A stretch of DNA of 64,000 nucleotides from Halopenitus malekzadehii (GTDB lineage: Archaea > Halobacteriota > Halobacteria > Halobacteriales > Haloferacaceae). Location of the stretch: contig NZ_FNWU01000004.1 of NCBI RefSeq assembly GCF_900108505.1, positions 1 to 64,000 on the forward strand. Reading direction: 5' to 3'. The notes beneath the pieces are model-generated. The model was not told where the DNA came from, did not search any database, and saw only the letters and a program-made list of their open reading frames with translations. The position numbers were made by a program, and so were the translations under genes. Within the stretch, counting starts at the first letter, position 1, and each line of letters starts with the position of its first letter. Of this stretch, positions 1-64,000 are shown piece after piece.

Positions 1-1
1 T

Positions 2-469
2 GTTGAGCAGGAAGTTGGGAGTATCAACGTCGGGAAACTCGCGGGTGTTCGTGATGACGAGGACGGTGAGTCAAAGAACTGGGGCCGGCACGGCAACCTC
101 GACTTGCACGGCTGGGCGTTCGACCGCTTCACCAAGATTCTCACGTACAAAGCCAAGGTTTCGGGCATCGAAGTCGTAGAAGTCTCAGAGCGCGACACGA
201 GTAAGACGTGTTGCGTCTGCGGTAGGAAAGACGAGAGTCAGCGTGTCGAGCGTGGGTTGTACGTGTGTGAAGGGCACGACGATGCGTTCAACGCTGACGT
301 GAATGGGGCGGAGAACATCCGTTTCGACTTGAACCAAAGTAACTCTGAATCTTCGGCCAGTTTGGACGAGGATAGGAGTACCGGCTGGTTGGCACAGCCC
401 GGAGTCTACCTTTACGACCTCTCCCGAGGATTCCAACCTCGACGAGAGGTGGTAGACTGCAAACCCTAA
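2..469 (+). CDS. tnpB: RNA-guided endonuclease TnpB (OrfB), C-terminal part
   Basis: This is the last 155 codons of a TnpB/OrfB protein, open from the window edge in frame 2. Characteristic features are the DTSKTCCVCG segment starting the zinc ribbon, a second metal-ligand pair around YVCEGHD, and FNADVNGAENI, which carries the last RuvC aspartate. The family is an RNA-guided, TAM-dependent DNA nuclease encoded by IS200/IS605 elements and is thought to help the element persist. Only the RuvC-III/zinc-ribbon end is seen, so whether the full gene is intact is unknown. The second ligand pair is atypical (Cys/His rather than Cys/Cys). The tail after the RuvC motif is about 50 residues. Confidence 0.85.
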   Translation, partial: VEQEVGSINVGKLAGVRDDEDGESKNWGRHGNLDLHGWAFDRFTKILTYKAKVSGIEVVEVSERDTSKTCCVCGRKDESQRVERGLYVCEGHDDAFNADVNGAENIRFDLNQSNSESSASLDEDRSTGWLAQPGVYLYDLSRGFQPRREVVDCKP

Positions 470-501
470 TATCCCAACTCAGCGGTGCGGTGCCGTGGGA
501 T

Positions 502-580
502 TCCCGCGTTGACGAGACACGACGTGTCTCGTTCGCCCACCAGAACGCTCTGCGTTCTGGGGACGTCTTCAGGCGCGGGA
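502..580 (+). other. Nested hairpins of the IS right end (possible omega-RNA 3' part)
   Basis: An outer stem pairs 502-508 (tcccgcg) with 574-580 (cgcggga). It encloses two near-perfect hairpins: 512-521 with 523-532 (10 bp arms, one-base loop) and 540-548 with 552-560 (9 bp arms, three-base loop). Right ends of IS200/IS605 elements carry such structures; they are recognised by TnpA and also form the scaffold of the guide RNA that TnpB uses. That a guide RNA is made here is inferred from the family. Confidence 0.6.
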
Positions 581-679
581 GGATGTCAATGTGTATTCTG
601 GTGCTGGGGATGAATCGCGTATGAAAAGTAAATTAACGATTGGCGTTCCAGATGGACACGAGAGTACCTCACGCCAACC

Positions 680-2110
680 ATGACGGATGAATACGACCTA
701 GCCATCATCGGAGGGGGCATCAGCGGGGCGTCGCTACTGTACACGGTAGCGAAGTTCACCGACGTCGAGGACGTCGTGTTGATCGAAAAGGAGCCGGAGA
801 TCGCGGCGATCAACTCCCATCACACCAACAACTCCCAGACGCTGCACTTCGGGGACATCGAGACGAACTACACCCTGGAAAAGGCCGAGGAGGTTAAGGA
901 GGGTGCCGAGCTGCTGGCCGGCTACCTCGAGAACCACGATCCCGACCGGGAGATGCACAGCAAGCGCAGCAAGATGGTGCTCGCGGTCGGCGACGAGGAG
1001 GTCGAGAAGCTCGAATCGCGGTACCACGACGAGGGCTTTGGCGACCTCTACCCCAAGCTGCGATCGATCGACCGCGAGGAGATCGCGGATCTGGAACCGA
1101 AGGTCGTCGAAGGTCGGGACCCGGATATGAAACTGCGCGCGCTGCAGACGCCCGACGGCTACGTCGTCGACTACGGCGCGGTCTCAAAATCGTTCGTCGA
1201 CCTGGCCGACGAGGAGGACGGCGTCGACGTCTACACCGGCACGACGGTCACCGACATCGACGACGGCGGTGACGGGTTCCGGATCACCACCGACAACGGC
1301 ATCTTCGAGTCCGACGCCACGGTCGTCGCGGCCGGCTCCCACAGCCTCCAGATCGCCAAGGAGATGGGCTACGGGCAGAACATGTCGCTGTTGCCCGTCG
1401 CCGGGAGCTTCTTCCTCGCGGACGACCTGTTGAACGGGAAGGTCTACACCCTGCAGATGAAGAAGCTGCCGTTCGCCGCGGTCCACGGCGACGCCGACGT
1501 TCACGACGGCGACATCACGCGGTTCGGCCCGACTGCGAAGGTCGTGCCCACCCTCGAGCGGGGGCGCTTTTCGACCGCCGGCGACTTCCTCGACGTCTTC
1601 GGCTTCTCGTCCGACTCGTTCCTCAGCTACGCGAACATCCTCGCCGACCGGATCCTGTTGCCCTACGTCCTCCGGAACCTCGTCTACGACCTTCCGGAGG
1701 TCGGCAAGCGCGCCTTCCTCCCGAACGTCCGGAAGGTCGTCCCGACCGTCGAACTCTCCGACATCGATCGGGCGTCGGGCTACGGCGGCGTCAGGCCGCA
1801 GATCGTCGACACGGACGCGAAGGACCTCGATATGGGCGAGGCGAAGATCACCGGCGAGGACATCCTGTTCAACATCACGCCCTCGCCGGGCGCTTCGACC
1901 TGTCTGAAGAACGCGATGGCCGACACCGAGCAGGTGATCGAGTTCCTCGACGGGGACTACGCGTTCGACGTCGACGCGTTCCGCGCGGAGACGATCGGCC
2001 AGTTCCCGCGCGCTGAGGACTCGGACGACGCCACGAACGGCGACGCCGCGGACGATGCCGGTGACACCGGTGACGACGCCGACGTCGCCGAACCCGCTGC
2101 CGCCGACTGA
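680..2110 (+). CDS. FAD-dependent oxidoreductase, malate:quinone oxidoreductase-like
   Basis: The 476-residue protein starts with a dinucleotide-binding strand-turn (GGGISG, residues 11-16) and has the HTNNSQTLHFGDIETNYT block near residue 50, typical of malate:quinone oxidoreductase. That enzyme oxidises malate to oxaloacetate and passes electrons to the quinone pool at the membrane. Length is close to the family's 480-550. The last 30 residues are a low-complexity acidic tail rich in Asp, Ala and Gly, probably a haloadaptation. An A/T-rich promoter-like stretch lies at 628-638. Substrate assignment is by family resemblance; another 2-hydroxyacid is possible. Confidence 0.75.
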   Translation: MTDEYDLAIIGGGISGASLLYTVAKFTDVEDVVLIEKEPEIAAINSHHTNNSQTLHFGDIETNYTLEKAEEVKEGAELLAGYLENHDPDREMHSKRSKMVLAVGDEEVEKLESRYHDEGFGDLYPKLRSIDREEIADLEPKVVEGRDPDMKLRALQTPDGYVVDYGAVSKSFVDLADEEDGVDVYTGTTVTDIDDGGDGFRITTDNGIFESDATVVAAGSHSLQIAKEMGYGQNMSLLPVAGSFFLADDLLNGKVYTLQMKKLPFAAVHGDADVHDGDITRFGPTAKVVPTLERGRFSTAGDFLDVFGFSSDSFLSYANILADRILLPYVLRNLVYDLPEVGKRAFLPNVRKVVPTVELSDIDRASGYGGVRPQIVDTDAKDLDMGEAKITGEDILFNITPSPGASTCLKNAMADTEQVIEFLDGDYAFDVDAFRAETIGQFPRAEDSDDATNGDAADDAGDTGDDADVAEPAAAD

Positions 2111-2223
2111 GCCGGAAGCCATTCCGTCGTCTCGATCGACCACGTTCGACCGCCGCCGTCGTTCCCGCCACCGCTCCCGGCTCGTCCGAACGGCGTCCCT
2201 CGCCGGACGCGCGTCCAGCAAGG

Positions 2224-2231
2224 CTTTATTA
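2224..2231 (+). promoter_or_regulatory. TATA box for the gene at 2259
   Basis: The octamer ctttatta lies 28-35 bases before the ATG at 2259, the haloarchaeal spacing for a leaderless transcript. It supports 2259 over longer in-frame starts upstream that overlap the mqo-like gene. Confidence 0.6.
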
Positions 2232-2258
2232 TCGCTCCCCCGTACCATTCGGCAGACG

Positions 2259-2762
2259 ATGCCCGGCACGTACGTGACATCGGAAACGAACCTGCCGCCC
2301 GACCCGGAGGACGGGGAGATCCGGCTGCAGGTAACCGACCAACACACGAAGGAGATATTCGATACGCGTGCCCGGGTCAGCCGGGATCCCGAATCGCTCT
2401 CGGATCCCGAGCCGCTGACGGTACTGAAGGGCCCCCACGAGAACGTCGAGGAGCGGTGGTACATCGACGTCATCGAGGCCGACGTCGAGGAGCCCGACGT
2501 CGACGTCGACCTGCTGGAGTCGATTATGGAGGAGACCGCCGACCAAAGCACCGTCATCAACACGCGCTCGGCGGAGGTGAAGACGATCCTGCTGTATCTC
2601 GAACGGACCGGCGAGTTCGACTCGGTCTCGGAGGCGAGCCGACGGCTGATGCTCGATCACCTCGCCGAGGAGTATCCGGCGCTGCTTGAGGCATACGTCG
2701 ATCGCAAGGTCGAACGGGATCGGGCCGGGCTCCGATCGGCGTTGACGGACGCCGAGGAATGA
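2259..2762 (+). CDS. Conserved haloarchaeal protein of unknown function
   Basis: A 167-residue acidic soluble protein. The N-terminal half (to about residue 95) is beta-rich in appearance. The C-terminal half is helical, with a segment around SVSEASRRLMLDHLAEEYPA that looks like the helices of a small ribbon-helix-helix or winged-helix DNA-binding domain, but no clear motif can be named. The start was chosen from the TATA box at 2224 and because upstream codons lie over the mqo-like tail. It stands alone between mqo and the ubiD pair, 34 bases before the first ubiD gene. No function is assigned. Confidence 0.7.
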   Translation: MPGTYVTSETNLPPDPEDGEIRLQVTDQHTKEIFDTRARVSRDPESLSDPEPLTVLKGPHENVEERWYIDVIEADVEEPDVDVDLLESIMEETADQSTVINTRSAEVKTILLYLERTGEFDSVSEASRRLMLDHLAEEYPALLEAYVDRKVERDRAGLRSALTDAEE

Positions 2763-2796
2763 TCGGGGACATATCTCACATCGGCGGTGGGCGCCG

Positions 2797-4308
2797 ATGA
2801 CGGTCGACAGCCTCCGGGAGTACCTCGCGGTCCTCGAGTCACACGACGACCTCCAACGCGTCGAGGAGTCGGTGTCCTGGAACCTCGAGGCCAGCGCGAT
2901 CACGATGCTGGCCAACGAGCGCGACGCACGGGTCCCGCTTTTCGAACGGACCGAGGCCGCCAGGCTCGTCGGCGATCCCTACCGCGGGAGCGGGAACCGG
3001 CCCTGGAACCGGATCGCTCTCGGGCTTGACCTCCCCGCCGACCTCTCGCGATTCGAGTTCTACGAGGAGGTGATCGACCGCCTCCAGGACCCGATCGCGC
3101 CGACGGCGGTCGCCGCCGCCGACGCGCCGGTGAAAGACCAGGTCCTGTACGGCGAGGACGTCGACCTCCTCCGGTTCCCGTGGCCATACATCCACGCCGG
3201 CGACGGCGGCCGGTACTCGAACCTCCACACGCTCGTCGCACCGGATCCAGACTCGGAGTGGGTCGACTGGTCGTATCACCGCGCGATGATCCACGACGGC
3301 GAGACCGCAAGCGTCCTCCTGCTTGCCGGCGAACAGACGCCGAACCTCTACTACTACAAGTACGAACGCCGCGGCGAGCCGATGCCGGTCGCGATCGTCG
3401 TCGGCGCAGAGCCGGCCGTCGAGTACACGTCGGTGATGTGGATCCCGACCGACCGCAGCGAGGCCGAGTTCGCCGGCGGGCTCAAGGGCGAACCGATCGA
3501 GCTCGTGGAGTGTGAGACGAACGACCTTCGAGTCCCCGCGAACGCCGAGCTCGTCATCGAGGGGGAGATCGTGCCGGATGCCCGGCGAGACGAAGGGCCG
3601 TTCGGCGACTACTTCGGCTATATGCACGGCCCCCGTCGGTCGATGCCCGTCCTTGAGGTCTCCGCGATCACCCACCGCGAGGACCCGATCATTCCGTTCT
3701 GTGTCGAGGGGTCGGGCGTCGGCTACGCCGAGAACTCCACGAGTTCGATGGAGGCCGGCTGTGTGGGCCCCGACGCAACGCTGGGGCTACGAACCGCCGG
3801 GTTCGACGTCGAGTGCTGTGCGCCGTGGACGTCCACCCCGCGAACGGTCTACGTGATCGCCACCGACCGCACCGAACCGGGCTATCTCCACGAACTCGCC
3901 AACTTCATCTTCACCACCTGGGGGATGTTGCACGTCGACTTCTTCGTCTTCGTCGACGCCGACGTCGAACCCACCGACTCCCGGGCGGTCGTGGAGGCGC
4001 TGGCGCTGCACGCGGATCCGGACGCGGACTTCCACCAGTTCGGCGTCGAGACGATGCCGAAGGTGCCGCTCAACATCTACCAGACCCCCAGCGAGAAGGG
4101 CGACATCCAGACCGGCACCTCGAAGGCGAAGACGGCAAAGACCTACATCGACGCGACTCGATCGTCACCGGCGGTCGATCGTCCACCGGAACTGGAGCGA
4201 CGGGCACGCGAGACGCTCCGTGAGGCGGGCGTGTCGGTCGCTCTCGAGGACGCCCTGCTCGGTGACCGGCCGGATCGTGAACCGACGGCCGGAGGATGGC
4301 GCAGATGA
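2797..4308 (+). CDS. UbiD-family (prenylated-FMN) decarboxylase
   Basis: The 503-residue protein has the full UbiD pattern: an N-terminal region with LREYLAVLE, a middle domain with VIEGEI, the signature EGPFGDYFGY near residues 266-275, and a C-terminal helical region ending in the GTSKAKTAKTYIDATR segment. UbiD enzymes use prenylated FMN to decarboxylate or carboxylate aromatic and alpha,beta-unsaturated acids; the Glu residues around the EGPFG motif belong to the active site. The stop overlaps the next gene, also UbiD-like, by 13 bases, so the two are co-transcribed. Substrate unknown. The neighbourhood (aromatic acyl-CoA genes) suggests an aromatic acid, but menaquinone-type roles are also possible. 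Confidence 0.85.
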   Translation: MTVDSLREYLAVLESHDDLQRVEESVSWNLEASAITMLANERDARVPLFERTEAARLVGDPYRGSGNRPWNRIALGLDLPADLSRFEFYEEVIDRLQDPIAPTAVAAADAPVKDQVLYGEDVDLLRFPWPYIHAGDGGRYSNLHTLVAPDPDSEWVDWSYHRAMIHDGETASVLLLAGEQTPNLYYYKYERRGEPMPVAIVVGAEPAVEYTSVMWIPTDRSEAEFAGGLKGEPIELVECETNDLRVPANAELVIEGEIVPDARRDEGPFGDYFGYMHGPRRSMPVLEVSAITHREDPIIPFCVEGSGVGYAENSTSSMEAGCVGPDATLGLRTAGFDVECCAPWTSTPRTVYVIATDRTEPGYLHELANFIFTTWGMLHVDFFVFVDADVEPTDSRAVVEALALHADPDADFHQFGVETMPKVPLNIYQTPSEKGDIQTGTSKAKTAKTYIDATRSSPAVDRPPELERRARETLREAGVSVALEDALLGDRPDREPTAGGWRR

Positions 4309-5828
4309 ACGGACCCGGAATCGGACTCCGCGATCACCTCTCGCGGCTTCGCGATCGGAGTGATATCGTCTCGATAGACGACCGCGTTCACTGGGACGAG
4401 GAGGCTGCCGCGGTCGCTTCGGTCGCCGCACGCGAGGGCGGACCCGCCGTCATCTTCGAGGAAACGCCCGGACGCGTTCGGTTCGTCGCGGGCGCGTTCG
4501 GCGGCCCCGACCAGCTTGCGGCCCACGATCGCGAACCGTGGGACCGGATCGGCGACGCGTTGACCGCCGGCGAGGACGTCGACGCCGTTCCATCCACCCA
4601 CGCCTATCACGACCTGCTCGATCTGCTTGCCGGGCGAGGGACCGAACCGATCCCGCGGAGCGACGCGGAGCCGGCAGCGACGCCGGACCCGACTCTCGAT
4701 CTGCACACCCTCGGGCTGCCGACGCTGTCTGCCAACGCTCGCCCCCTCGTGTCGCTCGGCGTGCTCGCGGTCGATCTGGGTCCCGATGCCGGTACGACGT
4801 GGGTCCCGGTCCGCGGCGACGTGCGCGGCAGTTCACGGCTCCGGATCATCCTCCCCCGCGCGTTTCACGACCGTCTCGGGCGCGCTCAGAGCGCTACAGT
4901 CGACGGTACTGCGGACGCGGCTGCGACGGGAGTCAGCGTGCTCCTTGGCGTCTCCGCGCCGGTGCTCCTGGCGGCGTTGCAGGGCTGGATCGGCGACCGT
5001 GTCCGAACCGACACGCCCGAGCTTGCAGCCGGTCTCGCGCCCGTGGCCGTCTCCCGTGTGGCCGACAGGATCGTCCCTCGCGACGCCGAGGTTCGGATCG
5101 ACGGCGTTCTCGAACCGACCGCCGATCCGGAGCCGGCCCATCGCGGCGATCGACGATCGGCGACCACGACCGCCGTCGATGCTGCGACCGCGGCCGATGA
5201 GTGGCGCGCGGCGTGGGAAGCCACCTGTGCGACCGCCACGGCCGTGGTGCGAGCTGACCGGATCGCGACCCGGGAGGACCCGATCGTGGCGTTCGCACCG
5301 CTTGGGGCGCCGCTGTCCGATGACACCCAGCTCGTGAGTCTGCTTGAGGCGGCGCGGCTCTCCCGGCGCGTCAACGGCTACTGGGGCGTCTCGCCGGTCC
5401 GATGGGTTCGACTGCCGCCTGAGGGCGGGCTCGGGATCTGTCTGGTCGCCAGCGAGATCCTGTATGCCGGCTTCGAGTGGCAGCTCGCCAACACGCTGTT
5501 CTCCTTTTCGAACCTCTTCGATAAGGTCCTGATCGTCGACGAGAACTCGGATCCGACCGACCTCGCGAAGGCGCTCGACGATATGTGGGTGAAGGCGCAT
5601 CCCGCCAACGACTGGGCCTTCAGCGAGCCGCACGCCCCGAGCGCGACCGCGACGCGCTATCGGCGCGACGGCGAGACCGGCTCGCGGCTCCACATCGCCG
5701 CGACGTGGGACCCGCGCTGGGACGAGGAGTACATCGCGCCCCGTGTCACCTTCGAGCAGTCGTTTCCGGAGAACGTTCGCGAATCTGTTCGGGAGCGGTG
5801 GGACGAGTTCGGGCTCGATAGGGAGTGA
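4296..5828 (+). CDS. Divergent UbiD-family protein without the catalytic motif
   Basis: This 510-residue protein follows the same domain order as its upstream neighbour (N-terminal LRDHLSRLRDRSD, central domain, C-terminal SEILYAGFEWQLANTLFSFSN and a final domain). Where the first protein has EGPFGDYFGY, this one reads LEPTADPEPAHRGDRRSAT, so the conserved catalytic Glu/Gly-rich loop is missing. It overlaps the upstream gene by 13 bases in another frame. The simplest reading is a non-catalytic or regulatory subunit in a heteromeric UbiD complex, as some multi-subunit UbiD carboxylases have. A degenerate paralogue is the alternative, but the frame is intact over 510 codons. Confidence 0.7.
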   Translation: MAQMNGPGIGLRDHLSRLRDRSDIVSIDDRVHWDEEAAAVASVAAREGGPAVIFEETPGRVRFVAGAFGGPDQLAAHDREPWDRIGDALTAGEDVDAVPSTHAYHDLLDLLAGRGTEPIPRSDAEPAATPDPTLDLHTLGLPTLSANARPLVSLGVLAVDLGPDAGTTWVPVRGDVRGSSRLRIILPRAFHDRLGRAQSATVDGTADAAATGVSVLLGVSAPVLLAALQGWIGDRVRTDTPELAAGLAPVAVSRVADRIVPRDAEVRIDGVLEPTADPEPAHRGDRRSATTTAVDAATAADEWRAAWEATCATATAVVRADRIATREDPIVAFAPLGAPLSDDTQLVSLLEAARLSRRVNGYWGVSPVRWVRLPPEGGLGICLVASEILYAGFEWQLANTLFSFSNLFDKVLIVDENSDPTDLAKALDDMWVKAHPANDWAFSEPHAPSATATRYRRDGETGSRLHIAATWDPRWDEEYIAPRVTFEQSFPENVRESVRERWDEFGLDRE

Positions 5829-5852
5829 TCGCGTCGCCCCGAGGTCGACGAC

Positions 5853-7427
5853 CTACTCGGCGTCCGTGGACTCCGCGTCCGTGGGGACGAACTTCACGCC
5901 GTACCGCGGGACGCCCTCCTGTTCGTAGATCCGACGCACCGTCGCGGCCACGGTCTCGCCCACCTCGACGTCGGTCGGGTCGGCGTCGGTCAACTGCCCC
6001 GGAAGCGTGATCTCGTCTTCACCCTCCCCGAGATCGACGATCGCGACCCCGTAGGCGCCGTCACGCTGCTGATGGCCGGTGAACTCCGGCGGTGCACCCC
6101 CCTGACCGATGACGGTCACGGCGCGGACGGTTCCAGTCCGTGGCGCCTCGAACTCCTCGAAGGTAACGCGCTCGTGACACTCCCGGCAGGCGCCCGTCGG
6201 CGGGAACGTCACGCCGCCACACTCCGGACAACGCCCGGCGGCGAGCCGGTACCGCTGGTCGAGCGAGCCCTGCCAGTTCGGCAGACTCACGTGGGCGCCC
6301 CCGCCCGCGACCGCGCCGTCGACGATCGTGCCGCGCTTGCGGAGGTAGTCGTCGTAGGTGATCGACTCCCCGCCGTCGAGTTCGTCGACCCCGGCGACCG
6401 ACAGCGTTCCCCGGCAGGCCATCGAGACCGCGGTGCCGCCGCCGAAGAACGTCGCGACGCCGTGGTGGGCGTCCGGATCGTCCCCGTCGGCGTTCCGGTC
6501 GGCCACCGCCGCGAGCAAACCGATCGGGACCGTGGCGGCGCCCGCGTCGCCGATCCGGTCGGCGACGGTGCCGGCCTGCACCGTCCCGGGATCGACCGGA
6601 AGATCGCCGGTCGCGCGATACGGGAGGCTCCCGTTCGGCTGATGGACCGCGGCGGCGTCGACCGCCTCGAACCCCGACGCCTCGAGGGGCCCGCCGTCGT
6701 CGGCGAGCGTCTCGGTCGCCGCGGTGATCGACTCGCGGATCGCCGTTCGCTGGTAGGTCGTGATGTCGAGGGTGTCGACCGTCTCGGCGCCGCGCTCGCG
6801 GTGACGGATCCCCGGATACTCCTCGACGTGCCAGGCCGGATCGCCGACCTCGACCGCGGGGTCGGCCGACAGCACGAACGCGGCCGCGCCGGCGCCCATC
6901 GGGTGGTCCGTCTCGGCCGGGTCGCCCGTCGGGCAGTCGGAGACGACGACCAGCGCGGTGCCCGACCTAGCCGCTTCGAGTCCGCGGGCAAGCGCCTCGC
7001 CGCCGGCCGCGGTCGATCCGCGAACGGTCGCGGTCGCCACGTCCGTCGGGAGGCCGAGCGCGCGAACGAGCCGCGGCGTGAACTCGCCCTCCTCCATCGG
7101 CGGCGTCGTCGTCGCGGTCACGACGAGGTCGATTCGGCCGGGGTCCACGACCGTCGTGGGCGCCTCCGCCGCCCCCTCGTCTCCACCGGCGAGCACGCGC
7201 TCGGCGGCGGCGACCGCCATCGTCAGTGCGTCCTCGTCGGCGCCCGCGACGGCCTTCCGCTCGACACCGGGGGCGTGGCTCGTGCCCCAGGCGTCCGCGA
7301 TCTCCTCACTCGAGAGCCGGAACGCCGGCAGTCGGATCGCCGCGGTCTCGATGCCGACCGGATCGGCGTCCGTCGCGGTCCCGCCGTCGGTCGCGAGATC
7401 GCCCGCGACGTCACGCTCGTCGCTCAT
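5853..7427 (-). CDS. HMG-CoA-synthase-like domain fused to DUF35 (zinc ribbon/OB fold)
   Basis: The first 370 residues of this 524-residue protein resemble the thiolase-fold HMG-CoA synthase/KAS III group (IRLPAFRLSSEEIADAWG, PMGAGAAAFVLS, VHQPNGSLPY). The last 150 are a DUF35 module: a zinc ribbon CPEC...CREC near residue 390 and an OB fold. The expected acylation-site cysteine is absent: around residues 133-141 the sequence is TATVRGSTA, while the true synthase at the window's right end has FACVSG. The gene overlaps the upstream thiolase by four bases (ATGA). In archaea DUF35 proteins bridge thiolase and HMG-CoA synthase and channel the intermediate. Here the bridge is fused to a probably inactive synthase-like domain, suggesting a structural partner of the thiolase. 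Confidence 0.75.
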   Translation of the reverse strand: MSDERDVAGDLATDGGTATDADPVGIETAAIRLPAFRLSSEEIADAWGTSHAPGVERKAVAGADEDALTMAVAAAERVLAGGDEGAAEAPTTVVDPGRIDLVVTATTTPPMEEGEFTPRLVRALGLPTDVATATVRGSTAAGGEALARGLEAARSGTALVVVSDCPTGDPAETDHPMGAGAAAFVLSADPAVEVGDPAWHVEEYPGIRHRERGAETVDTLDITTYQRTAIRESITAATETLADDGGPLEASGFEAVDAAAVHQPNGSLPYRATGDLPVDPGTVQAGTVADRIGDAGAATVPIGLLAAVADRNADGDDPDAHHGVATFFGGGTAVSMACRGTLSVAGVDELDGGESITYDDYLRKRGTIVDGAVAGGGAHVSLPNWQGSLDQRYRLAAGRCPECGGVTFPPTGACRECHERVTFEEFEAPRTGTVRAVTVIGQGGAPPEFTGHQQRDGAYGVAIVDLGEGEDEITLPGQLTDADPTDVEVGETVAATVRRIYEQEGVPRYGVKFVPTDAESTDAE

Positions 7428-8596
7428 GCGTCCACCTCCGTGCGCTCGAAGACGTGAACCGTCACCCCGCCGCCGCTGCCGCCGACGTTGTGGGTGAGCC
7501 CGTAGGTCGGGTCGTCGACCTGGACGTGGGCCTCCCCGCGCAGCTGGAAGAACGCCTCGACGACCTGGCCGGTTCCGGTGGCGCCGATCGGGTGGCCCTT
7601 CGATTTGAGGCCGCCGCTGGTGTTCGTCGGCAGCTCGCCGTCGGGATCGACGACGCCTTCGCGGAGCAGCCGGCCGGCCTCGCCTCGCTCACAGAACCCG
7701 AGGTCGTCGTACGCCAGCAGCTCGGCGATCGCGAAGCAGTCGTGAACCTCGGCGAAATCGAGGTCGTCGGGAGTGACTCCCGCCTCCGCGTACGCCTCCT
7801 CGCCCGCTTGCACGCTCGCGGGGATGCTCGTGAGCGATTCGCGCTGGAACAGCCCCACGCGCCCGCTCGCTGCGCCGGCGCCGGCGATCTTGACGGACGG
7901 GCCGTCGAACTCGGCGGCGACCTCCTCGCTGGCCAGCAGCGCCGCGCTGGCGCCGTCGGTGGTCGGACAGCAGTGATAGAGGTTGAGCGGGTCTGCGACG
8001 CCGGGTGCCGAGTTGGCGTCCTCGAGCGAACACTCGAAGCCGAGGTGCGCCTTCGGGTTCTTCGCGCCGTTGCCGTGGTTTTTGACCGCGACCCGGGAGA
8101 GGTCCTCGACGGTGGCGTCGTACTCGTCGAGGTAGGCGCTTGCCATCTGTGCGTAGACGCCGGCGAAGGTCGTCCCGCTCATCCGCTCCCACTCGGTCTC
8201 GCCGCTGACGCCGAGCCACCACTTGGTCTGGTCGGCGCTCGTGTCGGTCATCACCTCGTAGCCGCCCGCCAACGCGACGTCGGCGGTGCCGGCCCGAACG
8301 GCCGTCAGCGCCGAGCGGAACGAGTAGCCGCTTGCCGCACACGCGTTCTCGACGCGGGTCGTCGGGACGCCGTGCAGTCCCAGGTGCTCGGTGACCGCCG
8401 GGCTGCTCAGGCCGATCTGTCGGCCGCCGACGCCGAGGGTTCCGAGGAACGCCTCGTCGATGCGGTCGGGGTCCAGTTTGCCGCCCACGCTCTCCAGCGC
8501 GTTCTCGTAGGCCGTCTCGAACAGCGTCAGGTAGGTCTCGTCGGGGAAGGAGCCGAACGGCGACTGGCCGGCCCCGATGACGTACACATCCCTCAT
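7424..8596 (-). CDS. Thiolase (acetyl-CoA acetyltransferase/SCP-x-like)
   Basis: The 390-residue thiolase carries its nucleophilic cysteine at residue 86 (RVENACAASG) and the GHPIGATG histidine motif near residue 340. Its C-terminus ends HNVGGSGGGVTVHVFER, as in SCP-x-type thiolases, instead of the Cys-containing loop of bacterial biosynthetic thiolases. It condenses or cleaves 3-oxoacyl-CoA with CoA. The start at 8596 was chosen because MRDVYVIGAG is the family N-terminus and a TATA box lies 25-32 bases upstream. It is the first gene of a two-gene operon with the HMGCS-like/DUF35 fusion, with which it probably forms a complex. It could supply the last step of the phenylacetate or fatty-acid route here, or acetoacetyl-CoA for mevalonate. 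Confidence 0.85.
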   Translation of the reverse strand: MRDVYVIGAGQSPFGSFPDETYLTLFETAYENALESVGGKLDPDRIDEAFLGTLGVGGRQIGLSSPAVTEHLGLHGVPTTRVENACAASGYSFRSALTAVRAGTADVALAGGYEVMTDTSADQTKWWLGVSGETEWERMSGTTFAGVYAQMASAYLDEYDATVEDLSRVAVKNHGNGAKNPKAHLGFECSLEDANSAPGVADPLNLYHCCPTTDGASAALLASEEVAAEFDGPSVKIAGAGAASGRVGLFQRESLTSIPASVQAGEEAYAEAGVTPDDLDFAEVHDCFAIAELLAYDDLGFCERGEAGRLLREGVVDPDGELPTNTSGGLKSKGHPIGATGTGQVVEAFFQLRGEAHVQVDDPTYGLTHNVGGSGGGVTVHVFERTEVDA

Positions 8597-8620
8597 ACCC
8601 GCCAGTGGGAGGTCGTTCCA

Positions 8621-8628
8621 CATAAATC
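8621..8628 (-). promoter_or_regulatory. TATA box of the thiolase operon
   Basis: On the minus strand the octamer gatttatg sits 25-32 bases before the thiolase ATG at 8596. It supports a leaderless start there and excludes the longer open frame that runs back across the divergent gene. Confidence 0.6.
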
Positions 8629-8670
8629 GTCCCCTCCGGCGGCGCCGCAGCACGCACGACTCGCGTGAGA

Positions 8671-8733
8671 TCGCGTGTCGTTTGCACGAACTCGCGTGCT
8701 GTTTGCGCGAACTCGGGTACCGTTCGCGTGAGC
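8671..8733. repeat. 21-bp imperfect tandem repeat, three copies
   Basis: Units at 8671-8691, 8692-8712 and 8713-8733 share the core tcgcgtg...gtttgc.cgaac. They lie between the divergent thiolase and acyl-CoA dehydrogenase promoters, so they could bind a shared regulator, but similar arrays occur in many unrelated spacers of this window. Confidence 0.7.
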
Positions 8734-8741
8734 CCGCGGGA

Positions 8742-8748
8742 CTTATTA
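8742..8748 (+). promoter_or_regulatory. TATA box of the acyl-CoA dehydrogenase gene
   Basis: The heptamer cttatta is 24-30 bases before the ATG at 8772, the spacing expected for a leaderless haloarchaeal transcript. It decides the start at 8772. Confidence 0.6.
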
Positions 8749-8771
8749 GGGCGTGTGGCGCTATCACGCCT

Positions 8772-9926
8772 ATGAGCCTCATCGAGAGCGCGCTCTCCGA
8801 GGAGCATCGGGAGTTCCGTGACCGGGCGGACGCCTTCGCAACCGACGTGGTCGCCCCGCGGGCCGAGGCGATCGAGGACGCCGACGAGTTCCCCGACGAC
8901 GTGCTCGCGGAAGCCGGCGACCGTGGACTCCTCGGCGTCCTTCTGCCGGAGGAATACGGTGGGGAAGGGTCCGACTTCCTCTCATACTGTCTCGTGATCG
9001 AGCGGATCGCGCAGGCGAGCGGCGCGGTCGCCGAGAGCATCCAGGGCCACACCTTCGCGGCGTTACCCATCGCCCACCACGGCACGGACGCCCAGAAGGA
9101 GGCGTACCTCGAGCCGATGGCCCGCGGCGAGTCGATCGGCTCGATGCTGCTCACCGAGCCCGACGCGGGCAGTTCGCCGACCGAGCTGTCGACGGTCGCC
9201 GAGGAGACGGACGACGGCTACGCGATCTCCGGGCAGAAGGCCTTCGGAACGAACGCCGGCGTCGCGGACGTCCACCTCGTCGTCGCGCGGAAACGGCCGG
9301 CGCCCGAGGAGGGCCACGGCGTCAGCGTCTTCCTCGTTCCGAGCCCCGAGGAGGCACCCGGCTTCACCTTCGACCGCGTGGAGTTCATGGGGATGCGTGG
9401 GCACGTCACCGGGGATTCCACCTTCGAGGACGTCGCCGTTCCCGCGGACGCGCTGCTCGGCGAGGTCGGACAGGGCTTCCGGATCGCGATGGGGACGATC
9501 GACATGGCCCGAACCGGCCTCGGCGCGATCGCGACCGGCATCGCCACGGCGGCCTTCGAGGAGGCGATCGACTACGCCGGCGACCGCGAACAGGGCGGCA
9601 ACCCGGTCGGCGAGTATCAGGCCGTTCAGGTGCTCGTCGCCGAGATGGACGCCAAGCTCGACGGCGCACGCCACCTCGTCTATAACTCGGCCCACGACAT
9701 CGCCGCCGGCGAGGGCGACACCCGCGCCTCCAGCAAGGCGAAGTACGTCGCAAGCGACGTCGTCGAGTACGTCACCCGCAACGCGATCCAGATCCACGGC
9801 GGGACGGGCTACCGGACGGATTACCCCCTCGAACGGTACTTCCGCGACGCGAAGATCCTCAGCCTCATCGGCGGGACGACCGAGATCCAGAAGACGACGG
9901 TCGCCGAGCACGCGCTCGAGTTATAA
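8772..9926 (+). CDS. Acyl-CoA dehydrogenase family protein
   Basis: A 384-residue flavoprotein with the ACAD pattern: SMLLTEPDAGSS (FAD/substrate loop, about residue 120), the RDAKI and IGGTTEIQK motifs near the C-terminus, and usual family length. It should introduce a trans-2,3 double bond into an acyl-CoA, passing electrons to ETF. The usual base positions are odd: the MCAD-type Glu (EGT) is Gly here (LIGGTTEIQ), and at the alternative helix-G position, where isovaleryl-CoA dehydrogenase has LDLER, this protein has IDMAR. Either another acid acts as base or the substrate differs. It is transcribed away from the thiolase operon. Substrate unknown. Confidence 0.85.
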   Translation: MSLIESALSEEHREFRDRADAFATDVVAPRAEAIEDADEFPDDVLAEAGDRGLLGVLLPEEYGGEGSDFLSYCLVIERIAQASGAVAESIQGHTFAALPIAHHGTDAQKEAYLEPMARGESIGSMLLTEPDAGSSPTELSTVAEETDDGYAISGQKAFGTNAGVADVHLVVARKRPAPEEGHGVSVFLVPSPEEAPGFTFDRVEFMGMRGHVTGDSTFEDVAVPADALLGEVGQGFRIAMGTIDMARTGLGAIATGIATAAFEEAIDYAGDREQGGNPVGEYQAVQVLVAEMDAKLDGARHLVYNSAHDIAAGEGDTRASSKAKYVASDVVEYVTRNAIQIHGGTGYRTDYPLERYFRDAKILSLIGGTTEIQKTTVAEHALEL

Positions 9927-9939
9927 GCTCACTGCTGGC

Positions 9940-10025
9940 TGAGGCACAACCGGCACCAACCGCGTGAGACGCCACCGGTGCCAACTGCCTGAGGCGTCAC
10001 CGGCACCAACTGCCTGAGACGCCAC
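9940..10025. repeat. 25-bp tandem repeat, three and a half copies, in a 326-base spacer
   Basis: Units 9940-9964, 9965-9989 and 9990-10014, plus a partial 10015-10025, follow the pattern tgag.c..caccggcaccaac. They directly follow the stop of the acyl-CoA dehydrogenase gene. The rest of the spacer to 10252 lies between two convergent genes; I see no convincing gene, promoter or RNA in it. Confidence 0.8.
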
Positions 10026-10252
10026 GATCGGAGTCCACAGCCGGACACCGACCCTTCCCGACATCACTCGTCGCCACGTTCCCTGTCGGGGTCGATCCGG
10101 AACCCGACACGGTCGCTCCCGGCGGGACTACCGTGCGCACGGCGGAGCGACCGTTCGAAGGATATTCGCGCGGCTCGCGGACGACACTGCCGAAAAAACG
10201 TGAGAACCGATCTGGGACTTGCGTCTCCGTCCGTGGGACCGCGTTGTCGTCG

Positions 10253-11089
10253 TTACTCGGCGTTGCCCGGTTCCTTCTCGCCCTTCTCGACGGCGAGGAA
10301 GTCGGGGTCGCGCTTGCCGAGGTAGGCGTCGACGCCCTCCTTGGCGATGTCCGAGCCGAGCAGGCGGTTCTGCAGCTCACGCTCGTGGGCGAGCGCGTCC
10401 GACAGTGGCAGTTCGAGCCCCTCGTTGACGGCGAGCTTGTTGTTGCCAACCGCGAGGTTCGGCTTCTGGACGATCTGGTCGGCGAACTCGCGGGCCGCGT
10501 CCTCGATCTCCTCCGGCGGGTGGATCTCGTCGAAGATGCCGCGCTCGGTCGCCTCCTCGGGGGTCAGCGTCTCGCCCGTGATCATCATCTTCAGCGCGGT
10601 CGAGCGGTCGATGTACCGCGGCAGCAGCTGCGTGCCGGCCTCGCCGGCGATGAGGCCCAGGTGGACCTCCGGCATCCCGACGCTGTAGTCGTCGTCGTTG
10701 CCGACGTAGCGGAAGTCACACGCGAGCGCGAGCTCGAGGCCGCCGCCCATACAGTGGCCGTTGACCATCGCGATGAAGATCGTGTCTGTGGTCCGGATCT
10801 TCATGATGACTTCCTTGCTCGTCTGGCTCGCGTAGCCGATCTGCTGGCCGGACTTCTCCTGCAGGACGCCGATGTCGAAGCCGGTCGAGAAGATCTTCTC
10901 GTTCGCGCTGCCGAACAGAACCACGCGGACGTCGTCGTCGAACCGGATCACTTCGACGGCGCGCTGGAGCTCCAGCAGGACGTCGATGTGGTGTGCGTTC
11001 GCCGGCGGTCGGTTCAATCGGAGATACCCGACGTGGTCGTCGAGGTTGGTCTCGAAGTACTCGAGGTCGAGCTCGGTGAACGATTGCAT
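10253..11089 (-). CDS. Enoyl-CoA hydratase/isomerase family protein
   Basis: The 278-residue crotonase-fold protein keeps both hydratase glutamates: in GGGLELALACD and in GMPEVHLG. The oxyanion-hole segments are also intact, so hydration of a trans-2-enoyl-CoA is likely. The N-terminus (about 15 residues before the fold) and a charged C-terminal tail (EKGEKEPGNAE) are slightly long. It lies downstream of the paa epoxidase operon on the same strand but has its own TATA box after a 279-base gap. A PaaF-like role in phenylacetate beta-oxidation is inferred from context only. The gap itself, apart from the promoter, shows nothing recognisable. Confidence 0.8.
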   Translation of the reverse strand: MQSFTELDLEYFETNLDDHVGYLRLNRPPANAHHIDVLLELQRAVEVIRFDDDVRVVLFGSANEKIFSTGFDIGVLQEKSGQQIGYASQTSKEVIMKIRTTDTIFIAMVNGHCMGGGLELALACDFRYVGNDDDYSVGMPEVHLGLIAGEAGTQLLPRYIDRSTALKMMITGETLTPEEATERGIFDEIHPPEEIEDAAREFADQIVQKPNLAVGNNKLAVNEGLELPLSDALAHERELQNRLLGSDIAKEGVDAYLGKRDPDFLAVEKGEKEPGNAE

Positions 11090-11110
11090 GTACCCAAACG
11101 ATCGGAAGCA

Positions 11111-11120
11111 GTATATAAAT
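11111..11120 (-). promoter_or_regulatory. TATA box of the enoyl-CoA hydratase gene
   Basis: Minus-strand atttatatac lies 22-31 bases before the start at 11089. It indicates that this gene is transcribed separately from the paa operon upstream. Confidence 0.65.
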
Positions 11121-11368
11121 AGCTTCTCATACCGAACGACGGTGATATCGGCACAGCAGCCGCTCTCGACGCGATCTACGTCGGATCCCTCTCGTCGGAC
11201 TCCGGATGGTGGACCACGGATGGCGACGCCGGTGGTACGGAACGCCGCGCCGATCGCCGACGGCGACGCCGGGTTATCCCGATCGCGACGTCGAGTTCGA
11301 CCCGACGATCGGGTCGACCCGTTCCGATTCGGCTCGTTCCGGCCCGATCCGGATCGTGGATGCGGCCC

Positions 11369-11641
11369 TCAGCTCGTGTCGGGCCGCTTGCCGTCGTACT
11401 TGATCCGCTCGAAGACGGTGTGGCAGCCGTTGCAGTAGTACTGCGACTTCGAGATCTCGCTGCCGAACTGCGACTCCTGCTCGACGTCCGTGGAGTCACA
11501 GAACGGACATCCGACCGTCGGCTCGTCGGCGTCGCGGTCGGTCTCGGCGGCGGCGTCAGCAGCGTCCTCGACGTCGGACTCCGCGCCCTCGACGTCGGGG
11601 TCCACCTCCCCGCCGGTCCGGCCCTCTGATGCCACCGTCAT
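11369..11641 (-). CDS. PaaD-type zinc-ribbon protein (detached C-terminal half of PaaD)
   Basis: This 90-residue protein begins with an acidic linker of about 45 residues and ends in a zinc ribbon: CPFCDSTDVEQES then YYCNGCHTVFERIKYDG. Bacterial PaaD (PaaJ in some schemes) joins a MIP18/DUF59 domain to this ribbon in one chain. Here the DUF59 half is a separate gene, 12655-13065, three genes earlier in the same operon. The ATG at 11641 shares one base with the paaC stop, which fixes the start. PaaD is needed for maturation of the phenylacetyl-CoA epoxidase, probably of its metal centre. Confidence 0.8.
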   Translation of the reverse strand: MTVASEGRTGGEVDPDVEGAESDVEDAADAAAETDRDADEPTVGCPFCDSTDVEQESQFGSEISKSQYYCNGCHTVFERIKYDGKRPDTS

Positions 11642-12405
11642 CAGTCCATCACGTACAGTTCGTTGCTGTCCCCGCGGATCTGAACGAGGTCGGCTTCGGG
11701 GATCGAGCCGCCGTTCACGCGGCGACGCGTCTCGTTCCATGCCTCGATGTCGGGGACCGAGCGGTCCACGTTCTCGAGTGAGACCGGCGTTCCCTCGAAG
11801 AGGTCCTCGAAGTGGCCGAGGTACGACTCGCGGATCTCGCTTACAGGACGGTCGGTGAACCCGGCCTCGTAGAGCGGGTCCGACTCGGCGTCGTATTCGG
11901 CGGGGCCGATGAACGCGAGCGTGTGCGGCAGCGTCTCCTCGAGCGTCGACTGGATGGCGTCGGTCTCCTTCTCGGCGAGGCTCTCGAGACGGGCGTCGTG
12001 GTACTCCAGGTGGAAGTACTCGTCCTCGCCCATCTTCGTCACCATTCCGCCGAAGTCCTCGTGGTCGATCGCATCGAGCAGGTACCACGCGGCGCGATCG
12101 GCGGTGGCCATCGTCGTGAGATATTCGGGCCACTCGCCGTCGATCGAATCGAGGCTGGCGACGTTGTTGACCGCCTCGGGGTCACGGTGTCCATCGAGCC
12201 AGTCCGAGTCGCGCCCCTGGTCCTCGAGGAGCCGGAAGAGCTGTCGGACGTGGCCGACCTCCTCCTGGGCGGCGCTTGCGCCGCCGATGTCGTCCTCCAG
12301 CGAGGGACCGGTCAGGGACCACTGTGCGTAGCGGTGTCCAAGAACGATCTTGGTGTCCGTGATCGCCTGGACGTAATCCACGGCGATGTCGGGCCACTCG
12401 CTCAT
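11641..12405 (-). CDS. paaC: 1,2-phenylacetyl-CoA epoxidase subunit PaaC
   Basis: The 254-residue protein is the structural, non-catalytic subunit that pairs with PaaA in the diiron phenylacetyl-CoA epoxidase, which converts phenylacetyl-CoA to the 1,2-epoxide. It is a ferritin-like four-helix protein; ALGHRYAQWSLTGPSLEDD-like and AAQEEVGHVRQLFRLLE segments match PaaC. Length agrees with bacterial PaaC (about 250). It overlaps paaB by four bases upstream and shares one base with the zinc-ribbon gene downstream, so translation is probably coupled. Confidence 0.9.
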   Translation of the reverse strand: MSEWPDIAVDYVQAITDTKIVLGHRYAQWSLTGPSLEDDIGGASAAQEEVGHVRQLFRLLEDQGRDSDWLDGHRDPEAVNNVASLDSIDGEWPEYLTTMATADRAAWYLLDAIDHEDFGGMVTKMGEDEYFHLEYHDARLESLAEKETDAIQSTLEETLPHTLAFIGPAEYDAESDPLYEAGFTDRPVSEIRESYLGHFEDLFEGTPVSLENVDRSVPDIEAWNETRRRVNGGSIPEADLVQIRGDSNELYVMD

Positions 12406-12608
12406 GCTGGGGAGAGCACCTCCTGCTCGATGTTGACTTCGTGAACGTCCTCTCGGCGAACGACCGCCAGGAAGTCCCAGTCCTCCTCGTCGAAGGTGTT
12501 GTGTGCGTACAGCTTCGCGAGGCGATCGCTGTCCGCCTGTACGTTTCCGATGTGGAGCGTCTCATCGCCCTGGTTGATCCGGGCGAAGACTTCGTAGTAT
12601 CGTGTCAT
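12402..12608 (-). CDS. paaB: 1,2-phenylacetyl-CoA epoxidase subunit PaaB
   Basis: A 68-residue protein (MTRYYEVFARINQGDETLHIGN) of the PaaB family, which holds the PaaA-PaaC heterodimers together in the epoxidase. Bacterial PaaB is about 95 residues, so this one is short, ending soon after the VVRREDVHEV strand. It overlaps paaC by four bases. The 46-base gap upstream is rich in AC runs on the coding strand and has no obvious ribosome binding site. Confidence 0.88.
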   Translation of the reverse strand: MTRYYEVFARINQGDETLHIGNVQADSDRLAKLYAHNTFDEEDWDFLAVVRREDVHEVNIEQEVLSPA

Positions 12609-12654
12609 CGTTGAGTGGTAGTGTGTTTCGTGTGGTGTGTGTCCGTCGTTCGTC

Positions 12655-13065
12655 TCACAGGCTGATCCCCGATTCGTTCATCTTCCGGCGGACGTCCGCC
12701 GTCAACATCTCCTTCGACCAGACGGGCTCCCAGACGACGTCCACGTCGACCGAGTCCACCTCCTCGTACACGAGTAGGCAGCTCTCGATGTCGTTGTGGA
12801 TCATGTCGTAGGCGGGACAGCCCATACAGGGAAAGGTCATCTCGACGTCGACGTGACCGTCCGCGTAGTCGACGTCGTAGATCATCCCCATCTCGACGAG
12901 GCTCACCGGGATGTGCGGGTCCGGGATCTCGTCGACGACGTCCCAGGCCTCCGCCTCGAAGCCGGTCGCGTTCCGGCGGCGGCGCTCGATGAAGTCGCTC
13001 GAGGTCGCGGGCGCCGTCGAGTCGTCCGGCGTCGAATCGTCAGGCGTCGGGGTGCTACAGGACAT
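12655..13065 (-). CDS. paaD: PaaD, MIP18/DUF59 half
   Basis: The 136-residue protein has a low-complexity Ser/Thr/Asp start of about 20 residues, then a DUF59 (MIP18) domain: EIPDPHIPVSLVEMGMIYDV, followed by the FPCMGCPAYDMI cysteine loop. This domain is found in iron-sulfur and metal-centre assembly factors. In bacteria it is fused to a zinc ribbon as PaaD; here the ribbon is the separate gene at 11369-11641. It starts one base after the paaA stop and belongs to the same transcript. Confidence 0.85.
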   Translation of the reverse strand: MSCSTPTPDDSTPDDSTAPATSSDFIERRRRNATGFEAEAWDVVDEIPDPHIPVSLVEMGMIYDVDYADGHVDVEMTFPCMGCPAYDMIHNDIESCLLVYEEVDSVDVDVVWEPVWSKEMLTADVRRKMNESGISL

Positions 13066-13066
13066 C

Positions 13067-13987
13067 TTACACCTGCACTTCGACCGTCTTCGACTGGATC
13101 AGGTCGACGTATTTCTCGTTGGCCGGGCCACGACCGCGCCAGCGGTCGATGACGTCGTCCCACGAGATAGGCTCGTCGAAGCGCCATTCCTTGTTGTCCT
13201 CGTCGAAGGCGACCGGGAACTCGTAATCGAGGACGTACTCGTCGGACGCCTCGTCATAGTGGGCCGGGACGTCCAGATCGAGTTCGTTCATCAGCGGCAT
13301 CGCACGTTCGAGCCAGTCCTCGCGCAGCTCGTCGTTCGTCTTGCCCTTGATGCAGTACTCGAGCTGGTCGTCGTGTTTCTTCTTGTCGTCCGGCAGGCCG
13401 AACCACTCGATCGCCATCGGGAACATCCAGTCGATGGCGTCCTGGAGCTTCGCCCGCGTCTTGTCGCTTTTGTTGGCGAGCCGACGCATCCAGGTCTCGC
13501 CGTGGCGCAGGTGGAACTGCTCCTCCTTGTTCACCTTCGTGAGCGCGCGCTTCCAGGGCGCGTAGGAGGTGTTCTCGTGAACGTCGCTGAGGAGGACGAT
13601 CCCCGCGCGATCGAACATCCCGTGGGCGCTGACGAGTTCCGCGAAATTGTCGATGTGCTGGTCGAATCCGTACGTGTTCCGGAACTCGTGGGGTTCACGC
13701 TCGTAGATGAGTTCGTGACGGTCCTCGCCGAGATCCTCGAGGAGTCGGTAGGCGATGTGGCCGTGACCGAGCTCGTCCTGGATGACGCTGATACAGGACG
13801 CACGGGCGTCCATCGAGGGGGCGTTGAGCGACTGCTCGTAGTAGGCCGGTGCGCTCATCAGTTCGGTGTCACCCGAAACCGTGAGGATCTGCTTGAGTGC
13901 CTTCTCGTAGCCCTCAGTCATCTCCTCGCGCGATTCGATCATCTTGCCGTTCTGTACTTGCTCTTTGAGTTTCGCTTCCGTGGGCAT
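13067..13987 (-). CDS. paaA: 1,2-phenylacetyl-CoA epoxidase catalytic subunit PaaA
   Basis: The 306-residue catalytic subunit carries the diiron ligands in two helix pairs, seen as QDELGHGHIAYR and EEQFHLRHGETW (ExxH motifs). The enzyme inserts one oxygen atom into the ring of phenylacetyl-CoA, opening the aerobic phenylacetate pathway. Length matches bacterial PaaA (about 310). It is the first gene of a five-gene operon paaA-paaD-paaB-paaC-zinc ribbon. No PaaE-type flavin reductase is present; the 2Fe-2S ferredoxin at 14643, encoded on the other strand, is a candidate electron donor. Confidence 0.93.
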   Translation of the reverse strand: MPTEAKLKEQVQNGKMIESREEMTEGYEKALKQILTVSGDTELMSAPAYYEQSLNAPSMDARASCISVIQDELGHGHIAYRLLEDLGEDRHELIYEREPHEFRNTYGFDQHIDNFAELVSAHGMFDRAGIVLLSDVHENTSYAPWKRALTKVNKEEQFHLRHGETWMRRLANKSDKTRAKLQDAIDWMFPMAIEWFGLPDDKKKHDDQLEYCIKGKTNDELREDWLERAMPLMNELDLDVPAHYDEASDEYVLDYEFPVAFDEDNKEWRFDEPISWDDVIDRWRGRGPANEKYVDLIQSKTVEVQV

Positions 13988-14020
13988 AGCTGACTCGCTA
14001 TCATCCCTTTGGCTGCGGAG

Positions 14021-14043
14021 GGTTATAATCCTTTTCTGTATAC
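14021..14043 (-). promoter_or_regulatory. paa operon promoter with a GTATAC site
   Basis: Minus-strand gattataacc (14021-14030) is a TATA box 34-43 bases before the paaA ATG. Just upstream of it, at 14038-14043, is the palindrome GTATAC, which recurs in a cluster at 15105-15328 near the acyl-CoA ligase gene. It may be an operator for a shared regulator. Confidence 0.55.
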
Positions 14044-14110
14044 GAACGGCGTAATTGACCGCCCGAACGTGGCGGGCTCATCCCGGTGAGCCGGCCGTCG
14101 TGGAGGGCGA

Positions 14111-14120
14111 CTTTTTTAAT
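14111..14120 (+). promoter_or_regulatory. TATA box of the acetyltransferase-ferredoxin operon
   Basis: The stretch cttttttaat is 23-32 bases before the ATG at 14143, giving a leaderless transcript. It decides that start over an in-frame ATG at 14086. Confidence 0.6.
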
Positions 14121-14142
14121 CCTCGACGACGTTCGGGCTCGT

Positions 14143-14640
14143 ATGACCTACGAGGTTCGACACGCGGAACCCGGCGATGGCGAGGAACTCCTCGAGCTCT
14201 GGCACGGATTCACCGAACACCTCTCGAAATACGACGAGCGCTATCGCCACAAGGAGAGCGCCAACGACCGCTGGCTGCAGTACTTCGAGAACCAGTTGCT
14301 CAACTCGAAATACGGAACCGTCGTCGTCGCCGAGGACACCGACACCGGCGACCTCGTCGGCGTCCTCGAGGCCCGCGTGAGGGGAAACCACCCGATCTTC
14401 CGCCTGCAGAACCACGGCTACATCAACGGCCACTTCGTCACCGAGGAGCACCGTGGCGAGGGACTGGGCACACGGATGATCGACGCCGTCCGTGAGTGGT
14501 TCGGCGAGGATCCCCGTGAGATCGACTTCTACCGCGTCGACGTGATGCACGGCGACGAGGACTCCGCGGAGTTCTACCGCGCCCACGAGTTCGAACCGGT
14601 CGAACACGTCTACGAACAGCGCCTCGACGAGGACGCCTAA
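14143..14640 (+). CDS. GNAT-family N-acetyltransferase
   Basis: A 165-residue GNAT protein. The acetyl-CoA-binding motif A is FVTEEHRGEGLGTRMIDAV, near residue 100, followed by a strand containing FYRVDVMHGDEDSAEFYRAHEFEPV, the usual motif B. Substrate cannot be told. It is divergent from the paa operon, with a 155-base shared promoter region, and two bases before the ferredoxin gene, so the two are co-transcribed. The conserved pairing with paa genes suggests but does not prove a link to CoA metabolism. Confidence 0.85.
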   Translation: MTYEVRHAEPGDGEELLELWHGFTEHLSKYDERYRHKESANDRWLQYFENQLLNSKYGTVVVAEDTDTGDLVGVLEARVRGNHPIFRLQNHGYINGHFVTEEHRGEGLGTRMIDAVREWFGEDPREIDFYRVDVMHGDEDSAEFYRAHEFEPVEHVYEQRLDEDA

Positions 14641-14642
14641 GT

Positions 14643-14936
14643 ATGGTCGAGACCCATACCGTCGAGTTCGTCGACCTCGATCAGACGATCGAGGTCGCGG
14701 AGAACGAGCCGATCCTGGAGGCCGCCGAGGCCGCCGGGATCGATATGCCCTACCAGTGCCGGATGGGCGTCTGTGGGGTCTGTTCGGCCAAGCTCGCCGG
14801 CGACAGCGACCCGAGCGACGTCGATCAGACCGAGGGAATGTTCCTCTCCGACTCGGAGAAGGAGGAGGGATACGTGTTGACCTGTATCGCGAAGCCGCGT
14901 ACGGACCTGAAAATCGAAACCGACCGCGGTCCCTGA
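14643..14936 (+). CDS. 2Fe-2S plant-type ferredoxin
   Basis: The 97-residue protein has the plant/chloroplast-type ligand pattern C-x4-C-x2-C with a distant fourth Cys (Cys39, 44, 47 and 81; PYQCRMGVCGVCSAKL and VLTCIA). It is short compared with the main haloarchaeal ferredoxin, which has an extra acidic N-terminal domain. It starts two bases after the acetyltransferase stop. Since the neighbouring epoxidase operon has no paaE reductase, this protein may pass electrons to PaaA; that role is inferred. Confidence 0.88.
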   Translation: MVETHTVEFVDLDQTIEVAENEPILEAAEAAGIDMPYQCRMGVCGVCSAKLAGDSDPSDVDQTEGMFLSDSEKEEGYVLTCIAKPRTDLKIETDRGP

Positions 14937-15104
14937 CCCTGACGACGATCGTCGCCCACGGACTGGCTCGTTGTGCCGTCCGGTGCCCGTCTGCCCTCTC
15001 GGGCGTGCCGTCACAGTTTCTTGATCATCGTTCTGTTCGTGATAGCTCTGTTTGCCACTCGTCCCGTCGGTCGCCACTTCGATCGTTCCCGCCCGCAGTT
15101 GTGT

Positions 15105-15343
15105 GTATACGGTAAATGTATACGTTATTTCGATCGGCTGACCGCGCCGACCGGGCCGTCCGTTCGACCGTCTGGTTCATTCGATCATTCGTGGTCGGGT
15201 CGGCCTTGGTTCGTCACTTTCGGTTATACAAACAGACATAGTCTTGTAATCTTCTGTGCTCCGACCGGAGAACGGCGGCCGCTCGAGCGCCCGAGTTCGT
15301 ATACGTAATCGTATACGCAACCGTATACAAAATACGTTTACAC
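15105..15343 (+). promoter_or_regulatory. Cluster of GTATAC palindromes and TATA-like element in a 578-base spacer
   Basis: The spacer 14937-15514 holds five GTATAC sites: 15105 and 15118 (13 bases apart), then 15299, 15311 and 15323 (exactly 12 apart). The last three form a 12-bp direct repeat, followed by a TATA-like cgtttac at 15334-15340. The phased palindromes look like a cooperative operator. Apart from the small open frame at 15359 I see no gene in this spacer; its two flanking genes are convergent. Confidence 0.45.
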
Positions 15344-15358
15344 CCATAGGGTCGGTCT

Positions 15359-15439
15359 ATGCGTGAAACGAAACGCCCGGACACGCTACAAGACGGCGTG
15401 GGACGCCTCCTGGACGGACAGCGGTTCTTCGGGAGCTAG
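15359..15439 (+). CDS. Possible 26-residue leaderless small protein
   Basis: An ATG at 15359 lies about 20 bases after the TATA-like element and the triple GTATAC repeat. The frame reads MRETKRPDTLQDGVGRLLDG and stops at a TAG after 26 codons. An overlapping frame from a GTG at 15363 would give 52 residues ending over the ligase gene's 3' end. The peptide has no recognisable family and is basic rather than acidic, unlike the neighbours. It is listed only because the promoter-like region points to it; a non-coding transcript is equally likely. Confidence 0.2.
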   Translation: MRETKRPDTLQDGVGRLLDGQRFFGS

Positions 15440-15514
15440 TGCCGGCAACGAAATGGAAAAGGCGTCGTCTGGAAAACGCGTCGTCTCGGCCCTGTTCGTG
15501 GGCCGGCTCCGTGT

Positions 15515-17149
15515 CTACTGACGTTCGCGCTCGCGTAGTTCCGTCCGGCGGATCTTGCCCGTCTCGGTCCGCGGGAGGGACTCGACGAACTCGACCGCGC
15601 GGGGGTACTTGTAGGGCGCGAGCGTGTCCTTGACGTGGTTCTGGATCTTCTCGACGAGCGCGTCGTCGCCCGTGACGCCCTCGGCGGTGACGACGAACGC
15701 CTTCACGATCTCACCGCGCTCCTCGTGCGGGCTGCCGACGACGGCGACCTCGGAGGTCTCCTCGACCTCCTCGACGACTGCCTCGACCTCGGGGCCGGGG
15801 ATGTTGTACCCGCTGGAGACGATGAGGTCGTCGTTGCGTGATTTGTACTCGAAGCGTCCGTCCTCTCGCTGGACGAAGATGTCGCCCGGCAGCGACCAGC
15901 CATCCGCGACGGCGTCCTCCTGTTTTTCGGGTCGGTTCCAGTACTCGACGCCGGTCGGACCGCGAACCGCCAGGAGCCCGGCCTCGCCGCGTTCACACTC
16001 TTCACCCGTGTCCGGGTCGATGATCTTCCCCTCGTAGCCGGGGGCCGCGAAGCCGGTCGCGGTCGGATCGATCTCCTCGTCGTGTCGGTGGCTGATGAAG
16101 ATGTGGAGCATCTCCGTCGTGCCGATCCCGTCGAGAAGCTTGATGCCGTATTCCTCCTTGACGTTCTCGAAGGTGGTCGGCGTGAGCGGCTCGCCGGCGC
16201 TGAGCCCGAGCCGGAGCGAGGAGAGGTCGTACTCGTCGGTCGCGTTCGGATGCTGGGAGAGCATCTGGTTGTAGCCGGTCGGGATCGAGCACATCACGGT
16301 GATGCCGTGCTCCTCGGTCGCCTCGAGGAGGTCCTCCGGTGAGGCGTCCTCGACCAGGCTCACGCTCGCGCCGAATCGAAGCGGGAACGTGACCAGATCG
16401 CCGTAGCCGTACGCGAACGGCAGCGGCGGATTACCCCCGAAGACGTCGTCCTCGGTCGGCTCGATGCAGTAGCGTGCGTATCCGTCGGCGGTCGACAGCA
16501 CGTGTCGGTGGGTGTGGACCGCGCCCTTCGGTCGACCCGTCGTTCCGCTCGTGTACAGCATCAACGCGAGGTCGTCGCGCTCGGTCGGGTACGCGTCGAG
16601 TTCGGAGCTGGCTGCCTCGAGGAGCTCGTCGTAGTCGTGGTGGTCGTGCTCGACGCCGTTGCGCTGGGCCACGATCACGTCGTCGACCGTGTCGAGATCC
16701 GGGAGCGCGTTGTTGACCTCCTCGACCAGGCCGTCGTAGACGACGACTGCCGACGCCTCGGCGTTGTTGATGATGTAGCGAAGCTCCTTCGCACGCAGCA
16801 GCTTCATCGACGGGAGCGCGACCGCGCCGATCTTCTGAACGGCCAGACACGTAACGATCGCCTCGGGGCGGTTCGGGAACCGAGCAACGACGCGGTCGCC
16901 GGCCTCGACGCCGAGGTCGGTCAGCGCGTTCCCCATCCGGTTGACCCGTTCCTGCAGCTCGGCGTAGGTGATCTCCTCGTCCTCGAAGTGGATCGCCACG
17001 GCGTCGCCGTGGCCGTTACGGACGTGGACGTCGACGAGCTGTTCGGCGGCGTTGATCTCCTGTGAGTAGTGGAGCTCCGGGAGCGGGTGGATGTAATCCG
17101 GCCGGTCCGATTCGTCCGGGAGGTACTCCTGTGGTACTGATGGCTGCAT
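15515..17149 (-). CDS. AMP-forming acyl-CoA synthetase (benzoate/phenylacetate-CoA ligase-like)
   Basis: The 544-residue ANL-family enzyme has the phosphate-binding loop YTSGTTGRPKG at residues 199-209, the GTTEMLHIF motif, the hinge GYNIPGPEVEAVV and the C-terminal catalytic lysine in PRTETGKIRR (about residue 537). It activates a carboxylic acid to an acyl-AMP and then the CoA thioester. Resemblance is to the aryl-CoA (benzoate/2-aminobenzoate-CoA) ligase group rather than to short bacterial PaaK. Given the paa operon next door, it is a good candidate for phenylacetate or another aromatic acid activation. It is transcribed divergently from a PaaG-like gene. Confidence 0.85.
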   Translation of the reverse strand: MQPSVPQEYLPDESDRPDYIHPLPELHYSQEINAAEQLVDVHVRNGHGDAVAIHFEDEEITYAELQERVNRMGNALTDLGVEAGDRVVARFPNRPEAIVTCLAVQKIGAVALPSMKLLRAKELRYIINNAEASAVVVYDGLVEEVNNALPDLDTVDDVIVAQRNGVEHDHHDYDELLEAASSELDAYPTERDDLALMLYTSGTTGRPKGAVHTHRHVLSTADGYARYCIEPTEDDVFGGNPPLPFAYGYGDLVTFPLRFGASVSLVEDASPEDLLEATEEHGITVMCSIPTGYNQMLSQHPNATDEYDLSSLRLGLSAGEPLTPTTFENVKEEYGIKLLDGIGTTEMLHIFISHRHDEEIDPTATGFAAPGYEGKIIDPDTGEECERGEAGLLAVRGPTGVEYWNRPEKQEDAVADGWSLPGDIFVQREDGRFEYKSRNDDLIVSSGYNIPGPEVEAVVEEVEETSEVAVVGSPHEERGEIVKAFVVTAEGVTGDDALVEKIQNHVKDTLAPYKYPRAVEFVESLPRTETGKIRRTELRERERQ

Positions 17150-17176
17150 CTACCCTATCTCATACTATTTCGTCGC

Positions 17177-17184
17177 GTTATACT
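17177..17184 (-). promoter_or_regulatory. TATA box of the acyl-CoA ligase gene
   Basis: Minus-strand agtataac lies 28-35 bases before the ligase ATG at 17149. Confidence 0.6.
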
Positions 17185-17242
17185 TGTTGGTTTTCCTCGG
17201 CGATACTTATGGCGCCGGGACGATGCCGTGCCCATCGCCGGA

Positions 17243-17251
17243 AAGTATAAA
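17243..17251 (+). promoter_or_regulatory. TATA box upstream of the PaaG-like gene
   Basis: The string aagtataaa is a strong TATA box. It is about 105 bases from the ATG of the PaaG-like gene but only 26-34 bases from the ATG of a short open frame at 17277, so the main gene may have a leader. Confidence 0.55.
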
Positions 17252-17276
17252 CCCCTCAATCGACCACCGATTCGGT

Positions 17277-17312
17277 ATGAACCCCGTATCGCAGGCAGTG
17301 ATCTCCAGATGA
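17277..17312 (+). CDS. Possible 11-codon leader peptide
   Basis: The ATG at 17277 is the first start codon after the TATA box at 17243, at leaderless spacing. The frame is MNPVSQAVISR and then TGA. The main gene begins 44 bases later in another frame. It could be an upstream open frame that tunes translation; chance cannot be excluded. Confidence 0.25.
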   Translation: MNPVSQAVISR

Positions 17313-17355
17313 CGTCGAGACGACCCGGCCGGATCGTCCCGAATACGGGCCAGCG

Positions 17356-18204
17356 ATGATGGCCGAGTACGAGGTCGAACGCGTCCACGAGGAGGTTCGT
17401 ATCGAGCGTCCTGACGGCAGCGATCGTGGCGACGTCGGCGACGAACGGAGCGGACGCGTCGCCAGGCTGGTGATGGAGCGCGGCGACGGTAGCCTGAACG
17501 TCTTCCGACCGCCCAAACTCGAGGCGATGGCCGCGGCGGTCGAGGCGCTTGCCGACGATGTCGACTGTCTCGTCGTCTACGGCGAGGGAGAGTTCTCGGC
17601 CGGTGCCGACCTCGAGTTCATTCGTGAGGCACCCATCGAGATGCGGCCGGTCACGATCGACACGATCGCGGCGGCCTCGAGCCGGTATATCCGTGCCGTC
17701 CGGGAGTTCCCCGGACCGGTGATCTCGGCCGTGACCGGGATCGCGGCGGGCGGCGGGCTCGGGTTTATGCTCGCGTCGGACCTCAACTACCTCCACGAAT
17801 CCGCGATCCTCGACACCGCCTTCGCCCGGATCGGCCTCACGCCCGATAACGCGATCTCCTTTTTTCTCGTGAAGACGGTCGGCCCGTACAAGGCTCGCGA
17901 GCTGCTGTTCGATCCCGAGCCGATCGACGCCGCGGAGGCGGTCGATCTCGGCTTCGCGAACGCGACCTACGGCGGCTCCGCCGACGACTTCCTCGAGACG
18001 GTGACGGATCGTGCACGCGAGCTTGCCGCCGGTCCGACCGCCGTCCACGCGGAGACGAAGACCCTCGTCGACGCCTCCTACGAGGGCCGGCTCAGTCAAC
18101 ATCTCGAACAGGAGCGGACCGCGATCAAGCGAATGAGCGGGACCGACACCTTCGACGAGGGGCTCTCGGCGTTCCTCGACCGACGTGAGCCGGAGTGGCA
18201 CTGA
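17356..18204 (+). CDS. Enoyl-CoA hydratase/isomerase family, PaaG-like
   Basis: This 282-residue crotonase-fold protein lacks both hydratase glutamates: the first motif reads GGGLGFMLASDL and the second TAFARIGLTPDNA. That second motif matches PaaG (1,2-epoxyphenylacetyl-CoA isomerase), where the pattern is AFSKLGLIPD and the Asp is the catalytic residue. PaaG turns the epoxide made by PaaABC into oxepin-CoA, so a ring-expanding isomerase role fits the neighbourhood well. About 25 extra residues precede the fold. The second ATG (17359) may be the true start. It is followed by another crotonase gene 89 bases on. Confidence 0.75.
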   Translation: MMAEYEVERVHEEVRIERPDGSDRGDVGDERSGRVARLVMERGDGSLNVFRPPKLEAMAAAVEALADDVDCLVVYGEGEFSAGADLEFIREAPIEMRPVTIDTIAAASSRYIRAVREFPGPVISAVTGIAAGGGLGFMLASDLNYLHESAILDTAFARIGLTPDNAISFFLVKTVGPYKARELLFDPEPIDAAEAVDLGFANATYGGSADDFLETVTDRARELAAGPTAVHAETKTLVDASYEGRLSQHLEQERTAIKRMSGTDTFDEGLSAFLDRREPEWH

Positions 18205-18293
18205 ACCGCGGTCGCACAGCGACACGGGTCGCTCGCGCCCCACGCGCGGGATCGATCGACACAAGTTAGTTCCCGTCGAGCCACCACGTATCG

Positions 18294-19088
18294 ATGACCG
18301 ACCAGCAGCCCACGTTCGACACGCTCGAGGTCACGGTTTCCGAGGAGGGAGTCGCGACCGTCCGACTCGCCAGCGATCCCGTCAACGCGATCAGCCAGGC
18401 GATGCGCCACGAGCTGGCCGACGCGCTCGAAGTGCTCCGTGAGGACCGGGTCCGCGTCGTCGTCTTCGCCGGCACCCCGACGGTCTTCTCGGTGGGTGCC
18501 GACGTCGGCCTCTTCGAGGAAGCGCAGGAGTGGACGACCGCCGAGTTCCGCAGCAACTCCCGCGTCCTCGGTCGCGTCTTCGACGGACTCGAGACGATCG
18601 AAAAGCCCGTGATCGCCGCGATCGAGGGAACCTGCGTCGGCGGCGGCCTCGAGCTCGCGCTCGCGTGTGACGTCCGAATCGTCGCGCCCGACGCAACGCT
18701 CGGGTTCCCGGAGCACAACATCGGACTTATCCCCGGCCTCGGCGGCTGCTCCCGCTTCGTCGAGCTGGTGGGGCCCGGAGTCGCGAAGGATATGATCTTC
18801 TCGGGTGATCTGATCGACGGCGCGGAGGCGGCCGAGATCGGCCTCGTGGAACGCGTCGAGGACGACCCCGACGCCGCCGCCGCGGCCTACGCTGAGGACC
18901 TCCTTGATCGGCCGCCGCAGGCGCTCGGGCTGGCGAAGCGGGCGGTCAACACGGCACGGGACACCGACACCCGGACCGCCGGCTTCGTCGAGTCGCTCGC
19001 CCAGAGCACGCTCCTGAAAACGGCGGACCACGAGGAGGGCGTGGCGGCGTTCCGAGAGGATCGGGATCCGGAGTTCACCGGGGAGTGA
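18294..19088 (+). CDS. Enoyl-CoA hydratase/isomerase family protein
   Basis: A 264-residue crotonase-fold protein. Both hydratase glutamates are present, in GGGLELALACD and FPEHNIGLIPG, so trans-2-enoyl-CoA hydration is likely. Oxyanion-hole and C-terminal HEEGVAAFREDRDPEF segments are typical. It lies downstream of the PaaG-like gene and is convergent with the hydratase at 19157. Three hydratase-like genes and one isomerase-like gene in this region could serve different chain lengths or ring-derived intermediates; no specific substrate can be assigned. Confidence 0.85.
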   Translation: MTDQQPTFDTLEVTVSEEGVATVRLASDPVNAISQAMRHELADALEVLREDRVRVVVFAGTPTVFSVGADVGLFEEAQEWTTAEFRSNSRVLGRVFDGLETIEKPVIAAIEGTCVGGGLELALACDVRIVAPDATLGFPEHNIGLIPGLGGCSRFVELVGPGVAKDMIFSGDLIDGAEAAEIGLVERVEDDPDAAAAAYAEDLLDRPPQALGLAKRAVNTARDTDTRTAGFVESLAQSTLLKTADHEEGVAAFREDRDPEFTGE

Positions 19089-19156
19089 GGTGACGGTCCC
19101 GATCGGGCGTCATCCTGCTCGGATCGCAGTCAGGCTTCGTCCCGCTTGGGTCGCAG

Positions 19157-20068
19157 TCAGGCGTCGTTCCACTCGGGGTCGCGGTCCTCGAAGAACGCGG
19201 CGATCCCCTCGTCCTTGTCGGCGGTTGCGAACAGCTGGCTGAACAGTTCCGCTTCGTAGTCGATGCCGTCCTCAAGCCCGAGCTGCCCGCTGGCTCGGAC
19301 CGCGTCCTTGGCGAACTCGAGCGCGACGAGGCTCTTGTCGGCCATCATCCCCGCCAGCTCGGCGACCCGGTCGTCGAGCTCGTCGGGTTCATAGACTTCG
19401 TCGACGAGGCCGATGTCGGCGGCCTCCGCGGCATCGATCAGCTCGCCGGAGAGGATCAACCGCAATGCCTGGCCAGTGCCGACGATCCGGGGGAGGCGCT
19501 GCGTGCCGCCGCCGCCGGGGATAATGCCCAGGTTGATCTCGGGCTGGCCGAGCTTCGCTCGCGTGGAGGCGATCCGGACGTCGCACGCCTGGGCCAGCTC
19601 GCAGCCGCCGCCGAGGGCGTGGCCGTTGATCCGGGCGATCACGGGCTTCGACAGCTCCGCGACGCGTTCGTAGATCCGGGGCCGTTCGCTGACCTCACGC
19701 TGGTCGATCGCATCCCGGTCGCGAAACTCGCTCACGTCCGCACCCGCAACGAACGCCTTTCCCTCGGCGTCGCCGGTCACCACGACGACGCGAACCGCAT
19801 CGTCGTCGTCGATCGCCGCGAGGACGCCGGAGAACTCCTCGCGGACGGTCGCGTCGAGCGCGTTCCGTGCGTCCGGTCGCGAGATCGTGACCGTCGCGAC
19901 TCCCTCGGCGAGGTCGTCGAGCACCACGTCGACGGTGTCGCAGTCGGCGGAGACGGCCGCGGTGCCGTCCGCGGCGGCATCGTCCGCGGCGGCGCCGTCG
20001 TTCCCGGTTCCGTCGGCGTCGACATCGTCCGAAGCGGCGTCACTCGCGTTGGAATCACTCCCAGTCAT
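19157..20068 (-). CDS. Enoyl-CoA hydratase
   Basis: The 303-residue protein has the textbook hydratase motifs GGGCELAQACD and GQPEINLGIIPGGGGTQRL with both catalytic glutamates. It starts with an extra acidic, Ala/Asp-rich stretch of about 45 residues that is absent from bacterial hydratases. It overlaps the upstream 3-hydroxyacyl-CoA dehydrogenase gene by four bases (ATGA), so the pair forms a compact operon for two consecutive beta-oxidation steps, hydration of an enoyl-CoA and oxidation of the 3-hydroxyacyl-CoA. A later internal start would remove the acidic extension. Confidence 0.88.
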   Translation of the reverse strand: MTGSDSNASDAASDDVDADGTGNDGAAADDAAADGTAAVSADCDTVDVVLDDLAEGVATVTISRPDARNALDATVREEFSGVLAAIDDDDAVRVVVVTGDAEGKAFVAGADVSEFRDRDAIDQREVSERPRIYERVAELSKPVIARINGHALGGGCELAQACDVRIASTRAKLGQPEINLGIIPGGGGTQRLPRIVGTGQALRLILSGELIDAAEAADIGLVDEVYEPDELDDRVAELAGMMADKSLVALEFAKDAVRASGQLGLEDGIDYEAELFSQLFATADKDEGIAAFFEDRDPEWNDA

Positions 20069-20946
20069 CGGTCGTCGTCCCCGCTCACGCCGACGATCTC
20101 GCCGTCCTCCCAGACGTAGAAGCCCTCGCCGGATTTCTTCCCGAGCTTGCCCGCGCGAACCTTCCGCTTGAGCGTCTGGGGCGGCTTGAACCGCTCGCCG
20201 AGCTCCTCACGGAGGTACTCGAGGATGTCGAGCCGGACGTCGAGGCCGACCACGTCGGTCAGCTCGAGGGGCCCCATCGGGTGGTTGTAGCCGAGCTCCA
20301 TCGCCTGATCGATGTCCTCGGCGGAGGCGACGCCCTCCTCGAGCATCCGGATCGCTTCGACGCCGAGCGCGACGCCGAGCCGCGAGGAGGCGAACCCCGC
20401 AGTATCAGTGACCGTCACGGGTTCCTTGTCGATCTCCTCGACGAGGTCGGTCGCCGCCGCGAGCGTGTCCTCGCTCGTCTGTTCGGCGACGATGATCTCC
20501 ACGAGCCCCATGATGTGGACGGGGTTGAAGAAGTGGAGTCCGACCGCGCGCTCGGGATGCTCGAGCGCGTCGGCGATCGCCGTCATCGACAGCGAGGAGG
20601 TGTTGCTGGCGATGATCGTGTCGTCGGTGACGTGCTCCTCGACGTCGGTGAACGTGTCGCGTTTGAGGTCGAGGTCCTCGGGGACGGCCTCGATCACGAA
20701 CGCCGCGTCCGTGACCGCGCCCGCGAGGTCGGTCGTCGTGTCGATCCGGTCGAGGGCCGCGTCGGCCTCCGCCTGCGTGAGCTTGTCGCGCTCGACGCCG
20801 CCCTGCAGGTTCCTCTCGATCGCCTCGACCCCGTCCTCGAGGATCGACTCCTCGATGTCGCGGATCGTGACGTCGTGGCCCGCCATCGCGGTCACCTGTG
20901 CGATACCGTGTCCCATCGTCCCGGCTCCGAGTACGGTAACGTTCAT
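20065..20946 (-). CDS. hbd: 3-hydroxyacyl-CoA (3-hydroxybutyryl-CoA) dehydrogenase
   Basis: The 293-residue enzyme has an N-terminal NAD-binding GAGTMGHGIAQVTA motif (residues 7-20), the catalytic histidine in GLHFFNPVHIMGLVE and the conserved GYNHPMGPLELTD loop of the C-terminal domain. It oxidises 3-hydroxyacyl-CoA to 3-oxoacyl-CoA and is the usual length for the Hbd/PaaH group. It is first in an operon with the enoyl-CoA hydratase and has its own TATA box. In this setting it may be the PaaH step of phenylacetate degradation or general short-chain beta-oxidation. Confidence 0.9.
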   Translation of the reverse strand: MNVTVLGAGTMGHGIAQVTAMAGHDVTIRDIEESILEDGVEAIERNLQGGVERDKLTQAEADAALDRIDTTTDLAGAVTDAAFVIEAVPEDLDLKRDTFTDVEEHVTDDTIIASNTSSLSMTAIADALEHPERAVGLHFFNPVHIMGLVEIIVAEQTSEDTLAAATDLVEEIDKEPVTVTDTAGFASSRLGVALGVEAIRMLEEGVASAEDIDQAMELGYNHPMGPLELTDVVGLDVRLDILEYLREELGERFKPPQTLKRKVRAGKLGKKSGEGFYVWEDGEIVGVSGDDDR

Positions 20947-20970
20947 CAGTCATAGCTTGCCGAACGGACT

Positions 20971-20980
20971 CATTAAGATT
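20971..20980 (-). promoter_or_regulatory. TATA box of the hbd-hydratase operon
   Basis: Minus-strand aatcttaatg sits 25-34 bases before the hbd start at 20946, matching a leaderless transcript. Confidence 0.6.
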
Positions 20981-21221
20981 GTTATCGAGTTCGATGACCC
21001 TCGTCGGTTGAAATATCGAATAAACTACTTTTCCAAGTAATTATATTATATATTATGTTTAAGGGCGGTTCAAAAACACGAGCGACGTTCGACGTCTTGG
21101 TATCCAAAGTGGACGTTCGTGGAGGGGTTCTCCGGCCAGTCACCCTTTCAGTTACTGAATTGATTTTATACTCGATTCGTTCGGCCCCGATCGATCCCGT
21201 CGCCGATCGGTTTTCCATCGT

Positions 21222-21268
21222 CCGTGATCTTTTCCACCGGCCGTGATCCTTTCCACCGGTCGTGATCC
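21222..21268. repeat. 19-bp tandem repeat, two and a half copies
   Basis: Units 21222-21240 and 21241-21259 follow ccgtgatc.tttccaccgg, with a partial third copy to 21268. They lie in the long spacer between hbd and thiI. The spacer from 20981 to 21221 is A/T-rich around 21000-21060 and holds no gene that I can support. Confidence 0.75.
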
Positions 21269-21307
21269 GTGTGTTCACGCGATCGGCTGTAACCTAAAAT
21301 ATCAGTA

Positions 21308-21505
21308 TTGAATACATAATCGTTTCCAGAAACGTACCGTGTGGAGGATCGCCTCCGCACGGTCGGACAACGAAGTCCCGGGGACGAGCGGGACGTGTTC
21401 ACGCAGTGGGCAGATGGGTTTCGGTGACGGCCGGGGTGGCCGCGCATGTCAGGACTGCCCACTCGCGACGAGCGTCGGGATATATAAGTCGTTCCTGGCG
21501 ATTCC
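21308..21505 (-). ncRNA. Candidate structured non-coding RNA in the thiI-hbd spacer
   Basis: Four nested or adjacent hairpins crowd this spacer: 21336-21347 with 21352-21363 (12 bp, tetraloop), 21375-21380 with 21389-21394, 21405-21413 with 21455-21463 (9 bp, enclosing a further ggccg/cggcc hairpin), and 21321-21325 with 21330-21334. On the minus strand a TATA box (catatataaa, about 21528-21537) lies upstream, and a second one at 21479-21487. The strand is a guess from these boxes; a plus-strand TATA reading also exists. It does not match RNase P, SRP or tRNA signatures that I know. A pair of regulatory stem-loops is the alternative. Confidence 0.3.
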
Positions 21506-21585
21506 CTACCGACCGGAAGCGGCGGTGAATTTATATATGGTGACGTAATTAATCGAGGATTCTCCAACCGCACTTCCCAACCGTT

Positions 21586-22818
21586 CTACAGCAAGACGCG
21601 CTCGGCGCCGTCGGCGGCGTCGCGGGCCGCGTCCCGGAGCCACTCCGGCTCGACGTCGGCGATCTGATCGAGGCCGGCCCGCGTCTCGACGCGATCGGGC
21701 GCGAACCGGTCGCAGCCGACCGTGATGTCGGCCGTGCCGCGGGTCCCGATCCGCTCGGCGCGCTCCGTGATCGTCGGTTTGTCGAGCGTGAGCAGCGGTC
21801 GATGGATCGGGAAGTCGGTGACCGAATCGAGCACCGAGAGGTTTTGGGTGGTCTGACTCGACTTCTGGCCGATGACCTCTCCCGTGACGACTCCGGTGGC
21901 CCCGCGGTCCGCCGCGATGTCGGCGGCGACCCGGTACATAAAGCGGCGGAAGACGAGCATCCGGCCCTGCTCGATCGTGTCGGCGAGCCGCCGACAGACG
22001 TCGCCGGCGTCGGCGACGTGGATCGCGTCGAGGTGGTTCGGCGCGTACCGTGCCAGCTGCCGCGCCGACTCCTCGGCCCGAGCGCGGTGGTCGGGGCCGC
22101 CGAAATCGCCCAGATCGAGGTAGGCCGGCGTGACCGGGACCCCCCGCCGCATCAGCTCGAAGGCGGCAACCGGCGAGTCGATCCCGCCCGAGAGCAGCGC
22201 GACGACGGGCCGTTGACTCCCCAGTGGAAGCCCGCCCGGACCCGGGTGCTTCTCAACGAAGACGAACGCCTCGTCGTCGGCGACGTCGGCGCGGAACGTC
22301 AGATCCGGGTCCTCCAGATCCACCGTCGGATCCGGGTCCGCGACCGCCTCGAAGACCGCGCTACCCCCCTCGCGCTCGAGCTCCTCGCTCGTGAACGGAT
22401 GGTCGCCGACGCGGTTGGCCCGAACCGCGAAGCTTCCGCCGTCGAACCGGTCGATTGCGACGGCCGCAAGCGCGTCCGTGACCGCCGCCATCGTCGGAGC
22501 GACGGTCATCGCGGGGCTCGCGGAGACCACGCCCGCGGCGTCTGTCGCGGCGTCCACCGCTGCGGCGACGCCCGCGGGATCCGGCGCCTGATCCGACGAC
22601 GCTGTCGGCTCGATGACCAGGCGGTTTCGTCGATGGCGGACCGGCGCGTCGATCCCGCGGTCCGCCAGGAGCGCGCGCAGGTTCCGGCCGAGCTGTGACT
22701 GCATCTCGTAGCGGACGCGCTCGCTTTTCGTGCCGATCGCGCCGACTCGAACCAGGACCGCGTCCGCGTTCGGCGGCACACGATCGACGCCGATCGACGG
22801 CGCGGGACCACGTGTCAT
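21586..22818 (-). CDS. thiI: tRNA 4-thiouridine synthase ThiI
   Basis: The 410-residue protein has an N-terminal ferredoxin-like region and a THUMP RNA-binding domain (to about residue 190), then a PP-loop ATPase domain with SGGIDSP at 210-216. The motif GEVIGQKSSQTTQNL is diagnostic of ThiI. It adenylates uridine 8 of tRNA and inserts sulfur. There is no C-terminal rhodanese domain, as usual in archaea, so sulfur delivery must differ from that in E. coli. The start at 22818 follows from the TATA box 23-30 bases upstream. The 5' promoter region is shared with the divergent epimerase gene. Confidence 0.92.
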   Translation of the reverse strand: MTRGPAPSIGVDRVPPNADAVLVRVGAIGTKSERVRYEMQSQLGRNLRALLADRGIDAPVRHRRNRLVIEPTASSDQAPDPAGVAAAVDAATDAAGVVSASPAMTVAPTMAAVTDALAAVAIDRFDGGSFAVRANRVGDHPFTSEELEREGGSAVFEAVADPDPTVDLEDPDLTFRADVADDEAFVFVEKHPGPGGLPLGSQRPVVALLSGGIDSPVAAFELMRRGVPVTPAYLDLGDFGGPDHRARAEESARQLARYAPNHLDAIHVADAGDVCRRLADTIEQGRMLVFRRFMYRVAADIAADRGATGVVTGEVIGQKSSQTTQNLSVLDSVTDFPIHRPLLTLDKPTITERAERIGTRGTADITVGCDRFAPDRVETRAGLDQIADVEPEWLRDAARDAADGAERVLL

Positions 22819-22840
22819 CGACGATCGTTCGCGGGGCACG

Positions 22841-22848
22841 GATATATG
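22841..22848 (-). promoter_or_regulatory. TATA box of thiI
   Basis: Minus-strand catatatc lies 23-30 bases before the ATG at 22818 and rules out the longer upstream frame. Confidence 0.6.
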
Positions 22849-22912
22849 ACCGACGAAACGGGACGATCCGTCGATCCGGCACGTTTTGAACGCCGCCGCC
22901 GAGCATCCCGGT

Positions 22913-22975
22913 ATGAACGTCAAAACGTCCGATATGAACGTCAAAACGTCCGGTATGAACGTCATCGTCACCGGC
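22913..22975 (+). repeat. 21-bp repeat that multiplies the start codon of the epimerase gene
   Basis: Two near-identical 21-bp units (22913-22933 and 22934-22954), each beginning atgaacgtcaaaacgtccg, are followed by the native start atgaacgtcatcg at 22955. All three ATGs are in frame, giving three possible starts seven codons apart. The units look like duplications of the gene's own first codons. Confidence 0.8.
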
Positions 22976-23911
22976 GGTCGCGGGAGTTCGGGCCGCTGGG
23001 TCGTCGACGCGCTTGCAGCCGATCACGACGTGGTCGTCCTGGATCGGTCCCTGCCGTCGAACGGCGGCCATCCCGACGTCGAGTATCGGGCGCTGGATCT
23101 CACGAAGGCGGGCGGGACCTTCGACGCGATCACCGCGATCGACCCCGACGCGGTGATCCACTGGGCCGCGATCCCAGTGGCCGGCACGCATCCGGGTGTC
23201 GACGTCTACCGGAACAACACGCTGGCTGCTCACAACGTCCTCACGGCCGCCGGGCGCGTCGGCGCGGACGTCGTCCAGGCGTCCTCCGACGGGACCTACG
23301 GGTTCTTCTTCGCCGAGGAGACGCCGGTCCCCGACGCGCTTCCGGTGACGGAGGACCACGCCTTGCGTCCCGAGGACGCCTACGGGCTTTCCAAGGTCGT
23401 GACCGAGGAGATCGCCGAGACGGTCGCACGCCGCGACGACGTCTCGATCGCCTCGATCCGCCCCACCTGGATCCAGGAACCGGGAGCGTACCCCTGCCGG
23501 GACCCCGAGTACGTCACGGACCGATCGGCCGGTGCCGGGAACTACTGGTCGTACGTCGACGTCCGCGACGTCGTCGATCTCGTCGTCGTCGCACTGGCCG
23601 GCGTCACGGCGCAGGCATCCGAAACGGAGACGGGCGACGAGGGGGAAGGCGTCGAGGGCGTAGACGATGACGGGACGCCGGCCGTGATCGCGGGCCACGA
23701 GGCGTTCAACTGCGCCGCTCCCGACAACGCGCTCGGCGAGCCGCTTCGGGAGCTGTTGCGGGACCACTACGGTCGGCTCCCGGCGGACTGCTCGATCGAG
23801 GGGGACGCGTCGGCGTACGCCACCGCCAAGGCCGAGCGACTGCTCGGGTGGAAACCCACGCGGTCCTGGCGCGACGCCGCCGACGAGGCGGTCGCGCCGC
23901 CGGAGGTCTGA
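22913..23911 (+). CDS. NAD-dependent epimerase/dehydratase family protein
   Basis: An extended short-chain dehydrogenase of 332 residues from the first repeated ATG, or 318 from the ATG at 22955. The Rossmann motif VIVTGGRGSSGRWV directly follows the last start, and YGLSK near residue 165 is the catalytic YxxxK. Family members act on nucleotide sugars or similar substrates; the substrate here is not evident. An acidic insertion (about residues 228-248, ETGDEGEGVEGVDDDG) interrupts the C-terminal part. The N-terminal repeat adds MNVKTSDMNVKTSG in front of the fold, probably harmless. Divergent from thiI. Confidence 0.82.
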   Translation: MNVKTSDMNVKTSGMNVIVTGGRGSSGRWVVDALAADHDVVVLDRSLPSNGGHPDVEYRALDLTKAGGTFDAITAIDPDAVIHWAAIPVAGTHPGVDVYRNNTLAAHNVLTAAGRVGADVVQASSDGTYGFFFAEETPVPDALPVTEDHALRPEDAYGLSKVVTEEIAETVARRDDVSIASIRPTWIQEPGAYPCRDPEYVTDRSAGAGNYWSYVDVRDVVDLVVVALAGVTAQASETETGDEGEGVEGVDDDGTPAVIAGHEAFNCAAPDNALGEPLRELLRDHYGRLPADCSIEGDASAYATAKAERLLGWKPTRSWRDAADEAVAPPEV

Positions 23912-24015
23912 CGATCCTCGGCGGAGGCAGGACCCACCGTCTACAGTAACCGTTCCTTGCGTACACGAAATGTTTTTACACCGGCTCGACGACCGTCTAC
24001 GTGAGATCCGTCGCC

Positions 24016-25194
24016 ATGCCACGAGACCTCTTCACCGAATCGGAGTACGAACGGCGCGTCGAACGCACGAAACAGCGGCTACGCGAGGAGGGATTGGACG
24101 CGATCGTCGTCGCCGACCCGGCGAACATGAACTATCTGGCCGGCTACGACGGCTGGTCATTTTACGTCCACCAGGCCGTGATCGTCACCCGCGAGCGCGA
24201 CGAGCCGGTGTGGGTCGGCCGGGATATGGACGGCAACGGCGCCCGGGCGACGACGTGGCTCTCCGAGGAGAGCATCCGTGCCTACAGCGACGACCACGTC
24301 CACTCGCCGCACGATCTCCACCCGATGGACTACGTCGCCGGCGTGCTCGAGGACCTCGACGTCGACGACGGACGCATCGGCCTGGAGATGGACGCGTCCT
24401 ACTTCACCGCCAAGTCCTACACGCGGCTGCAGTCGAACCTCCCCGAGGCAGACTTCGAGGACGCCACCCTGCTGGTCGGCTGGATCCGGATCAAGAAGTC
24501 CGAGCAGGAACTCGAGTATATGCGCGAGGCGACCCGCATCTCCGAGGAGGCGATGCTGGCCGGTCTGGACGCGATCGAAGCCGGCATCCCCGAGTACGAG
24601 GCCGCCGCGGCCATCTACGACCGCCTGATCCGGGGCACTGACGACTACGGCGGCGACTATCCCTCGATCGTTCCGCTGATGCCCTCCGGCGACCACACCG
24701 GAACGCCCCACCTCACCTGGACCGACCGCCCGTTCACCGACGACGAACTCGTGCTCATCGAACTGTCCGGCTGTCGCCACCGGTACCACTCGCCGCTGGC
24801 TCGAACCGCGTACGTCGGCGATCCCCCTGCAGCCGTCCAGGAAACCGCCGACGTCGTGATCGAGGGGATCGAGGCCGCCCTCGACGCCGTCGAGCCCGGC
24901 GTCACCTGCGAGGCCGTCGAGACGGCCTGGCGGGAGACGATCGCCCAGTACGGACTCGAAAAGGAGGACCGGATCGGCTACTCGATGGGGCTCGGCTACC
25001 CGCCGGACTGGGGCGAACACACCGCCAGCATTCGGCCGGGCGACGAGACGGTTCTCGAGGAGGACATGACGTTCCACATGATCCCCGGCATCTGGGAGGA
25101 CGACTTCGGCGTCGAGCTCTCGGAGACCTTCCACGTGACCGCCACCGGTGCCGAGCCGCTGGCCGACTTCCCGCGCGAGTTGTTCACGATCTAG
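24016..25194 (+). CDS. M24-family hydrolase resembling ectoine hydrolase DoeA
   Basis: A 392-residue pita-bread-fold protein. Blocks such as NMNYLAGYDGWSFYVHQAVIV, the HPMDYVAGVLED segment, GGDYPSIVPLMPSG and YPPDWGEHTASIRPGD are very like DoeA/EutD, which opens the ectoine ring. The metal ligands of true aminopeptidases are not kept: where DxG and SDxTRT occur in those enzymes, this protein has IELSGC and SPLARTAYVG. A non-metal hydrolase is therefore likely. No DoeB deacetylase or other ectoine genes are near, so the substrate is uncertain. A GTG at 24001 is an alternative start; the TATA-like tgtttttaca is at 23970-23979. Confidence 0.75.
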   Translation: MPRDLFTESEYERRVERTKQRLREEGLDAIVVADPANMNYLAGYDGWSFYVHQAVIVTRERDEPVWVGRDMDGNGARATTWLSEESIRAYSDDHVHSPHDLHPMDYVAGVLEDLDVDDGRIGLEMDASYFTAKSYTRLQSNLPEADFEDATLLVGWIRIKKSEQELEYMREATRISEEAMLAGLDAIEAGIPEYEAAAAIYDRLIRGTDDYGGDYPSIVPLMPSGDHTGTPHLTWTDRPFTDDELVLIELSGCRHRYHSPLARTAYVGDPPAAVQETADVVIEGIEAALDAVEPGVTCEAVETAWRETIAQYGLEKEDRIGYSMGLGYPPDWGEHTASIRPGDETVLEEDMTFHMIPGIWEDDFGVELSETFHVTATGAEPLADFPRELFTI

Positions 25195-25198
25195 CTCG

Positions 25199-25268
25199 GA
25201 TCGGTGGTTCCCACGCACGATCGATGGCTCCCCACCACCATCGACGGCTCCCCTGCCACGATCGGCGG
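25199..25268. repeat. 20-21-bp imperfect tandem repeat, three and a half copies
   Basis: Units begin at 25199, 25219 and 25240, with a partial copy from 25260, and follow gatcg.tggctccc...ccac. The array directly follows the stop of the DoeA-like gene. Confidence 0.65.
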
Positions 25269-25316
25269 ACGCGATCGAAACACGGTTCCACGCGGCCCGT
25301 CAACCCCCGAGTACCG

Positions 25317-25568
25317 ATGGGCCTCGTGACCGAACTCGTCGACGACGTCAAAGGGGCGGTTCTGGATCCGACCGATGAGCAGAAGGCGATCCTGCTCGCG
25401 ATCGTCGCGATCATCATCGTCGACAGATACGCCTGGTACCACGACATCCCGTTCGTCGTCCAGACGACTGCCGCGGTCGGCGCGGGCTTTCTCGTCTTCA
25501 TCCTCGTGAGCTTCCTCATCTCCGGCCAGTTCCCGCCGGACGACGGGACCGGTGACGGGGGGAACTGA
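25317..25568 (+). CDS. Small membrane protein of unknown function
   Basis: An 83-residue protein. A charged N-terminal segment ([22 protein letters not shown]) is followed by two hydrophobic stretches, about residues 22-40 and 48-68, then a short acidic tail. It should be a two-helix inner-membrane protein. The start was chosen because upstream codons of the frame are repeats and Arg-rich nonsense. It stands alone between the DoeA-like gene and eIF5A; nothing in it allows a function to be named. Confidence 0.65.
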
Positions 25569-25686
25569 CGCCGATCCGCGTTGGCCGACGACGCCGAATG
25601 ACGCAGACCGAGTCGGCGCCCCCACGTTCCCCTCGCTCCGCCCGTTCCGTTCTTCCGCCAGTCCCACGCCCAACGCGTTCCAAACC

Positions 25687-25694
25687 GTTTATAC
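25687..25694 (+). promoter_or_regulatory. TATA box of the eIF5A-agmatinase operon
   Basis: The octamer gtttatac lies 23-30 bases before the eIF5A ATG at 25717 and fixes that start. Confidence 0.65.
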
Positions 25695-25716
25695 CGGCCG
25701 CGAGGGAAGCGGAGGT

Positions 25717-26094
25717 ATGCCTCGTGAGCAAAAGCAGGTTCGCGAACTGCAAGAGGGAAGCTACGTGATGATGGACGAAGCGCCGTGTAAGATCAACCAC
25801 TACAGCACCGCGAAACCGGGCAAACACGGCAGCGCCAAGGCCCGCATCGAGGGCAAGGGCGTCTTCGACGACAGGAAGCGGTCCCTGTCCCAGCCGGTCG
25901 ACGCGAAGGTCTGGGTCCCGATCATCGAGCGCAAGCAGGGCCAGGTCGTCTCCGTCTCCGGCGACGACGCCCAGGTGATGGACCTGGACACCTACGAGAC
26001 GTTCACGATGCGCATCCCCGAGGACGAGAGCCTCGCCTCCGACGACGAGATCGAGTACCTCGAGTACGAGGGCCAACGCAAGATCGTCGGATAA
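25717..26094 (+). CDS. eif5A: Translation factor aIF5A (eIF5A)
   Basis: The 125-residue protein is archaeal IF5A, an EF-P homologue that binds the ribosome E site and helps peptide-bond formation at difficult sequences. The N-terminal SH3-like domain holds the modification loop [11 protein letters not shown]; Lys36 in PGKHG is the residue converted to (deoxy)hypusine. The C-terminal half is an OB fold. The gene is followed five bases later by agmatinase on the same transcript, linking the factor to polyamine synthesis that feeds its modification. Length is typical for archaea. Confidence 0.96.
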
Positions 26095-26099
26095 TCGAG

Positions 26100-26939
26100 A
26101 TGTTTCCGGGAGCGACGACCGATCGCGAGGCCGCATCCTACGTGGTCGTCGGCGCTCCCCTCGACGCCACGACCACCTTTCAGCCGGGCACCCGGTTCGG
26201 ACCGGACCGGATCCGGCGGTTTTCCGAATCCTCCGACGATTACGACCACCGGACGGACAGCCGCTTCACCGAACTCGGCGTCCACGATGCCGGCGACGTT
26301 CATCCCTGGGACGACGTCGAATCGTACCTCGACCATCTCGCCGCGGAACTCCGCGGCATCACCTTCGACGACGCCGTCCCGGCGCTTCTCGGCGGCGAGC
26401 ACACCGTCACGTACGCCGGCGTCGAGGCGGTCGATCCGGACGTGCTCGTCGTGCTCGACGCACACTTGGACCTCCGGGAGGACTACGCCGGGAACCCCTG
26501 GAGCCACGCCTGCGTCACCCGGCGGACGCTCGACGTCGTCGACCACGCGTACGTGATCGGCGCCCGCACGGGTTCGGCCGCGGAATGGGAACGCGCCGAG
26601 GCGGACGACGTGACCGTCGTCCCGCCCGAGAACGTTGGCGAGTGGACGCGGTCGGTTCAGGATGGCGACATCCTCCCGGGCGAGGACTCGTCCGTCTACC
26701 TCTCCGTCGACATCGACGCCGCGGATCCCGGATACGCGCCCGGAACCGGCACGATGGAGCCGTTCGGCCTGTCGCCGCGGGAACTGCGGGACGCGGTTCG
26801 GGCGGTCGCACCACACGCCGACGGCGTCGACGTCGTCGAGGTGAACGACCGCGACGACGGCCAGACGGCGGCGCTCGCGGGGAAACTGCTTCGGGAGTTC
26901 GTGTTCACCCACGCCCATGCCGCCACACGCCGGGACTGA
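26100..26939 (+). CDS. speB: Agmatinase (SpeB)
   Basis: The 279-residue ureohydrolase keeps all manganese-ligand motifs: GGEHT, DAHLDLR and SVDIDAADP. It hydrolyses agmatine to putrescine and urea. Spacing of five bases from aIF5A implies one transcript; polyamine (or agmatine-derived) chemistry supplies the aminobutyl group for hypusine, so co-expression makes sense. Whether the real substrate is agmatine or aminopropylagmatine cannot be read from the sequence. It is convergent with nadE, with only 21 bases between the stops. Confidence 0.92.
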   Translation: MFPGATTDREAASYVVVGAPLDATTTFQPGTRFGPDRIRRFSESSDDYDHRTDSRFTELGVHDAGDVHPWDDVESYLDHLAAELRGITFDDAVPALLGGEHTVTYAGVEAVDPDVLVVLDAHLDLREDYAGNPWSHACVTRRTLDVVDHAYVIGARTGSAAEWERAEADDVTVVPPENVGEWTRSVQDGDILPGEDSSVYLSVDIDAADPGYAPGTGTMEPFGLSPRELRDAVRAVAPHADGVDVVEVNDRDDGQTAALAGKLLREFVFTHAHAATRRD

Positions 26940-26960
26940 CGGGGTGCTCGCGGCGGAGCG

Positions 26961-27794
26961 TTACTGCTCGGGCGCCGGCGGCAGTCGGCGTTTGTGCGCG
27001 CTCGCCTCGTGGAGGTCGACGACGGACTCGACCTGCTCGGGGTCGACGCCGAGTTCACGGACGGTCGCGGCCTTCGAGAGGGGCCCGTGGACGTGCATCG
27101 CGAGGATCGCGTCCAGGGTGTCGTACCCGACGCCCATCTCCTCCTCGTCGGTCTGTCCGGTCCACATTCCTGCCGTTGGCGTCTGCATCACCAGATCCTG
27201 GGGAACGCCGACGTGGGCGGCCAGCTGGCGTACCTGCATCTTGTAGAGGTTGCCGATCGGGTTGCAGTCGACCGCCTGGTCGCCGTACTTGGTGAAATAG
27301 CCCGTCGCCGCCTCCGACCGGTTACCGGTGCCGAGAACGATCCGGTTCTCGGCGTTGGCGACGAAGTAGTTGAGAACCGCCCGCGTCCGGACGTAGACGT
27401 TCCCTGCCGCCATCGTGTCTTCGGCGGCCTCCGGATAGCGATCGAAGATCGTCTCGGCGATCGGGTCGATCTCGACGACGTCGTACTCGATATCCAACTC
27501 CTCGGCGACGCGCTCGGCGTCGCTCATCGTCTCGGGATCGTTGACCGACGCCGGCATCGTGATCCCGTGAAGCCCGTCCGCGCCGAGCGCTTCGACGGCG
27601 AGATACGCGGTGAGCGTCGAGTCGATCCCGCCGGAGAGCCCGAGAACGGCCCCCTCGGCGCCGGCGGCGGCGACCGTGTCCTCGATGAAGGAGACGATCC
27701 GGTCGCGGGTCGTTTCAAGTTCGGTCTCCGAGAGCCGGAGGTCGAGCGGCGGGTCCTCGGACAACAGGACGGATTCCGCGGGCGGGTTCGTCAT
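26961..27794 (-). CDS. nadE: NH3-dependent NAD+ synthase
   Basis: A 277-residue adenine-nucleotide-alpha-hydrolase enzyme with the PP-loop LSGGIDST at residues 53-60. It adenylates nicotinic acid adenine dinucleotide and amidates it to NAD+. There is no glutaminase domain, so ammonia is the direct nitrogen source, as in most archaea. The motifs VLGTGNRSEAATGYFTKYGD and the C-terminal KRRLPPAPEQ region match NadE closely. It is a single gene with its own TATA box. Confidence 0.95.
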   Translation of the reverse strand: MTNPPAESVLLSEDPPLDLRLSETELETTRDRIVSFIEDTVAAAGAEGAVLGLSGGIDSTLTAYLAVEALGADGLHGITMPASVNDPETMSDAERVAEELDIEYDVVEIDPIAETIFDRYPEAAEDTMAAGNVYVRTRAVLNYFVANAENRIVLGTGNRSEAATGYFTKYGDQAVDCNPIGNLYKMQVRQLAAHVGVPQDLVMQTPTAGMWTGQTDEEEMGVGYDTLDAILAMHVHGPLSKAATVRELGVDPEQVESVVDLHEASAHKRRLPPAPEQ

Positions 27795-27819
27795 CGAGTC
27801 GGGTTTGCGTCGCCGGCGA

Positions 27820-27827
27820 CTAATAGG
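27820..27827 (-). promoter_or_regulatory. TATA box of nadE
   Basis: Minus-strand cctattag lies 26-33 bases before the nadE start at 27794. Confidence 0.55.
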
Positions 27828-27888
27828 CTATTGATGGCACCAATTTTTGATCGATCGGGTGGTTATAAACTCACAGGAAGACGATCGA

Positions 27889-28599
27889 TCACTGTTCGTC
27901 GAGATGGTCGTCCGCTTTCGCGAGCAATAGCCCCTCCAGCGTCGCGTCGTTACAGCCGGGCTGGCGAGCGGTCGCGAGCGCGTCCTCGATCGGAACCGCA
28001 CGCGGCTCCAGAAACTCGTTCGTGTCCAACGTCCGCTTGACCGGCTCCAGGTCCCGGGCGAGGACGTAGCCACGACGGTGGCGCAGCACGCCGGTCGAAC
28101 ACCACACCTCCTGCAGCAGCGTCGTCTCGGCCGGCGCGAAGCCGGTCTCCTCGGCCAGCTCGCGCGCGGCGGCGTCCATGTAGGACTCGTCGGATTCGAC
28201 GATCCCGGCCGGCAACTCGAGCTGTCGCTGCCGGATCGTGGGGCGGTACTGCTCGACGAACAGGACGCCGCCGTCGGCGATCGCGACGACGACGGTGGCG
28301 GGCGGCAGCTCGGCCCAGTAGTAGTCCTTTGCCGTTCCGTCCGGCTGTTCGACGCGGTCGTAGCCCGCGGTCAGCCAGCCCGTCTCGTACTCGACCGCGA
28401 CCGATTCGACGGGCCAATCCGGATCGCCGGGCAGCGAGTGGACCCGGCCATCCCTGAACGCCGGGAGATCCCGGAGGTCGGCGGCCGGTTCGTGGGCGAT
28501 CGGCCGCTCGCTCGCGCCGGGGCCGTCCGGTTCGTGGTCGGTCGCGTGATCATCGTCGTCGGCCGCGCGGTCGCCGCCGGTCGCGTCGTGATCAGTCAC
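27889..28599 (-). CDS. NUDIX hydrolase (ADP-ribose pyrophosphatase-like)
   Basis: The 236-residue protein holds a Nudix box (GIVESDESYMDAAARELAEE and TGF, about residues 140-162) preceded by VVVAIADGGVLFVEQYRP and LELPAG, the arrangement of ADP-ribose pyrophosphatases. The first 45 residues are an acidic, low-complexity region rich in Asp, His and Ala. It would hydrolyse a nucleoside diphosphate linked to another moiety; the neighbouring nadE makes an NAD-related substrate plausible. It overlaps the upstream gene by four bases, so both lie in one operon. Confidence 0.88.
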   Translation of the reverse strand: MTDHDATGGDRAADDDDHATDHEPDGPGASERPIAHEPAADLRDLPAFRDGRVHSLPGDPDWPVESVAVEYETGWLTAGYDRVEQPDGTAKDYYWAELPPATVVVAIADGGVLFVEQYRPTIRQRQLELPAGIVESDESYMDAAARELAEETGFAPAETTLLQEVWCSTGVLRHRRGYVLARDLEPVKRTLDTNEFLEPRAVPIEDALATARQPGCNDATLEGLLLAKADDHLDEQ

Positions 28600-28988
28600 G
28601 CCGATCCCCTCCGCACGTCGACGTAAAGGCGCCGGCCATCGTGGACCACCCGGACCCGCCCGTCCTCGCGGACCGCCTCGCGGTTTCGCCGCTGGAGCGC
28701 GTCCAGCTCGTCGAACGGGGTGTGCGTGAAGTGCTCTTTGACCCCGAACGGTCCCTCCTGATACCCCGGCGATCGACCGTCGTCCGACGCGAGCGCCCCG
28801 GCCAGGTACGGATACCGGCGATCGGTCACGTTCGAGACGTCGACGGTGGGCCCTTCGTCATCGGTCGGCTCCACGGTGAGGTGGTAGGGTTCCCCCGTCC
28901 CGAGATAGCTCGGCAGGGCGCCGAGCGCGAGCAGGGCGAGGGCAACGATGCCGATCGCGATGAGGAGGTTCCGCGTGACGCGGCGCAT
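28596..28988 (-). CDS. Membrane-anchored protein of unknown function
   Basis: A 130-residue protein. One N-terminal hydrophobic segment (NLLIAIGIVALALLALGALP, about residues 7-26) acts as a signal anchor. The outside domain contains tyrosine-rich and charged stretches and ends with VVHDGRRLYVDVRRGSA. No known domain is evident. The start at 28988 was chosen so that the anchor is at the N-terminus; a longer frame reaches back over a divergent gene. It overlaps the NUDIX gene by four bases and is the first gene of that pair. Confidence 0.7.
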   Translation of the reverse strand: MRRVTRNLLIAIGIVALALLALGALPSYLGTGEPYHLTVEPTDDEGPTVDVSNVTDRRYPYLAGALASDDGRSPGYQEGPFGVKEHFTHTPFDELDALQRRNREAVREDGRVRVVHDGRRLYVDVRRGSA

Positions 28989-29116
28989 ACGACCGGGGTA
29001 CGGACCCCGAGCGAATACGGGTTTCGAAGCGGTGGGGGAGGGGACTCGCGCCGACGAAGCGGGGAGGTGAGGATCGCGTCGAACGAGTTTTCCTCGTTCG
29101 GGACCTGTCACCGGGT

Positions 29117-30088
29117 ATGGTGCCCTCGCCCGGTTCGGAGTTCGGCTTCGAGCTGGCGCTGTGTGCCGCCCTCGAGAAACCCGACCGCGTGGTGGCTCGA
29201 CAGCTGGGCGGTGCGGTCGCGCGATCGGGCGCGCGGGTCGTCGACGTCTGCGTGCTCGAACCCGGCCCGGGGTTCGCCGATCGAACGTCGATCACCCCGG
29301 CGGCGATCCCGGACGCGGCCCTGGCGGCCGACGTTGGTCCCGGAACGGCCGTCCCGGTCGCCGACGCGTTCGATCTGCCGCCGGAACGAGCACGAACCGT
29401 GGTCGACGCCGCCGTTGACGCCGGCTACCTCGAACGGGAGCGACGTGATGGGCGAGACCTCGTGCGCGCGATCGCACGCTACCCGGACGACTGGGTCAGC
29501 AAACTCGTCGCAATCGAGAATAAGCCGGACCTCGACCGTCCCGGCAACCTACGGGCGCAGCTCCGGTTCGACGTCGAACTCGGCCTCTTCGACCGGGTCT
29601 GGCTCGCGACGGCGTCACACGTCACCCGCGCACATTTAAACCGGATCCCGACGGAGGTCGGCGTGCAGCGCGTCGACCCCGAGACCGGCGATCGGGAGGT
29701 CGTTCGCGAGCCGACGGCGCTTCCCGTCGCCGATCCGGGGATCGAGATCGTCGCGGCGGAGGGCCTTCGAACCGACGTCGAGGTCGTGACTCCGGCAGCA
29801 AAGTCTCGGAAGCGACGCCGGATCGCGGAGCGCGCCTACGGGAAGGGCTGGCGACCGGACCCGCCGGGGTGTGCCCACGCGAGCACGACCGCGGACGGTC
29901 GTCCCTACTGCGACCGCTTCGACCGTGTGGTGGACCCCGGTCGAGACTGCGGAAACGGCTGTACGGCGTACGATCCAGCCGATCCGCCCCAGACCGATCA
30001 CCGGGCGCTGCGGGCGGCCAATTCGGCGTGGGTCGCCGGCCCCGATCGCGCGCCGCGCAGGCAGACGGGGCTCGACCGATTCGGGTGA
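29117..30088 (+). CDS. Haloarchaeal DUF5787-type protein, possible PD-(D/E)XK nuclease
   Basis: The 323-residue protein resembles the haloarchaeal DUF5787 family as I recall it. Middle residues 133-141 read IENKPDLDR, followed by LRAQLRFDVELGLFDRVWLAT; a strand with ExK and a following helix with Gln is the core of PD-(D/E)XK nucleases. The C-terminal part has four cysteines (252, 265, 278 and 282) able to hold a metal or an Fe-S cluster, as in Cas4-like nucleases. A winged-helix-like stretch (about residues 85-115) precedes the nuclease motif. Nuclease activity is inferred only from these motifs. It is divergent from the membrane protein/NUDIX operon. Confidence 0.65.
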   Translation: MVPSPGSEFGFELALCAALEKPDRVVARQLGGAVARSGARVVDVCVLEPGPGFADRTSITPAAIPDAALAADVGPGTAVPVADAFDLPPERARTVVDAAVDAGYLERERRDGRDLVRAIARYPDDWVSKLVAIENKPDLDRPGNLRAQLRFDVELGLFDRVWLATASHVTRAHLNRIPTEVGVQRVDPETGDREVVREPTALPVADPGIEIVAAEGLRTDVEVVTPAAKSRKRRRIAERAYGKGWRPDPPGCAHASTTADGRPYCDRFDRVVDPGRDCGNGCTAYDPADPPQTDHRALRAANSAWVAGPDRAPRRQTGLDRFG

Positions 30089-30113
30089 CTGCAGCGCCCC
30101 GGACCGTCCAGAT

Positions 30114-30944
30114 TCACCCCAACCGGTACCGTTCGCCGTCGATCGCCAGCGGCTCCTCGAAGGCCTCGTCGGCCGGGTAGAAGTGTGCGAGGTGGACCAG
30201 CCGCGTCTCGCTCGCGTTCAACTCGTCGGCCAGATCGAGCGCGCCCTCGCGGGTCATGTGCTTCGTGCCGAAGGTACGCGGCGTGCCGTCCGGACGCTCG
30301 TGGCGGCCGCCCATCGGGTGGTGTTCACACAGGGGGGCGGGGACGATCGCGTCGGCCAGCAGCAGGTCCGGGTCGGCGAGGACCTCCCGAGATCGCTCGG
30401 GGATGTCGTAGCTCGAATCTCCTGTCAGAGACAGTTTCGTGCCCGTTTCGGGCTCCTCGATCGTGACGCCGTAGCAGACGAGCGGCGGGTGGTCGACCGG
30501 GACGAACCGGACCTCGAACCCGCAGGTCTCGAAGGGTTCGATCGGGTCGTGGCCCGCGACGCCGATCCGGTCCTCGAGGTAGTCGTACTTGCGGCGGACC
30601 GTCTCGGCGACGCTCTCGTCGGTCACCGGATCGACCTCGTCAGGGGCGTGGACCGTGAGGGCGTCGAAGACGCGATAGGCGTTTCCCAGCCCGTCGAGGT
30701 GATCGAAATGGATGTGCGTGACGAGCCCGGCGTCCGGCAGTGGAACGTCGTTCTCAAGGAACTGTTGGCGGAAGTCGGGGCTGAAGTCCACGAGCAGCGA
30801 CTCGCCGGTCGTCTCGTGTTCGACGTGAACCGAGAACCGCGATCGGGAGATTCCACGCTCGCGGGCCGCGGTGCAGGTGTCACAGTCGCAGCCGACGGTC
30901 GGCGTCCCGGTCGTGTCGCCGGTCCCGAGGAGGGTGACCTGCAT
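30114..30944 (-). CDS. MBL-fold metallo-hydrolase, PhnP-like
   Basis: The 276-residue metallo-beta-lactamase-fold protein has the THIHFDHLDG metal motif (His77, His79, Asp81, His82) and an N-terminal cysteine cluster CDCDTC (residues 19-24) characteristic of PhnP-type phosphodiesterases, where it binds a structural zinc. PhnP cleaves cyclic ribose phosphates; here no phn genes are near, so the substrate is open. Later metal ligands (LTGDSSYD, HLAHFY) are present. It is divergent from serS and convergent with the nuclease-like gene. Confidence 0.85.
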   Translation of the reverse strand: MQVTLLGTGDTTGTPTVGCDCDTCTAARERGISRSRFSVHVEHETTGESLLVDFSPDFRQQFLENDVPLPDAGLVTHIHFDHLDGLGNAYRVFDALTVHAPDEVDPVTDESVAETVRRKYDYLEDRIGVAGHDPIEPFETCGFEVRFVPVDHPPLVCYGVTIEEPETGTKLSLTGDSSYDIPERSREVLADPDLLLADAIVPAPLCEHHPMGGRHERPDGTPRTFGTKHMTREGALDLADELNASETRLVHLAHFYPADEAFEEPLAIDGERYRLG

Positions 30945-31080
30945 CTCACCGATAGGTTCGCCGTCACCCGATAAAAACGCGGGGGTGTGTCATCGACGGT
31001 CGTCGGAGGACCGACGCGCCAGAGCGACCCGCGGTGCGGCTCCGATACGGTTTTGGGTGCGCCGGCGAAAGCCTTCCCAA

Positions 31081-32454
31081 ATGCTGTCGCGTCAATTCGT
31101 CCGGGAGAACCCGGAAACGGTCCGCGAGGCCCTGCAGAACAAGGGCGTCGACGTCGACCTCGATCGGATCCTCAAGGTCGACGAGGAGTGGCGGGAGCTC
31201 AAATCGCGGGGCGACGACCTCCGTCACGAGCGCAACGAGGTCTCCTCACGGATCGGTGAGTTGAAACAGGCCGGCGACGAGGCGGCCGCCCAGGAGGCGA
31301 TCGAGCGCTCCCAGGAGCTCAAAGCCGAGCTGCAGGACGTCGAGGAGCGCGCCGACGAACTCGAGGCGGAGCTCGAGGCGGCGCTGTTGGAGCTGCCGCA
31401 GATCCCCGACGAGTCGGTGCCGGTCGGCGCCGACGAGTCCGAGAACGTCGAGCGCCGCCGCGAACTGTTCGACGACGTCCGCGATCTGCCCACGGACGTG
31501 GAGCCCCACTACGACCTCGGCGAGAAACTCGGGATCCTCGAGTTCGACCGCGCGGCGAAGGTCTCCGGCGGCGGCTTCTACTTCGCGATGGGCCAGGGCG
31601 CCCAGCTCGAACACGCCCTGGTTCAGTTTATGCTCGACGTCCACCGCGAGCAGGGCTATCGCGACGTCTTTCCGCCGCTGCCGGTCGCCAGCCGGTCGAT
31701 GGAGGGGACCGGTCAGTTCCCGAAGTTCACCGAGGACGCCTACCGGATCGAGGGGTCGAACGACGAGCCCTACGACGAGGACGACCTGTGGCTGTTGCCG
31801 ACCGCGGAGGTCCCCGTCACCAACCTCCACCGCGAGGAGATCCTCCTCTCGGAGGACCTGCCCCTGAAGTATCAGGCCTACTCCCCGAACTTCCGCCAGG
31901 AGGCGGGCGAACACGGCACTGAGACGCGCGGGATCGTCCGCGTCCACCAGTTCAACAAGGTCGAGATGGTGAACTTCGTCCGCCCCGAGGAGAGCGACGA
32001 GCGGTTCGAGGGGCTGCTTGACGAGGCCGAGGAGGTCCTCCGCCGGCTGGAACTTCCCTACCGGATCCTCGAGATGTGTACCGGCGATCTCGGCTTCACG
32101 CAGGCGAAGAAGTACGACATCGAGGTGTGGGCACCCGCCGACGATATGCCGGAGGGCCCCGACCGCGGCGGGCGATGGCTTGAGGTCTCCAGCGTCTCGA
32201 ACTTCGAGGATTTCCAGGCGCGACGTGCGGACATCAAGTACCGGGAGGAGCACCACGAGTCGGCCGAGCACCTCCACACGCTCAACGGATCCGGACTCGC
32301 CGTGCCCCGCATCGTCGTCGCGATCCTGGAGTATTACCAGAACCCCGACGGGACGGTCACCGTCCCCGAGGCGCTCCGACCGTATATGGGCGGGATGGAG
32401 CGGATCGAGGGCCACGATCCGGTCGGCGAGTCCGCGCTCGGCAGCGACGACTGA
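31081..32454 (+). CDS. serS: Seryl-tRNA synthetase
   Basis: The 457-residue class II synthetase begins with a long coiled-coil arm (about residues 25-110, many Glu and Arg) that contacts the tRNA long variable arm. The catalytic domain carries motif 2 (YSPNFRQEAGEHGTETRG) and motif 3 (NGSGLAVPRIVVAILE). It is the bacterial-like type of SerRS, not the rare methanogen form, and of normal length. The start at 31081 gives the conserved MLSRQFVRENP N-terminus; the frame upstream overlaps the divergent MBL gene. It stands alone. Confidence 0.95.
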   Translation: MLSRQFVRENPETVREALQNKGVDVDLDRILKVDEEWRELKSRGDDLRHERNEVSSRIGELKQAGDEAAAQEAIERSQELKAELQDVEERADELEAELEAALLELPQIPDESVPVGADESENVERRRELFDDVRDLPTDVEPHYDLGEKLGILEFDRAAKVSGGGFYFAMGQGAQLEHALVQFMLDVHREQGYRDVFPPLPVASRSMEGTGQFPKFTEDAYRIEGSNDEPYDEDDLWLLPTAEVPVTNLHREEILLSEDLPLKYQAYSPNFRQEAGEHGTETRGIVRVHQFNKVEMVNFVRPEESDERFEGLLDEAEEVLRRLELPYRILEMCTGDLGFTQAKKYDIEVWAPADDMPEGPDRGGRWLEVSSVSNFEDFQARRADIKYREEHHESAEHLHTLNGSGLAVPRIVVAILEYYQNPDGTVTVPEALRPYMGGMERIEGHDPVGESALGSDD

Positions 32455-32466
32455 CCGGTCCGGCTC

Positions 32467-32535
32467 CCCTCGCTTTCCCGCGCCGGACTCCCTCGCTTTC
32501 CCGCGCCGAACCCCCTTGCATTCCCGCGCCGGACC
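32467..32535. repeat. 23-bp tandem repeat, three copies
   Basis: Units at 32467-32489, 32490-32512 and 32513-32535 follow ccctcgctttcccgcgccg.ac. They lie between the serS stop and the YcaO start. They contain no arm-and-loop symmetry and are not a terminator of the usual type. Confidence 0.8.
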
Positions 32536-32569
32536 GTGGGTTTTTCTCGCGGGTGTCCGTACGCCGGGT

Positions 32570-34429
32570 ATGGACATCGGTCTCGTCGGCGACGGCCCCG
32601 CGATCGAGTCGGTCGAAGCGGCACTCGGCGACGTCGAGGTGAACGTTCTCCCGATGGGTGCCGACCCGGATCTCCTCGCCGGGGTGGATTTCGCCGTGGT
32701 CGCGGCCACGACCGGTGACCCGGTCTTCGCGACGGCAAACGAGGCCCTTGACGCCTGGATCGCGATCGAGATCGGCGGCATCGGCGGCCACCCGATCGAG
32801 TCGATCGACGCCGCGGTGACCGTCCTGCAGGAGGCCTGTTACGACTGTCTCCGCCGTCGCGTGGCGGCCGGCGACCCCGAAACGTGCGACCGACCGACCG
32901 GCGTTCGGTCCGCGGTCCGGTATGCCGGCGCGGTGGCCGGGCGACACGCGATCGGCGTCCTCTCGGGCGGAGCGGACGCGGTCCGCGACACGGTCGTGGA
33001 GATTCCGGGGCCCGAACGCACCCTGCTTCCGGTTCCGGGCTGTGCGTGCGCCGAGGGGAATGCCACGGCGGCTGCCGGGAAGAATGCCACGGCGGCCGCC
33101 AACGAGAACCCCCGCAGCGACCGGTCGGGCAGCCGGTCGATCGGGGTCCTGCGGACGCACCGCGAAGCGTCGCTGGCCGAGACGCTCGATCGGGGCGAAC
33201 GCGCCGTCGACGACCGGATCGGTCCGATCGAGACGGTCGGCGAGCGCGAGTCCTTCCCGGTCCCCTACTACATCGCACGGACCGCGGACACCCGCGGGTT
33301 CAGTGACGTGCGGGCCGCCGAGTTCGCCGCTGGCGTCGACGTCGACTGGGACGCCGCCTTTATGAAGGCGCTCGGCGAGGGGCTCGAGCGATACGCCGCC
33401 GGCGTCCATCGTGCGGCCGATCTCGAACGGCAACCCCTCGCCGCCGTCGATGACCCGGTTCACCCCGACGCGTTCGTCACGCCGGAGCGGGTTGCGGTGG
33501 ATCCGAACGAGTCGATCCCCTGGGTCTCCGGCGTTCGGCTCGACACGTCCGGCGATGAACCCGTCCATCTTCCGGCCGAGTTCGTCCACTTTCCGCCCCC
33601 GGAACGCCGGTTTCGCCCCTCGATCACGACGGGCCTCGGCGTCGGCAGTTCCGGCGTCGACGCCCTGCTGTCGGGGCTCTACGAGACGATCGAGCGTGAT
33701 GCAACGATGGTGGCGTGGTACTCGACGTTCGAGCCCCTCGGGCTGTCGCTCGATGGCATCGCCGATCGGGCCGCCGACTCGGCTGCAGCCGGTGCCGATA
33801 CCGCGTCCGACCCGGACGGGCCGACCGACGACGCGACGGCGCTCGTCGAGCTTCGGAAACGGGCCCGTGCGGAGGGGCTCACGGTCAGGACGGTGCTCGT
33901 GACGACCGACGTCGACGTGCCGGTCGTCGCCGCCGCCGTCCATCGCGACGGCGCGTGGCCCCGATTCGCCGCGGGATCGGCCGCGGATCTGGACCCGATC
34001 GCGGCGGCTCGGTCGGCCGTCTCGGAGGCGCTCCAGAACTGGATGGAGCTCCGGTCGATGGGGCCCGAGGCGGCCGCGACCGAGGGTGGCGCGATCGCAC
34101 ACCACGCCGAGTTCCCCGACGAGACCCGGCGGTTCTTCGACCCCGAAACGGCCGTCGGCCCGGACACCGTCGGGAAGTCCGAATACGCCGGAACCACGGA
34201 GCTGGATGCCGTTCTCGATCATCTCGACGACGCCGGACTGACGGCGTATGCGGCCCGCCTCACCACCCGGGATCTCGAGACGCTCGGGTTCGAGGCGACG
34301 CGCGTGCTCGTTCCGTCGGCACAGCCGCTTTTCACCGGTGATCCCTTCTTCGGCGATCGAGCCCGGTCGGTGCCGGCGACGATGGGCTTCGAACCCGACC
34401 TCGACCGGGAGTATCACCCGTTCCCGTGA
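32570..34429 (+). CDS. YcaO-family protein with N-terminal docking domain
   Basis: The 619-residue protein has an N-terminal part (to about residue 210) with the motif ACYDCLRRR (Cys near 89 and 92) and a CACAEGN cluster, like the E1/ocin-ThiF-like domain fused to azole cyclodehydratases. The C-terminal part is YcaO, with ATP-site motifs GEGLERYAAG (about 270), LYETIERDA (about 370) and AVSEALQNWMELRSMG. YcaO enzymes use ATP to make azolines or thioamides on peptides or proteins. No precursor peptide, dehydrogenase or TfuA gene is near. The start gives MDIGLVGDG; 23-bp repeats lie just upstream. Convergent with mscS, stops adjacent. Confidence 0.85.
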   Translation: MDIGLVGDGPAIESVEAALGDVEVNVLPMGADPDLLAGVDFAVVAATTGDPVFATANEALDAWIAIEIGGIGGHPIESIDAAVTVLQEACYDCLRRRVAAGDPETCDRPTGVRSAVRYAGAVAGRHAIGVLSGGADAVRDTVVEIPGPERTLLPVPGCACAEGNATAAAGKNATAAANENPRSDRSGSRSIGVLRTHREASLAETLDRGERAVDDRIGPIETVGERESFPVPYYIARTADTRGFSDVRAAEFAAGVDVDWDAAFMKALGEGLERYAAGVHRAADLERQPLAAVDDPVHPDAFVTPERVAVDPNESIPWVSGVRLDTSGDEPVHLPAEFVHFPPPERRFRPSITTGLGVGSSGVDALLSGLYETIERDATMVAWYSTFEPLGLSLDGIADRAADSAAAGADTASDPDGPTDDATALVELRKRARAEGLTVRTVLVTTDVDVPVVAAAVHRDGAWPRFAAGSAADLDPIAAARSAVSEALQNWMELRSMGPEAAATEGGAIAHHAEFPDETRRFFDPETAVGPDTVGKSEYAGTTELDAVLDHLDDAGLTAYAARLTTRDLETLGFEATRVLVPSAQPLFTGDPFFGDRARSVPATMGFEPDLDREYHPFP

Positions 34430-35506
34430 TCAGCCGTTCCCGTGATCGAGGTCGCCGTGTGGGGGATCGCCGTCCGAGTCGACGCCGGTCCGATCGTCAG
34501 TCCGCTCATCCCCGGTAGTGGAGGGTTCCACAGGGGCGTCGACGGGGTCCTCGGCGGCATCGTCGACGGGGTCATCGACTGGACCCGCGGGATCGCCGTC
34601 GATCGGTTTCCCCACGCGAGCCACCCCACTCGTGTCGTCGAAGACGATGTGTCGATGCGGGTAGGCGACCTCGACGTCGGCGTCGGCGAGCAGCTCCCAG
34701 ATGCGGGAGTTCACCTGTGACTGGAGTTTGGGGATCTTGTAGGGCTTTTTCGCCCAGTAGCGAAGCTGGAGGAGGATCCCGTCGTCGGCGTACTCCGCCA
34801 GCCGGCAGTCGGGCCCGGCGGCGTATCTCGCGGCCCCGATCCGGATGTCGGGGCCGCCGTCGATGACGTCCTCACAGTCGCGGGCGGCACGTTCCATCAG
34901 CTGGCGTGCCGCGTCCACGTCGCACTCGTAGGTCACGAGAAGTTCGAGCGTCAGCCGGGTACGTTCGTCCTCGGCGGAGTAGTTGGTGATGTCCCGCTCC
35001 CGGGTGTTGGAGTTCGGGATCACGAGGAACGTGTTGTCGATGGTGATCACCTTCGTGTACCGAATGGTGATGTCCTCGACGAAGCCGCGCCGGCCGTCGT
35101 CGAGCTCGATCATGTCGCCGATCTCGAAGGGCTGGTCGGCGAGCACGAACAGTCCGTTGATGACGTTCCCGATCAGCGGCGCGAGGACGACGCCCACCAC
35201 GGCCGAGAAGACGGTGACCGACAACACGAGGTCCGGCAGGCCGAGCCCGGCGACCCACCCGGCAAGGAACAGCGACGAGAGCACCGTCGCGACGCGGACC
35301 GACCGGAGGATTGTCTGGGCGACGCTTTGTCTGTGGAACCGGCGGGCCACCGGCCTGCCCAGCAGGCGGACGAGCAGCTTCGAGAGCCACACCCCGACGA
35401 CGACGACACCGACGGCCACCAGAAGATCGACACCGGGAATCCGCGAGAGCCAGTTGGGCACCGCATCCGTCATCGACGTGGACTGGAGGGCCGCCGTGGC
35501 ATCCAT
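34430..35506 (-). CDS. MscS-family mechanosensitive ion channel
   Basis: The 358-residue protein has three hydrophobic helices (about residues 25-45, 65-85 and 90-115). The third is Gly/Ala-rich (VFSAVVGVVLAPLIGNVING) as in MscS pores, and is followed by the beta domain FEIGDMIELDDGRRGFVEDIT and PNSNTRERDITNYS. It opens under membrane tension to release solutes on osmotic downshock. The C-terminal 50 residues form an acidic low-complexity tail. A shorter start at 35473 (MTDAVPNWL) is possible. Its stop abuts that of the convergent YcaO gene. Confidence 0.9.
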   Translation of the reverse strand: MDATAALQSTSMTDAVPNWLSRIPGVDLLVAVGVVVVGVWLSKLLVRLLGRPVARRFHRQSVAQTILRSVRVATVLSSLFLAGWVAGLGLPDLVLSVTVFSAVVGVVLAPLIGNVINGLFVLADQPFEIGDMIELDDGRRGFVEDITIRYTKVITIDNTFLVIPNSNTRERDITNYSAEDERTRLTLELLVTYECDVDAARQLMERAARDCEDVIDGGPDIRIGAARYAAGPDCRLAEYADDGILLQLRYWAKKPYKIPKLQSQVNSRIWELLADADVEVAYPHRHIVFDDTSGVARVGKPIDGDPAGPVDDPVDDAAEDPVDAPVEPSTTGDERTDDRTGVDSDGDPPHGDLDHGNG

Positions 35507-35647
35507 AGCGTATGGGTGACCCCCATCGGAAAAAGCGTTTCCTCCCACCATCCCTCGATCGCGCTTGTCGGCTGCCGTCGGGTCGCCGCCCGCAGTCGTC
35601 TGATTTCACCCGAACCGATAAGCAGTCCCCGACCGAACCCATCGATT

Positions 35648-36457
35648 ATGTCCGCACCCCACCGACACGATCCGACCTTCGAAGTGACACACGAGTCGGC
35701 CCCAAGCGACGTCCTTCTGGCCGGATTCTCCAATTACGGGCTGGCGGGATTGACGGCGGTCAACTATCTCGTCGACGCCCTCGATCTCACACAGACCGGT
35801 CACGTTGCCGTCGATGGATTCCCCTCGATCACTCCCTTCGAGAACGGCCGTCCCCGGCGTCCGAACCGGTTGTTCTCCCGCGACGACCTCGACATCACCG
35901 TGTTGGTCGGCGAACTGCTCGTCCCCGTCCAGTTCGGGGACGCCTTCGCGGCGTCGATCCTCGAGTGGACCGGGGGCGCAGGCGATGCCGACGCCGCGGA
36001 CGGCGTCGACGATCCCGCCGCCGACCCGACTGCCGTCGCGGACGGGACCGACGCCGCCGAGGTCGCCGTGTTGTCCGGCGTTCCCGTCCCACACGGACCG
36101 GAGGGCCATCGGACCTACTACGTCGCGACCGACGACTATCGCGAACGCCGGCTCACTGACGCCGGGATCGAGGGGATGGGGTCGGGCTTTCTCGACGGAA
36201 CGAACGCGGCGCTGCTCGAACGCGGCATCGACTCGCCGCTCGGCGTGTGCGTGTACGTGACGCCGGTGCACGCCCAGGTCCCCGACGTCGAGGCCGCGAT
36301 CCGCCTCGTCGAAACGGTCTCGACGATCTACGACCTCGAGATCGATTCGGGACCACTCGAGACGTTCGCGACCGATATACAGCAGTATTACGCCGATCTG
36401 GCCGAGCGAATGGACGACCGGAACGCCGACCTTCCCGACGACCGGATGTACATGTAG
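35648..36457 (+). CDS. PAC2-family (proteasome assembly chaperone-like) protein
   Basis: A 269-residue PAC2-domain protein. The N-terminal strand DVLLAGFSNYGLAGLTAVNYL and the central VAVLSGVPVPHG...YYVATDD segments match archaeal homologues of proteasome assembly chaperone 2. A stretch around residues 115-140 is an acidic, Ala/Asp-rich insertion. Archaeal relatives are thought to bind proteasome subunits, but that role is not shown in haloarchaea. The C-terminus ends in a helix (ETFATDIQQYYADLAERMDD). It stands alone, divergent from mscS. Confidence 0.82.
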   Translation: MSAPHRHDPTFEVTHESAPSDVLLAGFSNYGLAGLTAVNYLVDALDLTQTGHVAVDGFPSITPFENGRPRRPNRLFSRDDLDITVLVGELLVPVQFGDAFAASILEWTGGAGDADAADGVDDPAADPTAVADGTDAAEVAVLSGVPVPHGPEGHRTYYVATDDYRERRLTDAGIEGMGSGFLDGTNAALLERGIDSPLGVCVYVTPVHAQVPDVEAAIRLVETVSTIYDLEIDSGPLETFATDIQQYYADLAERMDDRNADLPDDRMYM

Positions 36458-36496
36458 TCGCCAACACACGTCCGGTCAGCGGGACGTGCTCAGGGC

Positions 36497-37434
36497 TCAG
36501 GCCCGCGCGGGGAACCGGGACCGAAGGAGCCCGCGGATCGCGTCCCGTTCGAGGACGAGGAACCCGACGAGGATGGCCAGGAAGCCGAGCAGCGCGTCGC
36601 CGTCGACGAGATGTCCGAGGCCAGCCAGCTGGCCGCCGCGGCCGTGACGGGCTCGGCATAGCCGATCAGGTGCAGCTGCGTCGGGCCGATCGTGTCCAGC
36701 AGGGCGAAGTAGATGAGGAACGCGACCACGCCCGACAGCAGCGCGAGGTACGCGAGCGTCCCGATGGCTGCGGGTGTGAGCGTGACGTCGGCGATCGACT
36801 CGCCGGTGACCGCGGCGCCGACGCCGAGCAGTCCGGCACCGACCACCATCGCCCAGCCCTGGAGGGCGACGATCGAGAACTCCGTGCGGAGCGGCCGGAG
36901 GAGGACCGCGCCCAGCGCGAACGACGCGGCGCTGGCGAGCACGAGCCCGACCCCGATCAGCTCGGTGGAGACGAGCCCGCCGGTCGAGGGATTCGCGATC
37001 AGTGCGACGCCGAGAATGCCGATCAGAAAGCCGCCGATCTCGACCGGGCCGACCCGCTCGTTCGGCAACAGGACGGCGGCGAAGGCGGCGGTCAACACCG
37101 GCGAGAGGCTGACGACGACCGCCGCGATCGCGGCCGGGACGTAGAGTTCCCCGACGTAGAGGAAGGCGTGATAGACGGCGATGACGAGCACGCCCGTGAC
37201 GGCGATGCTCGTCCACTCGGTCCGGGTTCGCGGCAGCCATCGTGTTCCGACGACCATCGCGTACCCCAACACGATCCCGCCCGCGATCGCGTAGCGCGCC
37301 CCCGCGAACAACAGCGGGGGGAAATACTCCAGCCCGATCTCGATCGCGACGAACGACCCGCCCCACAGCACCGCCAACAGCGAGAACGCCGCGGCGATCG
37401 AGATCGGAGACGACAACAACGAATCTCCATTCAT
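36497..37434 (-). pseudogene. EamA/DMT-family transporter with a frameshift near the C-terminus
   Basis: A ten-helix drug/metabolite transporter is readable from 37434 to about 36620 (FSLLAVLWGGSFVAIEIGL to IGYAEPVTAAAASWL). The frame then turns into Ser/Thr/Arg-rich nonsense and ends at 36490. In the next frame the tail GHLVDGDALLGFLAILVGFL...RFPARA continues the family pattern and stops at 36497. One base seems lost around 36615-36625, in the ctggcctcgg run. It may be a real inactivating mutation, a sequencing error, or phase variation. The gene is divergent from an Lrp-type regulator; such pairs often encode amino-acid exporters. Confidence 0.8.
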
Positions 37435-37462
37435 TGGTTGTTCGATCGAAGTATCTCTATAC

Positions 37463-37573
37463 TCTTAAACTCATCTCTAACAAAGTTGGTTTTGGGGATG
37501 ATATATCAAACGGTTGTTTCTGGATCGATCCAGCTCCGATCCCCGTCGGTCCGCTTGGAGGTTCCTCCAAGCG
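37463..37573. promoter_or_regulatory. Divergent promoter region with two palindromes
   Basis: Two perfect palindromes lie between the exporter and the Lrp-type gene: ctggatcgatccag at 37520-37533, and 37552-37561 (cgcttggagg) with 37564-37573 (cctccaagcg). A minus-strand TATA-like gtttaaga is at 37463-37470 for the exporter and gatatatc near 37499 for the plus strand. The palindromes are likely operators, probably for the Lrp protein itself. Confidence 0.55.
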
Positions 37574-37590
37574 TGTCGATCGGAATACCA

Positions 37591-38100
37591 ATGGATCCCG
37601 ACGCGAAACTCCGCCCCATGGACGACCGCGACGTTCGCCTGCTCAAGGCGATCGCCGACCTCGGCACCGGCAGCCCGGAACGACTCCACGAGGAGACCGA
37701 CATCCCGGTCTCGACGATCCACTACCGGCTGAACAACCTGCGTGATGCGGGGGTCATTCGGAACGACCTCTACGACTTCGACCACGAGGAGCTGGGTCTG
37801 GGGGTCACGGTGATCGTCGAGATCCTCGCCGACTACGACGGCCCCTACGAGGAGTTCGCCGACGAGCTGTTGACGGTCGAGGGCGTCACGCAGGCGTACT
37901 TCACGATGGGCGAGACCGACTTCATCGTCCTCGCGCGGCTCTCCTCATCGGACGCCGTCGAGCGGCTGATCGGCGACTTCGAGGCGCTTCCGGAGGTCGA
38001 GCGGACGAACTCCACGTTCGTCATCTCGACGCTGCGCGATGAGCCACGCGGCCCGGCGACCTACGACCTGGAGTCGCTGAACGAAGAGCTCACCGAGTAA
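37591..38100 (+). CDS. Lrp/AsnC-family transcriptional regulator
   Basis: The 169-residue protein has an N-terminal helix-turn-helix (DVRLLKAIADLGTGSPERLHE through STIHYRLNNLRDAGVI, residues 12-55) and a C-terminal RAM ligand-binding domain (TVIVEILADY to RTNSTFVISTLRDE). Such regulators sense amino acids or related metabolites and often control an adjacent transporter, here the divergent EamA gene. An internal ATG at 37618 and an in-frame ATG at 37498 are alternatives. It ends immediately before the convergent gatE stop. Confidence 0.88.
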   Translation: MDPDAKLRPMDDRDVRLLKAIADLGTGSPERLHEETDIPVSTIHYRLNNLRDAGVIRNDLYDFDHEELGLGVTVIVEILADYDGPYEEFADELLTVEGVTQAYFTMGETDFIVLARLSSSDAVERLIGDFEALPEVERTNSTFVISTLRDEPRGPATYDLESLNEELTE

Positions 38101-39969
38101 CTACGACCGTTTGCCGATCTCCTCGCGGAGGACCTCGGAGACGACCTCGCCGTCCGCCTTCCCGCGGAGCGCGCCCATCGCCTCGCCCATCAACCCGGAG
38201 AAGGCGCCCATCCCCTCCTCCGCGACCTGATCGGCGTTGCGTTCGACGACCTCACTGACCGCCTCGCGAACAGTCTCTCGATCGACGCCCGCAAGACCCG
38301 CCGCCTCGACGGCTTCGTCGGCTGATAGCGTCGGATCTGCGGCGATCTCGGAGAGCACCTCGCCGACGCCCTCCTTAGCGAGGTCGCCGGACTCGACGAG
38401 ATCGAGCACGCCGAGGAACTGCTCGTCGCCAACGCGCTCGATCGCGACGCCGTTTCGTCGGAGCTCGGTCGTCGTCGACGCCAGCGTGGTGGCAGCAAGC
38501 GTCGGGTCGATCCCGCGATCGACGGCCGTGTCGAACAGCGGGAATCGCTGTCCGAAGGCGATCTGCTCGGCGAGACCGGGATCGAGACCGAAGTCCTCGA
38601 CGTATCGGTCGGTCTTCTCGTCGAGCAGCTCCGGCGTCTCAACCTCGCTCGGATCGGGTTCGACCGGCGGCACGTCGGTCTCGGGGTACATCCGGGCGGC
38701 GCCGGGGAGCGGTCGGAGATAGCGGGTGGTTCCGTCCTCGTTCGCGTCCCGGGTCTCCTCGGGAACGCCCTCGATCGCGTCCGCGGCGCGATCGGCAGCC
38801 GCCTCGATCGCCAACTCGGAGGTCTCCGGATCCGCGGCGACGATCGCGACCGCGTCGTCGGGGCCCGCTCCGACCGCCTCACGGAGGGAGTCGACCTCGG
38901 CCTCGGTGACGCCGTAGGCCGGGAGCTCGTCGGTGTGGAAGATGCCGCCGGCACCGTGCCGTTTGGCGTGGTCGGACAGTTCCGTCCCGAGCCGCCGATC
39001 GGGTTGGATCTCCCGACCCACGAGGCCGTCGAAGCCGTACAGCGGGACCGCGGTGACGGCGCCGTCGTCCTCGAGCGCGCCGCGGATGACGCCGGAATCG
39101 GTGTCCGCGAACAGGTCGGTCACCTCGCGGGGCTCGCCGACGGCTGCGTCGCGTGCGGCCAGCTCGTCGGCGATCGCGACGAGTTCGGTCTGGCGCCCGA
39201 CCTCGTTGCGGACGATGTCCTCGATCCCCTGGAGGTCCTGGACGCCCTTGATCTCCACGCGGGCGCCATCGGCGATGGAGACGTTGACGTCCTGGCGGAT
39301 CGTCCCGAGGCCGCGTTTGACCGAGCCCGTCGACCGGAGCAGGGTCCCTATCCGTTCGGCGGCCTCTCGCGCCTGTGCCGGCGATCGGATGTCCGGCCCG
39401 GTGCCGATCTCCACGAGGGGGATCCCCAGTCGGTCCAGCGAGTAGACGACGCCGTCGTCGGTCTCCTCGACGCGCTGGGCCGACTCCTCCTCGAGCAGCA
39501 GGTCGACGATCGAGACCGGGCCCTCCTCGGTCTCGATCTCGCCGTCCTGGCCCAGCAACAGCGTGCGCTGGAACCCCGAGGTGTTCGAGCCGTCGATGAC
39601 CAGCTTGCGCATCACGTGGGCCTGATCGACGACGGACACGTCGAGCAGGTCGGCGATCTGGAGGGCGACCGCGAGCGCCTCCTCGTCGAGGCGTTTCGGC
39701 GGCTCGTCGTCCTCCTCGACGAGGCAGGTGGTGTCGTACGCCAGATACGTGAACTCGCGGTCGACGCGGCTCTCCTCGAGGGCGGCCTCGTCGAGTTCGC
39801 CGAGCTCGCTCTTCGTCGGGTGGAGGTATCGGGTGAACTCGCGGTCGGCCTCCTCGGGCTCCCGGAGCGTCGTGGGGGAGTCACAGAACAGCTTCGTCGC
39901 CGTATCGAGCTGCTGGTGGATCTCCAGCCCGGCGACGAGGCCCAGCTCCTCGTAATCGTACTCGCTCAT
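38101..39969 (-). CDS. gatE: Glu-tRNA(Gln) amidotransferase subunit E
   Basis: The 622-residue archaeal GatE pairs with GatD to convert Glu-tRNA(Gln) to Gln-tRNA(Gln). The GatB-like cradle domain begins with LGLVAGLEIHQQLDT; RDVNVSI-type and KGVQDL segments follow, with an inserted AspRS-like domain (about residues 290-430) that distinguishes GatE from bacterial GatB. The YqeY-like tail near the end (EGMGAFSGLMGEAMGALRGK) binds the tRNA elbow. The start at 39969 gives the conserved MSEYDYEELGL; the frame continues upstream into the divergent gene. gatD is not in the window. Confidence 0.95.
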   Translation of the reverse strand: MSEYDYEELGLVAGLEIHQQLDTATKLFCDSPTTLREPEEADREFTRYLHPTKSELGELDEAALEESRVDREFTYLAYDTTCLVEEDDEPPKRLDEEALAVALQIADLLDVSVVDQAHVMRKLVIDGSNTSGFQRTLLLGQDGEIETEEGPVSIVDLLLEEESAQRVEETDDGVVYSLDRLGIPLVEIGTGPDIRSPAQAREAAERIGTLLRSTGSVKRGLGTIRQDVNVSIADGARVEIKGVQDLQGIEDIVRNEVGRQTELVAIADELAARDAAVGEPREVTDLFADTDSGVIRGALEDDGAVTAVPLYGFDGLVGREIQPDRRLGTELSDHAKRHGAGGIFHTDELPAYGVTEAEVDSLREAVGAGPDDAVAIVAADPETSELAIEAAADRAADAIEGVPEETRDANEDGTTRYLRPLPGAARMYPETDVPPVEPDPSEVETPELLDEKTDRYVEDFGLDPGLAEQIAFGQRFPLFDTAVDRGIDPTLAATTLASTTTELRRNGVAIERVGDEQFLGVLDLVESGDLAKEGVGEVLSEIAADPTLSADEAVEAAGLAGVDRETVREAVSEVVERNADQVAEEGMGAFSGLMGEAMGALRGKADGEVVSEVLREEIGKRS

Positions 39970-40104
39970 TGGCAGCGTCTCCGGCTCGCCGGAGTAAAAA
40001 GGGTGGCAGTTCGACGCGGACGGATCGCCCCGGAGCGTTCCGTGTGCCGACTGCGTGCGCTCCGGACCAGCACGTTCACGTCCGCGGGGACACAACGCGT
40101 GTGT

Positions 40105-40644
40105 ATGTACGCGGTCGTCGGGTGCAACGGTTGTGCGACGATGTGGCTGCTCACCGATCCCGAGACGAGCGAGACGGCTACCTGTCCCCGCTGTCAGAAA
40201 CGGCACCGGACCGATCGACTCAAGCGCTTCTTCGAGTCCGAAGACCGCGAGGCGGCGCGGGAGGCACGGTCGGCGCTGCTCGCGAAGAAACACGGCGATT
40301 CCGAGGCGTTTGCGGAGGTGGACCACGCGAGCGAGCTCGCGGCCCGCGCCGAGGACGCCGGGATCGACGACCGCGAGTACCTCGAGGGCGTCGGCCTCGA
40401 TCCCGACGAAATCGGGAGCACGGACGATCACACCGCCTCGGGATCCGACGGGGCGTCAGCCGGCCGCTCCCGGCTCGACGTCGTCCGGGAGGCGGTCGAC
40501 GCGGTCGAGGATCCCACCGAGGAGTCGATCGTCTCGTACGCGACGGCTGACGGCGTCCCGGCCGAGGCGGCCCGCGACCTCCTCGAGCGCCTTCGGCGTC
40601 GCGGCGAGGTGTCGGAGTCGGGCGGCACCTATCGCCGGCTCTGA
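40105..40644 (+). CDS. Zinc-ribbon and winged-helix protein of unknown function (DUF5817-like)
   Basis: The 179-residue protein begins with a zinc ribbon (CNGCATMW and CPRCQKRH, Cys at about residues 7, 10, 27 and 30) followed by a basic stretch RTDRLKRFFESEDREAARE. The C-terminal third (ESIVSYATADGVPAEAARDLLERLRRRGEV) looks like a winged-helix DNA- or RNA-binding module. I recall haloarchaeal proteins of this layout under DUF5817, but cannot confirm the match. The start is the ATG at 40105, after which the zinc ribbon begins at once. It is divergent from gatE; a nucleic-acid role is inferred. Confidence 0.72.
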   Translation: MYAVVGCNGCATMWLLTDPETSETATCPRCQKRHRTDRLKRFFESEDREAAREARSALLAKKHGDSEAFAEVDHASELAARAEDAGIDDREYLEGVGLDPDEIGSTDDHTASGSDGASAGRSRLDVVREAVDAVEDPTEESIVSYATADGVPAEAARDLLERLRRRGEVSESGGTYRRL

Positions 40645-40702
40645 ACGAACCTAGAAAACCAAGCCCACTCGGCGGGATCCGTGATGACGGCTGTCTGACG
40701 CG

Positions 40703-40710
40703 GTTTTAAA
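40703..40710 (+). promoter_or_regulatory. TATA box of the membrane protein gene at 40736
   Basis: The octamer gttttaaa is 26-33 bases before the ATG at 40736, favouring it over the in-frame ATG at 40721. Confidence 0.6.
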
Positions 40711-40735
40711 CGATTGCTATGTGTATTCATACCAA

Positions 40736-41086
40736 ATGGCGTCCAGGATCCGAGCCGCCCTCGTGGCCGTGGCCGTTCTCGGCGGGGCGAGTGCGACGGC
40801 GCTTGTGGTACGCGCCTTTGCCCCCGGCGTCGCAAGCGCCGAGGCCGTGCGCGTCGCCTTCGGGGCGTGTGGGGTCGGGTTTGTGGCCATCGCGCTCGTT
40901 TACGCTCGCGAGGGACGCGCCGAACAGCTCGCGGGGCATCTGCTCGCGAGCGCCGGCTTCCTCGTCGTCGCGGTGGGCGGCGGCGGCCGGATCGCCTGGC
41001 TGGGGATCGTGCTCCTGGTGATCGGCGGCGGCGTCCTGTTGCAGGACGCGTTCCTTCGGGGCGGCCGTGGCGGCGCCTCGGTGTGA
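40736..41086 (+). CDS. Small multi-helix membrane protein of unknown function
   Basis: A 116-residue protein that is almost entirely hydrophobic: four likely membrane helices at about residues 5-27, 35-55, 66-84 and 86-103, rich in Ala, Gly and Val, ending in a short basic tail (FLRGGRGGAS). No motif suggests a transporter or enzyme. The start follows from the TATA box. It is a single gene between the zinc-ribbon gene and the convergent hmgA. Confidence 0.65.
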   Translation: MASRIRAALVAVAVLGGASATALVVRAFAPGVASAEAVRVAFGACGVGFVAIALVYAREGRAEQLAGHLLASAGFLVVAVGGGGRIAWLGIVLLVIGGGVLLQDAFLRGGRGGASV

Positions 41087-41149
41087 TCGCTGGACGCCAC
41101 CTGACCACCTGACCGTTCCAGGTGGTTCCAGGAGACCCTCGTTCTCGGT

Positions 41150-41217
41150 CCGCTGCCGGTCCAGATCCGCTATCGGCTCGAGTCCGCTACCGGCTCAAGT
41201 CCGCTATCGGCCCAGGT
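41150..41217. repeat. 17-bp tandem repeat, four copies
   Basis: Units at 41150, 41167, 41184 and 41201, each 17 bases, follow ccgctatcggctcgagt. The last copy runs into the final codons of hmgA (stop at 41204-41206), so the array grew at the end of that gene. Confidence 0.8.
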
Positions 41218-42418
41218 CCGCGTGTGCCGAGGAGAGGTGTCGCGACCCGAGCGCAGCCAGCAGCGACAGTTCGCCGGCGAGCGCGCCGACCGTGATCGCC
41301 TCCGCGAGCGCGTCGGCGTTGCTTCCCGCCGGCTCCCCGCCGCCGCGGACGCCGAGGATCTCGAGCCCTTCGGCCTGTGTCGGGAGCTTCGTTCCGCCGC
41401 CGACGGTGCCGACCTCCAGACTCGCGATCGAGACGGAGACGTAGAGATCGCCGCCGTCGGTCACCTCCGCGGTCGTGATCGCGTTGGCCCCCTCCACGAC
41501 CTGCGCCTCGTCCTGGCCGGTTGCGAGGAACATCGCGGCGACGACGTTCGCGACGTGCGCGTTGAACCCGAGCGAGCCCGCCTTCGCGGACCCGACCAGG
41601 TTCTTCCGGGTGTTTATCTCCGCGACGGCCCCGGGAGTGGTGTGCAGTCGGTCTTCAACGATCTCGGCCGGGATCGTGACGTCGGCGGTCACCGACCGGC
41701 CGCGTCCCTCGATCGCGTTGATCGCGGCCGGCTTTTTGTCGGTACAGAGGTTGCCCGAGAGCGCCACGAGCGAGGCGTCGGTCTCCGCCTCGATCAGCTC
41801 GCAGGCCTCGCCGGTGGCGATGGTGGCCATGTTCATCCCCATCGCGTCCTTCGTGTCGTAGCGGAACCGGAGGTAGACGTTGTTCCCGACGACGTAGGGC
41901 GTGACGTCGGTCACCTCCCCGTGGCTCGTCGTCGACTCGGCCGCCTCCCGGAGCCGGTCCGCGTTGTCGCGCGTCCACGCGGCGAGCGCCTCCGACTCGA
42001 CGATCCCGTCGGTCTTGAACACCGGCGCCCGGGTCATCCCGGTCTTCGTCACGCGCGCGTTCGCGCCGCCGGCCGCATCGAGCACTCCGCAGCCGCGGTT
42101 GACCGACGCGATGAGCGCCCCTTCGGTGGTCGCAAGCGGGAGGTATCGGTCGCCCGAGAGCGCCCCGCCCGAGATCGTCACGGGCCCGGCGACGCCGAGG
42201 GGGATCTGCACCGCGCCGACCATGTTCTCGACGTTCGGCTCCGCGACGGCGGCGTCGAAGGCGTACGCCCCGGTCGCCTCCAGGTCGGCGCCCGACTCGT
42301 CGGCGACGAGCAGCCGGCGAGCCGTCGCCGCCGCGTCCGCGTCGGTGTGGTCCTCGAGTTCGTGCAGGCGGATCTCGCCCTCGCGGACGCGCTCCGCGAG
42401 GTCCTCGGCGAGTGACAT
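41204..42418 (-). CDS. hmgA: HMG-CoA reductase
   Basis: The 404-residue class I enzyme reduces HMG-CoA to mevalonate with NADPH, the committed step to archaeal isoprenoid lipids and carotenoids. Motifs include ATTEGALIASVNRGCG (catalytic Glu), DAMGMNMATIATGEACE (NADPH site), LCTDKKPAAIN (catalytic Lys), GQDEAQVVEG (catalytic Asp) and the C-terminal SRHLSSAH with the general-acid His. Length is normal for archaea. In Haloferax the homologous gene is the target of mevinolin/pravastatin. It is convergent with the small membrane gene and divergent from the amidohydrolase gene. Confidence 0.96.
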   Translation of the reverse strand: MSLAEDLAERVREGEIRLHELEDHTDADAAATARRLLVADESGADLEATGAYAFDAAVAEPNVENMVGAVQIPLGVAGPVTISGGALSGDRYLPLATTEGALIASVNRGCGVLDAAGGANARVTKTGMTRAPVFKTDGIVESEALAAWTRDNADRLREAAESTTSHGEVTDVTPYVVGNNVYLRFRYDTKDAMGMNMATIATGEACELIEAETDASLVALSGNLCTDKKPAAINAIEGRGRSVTADVTIPAEIVEDRLHTTPGAVAEINTRKNLVGSAKAGSLGFNAHVANVVAAMFLATGQDEAQVVEGANAITTAEVTDGGDLYVSVSIASLEVGTVGGGTKLPTQAEGLEILGVRGGGEPAGSNADALAEAITVGALAGELSLLAALGSRHLSSAHADLGR

Positions 42419-42535
42419 ACCCGGGTGTGCTCGCGGCGCGGGCTAAGGCGTGTCGGTTCGACGCACGCGGACGCCGAACTGACGGCCGGATCCGGGGCCC
42501 GAACCGTTAACCCGGTTCGCGTCGGTCCAACGCGT

Positions 42536-44095
42536 ATGACCGACGCCGCGGACCTCGTCCTGCTGGACGGGGAGATCCACACGCTGGCGGAGCCGGACGA
42601 GACGGACGAGGCGCTCGCGGTCCGGGACGGCGAGATCGTCCGTCTCGGGTCGAGCGACGACGTCGAGTTCCTCGCCGGAACCGGCACGACCGTCCTCGAC
42701 CTCGACGGCCGCGTCCTCCTGCCGGGATTCATCGACGCGCACACGCACGTGACGATCGCCGGCCGGAAGCTCGTGCACGCCGATCTGTCGGACGCGACGG
42801 GGCCGGCCGACGCCGTCGATCGGCTGCAGGCGCGCGCCGACGAGTTGGACGGGGACTCGGCCGACCCCGACGGCGACCGCTGGGTCATCGGCTACGGCTA
42901 TGACGAGTCGACCTGGAACGAGGATCGGTACCTCACTCGCGAGGACCTCGATCGGGTAGGGACCGACTGGCCGGTCGTCGCGTTTCGGGCGGATATGCAT
43001 CTCGCCTCGGTCGACTCGACCGCCTTGGACCGGATCGTCGGATCGATCCCCGATGACTGCCTCCGGACCGACGCCGGCGAGCCGACGGGCGTGATCGTCG
43101 AGGACGGGATCGACCCCGTCCGGGACGCCACCGACCCGGGTCTCGCCGAGACGCGCGAGCTCGTCACGAGGGCGCTGACGGACGCCGCCGCGAGGGGGAT
43201 AACCGGCGTGCACGATATGGTTCGCCGCTCGCACGCCCCGCGCGTCTACCGGGAGCTCGACGCCGCGGACGAGCTGCCGGTCCGCGTCCGGATCAACTAC
43301 TGGAGCGACCACCTCGATGCGCTCCTGGAGGCCGGACTCCCGTCGAACGCCGGCAGTGACGTCGTCCGGGTCGGCGCGATCAAGACGTTCACCGACGGCA
43401 GCTTCGGGGGACGTACGGCGAAGCTTTCGAACCCCTACGCCGACGCGTCCGGTGAAACCGGCCAGTGGGTCGTCGAACCCGACGAGCTGGCCGCTCTCGT
43501 GGCCGACGCCGCCGGCGCCGGCCTCCAGGTCGCCGCTCACGCGATCGGCGACGAGGCGATCGACGCGGTCCTCGACGCCTATGAGGACGTAACGGAATCG
43601 GGCACTGATGCACGCCACCGGATCGAACACGTCGAACTGGCCAGCGACGAGGCGATCGACCGGATCGCCGCGGACGACGTCGTGGCCTCGGTCCAGCCGA
43701 ACTTCCGCAAGTGGGCCGGCGACGGCGGCCTCTACGAGCGCCGACTCGGCGATCGACGGACCCGGACGAACCGATTCCGCGACCTCCTCGACGCCGGGGT
43801 GACCCTCGCGTTCGGCTCCGACGGGATGCCGATGGACCCCCTCGTCGGGCTCCACTGGGCGGTCAACGACCCCGCTGCGGATCAAGGACTCTCGGTCACC
43901 GAGGCGCTCCGTGCCTACACCTGCGGCGGCGCGGTCGCCGGCTTCGACGAGGACCGACTGGGAACGATCGAGACCGGCAAGCGGGCAGATCTCGTCGCCC
44001 TGGACGACTCGCCATGGGACCGTCCCGAGTCGATCCGCGACATCGACGTCGACCTTACGGTCGTCGACGGCGACGTCGTTTATAAGGAACTGTGA
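42536..44095 (+). CDS. Amidohydrolase family protein (YtcJ-like)
   Basis: The 519-residue metal-dependent hydrolase has the metal motif FIDAHTHV (about residue 70), the KTFTDGSFGGRTA loop that is characteristic of the YtcJ subgroup, then HAIGDEAID, RIEHVELAS and AFGSDGMPMDP, the remaining ligand segments. Members hydrolyse amide-type substrates that are mostly unknown. The C-terminus folds back as the typical small beta domain (TGKRADLVALDDSPWD). The start at 42536 gives the family N-terminus DLVLLDGEIHT. It stands alone, divergent from hmgA. Confidence 0.85.
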   Translation: MTDAADLVLLDGEIHTLAEPDETDEALAVRDGEIVRLGSSDDVEFLAGTGTTVLDLDGRVLLPGFIDAHTHVTIAGRKLVHADLSDATGPADAVDRLQARADELDGDSADPDGDRWVIGYGYDESTWNEDRYLTREDLDRVGTDWPVVAFRADMHLASVDSTALDRIVGSIPDDCLRTDAGEPTGVIVEDGIDPVRDATDPGLAETRELVTRALTDAAARGITGVHDMVRRSHAPRVYRELDAADELPVRVRINYWSDHLDALLEAGLPSNAGSDVVRVGAIKTFTDGSFGGRTAKLSNPYADASGETGQWVVEPDELAALVADAAGAGLQVAAHAIGDEAIDAVLDAYEDVTESGTDARHRIEHVELASDEAIDRIAADDVVASVQPNFRKWAGDGGLYERRLGDRRTRTNRFRDLLDAGVTLAFGSDGMPMDPLVGLHWAVNDPAADQGLSVTEALRAYTCGGAVAGFDEDRLGTIETGKRADLVALDDSPWDRPESIRDIDVDLTVVDGDVVYKEL

Positions 44096-44257
44096 CGGCG
44101 TCCGGGGACGGTTTATAAGGGTGGTGGGTCCGGAATCCGACCGAGTCTCGCCATCCCGATAGTGGTATACGTGGCCACGAACCGTGTGGAACGAGACCGA
44201 TCGACGAGATCGACGGACATCAACGTCCCTGATCAATATAAGGTCCTTCAGGATTCG

Positions 44258-44268
44258 AATTATATATC
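44258..44268 (+). promoter_or_regulatory. TATA box of the small zinc protein at 44289
   Basis: The stretch aattatatatc lies 21-31 bases before the ATG at 44289. The 190-base spacer before it also holds two GTATAC palindromes nearby (44164 and, inside the gene, 44321). Confidence 0.6.
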
Positions 44269-44288
44269 TCGATGGTTTTGTGGGAAAT

Positions 44289-44429
44289 ATGAGGCCAGAG
44301 ACGGAGATAAATACTGATTCAGTATACGAATGCTTTGACTGCCTTGATCGAACGGTCGATCCGGAAACCCCGACCTGTGACGACTGCGGCGGCGACCTGT
44401 GGAACATCGGCCGATCGCGCGATATGTGA
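44289..44429 (+). CDS. Rubrerythrin-like small zinc-ribbon protein
   Basis: A 46-residue protein with two CxxC pairs, YECFDCLDRTVD and CDDCGGDLW, forming a rubredoxin-like zinc ribbon. Very short proteins of this type are common in haloarchaea and are called rubrerythrin-like; they lack the diiron domain. Function unknown, perhaps regulatory or redox. The TATA box 21-31 bases upstream supports the start. It lies 158 bases upstream of trpD on the same strand. Confidence 0.72.
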   Translation: MRPETEINTDSVYECFDCLDRTVDPETPTCDDCGGDLWNIGRSRDM

Positions 44430-44528
44430 TGCCGGCCGCCCTGGCGGTCGCTTCCTTCGTTTTCGGGTCCGGGTTCCAGTGTGTCGAGTGATGTCCTCTC
44501 ACGGGGAATCCGACGCCGGCGACGACAC

Positions 44529-44556
44529 GCTTAAGGCGATGTACAGATATGTACAC
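44529..44556 (+). promoter_or_regulatory. trpDFEG promoter with TGTACA sites
   Basis: A TATA-like cttaagg at 44530-44536 is followed by two TGTACA palindromes at 44540-44545 and 44550-44555, ten bases apart, before the trpD ATG at 44588. The sites lie where a repressor would block initiation. Tryptophan control is inferred from the operon content. Confidence 0.4.
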
Positions 44557-44587
44557 TACAAGACGAACCTATACATCGGTGCCCACA

Positions 44588-45640
44588 ATGAACATCACAA
44601 CCATCATCGAGCGCGTCACGGAGGGCGAGGATCTGACCGTCGAGGAGGCCCGCGAGGCGGCCCGGATCGTCTTCGAGGAGGCCACGGAGGCACAGATCGG
44701 GGCGTTGCTTGCGGCGCTCCGGACGAAGGGCGAGACGGAGACGGAGATCGCGGGGTTCGCGACGGGAATGCGCGATGCGGCCCGGACGATCGACCCGGAC
44801 CGGGAGTCCCTCGTCGACACCTGCGGTACCGGCGGCGACGATTACGACACGATCAACGTCTCCACCACCGCGGCCATCGTCGCGGCTGGAGCGGGGGCCG
44901 CCGTGGCCAAACACGGCAACTACTCGGTGTCCTCCACCTCGGGGAGCGCGGACGTGCTCGAGGTGGCGGGCGTCGACATCGAGGCCGAGCCGCCGGCCGT
45001 CGAGGCGGCGATCGACGAGGACGGCATCGGCTTCATGCTCGCGCCGGTGTTCCACCCCGCGATGAAGGCCGTGATCGGCCCGCGCAAGGAGCTCGGCGTG
45101 CGGACGGTCTTCAACGTGCTCGGCCCGCTCACGAACCCGGCCGGGGCCGACGGGCAGGTCCTCGGGGTCTACGACGCCGATCTCGTCCCGCAGATCGCCC
45201 GGTCGCTCGCGCATATGCCCGTCGAGCACGCGCTGGTCGTCCACGGCTCCGGGATGGACGAGATCGCACTCCACGACGAGACGGTCGTTGCCGAAGTCGA
45301 AGGCGAGGACGTCACCGAGTACACCATCGCGCCGGCCGACCTCGGCCTCGAACGCGCGCCGATCGAGGACGTCGCGGGCGGCGGTCCCGAGGAGAACGCG
45401 GCCGACCTCCGCGGGATCGTCACCGGCGAGGTGACCGGCCCGAAGCGCGACCTGATCCTCGCGAACGCCGGCGCGGCCGTCTACGTCGCGGGCCTGGTCG
45501 ACTCCCTCGAGGCGGGCGTCGACGCGGCCGCCGAGGCGATCGACTCCGGCGCCGCCGCCGAGAAGCTCGCCGCGTTGTGCGGCGACACCGCCGAATCGGG
45601 GCCTGAGGAGACGGACGTTGGCGCCGAGGCGGACGACTGA
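44588..45640 (+). CDS. trpD: Anthranilate phosphoribosyltransferase
   Basis: The 350-residue enzyme joins anthranilate to phosphoribosyl pyrophosphate. The PRPP-binding loop CGTGGDDYDTINVSTT (about residues 78-93) and the AVAKHGNYSVSSTSGSADVL segment are diagnostic. It is the first gene of a trpDFEG operon, the same order as in Haloferax volcanii. Its TGA shares a base with the trpF ATG. An in-frame ATG at 44549 is less likely because it lies on the presumed operator. Confidence 0.96.
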   Translation: MNITTIIERVTEGEDLTVEEAREAARIVFEEATEAQIGALLAALRTKGETETEIAGFATGMRDAARTIDPDRESLVDTCGTGGDDYDTINVSTTAAIVAAGAGAAVAKHGNYSVSSTSGSADVLEVAGVDIEAEPPAVEAAIDEDGIGFMLAPVFHPAMKAVIGPRKELGVRTVFNVLGPLTNPAGADGQVLGVYDADLVPQIARSLAHMPVEHALVVHGSGMDEIALHDETVVAEVEGEDVTEYTIAPADLGLERAPIEDVAGGGPEENAADLRGIVTGEVTGPKRDLILANAGAAVYVAGLVDSLEAGVDAAAEAIDSGAAAEKLAALCGDTAESGPEETDVGAEADD

Positions 45641-46284
45641 TGGCCCGCGCGAAGGTCTGCGGACTCACCCGCGGCGCCGACGTCCGCGCAACGATCGAGG
45701 CCGGTGCCGACGCCGTCGGGGCCATCACCGAGGTTCCGGTCGACACGCCGCGGGAGGTCGACCCGGCGACTGCGGCCGACCTGCTGGCCGGCGTGCCGCC
45801 GTTCGTGACCGCCACGCTCGTGACGATGCCCGACTCCCCGGAACGGGCGGTCGAACTCGTTCGAACCGTCGGCCCCGACGCGCTGCAACTGCACGGCGAG
45901 TGGACTCCCGAGGAGATCGGCTACGTCCGCGCGGAGACCGGCGTGAAGGTGCTCGTCACCGTCGACGCCGACGAGCACGCGCTGGCCGAGCGGCTGGACG
46001 AGGCGGTCGACGCGCTCGTGGTCGACTCGACGACCGAGGAGGGCGCGGGCGGCACCGGCCGGACCCACGATTGGGAGGCGACCGGCTCGCTTGCGACCCG
46101 GCTCACCTCGCCGGTCGTACTTGCGGGGGGTTTGGACCCCGAGAACGTCGCCGAGGCCGTTGAGACTGCCGACCCGTATGCAGTCGACGTCGCCTCCGGC
46201 GTGGAGCTGTCCGGCGGCCGCAAGGACCACAATGCGCTCGCGCGGTTCGTTCGTAACGCCGGTCGGGAGGTGACGCTCGCGTGA
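45640..46284 (+). CDS. trpF: Phosphoribosylanthranilate isomerase
   Basis: A 214-residue TIM-barrel enzyme that rearranges phosphoribosylanthranilate to its ribulose form. The first strand carries the catalytic cysteine in KVCGLTRGADV (Cys6), and VDSTTEEGAGGTGRTHDW holds the catalytic Asp and the phosphate loop. ASGVELSGGRKDHNAL near the C-terminus completes the phosphate site. It starts on the last base of the trpD stop and overlaps trpE by four bases, so translation is coupled. Confidence 0.95.
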   Translation: MARAKVCGLTRGADVRATIEAGADAVGAITEVPVDTPREVDPATAADLLAGVPPFVTATLVTMPDSPERAVELVRTVGPDALQLHGEWTPEEIGYVRAETGVKVLVTVDADEHALAERLDEAVDALVVDSTTEEGAGGTGRTHDWEATGSLATRLTSPVVLAGGLDPENVAEAVETADPYAVDVASGVELSGGRKDHNALARFVRNAGREVTLA

Positions 46285-47993
46285 CGACTCGCTCCGAGTC
46301 GGAGTCCGCTCCCTCGCGTACGGATCTCGATCCCTCGTTGTCACGGGAGGCATTCGTCGACCACGTTGCGGACGCCGACGGTCCAGCCGTGGTTCGGATC
46401 GCGATCGAGCTCGACGTCGACGTCTCGCCGCTGACCGCCTACGCCGCGCTCGCCGACCGGAGCGACCACAGCTTCCTGCTGGAGTCGGCGGAGAAGGTCG
46501 CCTCGAGCGACCCGGACGGCGCCTTCGCGCCCAGCACCGGCGCCGACCGCCACGCGCGCTACTCCTTCGTGGGGTACGACCCCGAAGCCGTTCTCTCGGT
46601 GTATCCCGACCGAACCGACCTGACGCGGCTCGGCCCCGCTGCCGATCTGCTCGAGGGGGACGTCACGCCGGCTGACGGGGACGTTCTCGACCGTGTTCGC
46701 GGCGCGTTCCCGGACGTGGAGCGTTGCGGATTCCCCGAGACGGACCGGCAGACGCTCTCGGGTGGATTCGTCGGCTTTCTGGCGTACGACGCGGTCTACG
46801 ACCTCTGGCTCGATGAGATCGGCGTCGACCGTCCCGATCCGGTCGTGCCCGACGCCGAGTTCTGTCTCACGACGCGCACGCTCGTCTTCGACGAGGTCGC
46901 CGAGACCGTCGACCTCGTTCTCACGCCGGTCGTCACGCCCGCCGACGATCCCGGTGCGGTCTACGACGACCGGGTCGCGGAGGCGGCCGACGTTCTCGCG
47001 GACCTTCGGGCTGCCACCGATCCGGACCCCGGCGGATTCACGGGGATCGCGGAGACGGCGGGACCACAGGAGGACTACGAGGCGGCGGTTCGGACGACCA
47101 AGGAGCGCGTCCTCGACGGCGAGGTCTACCAGGGCGTCGTCTCCCGGACGCGGGAGCTGTACGGCGACGTCGACCCGCTGGGGCTCTACGAGGCGCTCCG
47201 GGAGATCAACCCGTCGCCGTACATGTACCTCCTGGACCACGGCGATCGGTCGATCGTCGGCGCGAGCCCGGAGACGCTCGTGTCGGTGCAGGACGACAGG
47301 ATCGTCTCGAACCCGATCGCCGGGACCTGTTCCCGCGGTGACAGCCCGGTCGAGGACCGGCGCCTCGCCGGCGAGATGCTCGCCGACGAGAAGGAGCGCG
47401 CCGAGCACACGATGCTCGTCGACCTCGCCCGCAACGACGTCCGGCGCGTCTCCGAGCCGGGATCGGTGCGCGTCGAGGAGTTCATGAACGTCCTCAAGTA
47501 CAGTCACGTTCAGCACATCGAGTCGACTGTCACGGGAGCGCTCGCCGACGACGTCGACGCCTTCGACGCGACGCGCGCGACGTTCCCCGCGGGCACGCTC
47601 ACCGGCGCGCCGAAGGTGCGCGCGATGGAGATCATCGACGAGCTCGAACGCTCGCCTCGCGGCGTCTACGGCGGCGGCGTGGGCTATTACTCCTGGACCG
47701 GCGACGCGGACTTCGCGATCGTCATCCGGACGGCGACGATCGACCACGACGTTTCGGTCGGCCACGACGTTCCGACTGACCACGACGTCCCGATCGACGC
47801 CGTATCGGATGTGTCATCCTCCCCTTCCTCCTCCGAGACCCGGCCCACGGACCGGATCACGATCCAGGCCGGCGCGGGCCTGGTCGCCGACTCGGACCCG
47901 ACCGCCGAGTACGAGGAAACCGAACAGAAGATGGACGGCGTGCGCGCCGCAGTCGAGGCGATTCGGGAGGCAGGAGGTGATGCGGACCGATGA
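46281..47993 (+). CDS. trpE: Anthranilate synthase component I
   Basis: The 570-residue chorismate-using subunit has the feedback motif LLESAEK (about residue 70), ASPETLVSV, IAGTCSRG, HTMLVDLARNDV and FPAGTLTGAPKVRAMEII of the MST family. It makes anthranilate from chorismate with ammonia from TrpG. Between the last two catalytic segments lies an unusual insertion (about residues 485-520), made of three 6-residue repeats (DHDVSV, GHDVPT, DHDVPI) and a Ser-rich stretch. The repeats come from an 18-bp tandem array (47742-47795). The insertion is probably a surface loop. It overlaps trpG by four bases. Confidence 0.95.
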   Translation: MTTRSESESAPSRTDLDPSLSREAFVDHVADADGPAVVRIAIELDVDVSPLTAYAALADRSDHSFLLESAEKVASSDPDGAFAPSTGADRHARYSFVGYDPEAVLSVYPDRTDLTRLGPAADLLEGDVTPADGDVLDRVRGAFPDVERCGFPETDRQTLSGGFVGFLAYDAVYDLWLDEIGVDRPDPVVPDAEFCLTTRTLVFDEVAETVDLVLTPVVTPADDPGAVYDDRVAEAADVLADLRAATDPDPGGFTGIAETAGPQEDYEAAVRTTKERVLDGEVYQGVVSRTRELYGDVDPLGLYEALREINPSPYMYLLDHGDRSIVGASPETLVSVQDDRIVSNPIAGTCSRGDSPVEDRRLAGEMLADEKERAEHTMLVDLARNDVRRVSEPGSVRVEEFMNVLKYSHVQHIESTVTGALADDVDAFDATRATFPAGTLTGAPKVRAMEIIDELERSPRGVYGGGVGYYSWTGDADFAIVIRTATIDHDVSVGHDVPTDHDVPIDAVSDVSSSPSSSETRPTDRITIQAGAGLVADSDPTAEYEETEQKMDGVRAAVEAIREAGGDADR

Positions 47994-48601
47994 CGACCCG
48001 AGTCACGTTCGTGGACAACTACGACTCGTTCACGTACAACCTCGTGGAGTACGTCTCCGAACAGCCGCTTCCGGGCGGCGTCGAGACGACCGTGCTGAAG
48101 AACCGGGCGACGCTGTCGGACGTCCGGGAGACCGACCCGGACGCGATCGTCATCAGTCCGGGCCCGGGACACCCGAAGAACGACCGGGACGTCGGCGTCA
48201 CGACCGCGGTCCTGCGGGAGCTCTCGCCGACGATCCCGACGCTCGGCGTCTGTCTGGGGCTCGAGGCCGCCGTCTACGAGTACGGCGGATCGGTGGGCCA
48301 CGCGCCCGAGCCGGTCCACGGGAAGGCCTTCCCGATCGACCACGACGGCAAAGGCGTCTTCGCCGACCTCGACCAGGGATTCCGCGCCGGGCGATACCAC
48401 TCGCTGATCGCGACCGAGGTTCCCGACTGCTTTGCGGTCACCGCGACCACCGACCATAACGGAACGGAGCTCGTGATGGGGATCCGCCACCGCGAGCATC
48501 CGATCGAGTGTGTGCAGTTCCACCCCGAAAGCGTCCTCACGGGCGTCGGCCACGACGTGATCCGGAACTTCCTGGCCGCGGTCGCGGCGCCGACGCCGTG
48601 A
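47990..48601 (+). CDS. trpG: Anthranilate synthase component II (glutamine amidotransferase)
   Basis: The 203-residue class I glutamine amidotransferase releases ammonia for TrpE. It keeps the N-terminal VDNYDSFTYNLVEY, the nucleophile Cys in LGVCLGLEAAV (about residue 88) and the His-Glu pair in QFHPES. The segment after the Cys is GLEA rather than the common GHQA. It is the last gene of the operon; a 70-base gap separates it from the convergent membrane gene. Confidence 0.95.
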   Translation: MTTRVTFVDNYDSFTYNLVEYVSEQPLPGGVETTVLKNRATLSDVRETDPDAIVISPGPGHPKNDRDVGVTTAVLRELSPTIPTLGVCLGLEAAVYEYGGSVGHAPEPVHGKAFPIDHDGKGVFADLDQGFRAGRYHSLIATEVPDCFAVTATTDHNGTELVMGIRHREHPIECVQFHPESVLTGVGHDVIRNFLAAVAAPTP

Positions 48602-48671
48602 CCGCTATCACGGCCCGCTATCGCCGCGCGACGACCACTTCCGAACGAGTCGCTCGACGGTCGGGCCGTTT

Positions 48672-48920
48672 CTAGACGATTCCGGACGTCGACAGCAGCA
48701 ACAGCAGCGCGACGACGACCGCGGCGATCGTGACGAGTTTCCAGGCGATCGCAAGCACGATCCGCCCGACCACGATCACGATGGCCGCGGCGACCAGCGC
48801 GATCAGGATCTGGCGGAGCGGGGTCGACGCGAACCCCGGCTGCAGGAGCAGCGACCCGGCCGTCGCCGTGAGTTCGGAGTCGACTGCTGCGGTCTCGGCG
48901 GCGGGAAGGATCCCGTTCAT
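48672..48920 (-). CDS. Small membrane protein of unknown function
   Basis: An 82-residue protein. After a polar N-terminal third, two hydrophobic helices run from about residue 36 to 55 and 57 to 78 (ILIALVAAAIVIVVGRIVLA and a Val/Leu-rich stretch) to the C-terminus. It has no recognised domain. The start at 48920 is preferred because a TATA box lies 25-32 bases upstream and would cover the alternative ATG at 48947. It is convergent with trpG. Confidence 0.6.
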   Translation of the reverse strand: MNGILPAAETAAVDSELTATAGSLLLQPGFASTPLRQILIALVAAAIVIVVGRIVLAIAWKLVTIAAVVVALLLLLSTSGIV

Positions 48921-48944
48921 ACCGTCCCGGAGGGACAGCGACGA

Positions 48945-48952
48945 CATAAGTC
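48945..48952 (-). promoter_or_regulatory. TATA box of the small membrane gene
   Basis: Minus-strand gacttatg lies 25-32 bases before 48920 and covers the longer start at 48947, so the shorter protein is likely. Confidence 0.55.
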
Positions 48953-49371
48953 TGTGGCCGATCCAGTGTCAGACACATATATAAAATACGTCAGATAGAG
49001 CACGTATCGGGCACGTACCGGGCACGTTCGGCCCGTTTCGGGGAGCTGTGCCGCTGATGTGTGGTCCGGTCGATATTCCAACCAAATCCTCGAACACCCC
49101 TTCGATTCCACTGTATAAACCGCTGCCTGCTACCGGTATTCGGGTTTTCGGATTCACTTTCGCTCCGGAGGGGGCATCCTTATGAGGCTCGGTAACTGAA
49201 TACTGAACCGTACGGGCGCGATATCGGTTCGCGCCGTCGAGAAATACTAACGTATCCGACACGATCGCCACCTATTGGGCCGGGAAGGGAAGATACAAGG
49301 GTCCACCACAACAGTACCATATCACGATAGATGCACGAGACAGCACACGATCGAGGGGGCGTCATCCCGCG
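48953..49371 (+). other. Long spacer before nrdJ
   Basis: The 419-base spacer contains a plus-strand TATA-like acatatataaaa near 48974-48985, an 11-bp tandem repeat (cacgtatcggg, three imperfect copies from 49001) and a 5-bp-arm hairpin near 49019-49035. The nearest promoter-like box to nrdJ is gatacaagg at 49292-49300, about 75 bases before the start, implying a leader. I recognise no riboswitch and no gene here. Confidence 0.4.
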
Positions 49372-52300
49372 ATGAGCGGGAGCGATCTCTCCGCCGACGA
49401 GCTCGAACTGCCGATCAAACGCACCACGGGCGAGACACTCGAAGACCGACTGACGGCCAACGCCTATCACAACATTCTGCCGGCCCGCTACCTCCGCAAG
49501 GACGCCGACGGAAACCAGATCGAAACCCAGGAAGAACTGTTTGTCCGCGTCGCGAAGAACGTCGCGCTCGCGGAGGCAGTCTATGAAGCCGAGAAACGGG
49601 ACACCGAGATCACGGTCACGCCCGACCAGCTCAAGCCCGACCACCCGCGCCGCGATGAACTCGCGGCCGAGGTCTTTGGGGCCGGGGTCACCGCCGCCGA
49701 CGACAGCGAAACGACGCTCACCGCCCACAACGTCAACAAATTCGCCTACGAAACGATCGTTCCGGATCTCCCGGCCGAGATCCGCGACCACGTCGAGGAC
49801 ACGGCCGCGACGTTCCGCGAGGGGATGGAGTCGCTGTCCTTTATGCCGAACTCGCCGACGCTGATGAACGCCGGCGACGAGCTCCAGCAGCTGTCGGCGT
49901 GTTTCGTCGACTCACCCGCCGACGACATCACCGACATCCATCAGACCGCCAAGGAGGCCGCAGAGGTTTTCCAAAGCGGCGGCGGAATGGGGTATGCGTT
50001 TTGGAAACTCCGCCCCTACGGTGACGCGGTCGGCTCCACGGGCGGGATCGCCTCCGGGCCGATCACCTTTATGCGGACCTACGACCAGATGTGCGAGACG
50101 ATCGCCCAGGGCGGCGCCCGGCGCGGCGCCCAGATGGGCGTGATGCGCGTCTCCCACCCCGACGTCATCCAGTTCATCCACGCGAAGAACAAGGACGTCT
50201 CGCTGGCCCACTCCCTGCGGCTCAACGACCCCGACGACTACACCCACACCTCCTTCAAGGACGCCCTTGCGGAGGCCCGCGAACTGATCGACGACGAGGG
50301 GCGCGTCCCCAAACACCTCCGAAACGCCGTCGAGGGGCACCTCTCGAACTTCAACATCTCCGTGGGCGTCACCGACGACTTCATGGAGGCGCTGTACAAC
50401 GACGAGGAGTTCGTCTTCACGAATCCCCGCACCGAGGAGCCCCACATCGCGACCGCGGAGACGAAGGAGCTCTACGAGATGTTCGACCTCGGCCACCACG
50501 TCGAGGTCGGCGAGGAATTGTCGATCCCGGCCGACGAGATTTGGGAACATATGGTCGAGGGCGCCCACGAGAACGGCGAACCCGGCGTCATCTACCTCGA
50601 ACGGGTGAACAAACAGCACTCCTTCGACGTCGAGGAGCATCCCGACCACCGCATCCTTGCAACGAATCCGTGTGTCACCGGTGACACGCTGATCAGTACA
50701 GAAAACGGCCTCGTCGAAGCTGAAGAACTCTACGAACAGGGCGTCGCGCGTGACGTCGTGGTCGACGGTCGTCTCAGTGAGGAGACGCTCAAGGAGGCGA
50801 GCAGCGTCTACAAGACCGGTGAAAAGGACGTTTATAAACTCTCCACCGAGGAAGGGTATGAACTCCGTCTGACCGCCGACCATCGCGTGATGACCGACGA
50901 CGGCTGGGTCGAGGCGGAGAACCTCGATACCGGTGATACCGTCCACGTTCAGAACCGGAAAGGCGCGTTTGGACAGCACGGATCGACCGAGGAAGGCCGA
51001 GTCCTTGGCTGGCTCGTCGGTGACGGGCACCTCAAGCACGGCGAGGAACGCGCGGTTCTCAATTTCTACGACGAGGACAGTCAGATTTCCGACGCGTTCG
51101 CCACGGACGTAAATGACGTCGTCCGTGAGCCGACCGGAAACGCTGACTACGAGGTCGGTGTTTCGGAGATCTCTCGAAGCGATGACTATCGCGGTGCACA
51201 GGCAGTCGAGCAGCGCGTTCGGTCGTCTCGACTGTACGAGTACGCTGCAGAGGCTGACCTCGTCGACGAGAAACTCCAGGTACCCGACGCAGTAATGCGA
51301 GGAAGCGAGGAGATGGCCCGCGGATTCCTTCGCGCCCTGTTTACTGCTGATGGCGGCGTACACGGAACTCACGAGAAGGGGAACTCGGTTCGTCTGACAA
51401 GCACGAGTACGGACCTTCTGAAGCAGGTTCAGCGACTTCTGCTTAACTTCGGAGTCCACAGCAAAATCTACGAGGAACGCCACGAAGCTGGCGTTCAGGA
51501 GATGCCGGACGGAAACGGTGGAACGGCCGAGTACGAACGTCAGGCGGATCACGATCTCGTCATCTCCAAGGACAATCTGTTACGGTTCCGCGACGAGATC
51601 GGCTTCCTGCTCGACTCGAAGAGTGAGGCACTCGAGGAGCGACTCGACGACTACGATCGTGGTCCCTATTCCGAGCGATTTGAAGCGACGGTCGCGTCCG
51701 TTGAGCCGGACGGCCACGAGGCCGTGTATGACCTGACTGAACCCGACACCAGTTCGTTCGTTGCTAACGGTCTCGTGGTTCACAACTGCGGAGAACAGCC
51801 GCTCGAGGAGTACGAGGCCTGTAACCTCGGCCACATCAACCTCTCGACGCTCGCCGACCAGGGCGCGCCCGACTGGCGCGTCTGGAGCGAGGAGCACGCC
51901 GACGAGTACGACTCCCAGGAGGCGGCCGTTGACGCCTTCCTTGAGGAGGCGATCGACTTCGAGGAGTTCGACCAGCGCATCGACTACGGCACGCGCTTCC
52001 TCGAGAACGTGGTCACGATGTCGGACTTCCCGGTTTCGGAGATCGAACAGAAGGTCCGGGATATGCGGAAGATCGGCCTCGGCGTGATGGGGCTGGCCCA
52101 GCTGTACATCCAGCTCGGCGTCCGGTACGGCTCCGAGACCGGCAACGAGATCGCCGGCCAGCTGATGACCCACATCAACCACGTCTCGAAGGAGACTTCC
52201 CACGAGCTGGCCGCGGAGCGCGGCTCCTTCAACGACTGGGCCGACTCGAAGTACGCGGATCCGACGGAGTACCGCGAGTGGTTCGAACACCACACGGGCG

Positions 52301-53652
52301 AGGACGCCGACGAGTGGGCGGACGGGTACCCGATCCGGAACCACAACACGACGACGATCGCGCCGACGGGAACGACGTCGATGATCGGCAACACGACCGG
52401 TGGCTGTGAGCCGATCTACAACGTCGCCTTCTACAAGAACGTCTCCGACGACGTCCAGGGCGACGAGATGCTCGTGGAGTTCGACGACTACTTCCTGCGA
52501 ACGCTTGAGGCCAACGACGTCGACGTCGAGGCGGTCAAACGCGAGGCCCAGGAGCAGATGTCGAACAACGAGTTCGACGGCGTCGAGGGGCTCGACACCG
52601 TTCCCAACCCCATCGGCGAGCTATTCGTCGTCACCGGCGACCTCTCGGGCAAACAGCACGCGGCGGTCCAGTGTGCCTGCCAACGCGGGGTCGACTCGGC
52701 CATCTCGAAGACCTGTAACTTCCCCAACTCGGCGTCGCCCGAGGACATGGACGAGGTGTACCGATACATCTACGACCACGGCGGAAAGGGCGTCACCGTC
52801 TACCGCGACGGCACGCGCTCGAAGCAGGTGCTGACGACCCGTGCGAAGAACGCGGAGTTCGCGGACGAGTCCGAGGCGGCCGAGACGATCGTCGAACAGA
52901 TCGAGGAGGTCTTCGGCGGCGTCGAGGCGTTCCTCGACAACGAGGACGTTCGGGCGCAGATCGACGCGGAGATCGACGGCCTGCTCGAGGCCAGCGAGCG
53001 ACCGACGGTCAACTACGCGGAGACGCGTCCCCGTCCCGACTCGCTCAACGGCGTCACCCAGCGGGTCGAAACCGGCTACGGCAAGCTCTACGTGACCATC
53101 AACGAGGACGAGAACGGCGGGCCCTTCGAGCTGTTCGCCAACATCGGCCACTCGGGCGGCTACACGAACTCCTTCACGGAGGCGCTCGCGAAGGTCATCT
53201 CGACGGCGCTCCGCTCGGGGGTCGACCCGGTCGAGATCGTCGACGAGCTGCAGGGTACGCGCAGCCCGAAGGTCGCCTGGGACAAAGGCGAGCAGATCCA
53301 GTCCATCCCGGACGCGATCGGCACGGCGCTGCGTCGCTACCTCGACGACGAGATCGACAAGGGGATCCCCCAGCAGCAGTCGCTGAGCGAGCTCGAGGAG
53401 GACGGCACAGAGGACGTGCCGGCAACCGGCGCGGAACAGACCGACGGCGGCGGGGTTGCTGCTGACGCGGCGGCCGACGAGGTCGGTCCGGCGCCGGGTA
53501 CCGGCAGCGACGTCGCCGAGCCCGAGCAGGACGCCACGCAGGACCTGATCGCGGCCGGCGAGTCGCCGGAGTGTCCCGAGTGTGGCGGTCTCAGCCTCTA
53601 CTTCTCGGAGGGCTGTAAGACGTGCGAGTCCTGCGGCTGGTCCGAGTGCTGA
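49372..53652 (+). CDS. nrdJ: Adenosylcobalamin-dependent ribonucleoside-diphosphate reductase, with intein
   Basis: The 1,426-residue precursor contains a 372-residue intein (434-805); the mature enzyme is about 1,054 residues. It is a class II reductase that makes deoxynucleotides without oxygen dependence. Visible landmarks are the N-terminal barrel (SLSFMPNSPTLMNAG, QSGGGMGYAFW), the radical-cysteine motif NP/CGEQPLEEYEACNLG split by the intein, the PTGTTSMIGNTTGG loop, and a C-terminal zinc ribbon CPECGG...CESCGWSEC. A 50-residue acidic linker precedes the ribbon. The start follows from the family N-terminus. It is a single gene; codon use outside the intein matches the host. Confidence 0.95.
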   Translation: MSGSDLSADELELPIKRTTGETLEDRLTANAYHNILPARYLRKDADGNQIETQEELFVRVAKNVALAEAVYEAEKRDTEITVTPDQLKPDHPRRDELAAEVFGAGVTAADDSETTLTAHNVNKFAYETIVPDLPAEIRDHVEDTAATFREGMESLSFMPNSPTLMNAGDELQQLSACFVDSPADDITDIHQTAKEAAEVFQSGGGMGYAFWKLRPYGDAVGSTGGIASGPITFMRTYDQMCETIAQGGARRGAQMGVMRVSHPDVIQFIHAKNKDVSLAHSLRLNDPDDYTHTSFKDALAEARELIDDEGRVPKHLRNAVEGHLSNFNISVGVTDDFMEALYNDEEFVFTNPRTEEPHIATAETKELYEMFDLGHHVEVGEELSIPADEIWEHMVEGAHENGEPGVIYLERVNKQHSFDVEEHPDHRILATNPCVTGDTLISTENGLVEAEELYEQGVARDVVVDGRLSEETLKEASSVYKTGEKDVYKLSTEEGYELRLTADHRVMTDDGWVEAENLDTGDTVHVQNRKGAFGQHGSTEEGRVLGWLVGDGHLKHGEERAVLNFYDEDSQISDAFATDVNDVVREPTGNADYEVGVSEISRSDDYRGAQAVEQRVRSSRLYEYAAEADLVDEKLQVPDAVMRGSEEMARGFLRALFTADGGVHGTHEKGNSVRLTSTSTDLLKQVQRLLLNFGVHSKIYEERHEAGVQEMPDGNGGTAEYERQADHDLVISKDNLLRFRDEIGFLLDSKSEALEERLDDYDRGPYSERFEATVASVEPDGHEAVYDLTEPDTSSFVANGLVVHNCGEQPLEEYEACNLGHINLSTLADQGAPDWRVWSEEHADEYDSQEAAVDAFLEEAIDFEEFDQRIDYGTRFLENVVTMSDFPVSEIEQKVRDMRKIGLGVMGLAQLYIQLGVRYGSETGNEIAGQLMTHINHVSKETSHELAAERGSFNDWADSKYADPTEYREWFEHHTGEDADEWADGYPIRNHNTTTIAPTGTTSMIGNTTGGCEPIYNVAFYKNVSDDVQGDEMLVEFDDYFLRTLEANDVDVEAVKREAQEQMSNNEFDGVEGLDTVPNPIGELFVVTGDLSGKQHAAVQCACQRGVDSAISKTCNFPNSASPEDMDEVYRYIYDHGGKGVTVYRDGTRSKQVLTTRAKNAEFADESEAAETIVEQIEEVFGGVEAFLDNEDVRAQIDAEIDGLLEASERPTVNYAETRPRPDSLNGVTQRVETGYGKLYVTINEDENGGPFELFANIGHSGGYTNSFTEALAKVISTALRSGVDPVEIVDELQGTRSPKVAWDKGEQIQSIPDAIGTALRRYLDDEIDKGIPQQQSLSELEEDGTEDVPATGAEQTDGGGVAADAAADEVGPAPGTGSDVAEPEQDATQDLIAAGESPECPECGGLSLYFSEGCKTCESCGWSEC
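50671..51786 (+). other. Intein with LAGLIDADG homing endonuclease, inserted in nrdJ
   Basis: The intein runs from Cys434 (CVTGDTLISTENG, block A) to Asn805 (GLVVHN), with the host Cys806 following. Block B is RLTADHRVM, the two LAGLIDADG helices are RVLGWLVGDGH and FLRALFTADGG, and block F is SSFVANGLVVHN. The +1 extein residue is the Cys of NPCGEQ, the thiyl-radical cysteine of class II reductases. All splicing residues (Cys1, TxxH, His-Asn, +1 Cys) are present, so splicing and homing should both work. The intein visibly uses more A/T in third positions than the host exteins, a sign of separate origin. Confidence 0.93.
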
Positions 53653-53727
53653 ATCGGTAACGGTACCCTGACGTTCGGGTTCGCGTTCGTGCGGTCTTTT
53701 CGTTTTCGCGGTTTTGCGGCCGGGTTC

Positions 53728-54714
53728 TCACCGCGAGAGGTACGACATCAGCTGACAGTCCCGCCAGCTGTGCGTGTGTGTGGTTCGCGCCGGCGCCTCG
53801 ACGTCGAAGGAATCGACTGCCGCATAGAAAACGGTCTCCGGGTCGTCGTACCGCCGGAAGAGCCACCAGGTGCGCGCGAGCAGTCGGAGCCGCCGCGCGA
53901 TCGAGAGCTCGGGGGTTTGCGAGAGCGTATCATAGTCGAGATCCCGGATCAGTCGGTGGTGGTCGGCGTACAACACCGCCGCGAGCAGGACCGCGAGCTG
54001 GCAGTCCGCGGGCAGATACCGGATCCCCGCCACACCCTCAGCGTAGAGATCCTCGGTGCGGGCCAGTTCCGCCCGGATCGCGGCGGCGACCGACCCGTCA
54101 AAGCGCAGCTCGCGGACCTGATCGACCGAGGCGCCGTGTTCGCGTAGCGTTTCGGCGGGCAGGTAGACCCGGTCACGCTCGCGGACGTCCTCGCCGACGT
54201 CCCGCAGGAAGTTGGTCATCTGGAACGCCTCGCCGAGCGTCGTGGCGTGTGGAAGCGCCCGTTCCGGGTCCTCGACGTCCATCACTGCGGTCATCATCCG
54301 ACCGACCGCCGCCGCCGACCCATCCATATACGCCTCGAGGTCGGCGTACGTCTCGTACCGCGATCGGTCGACATCGCTGGCCATCGCCTCGAGGAACACC
54401 GCCACGTCCGTCCGGGCGATTCCGGTCTCGGTCCTGAGGTCACGGAACGCGGCGAGCACCTCGTCGTCCGGATCCTCGCCCGGGGGCTCCTCACCGAGGA
54501 CGATCCGTCGGATCCGTTCGATCTCGGCCCGTTGTTCGGCCGGCGGAGCGGTGTTGGCCGCGTCGACGATCTCGTCGGCGACGCGGAAGAAGCCGTAGAG
54601 GACGTAGGTGGGGTACCGGATCCGCTCCGGCAGGAGGCGCGTGGCGACGTGGAAGGTTGCCCCCGTTTGCCGCTGGATCCGCTTGCCGCGGGCGACCCGG
54701 TCGTCGTCGATCAT
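53728..54714 (-). CDS. crtB: Phytoene synthase
   Basis: The 328-residue prenyl synthase condenses two geranylgeranyl diphosphates to phytoene. Both Asp-rich motifs are visible, ADEIVDAAN (about residue 46) and LRDVGEDVRERDRVYLP (about residue 180). It is the last gene of the carotenoid operon, after the zinc-finger gene, though a 166-base gap separates them and an own promoter is possible. Phytoene feeds lycopene synthesis and then the C50 bacterioruberins made by the upstream genes. Squalene synthase-like activity is unlikely given the context. Confidence 0.92.
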   Translation of the reverse strand: MIDDDRVARGKRIQRQTGATFHVATRLLPERIRYPTYVLYGFFRVADEIVDAANTAPPAEQRAEIERIRRIVLGEEPPGEDPDDEVLAAFRDLRTETGIARTDVAVFLEAMASDVDRSRYETYADLEAYMDGSAAAVGRMMTAVMDVEDPERALPHATTLGEAFQMTNFLRDVGEDVRERDRVYLPAETLREHGASVDQVRELRFDGSVAAAIRAELARTEDLYAEGVAGIRYLPADCQLAVLLAAVLYADHHRLIRDLDYDTLSQTPELSIARRLRLLARTWWLFRRYDDPETVFYAAVDSFDVEAPARTTHTHSWRDCQLMSYLSR

Positions 54715-54880
54715 CGGTCCACCCGTGACGCGTCACGATCGGCCGTGATCGATCGATCGGACGTGTATGTGCGGGTTCCCATACCATCGGATCACACGGG
54801 ACGTAGACCCATAATTGTTCGTGCGCTTTCGATCGACGGCGACGGCGTCGACGGCCCGATCGTCGTCCGGTTCGACCTGC

Positions 54881-55066
54881 TCAATAGAACGTATCGCTGC
54901 AGTCGTAGACCACGCCGTGGGTCGGACAGACGTACTTGCAGTGGCGGTGCTGCATCGGTCGCGTACACAGCGGACAGGGTCGTCCGCCGGCGTCGGTGGG
55001 CGTCGCCTCCGGGTCGGTCGCCTCCGGGTCGGTTGCTTGTGCCGACCCGTCACCCTGCCGTGACAT
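54881..55066 (-). CDS. Small zinc-finger protein between cruF and crtB
   Basis: A 61-residue protein with an N-terminal low-complexity part (ATDPEATDPEATPTDAGG, from a 15-bp repeat) and a zinc knuckle CPLCTRPMQHRHCKYVCPTHG with three Cys/His pairs, ending DCSDTFY. Small zinc-finger proteins next to crtB are known in other haloarchaea (the HVO_2523-type name may apply). Function unknown; perhaps a regulator of the operon. The ATG at 55066 lies 25 bases after the cruF stop. Confidence 0.75.
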   Translation of the reverse strand: MSRQGDGSAQATDPEATDPEATPTDAGGRPCPLCTRPMQHRHCKYVCPTHGVVYDCSDTFY

Positions 55067-55091
55067 ACCCTCGAAGAGGCACCGACCGGCC

Positions 55092-56045
55092 TTAACTCCG
55101 ATCGGTTTCGAGGTCGTGTGTGACGTCGTCGGACGCCGGTTCCTGCGGGTCGGCGGCGCGACCCCACGTCCCGCGGTGGCGGGGATCGAAGACGCGGGCG
55201 TCGAACCGGTCGGCACGAACGAGCCCGACACCGAAGACTACGGCGACGGCGGCCGGCAGAAGGGCCCCGAACCAGAGACTGATCCCGCCCCAGAGGATCA
55301 CGAAGCTCACCATATCGTCGAGCATGAACGGGCACGACTCGAGCCGGTCGAGCAGTCGCCGCCGGTCGAAGGCCCGATCGAGCGCGACGACGGCAACGGT
55401 CGCCGAGAGCACCCAGCCGCGGTAGTTCGAGAGTGGAACGTCGTAGAAGGCGCCGCCGGCGTCGTAGCGCCAGAACCCGAGCGCGACCGCGCCGGGATCC
55501 AACACGACGTCCATCGCGATCACGGCCGCGATCACGGCCAGCAGGCGGGCGATCGCGGTCTCCGCGCGCGTATCCAGCAACAACAGACACAGCAGGTACG
55601 CGTTCACCACGAGCGGGATGAAAAAGACCGGCAGCGCCAGCGGGACGCCGCCGAGCATCGGCCCCAGATCGATCCCGTAGGTGAACGCGCCGTATGGCCA
55701 CCCCGTCGCCACCCCGACTGCCTCGATCGCGTAGGTGTAGGCGACGAGCACGCCGATCCAGGCCGCCGCCCGCCGATCGACCAGCGGCAACACCCCGGCG
55801 ACGAGCGGCGAGCGCATCACCACGACCCCCATCAGCAGGAACCACGGGTTGAACGCCAGCGGTTCGGGAAGCCACCCCGCCGCGCTCGCAACCAGCGAAA
55901 CTGCTCCGACGATCGGGAACACCACCGCGATCGTGAACCGATTCTCCGCAACGAGCCGGTCGAAGGCGACCTCGACGTCCGCACGCGTTCGCGGGAATCG
56001 ATTCAGTGCGCTGCCGAGCGGTCCGCCCCCGTCTTCACGCGACAC
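55092..56045 (-). CDS. cruF: Carotenoid hydratase CruF (bisanhydrobacterioruberin hydratase)
   Basis: The 317-residue membrane protein has seven or eight hydrophobic helices and the CruF pattern WPYGAFTYGIDLGPMLGGVPLALP, together with GFWRYDAGGAFYDVPLSNYRGW, that is diagnostic of C-2''/1-hydratases in bacterioruberin synthesis. It adds water to the terminal groups of bisanhydrobacterioruberin. Haloarcula japonica is the reference for this pathway (lyeJ, crtD, cruF). Its start overlaps the end of lyeJ by 11 bases. A long loop near the C-terminus is polar. Confidence 0.92.
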   Translation of the reverse strand: MSREDGGGPLGSALNRFPRTRADVEVAFDRLVAENRFTIAVVFPIVGAVSLVASAAGWLPEPLAFNPWFLLMGVVVMRSPLVAGVLPLVDRRAAAWIGVLVAYTYAIEAVGVATGWPYGAFTYGIDLGPMLGGVPLALPVFFIPLVVNAYLLCLLLLDTRAETAIARLLAVIAAVIAMDVVLDPGAVALGFWRYDAGGAFYDVPLSNYRGWVLSATVAVVALDRAFDRRRLLDRLESCPFMLDDMVSFVILWGGISLWFGALLPAAVAVVFGVGLVRADRFDARVFDPRHRGTWGRAADPQEPASDDVTHDLETDRS

Positions 56046-57060
56046 CTACGATCACCCCAACGAGGGCCCACACCTCGACAACGAGGGCCCACACCTCGAC
56101 AACGAGGGCCCACACCTCGATCGGCAGTCCCGCGTCTGCCGGCCGGACGATCCTGGTTAGGCCGCCGATCGTGAGGGCCGTCCCCACGACGGTGTTGAGC
56201 GCCGGGAACCACCAGTAGGCCCGCTCAACCGCCACGTCGGTCGCCGCGACGGCGACGACGAAGATCGGGTAGACGCCCAGCAACGCTCCGAGCCCGGGAT
56301 CGACGGTTGCGAACGCGGCCGCCGCCAGCGCCCAGCAGCCGGCACAGTACATGTACGTGCGTCGCTCGCCCAGCACGGTCGCGGTCGTCCGGATCCCCGC
56401 CGCGCGGTCGGGCTTGATGTCGGGAACCGCGGAGAACGTGTGCATCGCCATTGCCCACACCCAGGCGCTGACGAGGGCGGCCGTCGGTGGATACGTCCCC
56501 GAGACTGCGACGTAGGCGGCCGCGCCCGGGAGAACGTACAGGCCGTTCGAGACGGAATCGAGAAGCGGCGTCGTCTTCAACCGGGCCGGCGGCGCGCTGT
56601 AGCCGACCGCAAGCAGGAGGAAGCCGCCGAGGTACGGCCACGCGATCGGCGGCGTCACGGCCAGCGTCACGAGGCTCAGAAGGCCGGCCGCCACGATCGC
56701 GGCGGTGACGACGCGGTCGCCGCGCCACCGTGACTCGCGTCCGTCCTCGGCCGCCTTCTTCGGGTTCTCGGCGTCGATGTCGGCATCGAACAGGTCGTTA
56801 ACTCCGTACAGGAGGACGTTGGCGGGCACCAGGAAGTAGCCGAACAGGACGAGTGCCGCCGGACCGAACAGTTCCGGAACGGCGTCGGCACCGTATGCGA
56901 CGCCCACGATGACCGGTCCGGCCAGATAGAACCAGAACCGGGGCCGTGACAGCACCAGCAGGTATCGGAGCCGGCCACGAACCGTCGGGACGGGAGCCTG
57001 GCTCGCGGCGTCGGATCCGCCGTCGCATCCGGTCGACTCGGTCGGCTCGGTCGACGTCAC
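56035..57060 (-). CDS. lyeJ: Lycopene elongase/1,2-hydratase LyeJ (UbiA prenyltransferase)
   Basis: A 341-residue UbiA-fold protein with about eight membrane helices. The Asp-rich sites are NDLFDADIDAENPKKAA (about residue 90) and AVPDIKPDRAAG (about residue 215). In bacterioruberin synthesis it adds C5 units to both ends of lycopene. The GTG start at 57060 overlaps the crtD stop in a GTGA, which is why it is preferred over upstream frames. The extreme C-terminus has three copies of a seven-residue repeat (EVWALVV), caused by a 21-bp tandem array. Confidence 0.9.
   Translation of the reverse strand: MTSTEPTESTGCDGGSDAASQAPVPTVRGRLRYLLVLSRPRFWFYLAGPVIVGVAYGADAVPELFGPAALVLFGYFLVPANVLLYGVNDLFDADIDAENPKKAAEDGRESRWRGDRVVTAAIVAAGLLSLVTLAVTPPIAWPYLGGFLLLAVGYSAPPARLKTTPLLDSVSNGLYVLPGAAAYVAVSGTYPPTAALVSAWVWAMAMHTFSAVPDIKPDRAAGIRTTATVLGERRTYMYCAGCWALAAAAFATVDPGLGALLGVYPIFVVAVAATDVAVERAYWWFPALNTVVGTALTIGGLTRIVRPADAGLPIEVWALVVEVWALVVEVWALVGVIVGVA
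56058..56120. repeat. 21-bp perfect tandem repeat, three copies, in the lyeJ 3' end
   Basis: Units 56058-56078, 56079-56099 and 56100-56120 are identical (caacgagggcccacacctcg plus a). They are in frame with lyeJ and extend its last membrane helix by 14 residues. Identity suggests a recent event. Confidence 0.9.
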
Positions 57061-58553
57061 GATCCCGTCATGTACTCCGCGGTCAGTTGGCCGCTGATGA
57101 GACACATCGGGACGCCGATCCCCGGGGTGGTGTACGAGCCGGTGAAGTAGAGCCCGTCGACCGCCTCGGAGACGTGCGGCGGCCGCAGTAGCGACGTCTG
57201 CCGGAGCGTGTGTGCGAGCCCGAGCGCGGAGCCTCGGTAGCTGTTGTAGCGGTCGTCGAACTCGCTCACCGAGAACGTCTCCTCGAGGACGATCCGGTCG
57301 CGCAGGTCGGTTCCGGTGTGCTCGGCGATGTCCTCGAGGATCAGGTCGCGGTACCACGACCGTGTCTCCGCGTCATCGTCGAGGCCGGGCGCGATCGGCA
57401 CGAGGGCAAAGAGGTTGCTGTGGCCCGCCGGCGCTACCGTGTCGTCGGTCTTCGACGGGACACAGAGGTAGTAGGCAGGGTCTTCGGGCCACGCGGGATT
57501 CGCAAAGATCCGGTCGAAGTGTTGCTCCCACTCCGTGGGCAACACGAGCGTGTGGTGGGCCAACTTGGGGACCTCACCCTCGACGCCGAGGTAGATCAGG
57601 AACGCCGAGGGCGCGTAGGTCCGCGAGTCCCAGTACTCGTCGGTGTACTGCCGCTTTTTCGGCGGGAGGAGTTCCCGTTCGGTGTGGGCGTAATCGGCGT
57701 CCGAGACGACCAGGTCGGCGAGGTACCGCTCGCCGTTTTCGGCGTCGACCGCGAACCCCCCGCGACGACCCTCGATCGCGGTCGCCTCGGCACCCGTAAC
57801 GTACTCGACGCCCAGCTCCGCCCCGAGATCGACGACGGCGTCGACGACCGCGCCGATCCCGCCGTCGGGATAGTGGACGCCCATGTTGAAATCGACGTGG
57901 CTCATCAGGTTGTACAGCCCCGGCGTGTTCCGCGGCGATCCGCCGAGAAACACCAGCGAATACTGCATCAGCTGTTGCAGCTTCGGATGGTCGAAATAGC
58001 TCTCGACGTGGTCCTGCATCGAGCCGAGCAGCGAGAGCCCGTGGGCGTGTCGGAGGACGTCGCGATCGACGTAGTCCCGGAGTCGTGGCCGGTCCTCGTA
58101 GACGAAGTGTTCCATCCCGACCTCGTAGGTGTATTCCGCCTCCGTGAGATATCGTTCCAGGGCGTCCCCGGCGCCCGGTTCGTAGGACTCGAACAGCTTC
58201 CTGTTCGTCTCGAGATCGGGAACGACGTCGACCTGATCGCCATCCTTCCAGAAGACGCGATAGTGCGGATCGAGCTGCGAGATCGAGTAATAGTCGGACG
58301 GCGATCGACCGAAATGCCCGAAGAAGCGCTCGAACACGTCCGGCATCAGGTACCACGACGGCCCCATATCGAACCGGAACCCGTCGGTCTCGAGTCGGCT
58401 CGCCCGCCCGCCGAGCTGCTCGTTCTTCTCGAGGAGGGTCACCTCGGCGCCCGCATCGGCCAGGTAACACGCCGTCGAGAGCCCGCCGAACCCGCCGCCG
58501 ATGACGATGATCGACTCGCCCGAAAGCGACCCGATCTCCGGATCCACATCCAT
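57057..58553 (-). CDS. crtD: Carotenoid 3,4-desaturase CrtD / phytoene desaturase family
   Basis: The 498-residue FAD-dependent carotenoid desaturase begins with the dinucleotide fold IIVIGGGFGGLSTACYLADAG (split around residue 20) and ends with GLYFTGSYTTPGIGVPMCLISGQ, the family signature. As the first gene of crtD-lyeJ-cruF it is best read as the 3,4-desaturase of the bacterioruberin route described for Haloarcula japonica; a phytoene desaturase (CrtI) activity cannot be excluded. The start at 58553 is fixed by a TATA box. The stop overlaps lyeJ by four bases. Confidence 0.88.
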   Translation of the reverse strand: MDVDPEIGSLSGESIIVIGGGFGGLSTACYLADAGAEVTLLEKNEQLGGRASRLETDGFRFDMGPSWYLMPDVFERFFGHFGRSPSDYYSISQLDPHYRVFWKDGDQVDVVPDLETNRKLFESYEPGAGDALERYLTEAEYTYEVGMEHFVYEDRPRLRDYVDRDVLRHAHGLSLLGSMQDHVESYFDHPKLQQLMQYSLVFLGGSPRNTPGLYNLMSHVDFNMGVHYPDGGIGAVVDAVVDLGAELGVEYVTGAEATAIEGRRGGFAVDAENGERYLADLVVSDADYAHTERELLPPKKRQYTDEYWDSRTYAPSAFLIYLGVEGEVPKLAHHTLVLPTEWEQHFDRIFANPAWPEDPAYYLCVPSKTDDTVAPAGHSNLFALVPIAPGLDDDAETRSWYRDLILEDIAEHTGTDLRDRIVLEETFSVSEFDDRYNSYRGSALGLAHTLRQTSLLRPPHVSEAVDGLYFTGSYTTPGIGVPMCLISGQLTAEYMTGS

Positions 58554-58574
58554 AGCGATCGTACGTGCGTCCGG

Positions 58575-58584
58575 GGTATAAAGG
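58575..58584 (-). promoter_or_regulatory. TATA box of the carotenoid operon
   Basis: Minus-strand cctttatacc lies 22-31 bases before the crtD start at 58553. It is the only clear promoter seen for the crtD-lyeJ-cruF set. Confidence 0.7.
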
Positions 58585-58607
58585 TCGTCCAGAACGCGTC
58601 GTCGGTG

Positions 58608-58657
58608 CGTCGTTCCGGCGTCGAATCGGGCACGTCGTTCCGGGGTCGGATCGAGCG
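58608..58657. repeat. 25-bp tandem repeat, two copies, upstream of the carotenoid promoter
   Basis: Units 58608-58632 and 58633-58657 follow cgtcgttccgg.gtcg.atcg, with a partial third copy to about 58680. They lie just upstream of the crtD TATA box in the divergent spacer. Confidence 0.7.
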
Positions 58658-58740
58658 CGTCGTCGGTTCGTTCCGGCGCCGGACCGGTCGGATCCGGAAC
58701 CACAGGGGTTATCGGGTACAACGGTGAAACGAGCCGATAC

Positions 58741-60090
58741 ATGGCTCAACGAGAAACCTGGGCGACCCGTGTCGGGTTCATCCTCGCGGCGATCGGTAGC
58801 GCGGTCGGACTCGGGAACCTCTGGCAGTTCCCGTTCAAGACGGCGACGAACGGCGGCGCGGCCTTCGTCGTCTTCTACCTCGCTGCCGTCCTCCTGATCG
58901 GCTTTCCGGCGATGCTTTCGGAGTTCGTGCTCGGTCGCCGGACGAAACGCAACGCGATCGACGCCTTCGGCCGGCTTGGCTCCGGTCCGTGGCGGATCGC
59001 CGGCGCACTCGCGGTGGTGACCGGCTTCTGGATCCTCTCGTACTACAACGTCGTCGGCGGGTGGGTCCTGCGGTACATCGTTGGGAGCATCAACGGCGCG
59101 TACTTCGCGAACCCCGGCGAGTACTTCGCCGCCGTCTCCGCCGGTCCGGGGGCGGTCCTCGCACAGGCGGTCTTCCTTGCGATCGTCGTCGGTATCGTCG
59201 CGCTCGGGATCGAGGACGGCATCGAGAAGGCGACCAAGGTGATGGTGCCCAGCATCGTGATCCTGATGGTCGCGCTGGCGATCTGGGTGGCGACGCTGCC
59301 CGGATCCGGCGAGGGCTACGCCTTCTTCCTGTCGCCGGACCTCTCGACGATGATCGAGAACGCCGGCACCATCATCCCGTTCGCGGTCGGCCAGGCCTTC
59401 TTCACCCTCTCGCTCGGGATGGCGATCATGATCACCTACTCCTCGTACGTGGGGCGTGACGACAACCTGATCCTCGACGGCGGCTCCGTAGTCATCACGA
59501 ACACCCTCGTCGGGATCCTCGCCGGACTGGTCGTCTTCCCGATCCTGTTGACGATCGGTGCCGGGGCGGACATCACCACCGACACCGGCGGCGCCGGCGC
59601 GCTGTTCGTCGCCACCGCGGCCGGCTTCGGATCGGTCCCCTTCGGCCGGCTCTTCGGCGTCGTCTTCTTCGGCGTCGTGTTCATCGCGGCGCTCTCCTCG
59701 GCGATCAGCCTGCTCGAGGTGACCGTCTCGTACGCCAACGACAACTACGACGTGCCGCGGCCGATGCTGTCGATCGCGATCGGTATCGCCCTCTTCCTGC
59801 TCGGGGTGCCCTCCGCGTGGGACACCGCCTGGTTGACCTGGTTCGACAACATCGCCTACCAGGCACTCCTCCCGCTGTCCGTACTGCTTACGGTCCTGTT
59901 CGTCGGGTGGGTCATCGGCCGGGAGTCCGTCGAGGAACTGCTCTCGGGCGCCGAGGGATACGCGACGTTCGGTACCGTCTGGCTATGGACCATCCGCCTC
60001 GTGGTCGTCGGCGGCGTGCTGCTCACGCTCGCGCTCGGCATCAACGAGCTGTTCCTCGTGGAGGACGCGGCGTTCTTCGCGCCGTTCTGA
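58741..60090 (+). CDS. Sodium-dependent symporter (NSS/SNF family)
   Basis: The 449-residue protein has the SNF start WATRVGFILAAIGSAVGLGN and WQFPFK, with the unwound first helix that holds Na+ and substrate, then about ten more membrane helices. It is the 11-helix prokaryotic form like LeuT/MhsT and imports an amino acid or similar solute with sodium. Substrate cannot be read. It is followed 80 bases later by a paralogue in the same direction and is divergent from the carotenoid operon. Confidence 0.92.
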   Translation: MAQRETWATRVGFILAAIGSAVGLGNLWQFPFKTATNGGAAFVVFYLAAVLLIGFPAMLSEFVLGRRTKRNAIDAFGRLGSGPWRIAGALAVVTGFWILSYYNVVGGWVLRYIVGSINGAYFANPGEYFAAVSAGPGAVLAQAVFLAIVVGIVALGIEDGIEKATKVMVPSIVILMVALAIWVATLPGSGEGYAFFLSPDLSTMIENAGTIIPFAVGQAFFTLSLGMAIMITYSSYVGRDDNLILDGGSVVITNTLVGILAGLVVFPILLTIGAGADITTDTGGAGALFVATAAGFGSVPFGRLFGVVFFGVVFIAALSSAISLLEVTVSYANDNYDVPRPMLSIAIGIALFLLGVPSAWDTAWLTWFDNIAYQALLPLSVLLTVLFVGWVIGRESVEELLSGAEGYATFGTVWLWTIRLVVVGGVLLTLALGINELFLVEDAAFFAPF

Positions 60091-60170
60091 GCGTCGGCGT
60101 CCTTCGCGCCGCCGCCCGCCGTCGATGCGTCTCGTCAGCCTTTTTCGCGCCGGTCCCCGAGCGCACGACG

Positions 60171-61580
60171 ATGACGAGATCCACGTGGCGGACCCGGATC
60201 GGCTTCATTCTCGCCGCCGTCGGGAGCGCGGTCGGGATCGGGAACATCTGGCGGTTCCCGTGGTTAACCGCCGAGAACGGCGGGGCGGCGTTTTTGACGC
60301 TGTATCTCGTGTTGGTCGTCGGCGTCGGCGTTCCGGGACTCATCGGCGAGTTCGTGATCGGCCGTCGAAGCAACCGCAATCCGGTCGGGGCCTTCGACGA
60401 ATTGGCCGGACGGTGGTACCGCCCACTCGGCGCGATCGCGTTGATCGCGTGTCTGGTGATCCTCTCGTTTTACTCGGTCGTCGGCGGGTGGATACTGCGG
60501 TACACGTTCGCGAGCACCACCGGAGCCTACTTCGCGGCGCCCCAGCAGTACTTCGCCGCGATCGATTACGGGCTCGGCGCGGTCGGGTTCCACGTCCTCT
60601 TTCTGGCGGCGACGGTCGCCATCGTCTACCTCGGCGTCGAACGGGGGATCGAGCTGTCGACGACGGTGATGGTGCCCGGGATCGTCGTCCTCTTCGGCGG
60701 GCTCGCCGTCTGGGTCTCGACGCTGCCGGGGGCCGGCGGCGGCTACGACTTCTACCTCTCGCTGGACGTCTCGTACCTTCGTGAGAACTTCTTCAGCGTC
60801 CTGCCGGCCGCCGCCGGACAGGCGCTTTTCACCCTCTCGGTCGGGGCCGGCACGATGCTCACCTACTCGTCGTACCTCGGCGAGGACCGGTCGCTTGCCG
60901 CCGACGGCACCCTGATCGCGGTTCTCAACACCGCCATCGGCGTGCTTGCGGGACTGGTCATCTTCCCGCTGCTGTTCTCGCTCGGCGTCTCACCCGGCCA
61001 GGGCGGTCCTGGCGCCCTGTTCGTGAGCCTCGCCGGTGCCTTCGCCGAGCTTCCGTATAGCCGTCTCGTCGGCGTCGTCTTCTTCGGCGTCGTTCTGCTG
61101 GCGGCGCTCTCCTCGGCGATCAGCATCCTCGAGGTGCTCGTCGCCTACCTCGTCGACGAACACGACCTTTCACGTGGCTGGGCGACCCTCGGAACGGGCG
61201 GAATCTTCCTCGTCACCGGAACGATCGCCGCGCTCTCGCCGTCCGCCTTCGGGCTGCTCGCCGACACGCTCTCGAACGTCGTGCTCACGGCCGGCTTGAT
61301 CGGCTTTCTGCTCTTCGACGGGTGGGTGCTCGGCCGACTCGCCCGTGAGGAGTTCGGCCGAGGGGCCGGCCCGATCGCCCAGATATTCGAAGCGCCGTGG
61401 TACTACGCGATCGCGGTCGTTCTGCCGGTCTTTCTCGCGTTCACGCTCGTCACAAGCGTGGCGGGAATCGTCGGGATCGACACCTCCACCGGCTCGGCTA
61501 TGGCACTGGCCCTGATCGGCATCACCGCGGTGGTCCTCACGTTCCGTCGTCACGGGATCCCGGTCGAACGCTCGGCCTGA
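60171..61580 (+). CDS. Sodium-dependent symporter (NSS/SNF family), second copy
   Basis: A 469-residue paralogue of the upstream gene, with TRIGFILAAVGSAVGIGNIW and RFPW at its start and eleven to twelve hydrophobic helices. It is clearly related but diverged, with an extra C-terminal helix (AMALALIGITAVVLTF). The two genes probably arose by tandem duplication and may import different amino acids or form a pair. The start gives the family N-terminus; the longer frame upstream overlaps its neighbour's 3' end. Confidence 0.9.
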   Translation: MTRSTWRTRIGFILAAVGSAVGIGNIWRFPWLTAENGGAAFLTLYLVLVVGVGVPGLIGEFVIGRRSNRNPVGAFDELAGRWYRPLGAIALIACLVILSFYSVVGGWILRYTFASTTGAYFAAPQQYFAAIDYGLGAVGFHVLFLAATVAIVYLGVERGIELSTTVMVPGIVVLFGGLAVWVSTLPGAGGGYDFYLSLDVSYLRENFFSVLPAAAGQALFTLSVGAGTMLTYSSYLGEDRSLAADGTLIAVLNTAIGVLAGLVIFPLLFSLGVSPGQGGPGALFVSLAGAFAELPYSRLVGVVFFGVVLLAALSSAISILEVLVAYLVDEHDLSRGWATLGTGGIFLVTGTIAALSPSAFGLLADTLSNVVLTAGLIGFLLFDGWVLGRLAREEFGRGAGPIAQIFEAPWYYAIAVVLPVFLAFTLVTSVAGIVGIDTSTGSAMALALIGITAVVLTFRRHGIPVERSA

Positions 61581-61617
61581 AACACCTCGATCGGCCGGAG
61601 TACCTCTCAAAGGGTAC

Positions 61618-61625
61618 AATTATAC
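61618..61625 (+). promoter_or_regulatory. TATA box of the pilin-like gene
   Basis: The octamer aattatac is 25-32 bases before the GTG at 61650, favouring that start over the in-frame GTG at 61632. Confidence 0.55.
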
Positions 61626-61649
61626 CGATCCGTGTCGTATATACCTTCC

Positions 61650-63479
61650 GTGCGTGCACAGTCGTCGGCGATCGGCGCGATCATGATTCTGGGGGTAGTC
61701 ATTGCCCTCACAACGACGGTCGGAGTCGCCGGCCTCGCCGCCGTGACCGACGACGCCCCGGGGAGCACCGGGGCGACCATCGTCGAGACTGAGGTGACCG
61801 AATCGGCCGTTTCCGTGATTCACGGCGGCGGCGACGCGCTCGCCGCCGATTCGGTCTCGATACGGATCGAACACGACGACCAGGTCGACCGCTATCGGCT
61901 GGACAGGACCGACGGTCCGGGCACCGTCACCCCGGTCACCGGGACGTGGCGCCCCGGTGACGAGTGGCGACTCACGTCTCCGCCGTACGGCGACGCGGAC
62001 ACCGTCGTCGTTTCCGTCGTCCACGACGCCTCGGGTGAGGTGCTCGACCGGACCACCCGCGACCTCGCCGCCACGAACGATGCCGGTGACGGCGACGACA
62101 CCGATGACGGCGACGACACCGATGACGGCGATGCTGATGATGACGAGGAGGAGCCCACCGCACCGACCCTCGAGTTCGCCTCGATCGACGGGCTCGAGGA
62201 CGCCGACACGGACCACGAGTACGAACCCACCGTCACGGTCGCCGAAACCGCGGGTGTGACCGCCGAGAACGTGACCGTGACGCTCACGATCGAGGCCGAC
62301 GACGGCGTCGAGGAGACGATCGACGTCGGAACCGTCTCCGCGGACGGGACCGCGACGGTCACCTTCGAGGACGTCGGCGACTTCGACGCGGGGCGTTACG
62401 AGTGGACCCTGACTGTCGAGTCCGACACGACCGACCCGATGGCGGAGACCGGGACGATCCTGGTCGAGGAGGAGGACGAGTCGCCGGCGATCGAGATCGA
62501 GGAGGTTCGCGGCCTCGAGGATGGCAGCACGTCGGGGTCCTACGCGCCGGCGATCGATATCAAGGAGGATAACGGCGCGCTCGCGGAGAACGTTTCCGTC
62601 TCACTCCAGATATATGCTGGCGACGACGTGGACGAAGAGGACGAAGTCGACGAAGAGGACGAGAGCGAGGGGTCGATCGTCTACGAGGAGACGAACACCT
62701 CCATCGGGTCCCTCATCGCGGAGACCGCCACCGTGGAGTTCAGGGTCGGGACCCTGGGTCCCGGCGAGTACACCTACGAGGTCACCGCCGACGCGGATGA
62801 CGTGGATCCGGTTTCCGAGGACGGCGACTTCGAGGTTGACGGCCCCGAGCTGGAGATCGAGGACGTCAACGGGCTGGACGACGCCGACTCCGTTACTCCG
62901 ACTGCGGCGTCCGTCGAGATCGAGGAGGACGAGGGCGTTCGGGCGGAGAACGTGTCGGTTCGGTTCCTTGTCACCGACGGGGACGGAAACGAGGTCTTCA
63001 ACGTGACGAACGACTCTCTCGGTGCCATCCACGACGAGTCTCGGACCGTACCCTTCGATACGGGACAGCTTGAATCGGGCGAGTACAGCTACGAGATCAC
63101 GGTCGATGCCGACGACACGGATCCGATCACCGAGAACGACGACTTCGAGGTCGCGGCGGTCAGTCACTTCGAGACGCTGACCGCGACGACCGAGGAGACC
63201 GGGAAATCGGGGAAGGTGAAGGACGCGACCGTCTCCTGGCGCGCGGACGACGTCGAGATGGTCACGATCGCGATCGAGGGGATCGACGACGATCTCGAGG
63301 CGGAGTTCGAGGGGTCCGAGGCCGTATCGGGGACCACCACCTTCGAAAATGTGAACGACCAGGGCATCACGATCCGTGCGACCGTGGAGGGTCCCGATGA
63401 CGGGATGACGTGTACGGTCGAGGACGTCGACGGCTCAACGTCGTTCACCCGGGCGGACTTCTCGTGTGAACGGGACTGA
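61650..63479 (+). CDS. Pilin-like surface protein with three repeat domains
   Basis: The 609-residue protein starts with a pilin-type segment (RAQSSAIGAIMILGVVIALT), a charged residue then a hydrophobic helix, typical of archaeal type IV pilins and related surface proteins. After an Asp-rich linker (about residues 145-170) come three tandem domains of about 100 residues (from about 172, 278 and 395). Each opens with a pattern like LEFASIDGLEDAD and carries AENVTV or AENVSV, with many N-x-S/T sites. These look like extracellular Ig/CARDB-type beta domains. It is probably exported and cell-surface bound. Family beyond that is unclear. Confidence 0.75.
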   Translation: MRAQSSAIGAIMILGVVIALTTTVGVAGLAAVTDDAPGSTGATIVETEVTESAVSVIHGGGDALAADSVSIRIEHDDQVDRYRLDRTDGPGTVTPVTGTWRPGDEWRLTSPPYGDADTVVVSVVHDASGEVLDRTTRDLAATNDAGDGDDTDDGDDTDDGDADDDEEEPTAPTLEFASIDGLEDADTDHEYEPTVTVAETAGVTAENVTVTLTIEADDGVEETIDVGTVSADGTATVTFEDVGDFDAGRYEWTLTVESDTTDPMAETGTILVEEEDESPAIEIEEVRGLEDGSTSGSYAPAIDIKEDNGALAENVSVSLQIYAGDDVDEEDEVDEEDESEGSIVYEETNTSIGSLIAETATVEFRVGTLGPGEYTYEVTADADDVDPVSEDGDFEVDGPELEIEDVNGLDDADSVTPTAASVEIEEDEGVRAENVSVRFLVTDGDGNEVFNVTNDSLGAIHDESRTVPFDTGQLESGEYSYEITVDADDTDPITENDDFEVAAVSHFETLTATTEETGKSGKVKDATVSWRADDVEMVTIAIEGIDDDLEAEFEGSEAVSGTTTFENVNDQGITIRATVEGPDDGMTCTVEDVDGSTSFTRADFSCERD

Positions 63480-63567
63480 GACCCCTCCCCGTGGCTCCGG
63501 CGGAAACGGTCCACTCCGTGATCGTCGCTTCCGTTTCGATCATTGACGTACCATCCTATCGACAGGC

Positions 63568-63574
63568 CCTTATG
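63568..63574 (+). promoter_or_regulatory. TATA box of hmgB
   Basis: The heptamer ccttatg is 23-29 bases before the ATG at 63597. Confidence 0.5.
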
Positions 63575-63596
63575 GGCGGTTCCCGAACCCCCGGCT

Positions 63597-64000
63597 ATGA
63601 CTGCCGTCGGCATCGACGCGATCGAGATCCGCACGGGCAAGCTACAGCTCGACCTGCCGAACACCTTCGCCCCCAAGAAGGGCGAGGACCCCGAGAAGTA
63701 CACGAAGGGGCTCGGCCTTGAGACCTCCTCGTTCCCGGACGTCTACGAGGACATCGTCACGATGGGGGCCAACGCGGCCAAGTCGTTGCTCGACCGGAAG
63801 GGACTGGCGCCCGACGAGATCGGCCGGATCGACGTCGCGACCGAGTCGGCCTTCGACCACTCGAAGCCGGTCTCGACCTACATCGCCGGCTGTCTCGAAC
63901 AGGTCTACGACGGCGACTTCCGACACGCCAACAAGGGCGAACGGAAGTTCGCCTGCGTCTCGGGCACCCAGGCGATCGACGACGCGTACAACTGGATCCG
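63597..64000 (+). CDS. hmgB: Hydroxymethylglutaryl-CoA synthase, N-terminal part
   Basis: The first 134 codons of an archaeal HMG-CoA synthase run off the window edge. MTAVGIDAIEIRTGKLQLDL is the family N-terminus, and FACVSGTQAIDDA carries the acylation-site cysteine. It condenses acetoacetyl-CoA with acetyl-CoA to HMG-CoA, the substrate of the hmgA product encoded at 41.2-42.4 kb. It differs from the fusion protein at 5.9-7.4 kb, which lacks this cysteine. A TATA box 23-29 bases upstream supports the start. Confidence 0.94.
   Translation, partial: MTAVGIDAIEIRTGKLQLDLPNTFAPKKGEDPEKYTKGLGLETSSFPDVYEDIVTMGANAAKSLLDRKGLAPDEIGRIDVATESAFDHSKPVSTYIAGCLEQVYDGDFRHANKGERKFACVSGTQAIDDAYNWI

Follow-up and report, generated by a model that had tools for sequence, protein, structure and literature searches.

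Among the described systems that most resemble the locus analysed here is PhlABC (PpATase, PDB 5m3k/5mg5) of Pseudomonas protegens, which combines an active thiolase-like subunit (PhlC), a dead HMG-CoA-synthase-like subunit (PhlA, with Cys changed to Gly and Glu changed to Cys), and a DUF35 subunit (PhlB). PhlA has neither the catalytic Cys nor the Glu, catalysis is by PhlC alone, and the three subunits line one cavity; functional enzyme was obtained only on joint expression of all three genes (PMC6392133). A dead synthase subunit as such is therefore not new. However, PhlABC is encoded by three separate genes and transfers acyl groups to phenols in antibiotic biosynthesis. The MtACAT-HMGCS complex of Methanothermococcus (PMC6392133, PMC12329534) has the same three folds and contains the nearest thiolase and DUF35 by sequence, but its synthase is a working enzyme of the mevalonate pathway. 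Another three-component acyltransferase is MucABC of Streptococcus macacae (PDB 9vbo/9vbt), whose synthase-like subunit lacks Cys at the aligned acyl site (RASENSG); MucABC is bacterial, however, and its chains are separate.

Benzoylsuccinyl-CoA thiolase BbsAB (PDB 7pxp) pairs a thiolase with a DUF35 zinc subunit in aromatic catabolism, but without a synthase-like domain. In the steroid aldolases Ltp2-ChsH2 and Sal-Shy (PDB 6ok1/9myr), the DUF35 that carries the thiolase fold is itself joined to a further domain. These enzymes are retro-aldolases with YDHF or YDCY motifs and with DUF35 fused to hydratases, whereas the thiolase described here has HDCF and a nucleophilic Cys. Finally, bacterial PaaJ performs the two thiolytic steps that we propose below for the haloarchaeal pair, but it is a classical thiolase, from another thiolase family, without a DUF35 or synthase partner.

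We examined a window of 64,000 nucleotides from the haloarchaeon Halopenitus malekzadehii. Unlike PhlABC, the haloarchaeal system has its synthase half and DUF35 in one protein, it has an ACAT/SCP2-type thiolase, and it lies in a catabolic cluster; unlike MtACAT-HMGCS, its synthase half is without the catalytic Cys, Glu, and Asn and its parts are fused. What is new is that the two parts are fused, that this form is conserved in 74 of the 170 genomes (19 of 28 genera) of the window's family, the Haloferacaceae, and that it is linked to a pathway.

Three components encoded by two genes

The thiolase gene (7424..8596, minus strand, 390 aa) is followed on the same strand by the fusion gene (5853..7427, 524 aa), and the stop of the first overlaps the start of the second by 4 bases. 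The initial annotation had placed a thiolase operon at 5853-8596, and its coordinates were exact. It had also described the downstream gene as a synthase-like half joined to a DUF35 zinc-ribbon/OB module, and profile searches matched both halves. Thus, the thiolase, the HMG-CoA-synthase-like domain, and DUF35 are all encoded together in two adjacent genes.

The synthase-like domain (residues 24-370, 6318..7358, minus strand) matches models of archaeal HMG-CoA synthases over residues 24-316 (NF003274, E = 9e-29; TIGR00748, E = 4e-14). Neither score comes near the curated cut-off (100.6 against 244 bits for NF003274, and 52.5 against 353 bits for TIGR00748), and the catalytic Cys and Glu are absent, so the fusion falls outside the archaeal HMG-CoA synthases as these models define them. 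The DUF35 module (residues 385-516, 5880..6275, minus strand) does belong to the DUF35/ChsH2 family: residues 391-420 are a zf-ChsH2 domain (32.5 bits, Pfam cut-off 23.2), residues 427-497 are an OB_ChsH2_C domain (28.9 bits, cut-off 27.1), and the four zinc cysteines (Cys400, Cys403, Cys414, and Cys417) are invariant in 47 homologues. In a single-chain AlphaFold model of the fusion (mean pLDDT 84.9, pTM 0.89), the best structural matches were PhlA, the Methanothermococcus synthase (MtHMGCS), and MucABC, all of them from three-component complexes.

The active-site residues of the thiolase are intact, as had been noted for its Cys. It contains the nucleophile Cys86, HDCF (residues 285-288), GHPIGATG (residues 334-341), and His369; in an alignment of 16 homologues, Cys86 and GHPIGATG never vary and HDCF is missing from only a few. 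SCP2-type thiolases are marked by HDCF and by loss of the CxGGG cysteine, and HDCF may provide a second catalytic Cys (PMC7682436, PMC12329534). The window's thiolase is of this type: HDCF replaces NEAF, the GHP motif is present, and THNVGG stands where classical thiolases have CxGGG. Conversely, it is not a classical PaaJ/PcaF thiolase by TIGR01930 and related models (100.6 against 240.6 bits, and no CxGGG Cys). Its nearest structure is 6esq_A, the Methanothermococcus thiolase of the thiolase/synthase/DUF35 complex.

Loss of the synthase active site

The initial annotation had reported that the acylation site of the fusion has no cysteine, and this is correct: residues 133-141 read ATVRGSTAA. 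The motifs GSES (with the catalytic Glu), EFACKAGT (Cys), FHxPN (His), and GNTYS (Asn) are common to the genuine synthases of methanogens and other archaea. When the fusion is aligned to these synthases, the Cys column holds Thr139 (codon 7011..7013, minus strand, just after Ser138), the Glu column holds Thr107, and the Asn column holds Asp294. Of the Cys/His/Glu set, only His262 is retained.

The same losses are found throughout the family. Cys, Glu, and Asn are absent from 83 of 83 haloarchaeal copies and His is kept in 28 of them, whereas all four residues are kept in the seven genuine archaeal synthases compared (7/7). In the 83 copies, the Glu column is Thr or Ser, the Cys column is Thr, Ala, or Pro, and the Asn column is Asp (Ser once). 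Another 11 archaeal Cys-less relatives, from outside the haloarchaeal group, have none of the four residues. As judged from these residues, the synthase half is catalytically dead in the whole family and not just in the window's copy.

Both halves of the fusion are under purifying selection, and the synthase half is not decaying: between congeners, dN/dS is about 0.2 for the fusion (about 0.24 for the synthase half and 0.08 for the DUF35 half) and 0.05 for the thiolase. This value, together with the recurrence of the architecture and of the losses in all homologues examined, implies that the missing residues are not due to chance. We also considered whether the fusion is a pseudogene, which dN/dS and its broad conservation rule out, or an active synthase with a shifted Cys. 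The latter was rejected because Cys165 and Cys338 lie away from the site and because this half is entirely free of cysteine in 24 of the 94 Cys-less archaeal members. (The fusion of Haloferax alexandrinus has just four cysteines, all of them zinc ligands.)

The genome also encodes its own HMG-CoA synthase, which starts near 63.6 kb (position 63597) and runs past the end of the window. As the initial annotation stated, it retains its Cys (FACVSGTQA). It scores 69 bits against TIGR00748 (cut-off 353), which indicates a different class of synthase; this is the longer class (447 aa) and not the archaeal type found in the DUF35 complex.

Distribution of the fusion and its relatives

Thiolase and fusion are nearly always paired. 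In the family set, the thiolase adjoins the fusion at 39 of 40 loci, and the exception is a fragmentary contig (L060). In the named set, which consists of the best 80 loci from 169 relatives in a contig scan and is entirely haloarchaeal, they adjoin at 75 loci; the other five are at contig ends or have ORF calls that run on upstream.

At two haloarchaeal loci (L200 and L201), the pseudo-synthase and DUF35 are separate neighbouring genes, which fits the view that the two halves of the fusion are counterparts of PhlA and PhlB. L200 also carries a second and more distant set of Cys-less synthase, DUF35, and thiolase. In other archaea of the phylum (L190-L195 and L198), a Cys-less synthase-DUF35 fusion comes before the thiolase, in the reverse gene order. 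In the genome of the window itself, another thiolase is followed by a stand-alone DUF35 gene (L076, G000:C27:145187-146835), and no synthase-like gene was detected at that locus.

In a quick tree, all of the Cys-less forms, including PhlA, are apart from the genuine synthases, and the haloarchaeal fusions split into type I, which includes the window's copy, and type II. PhlA is placed beside the archaeal Cys-less forms with a support of 87, on long branches, so this placement may reflect long-branch attraction.

Association with phenylacetate genes

PaaA is the catalytic subunit of phenylacetyl-CoA epoxidase. Among the 170 genomes, 71 have both the fusion and PaaA, 3 have the fusion alone, 4 have PaaA alone, and 92 have neither (raw counts). 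At least six genera (g4, g13, g19, g21, g23, and g26, some with boundaries deduced from numbering) include concordant members both with and without the two genes. PaaA is within 25 kb of the fusion in only 46 of 74 loci. At the best 80 named haloarchaeal loci, the flanking genes include a PaaF-type hydratase (39 loci), a PaaH-type dehydrogenase (38), an aldehyde dehydrogenase (24), an acyl-CoA dehydrogenase (17), and haloarchaeal PaaK (12).

On a plasmid of Haloferax alexandrinus, the gene order is paaABCDE, aldehyde dehydrogenase, paaI, MaoC, paaK, thiolase, fusion, 3-hydroxyacyl-CoA dehydrogenase (paaH-type), and enoyl-CoA hydratase (paaF-type), and the fusion's partner is the only thiolase annotated in this cluster. 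Silver induces cds131 ("hydroxymethylglutaryl-CoA synthase") and cds132 ("paaJ") of Hfx. alexandrinus together with paaABCDHIK (PMC10694973). These two genes sit between paaH and paaK, and the authors proposed a role for the HMG-CoA synthase in membrane biogenesis (PMC10694973). Given the matching gene order, cds131 is very likely the fusion (the strain differs from that of the plasmid record), and hence the pair is apparently co-induced with the paa genes. Overall, the pair travels with genes for the degradation of phenylacetate-type aromatic acids and probably serves this degradation, not isoprenoid synthesis as is usually annotated.

It is possible that a classical thiolase alone has the PaaJ role, but its presence does not track PaaA. 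Classical thiolases are encoded by all 75 of the 75 PaaA-positive genomes and by 59 PaaA-negative genomes as well, so they are not specific to PaaA. The genome of the window has one, outside the window's cluster, and the paa cluster of Haloferax mediterranei has one beside the pair. Where a classical thiolase adjoins the pair, it may share the two thiolytic steps with the pair, or the pair may have some other function.

The paa-like cluster in the window

The window's copy lies in a conserved haloarchaeal paa-like cluster (2055-17149) that combines a PaaA/PaaC pair of low score with two UbiD genes, a ferredoxin, and a synthetase that resembles benzoate-CoA ligase; we found no described pathway that matches this cluster. 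On the minus strand are a PaaA-like oxygenase subunit (13067..13987; PF05138, 131 bits to TIGR02156 with a cut-off of 280), a PaaD/MIP18-like FeS assembly protein (12655..13065), a small ORF of 68 aa in the position of PaaB (12402..12608; the syntenic ORF in Haladaptatus is annotated as PaaB family), a PaaC-like oxygenase subunit (11641..12405), a PaaD-type zinc ribbon (11369..11639, boundaries approximate; PF23451), an enoyl-CoA hydratase/isomerase (10253..11089), and an acyl-CoA synthetase near the benzoate-CoA ligase family (15515..17149; 362 bits, cut-off 375). On the plus strand are an acyl-CoA dehydrogenase (8769..9926, with the start codon used in the search), a UbiD-family decarboxylase (2797..4308), a second UbiD-like protein (4296..5828), and a 2Fe-2S ferredoxin (14643..14936) that is syntenic in the clusters of Halalkalicoccus and Haladaptatus. 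In the second UbiD-like protein, the domain search detected only UbiD_N and UbiD_C and not the catalytic domain between them; this protein may therefore serve the first UbiD as a subunit without catalytic activity. The cluster as a whole is syntenic with plasmids of Halalkalicoccus jeotgali and Haladaptatus pallidirubidus, and it looks like a second, uncharacterised aerobic aryl-CoA pathway.

Proposed function of the pair

The explanation that we favor, with some confidence, is that the two proteins act as a heteromeric thiolase, with the fusion as both scaffold and chamber but without a catalytic part, and that the pair has a PaaJ-like role in phenylacetyl-CoA-type degradation in haloarchaea. 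The two genes would specify one enzyme. The thiolase would do all of the carbon-carbon chemistry, with Cys86 as the nucleophile together with HDCF and the His of the GHP motif. The DUF35 half would dock on the thiolase, as DUF35 does in PhlABC, in benzoylsuccinyl-CoA thiolase, and in the methanogen thiolase/synthase complex. The dead synthase half would provide a wall, contacts to CoA, and a chamber beside the thiolase site for larger or charged acyl-CoA. The initial annotation had suggested a thiolase-only complex with a structural pseudo-synthase, and the family-wide loss of Cys, Glu, and Asn, the complete thiolase site, the constant adjacency, and the precedent of PhlABC all argue for such a complex. 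Like PhlABC, the fusion has a synthase-like part without the catalytic Cys and Glu. We infer the physical complex and the chamber from these comparisons.

Which reaction the pair serves had been left open, and the gene clusters and the co-occurrence with PaaA narrow it to phenylacetyl-CoA-type catabolism. In most haloarchaea with the fusion, the pair would carry out the thiolytic step or steps of phenylacetyl-CoA degradation, acting on ring-opened acyl-CoA intermediates; the equivalent role of PaaJ is to cleave 3-oxo-5,6-dehydrosuberyl-CoA and 3-oxoadipyl-CoA. It is from the clusters and the co-occurrence only that we infer a PaaJ function (3-oxoadipyl-CoA cleavage). The window's copy would serve the equivalent step of the second paa-like cluster, with its PaaA-like and PaaC-like subunits, two UbiD proteins, ligase, acyl-CoA dehydrogenase, and hydratases. 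Points against the favored explanation include that the PaaA of the window's cluster is only PaaA-like and that the thiolase is outside the classical PaaJ/PcaF family.

A second explanation is that the pair is a thiolase complex for acyl-CoA in general beta-oxidation, which is found in aromatic clusters by chance, or that it covers one thiolytic step beside a classical thiolase. This would fit with the nearby genes for acyl-CoA dehydrogenase, hydratase, and dehydrogenase and with the classical thiolase that adjoins the pair in some clusters. Still, it seems unlikely because the co-occurrence with PaaA is nearly perfect and because the pair is missing from most PaaA-negative relatives that have a classical thiolase.

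Third, the pair could be an acyltransferase like PhlABC, CoA-independent or CoA-dependent, which forms a carbon-carbon bond on an acceptor molecule, aromatic or not. Among solved folds the synthase half is nearest to PhlA, with which it also groups in the tree, and both have GD where the synthase has GN. We consider this improbable, as the thiolase is closer to MtACAT (40% identity) than to PhlC (25-26%) and has the HDCF cysteine of SCP2-type thiolases, and as the neighbouring genes are for acyl-CoA catabolism and do not form a biosynthetic cluster.

Finally, it is hardly credible that the fusion has remained an HMG-CoA or ketoacyl synthase that uses Thr or Ser as its nucleophile, which is the assumption in annotation and in one transcriptome paper: Ser138-Thr139 is at the site, the fold is retained, and some copies keep His, but Glu, Cys, and Asn are gone family-wide, two thirds of the haloarchaeal forms have lost His too, the scores are far under the synthase cut-offs, and the genome has a complete synthase of its own.

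Returning to a heteromeric thiolase with a PaaJ-like role, we can tentatively extend it, although we would not bet on the extension. Haloarchaea might run two aerobic CoA-dependent aromatic pathways, one for phenylacetate and another, so far undescribed, with the PaaA-like oxygenase and the UbiD pair. In both, the place of PaaJ might be taken by a thiolase that is active only when complexed with its pseudo-synthase-DUF35 partner, and the dead site of this partner might now act as a chamber for the substrate or as a channel for its transfer.

A survey rates archaeal phenylacetate pathways as partial or incomplete (PMC13186573). If our proposal is correct, then one gap in this pathway may be closed by a thiolase that has a dead synthase as its partner, and the annotation of these genes should change. 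The family would also be a large natural series, with fused and split forms and with His kept or lost, for studying what an enzyme's dead copy does in a complex. As to the current names, RefSeq calls the fusion a "zinc ribbon domain-containing protein" (copy L210, 19971-21539) and other records call it an HMG-CoA synthase, and both names hide its dead synthase.
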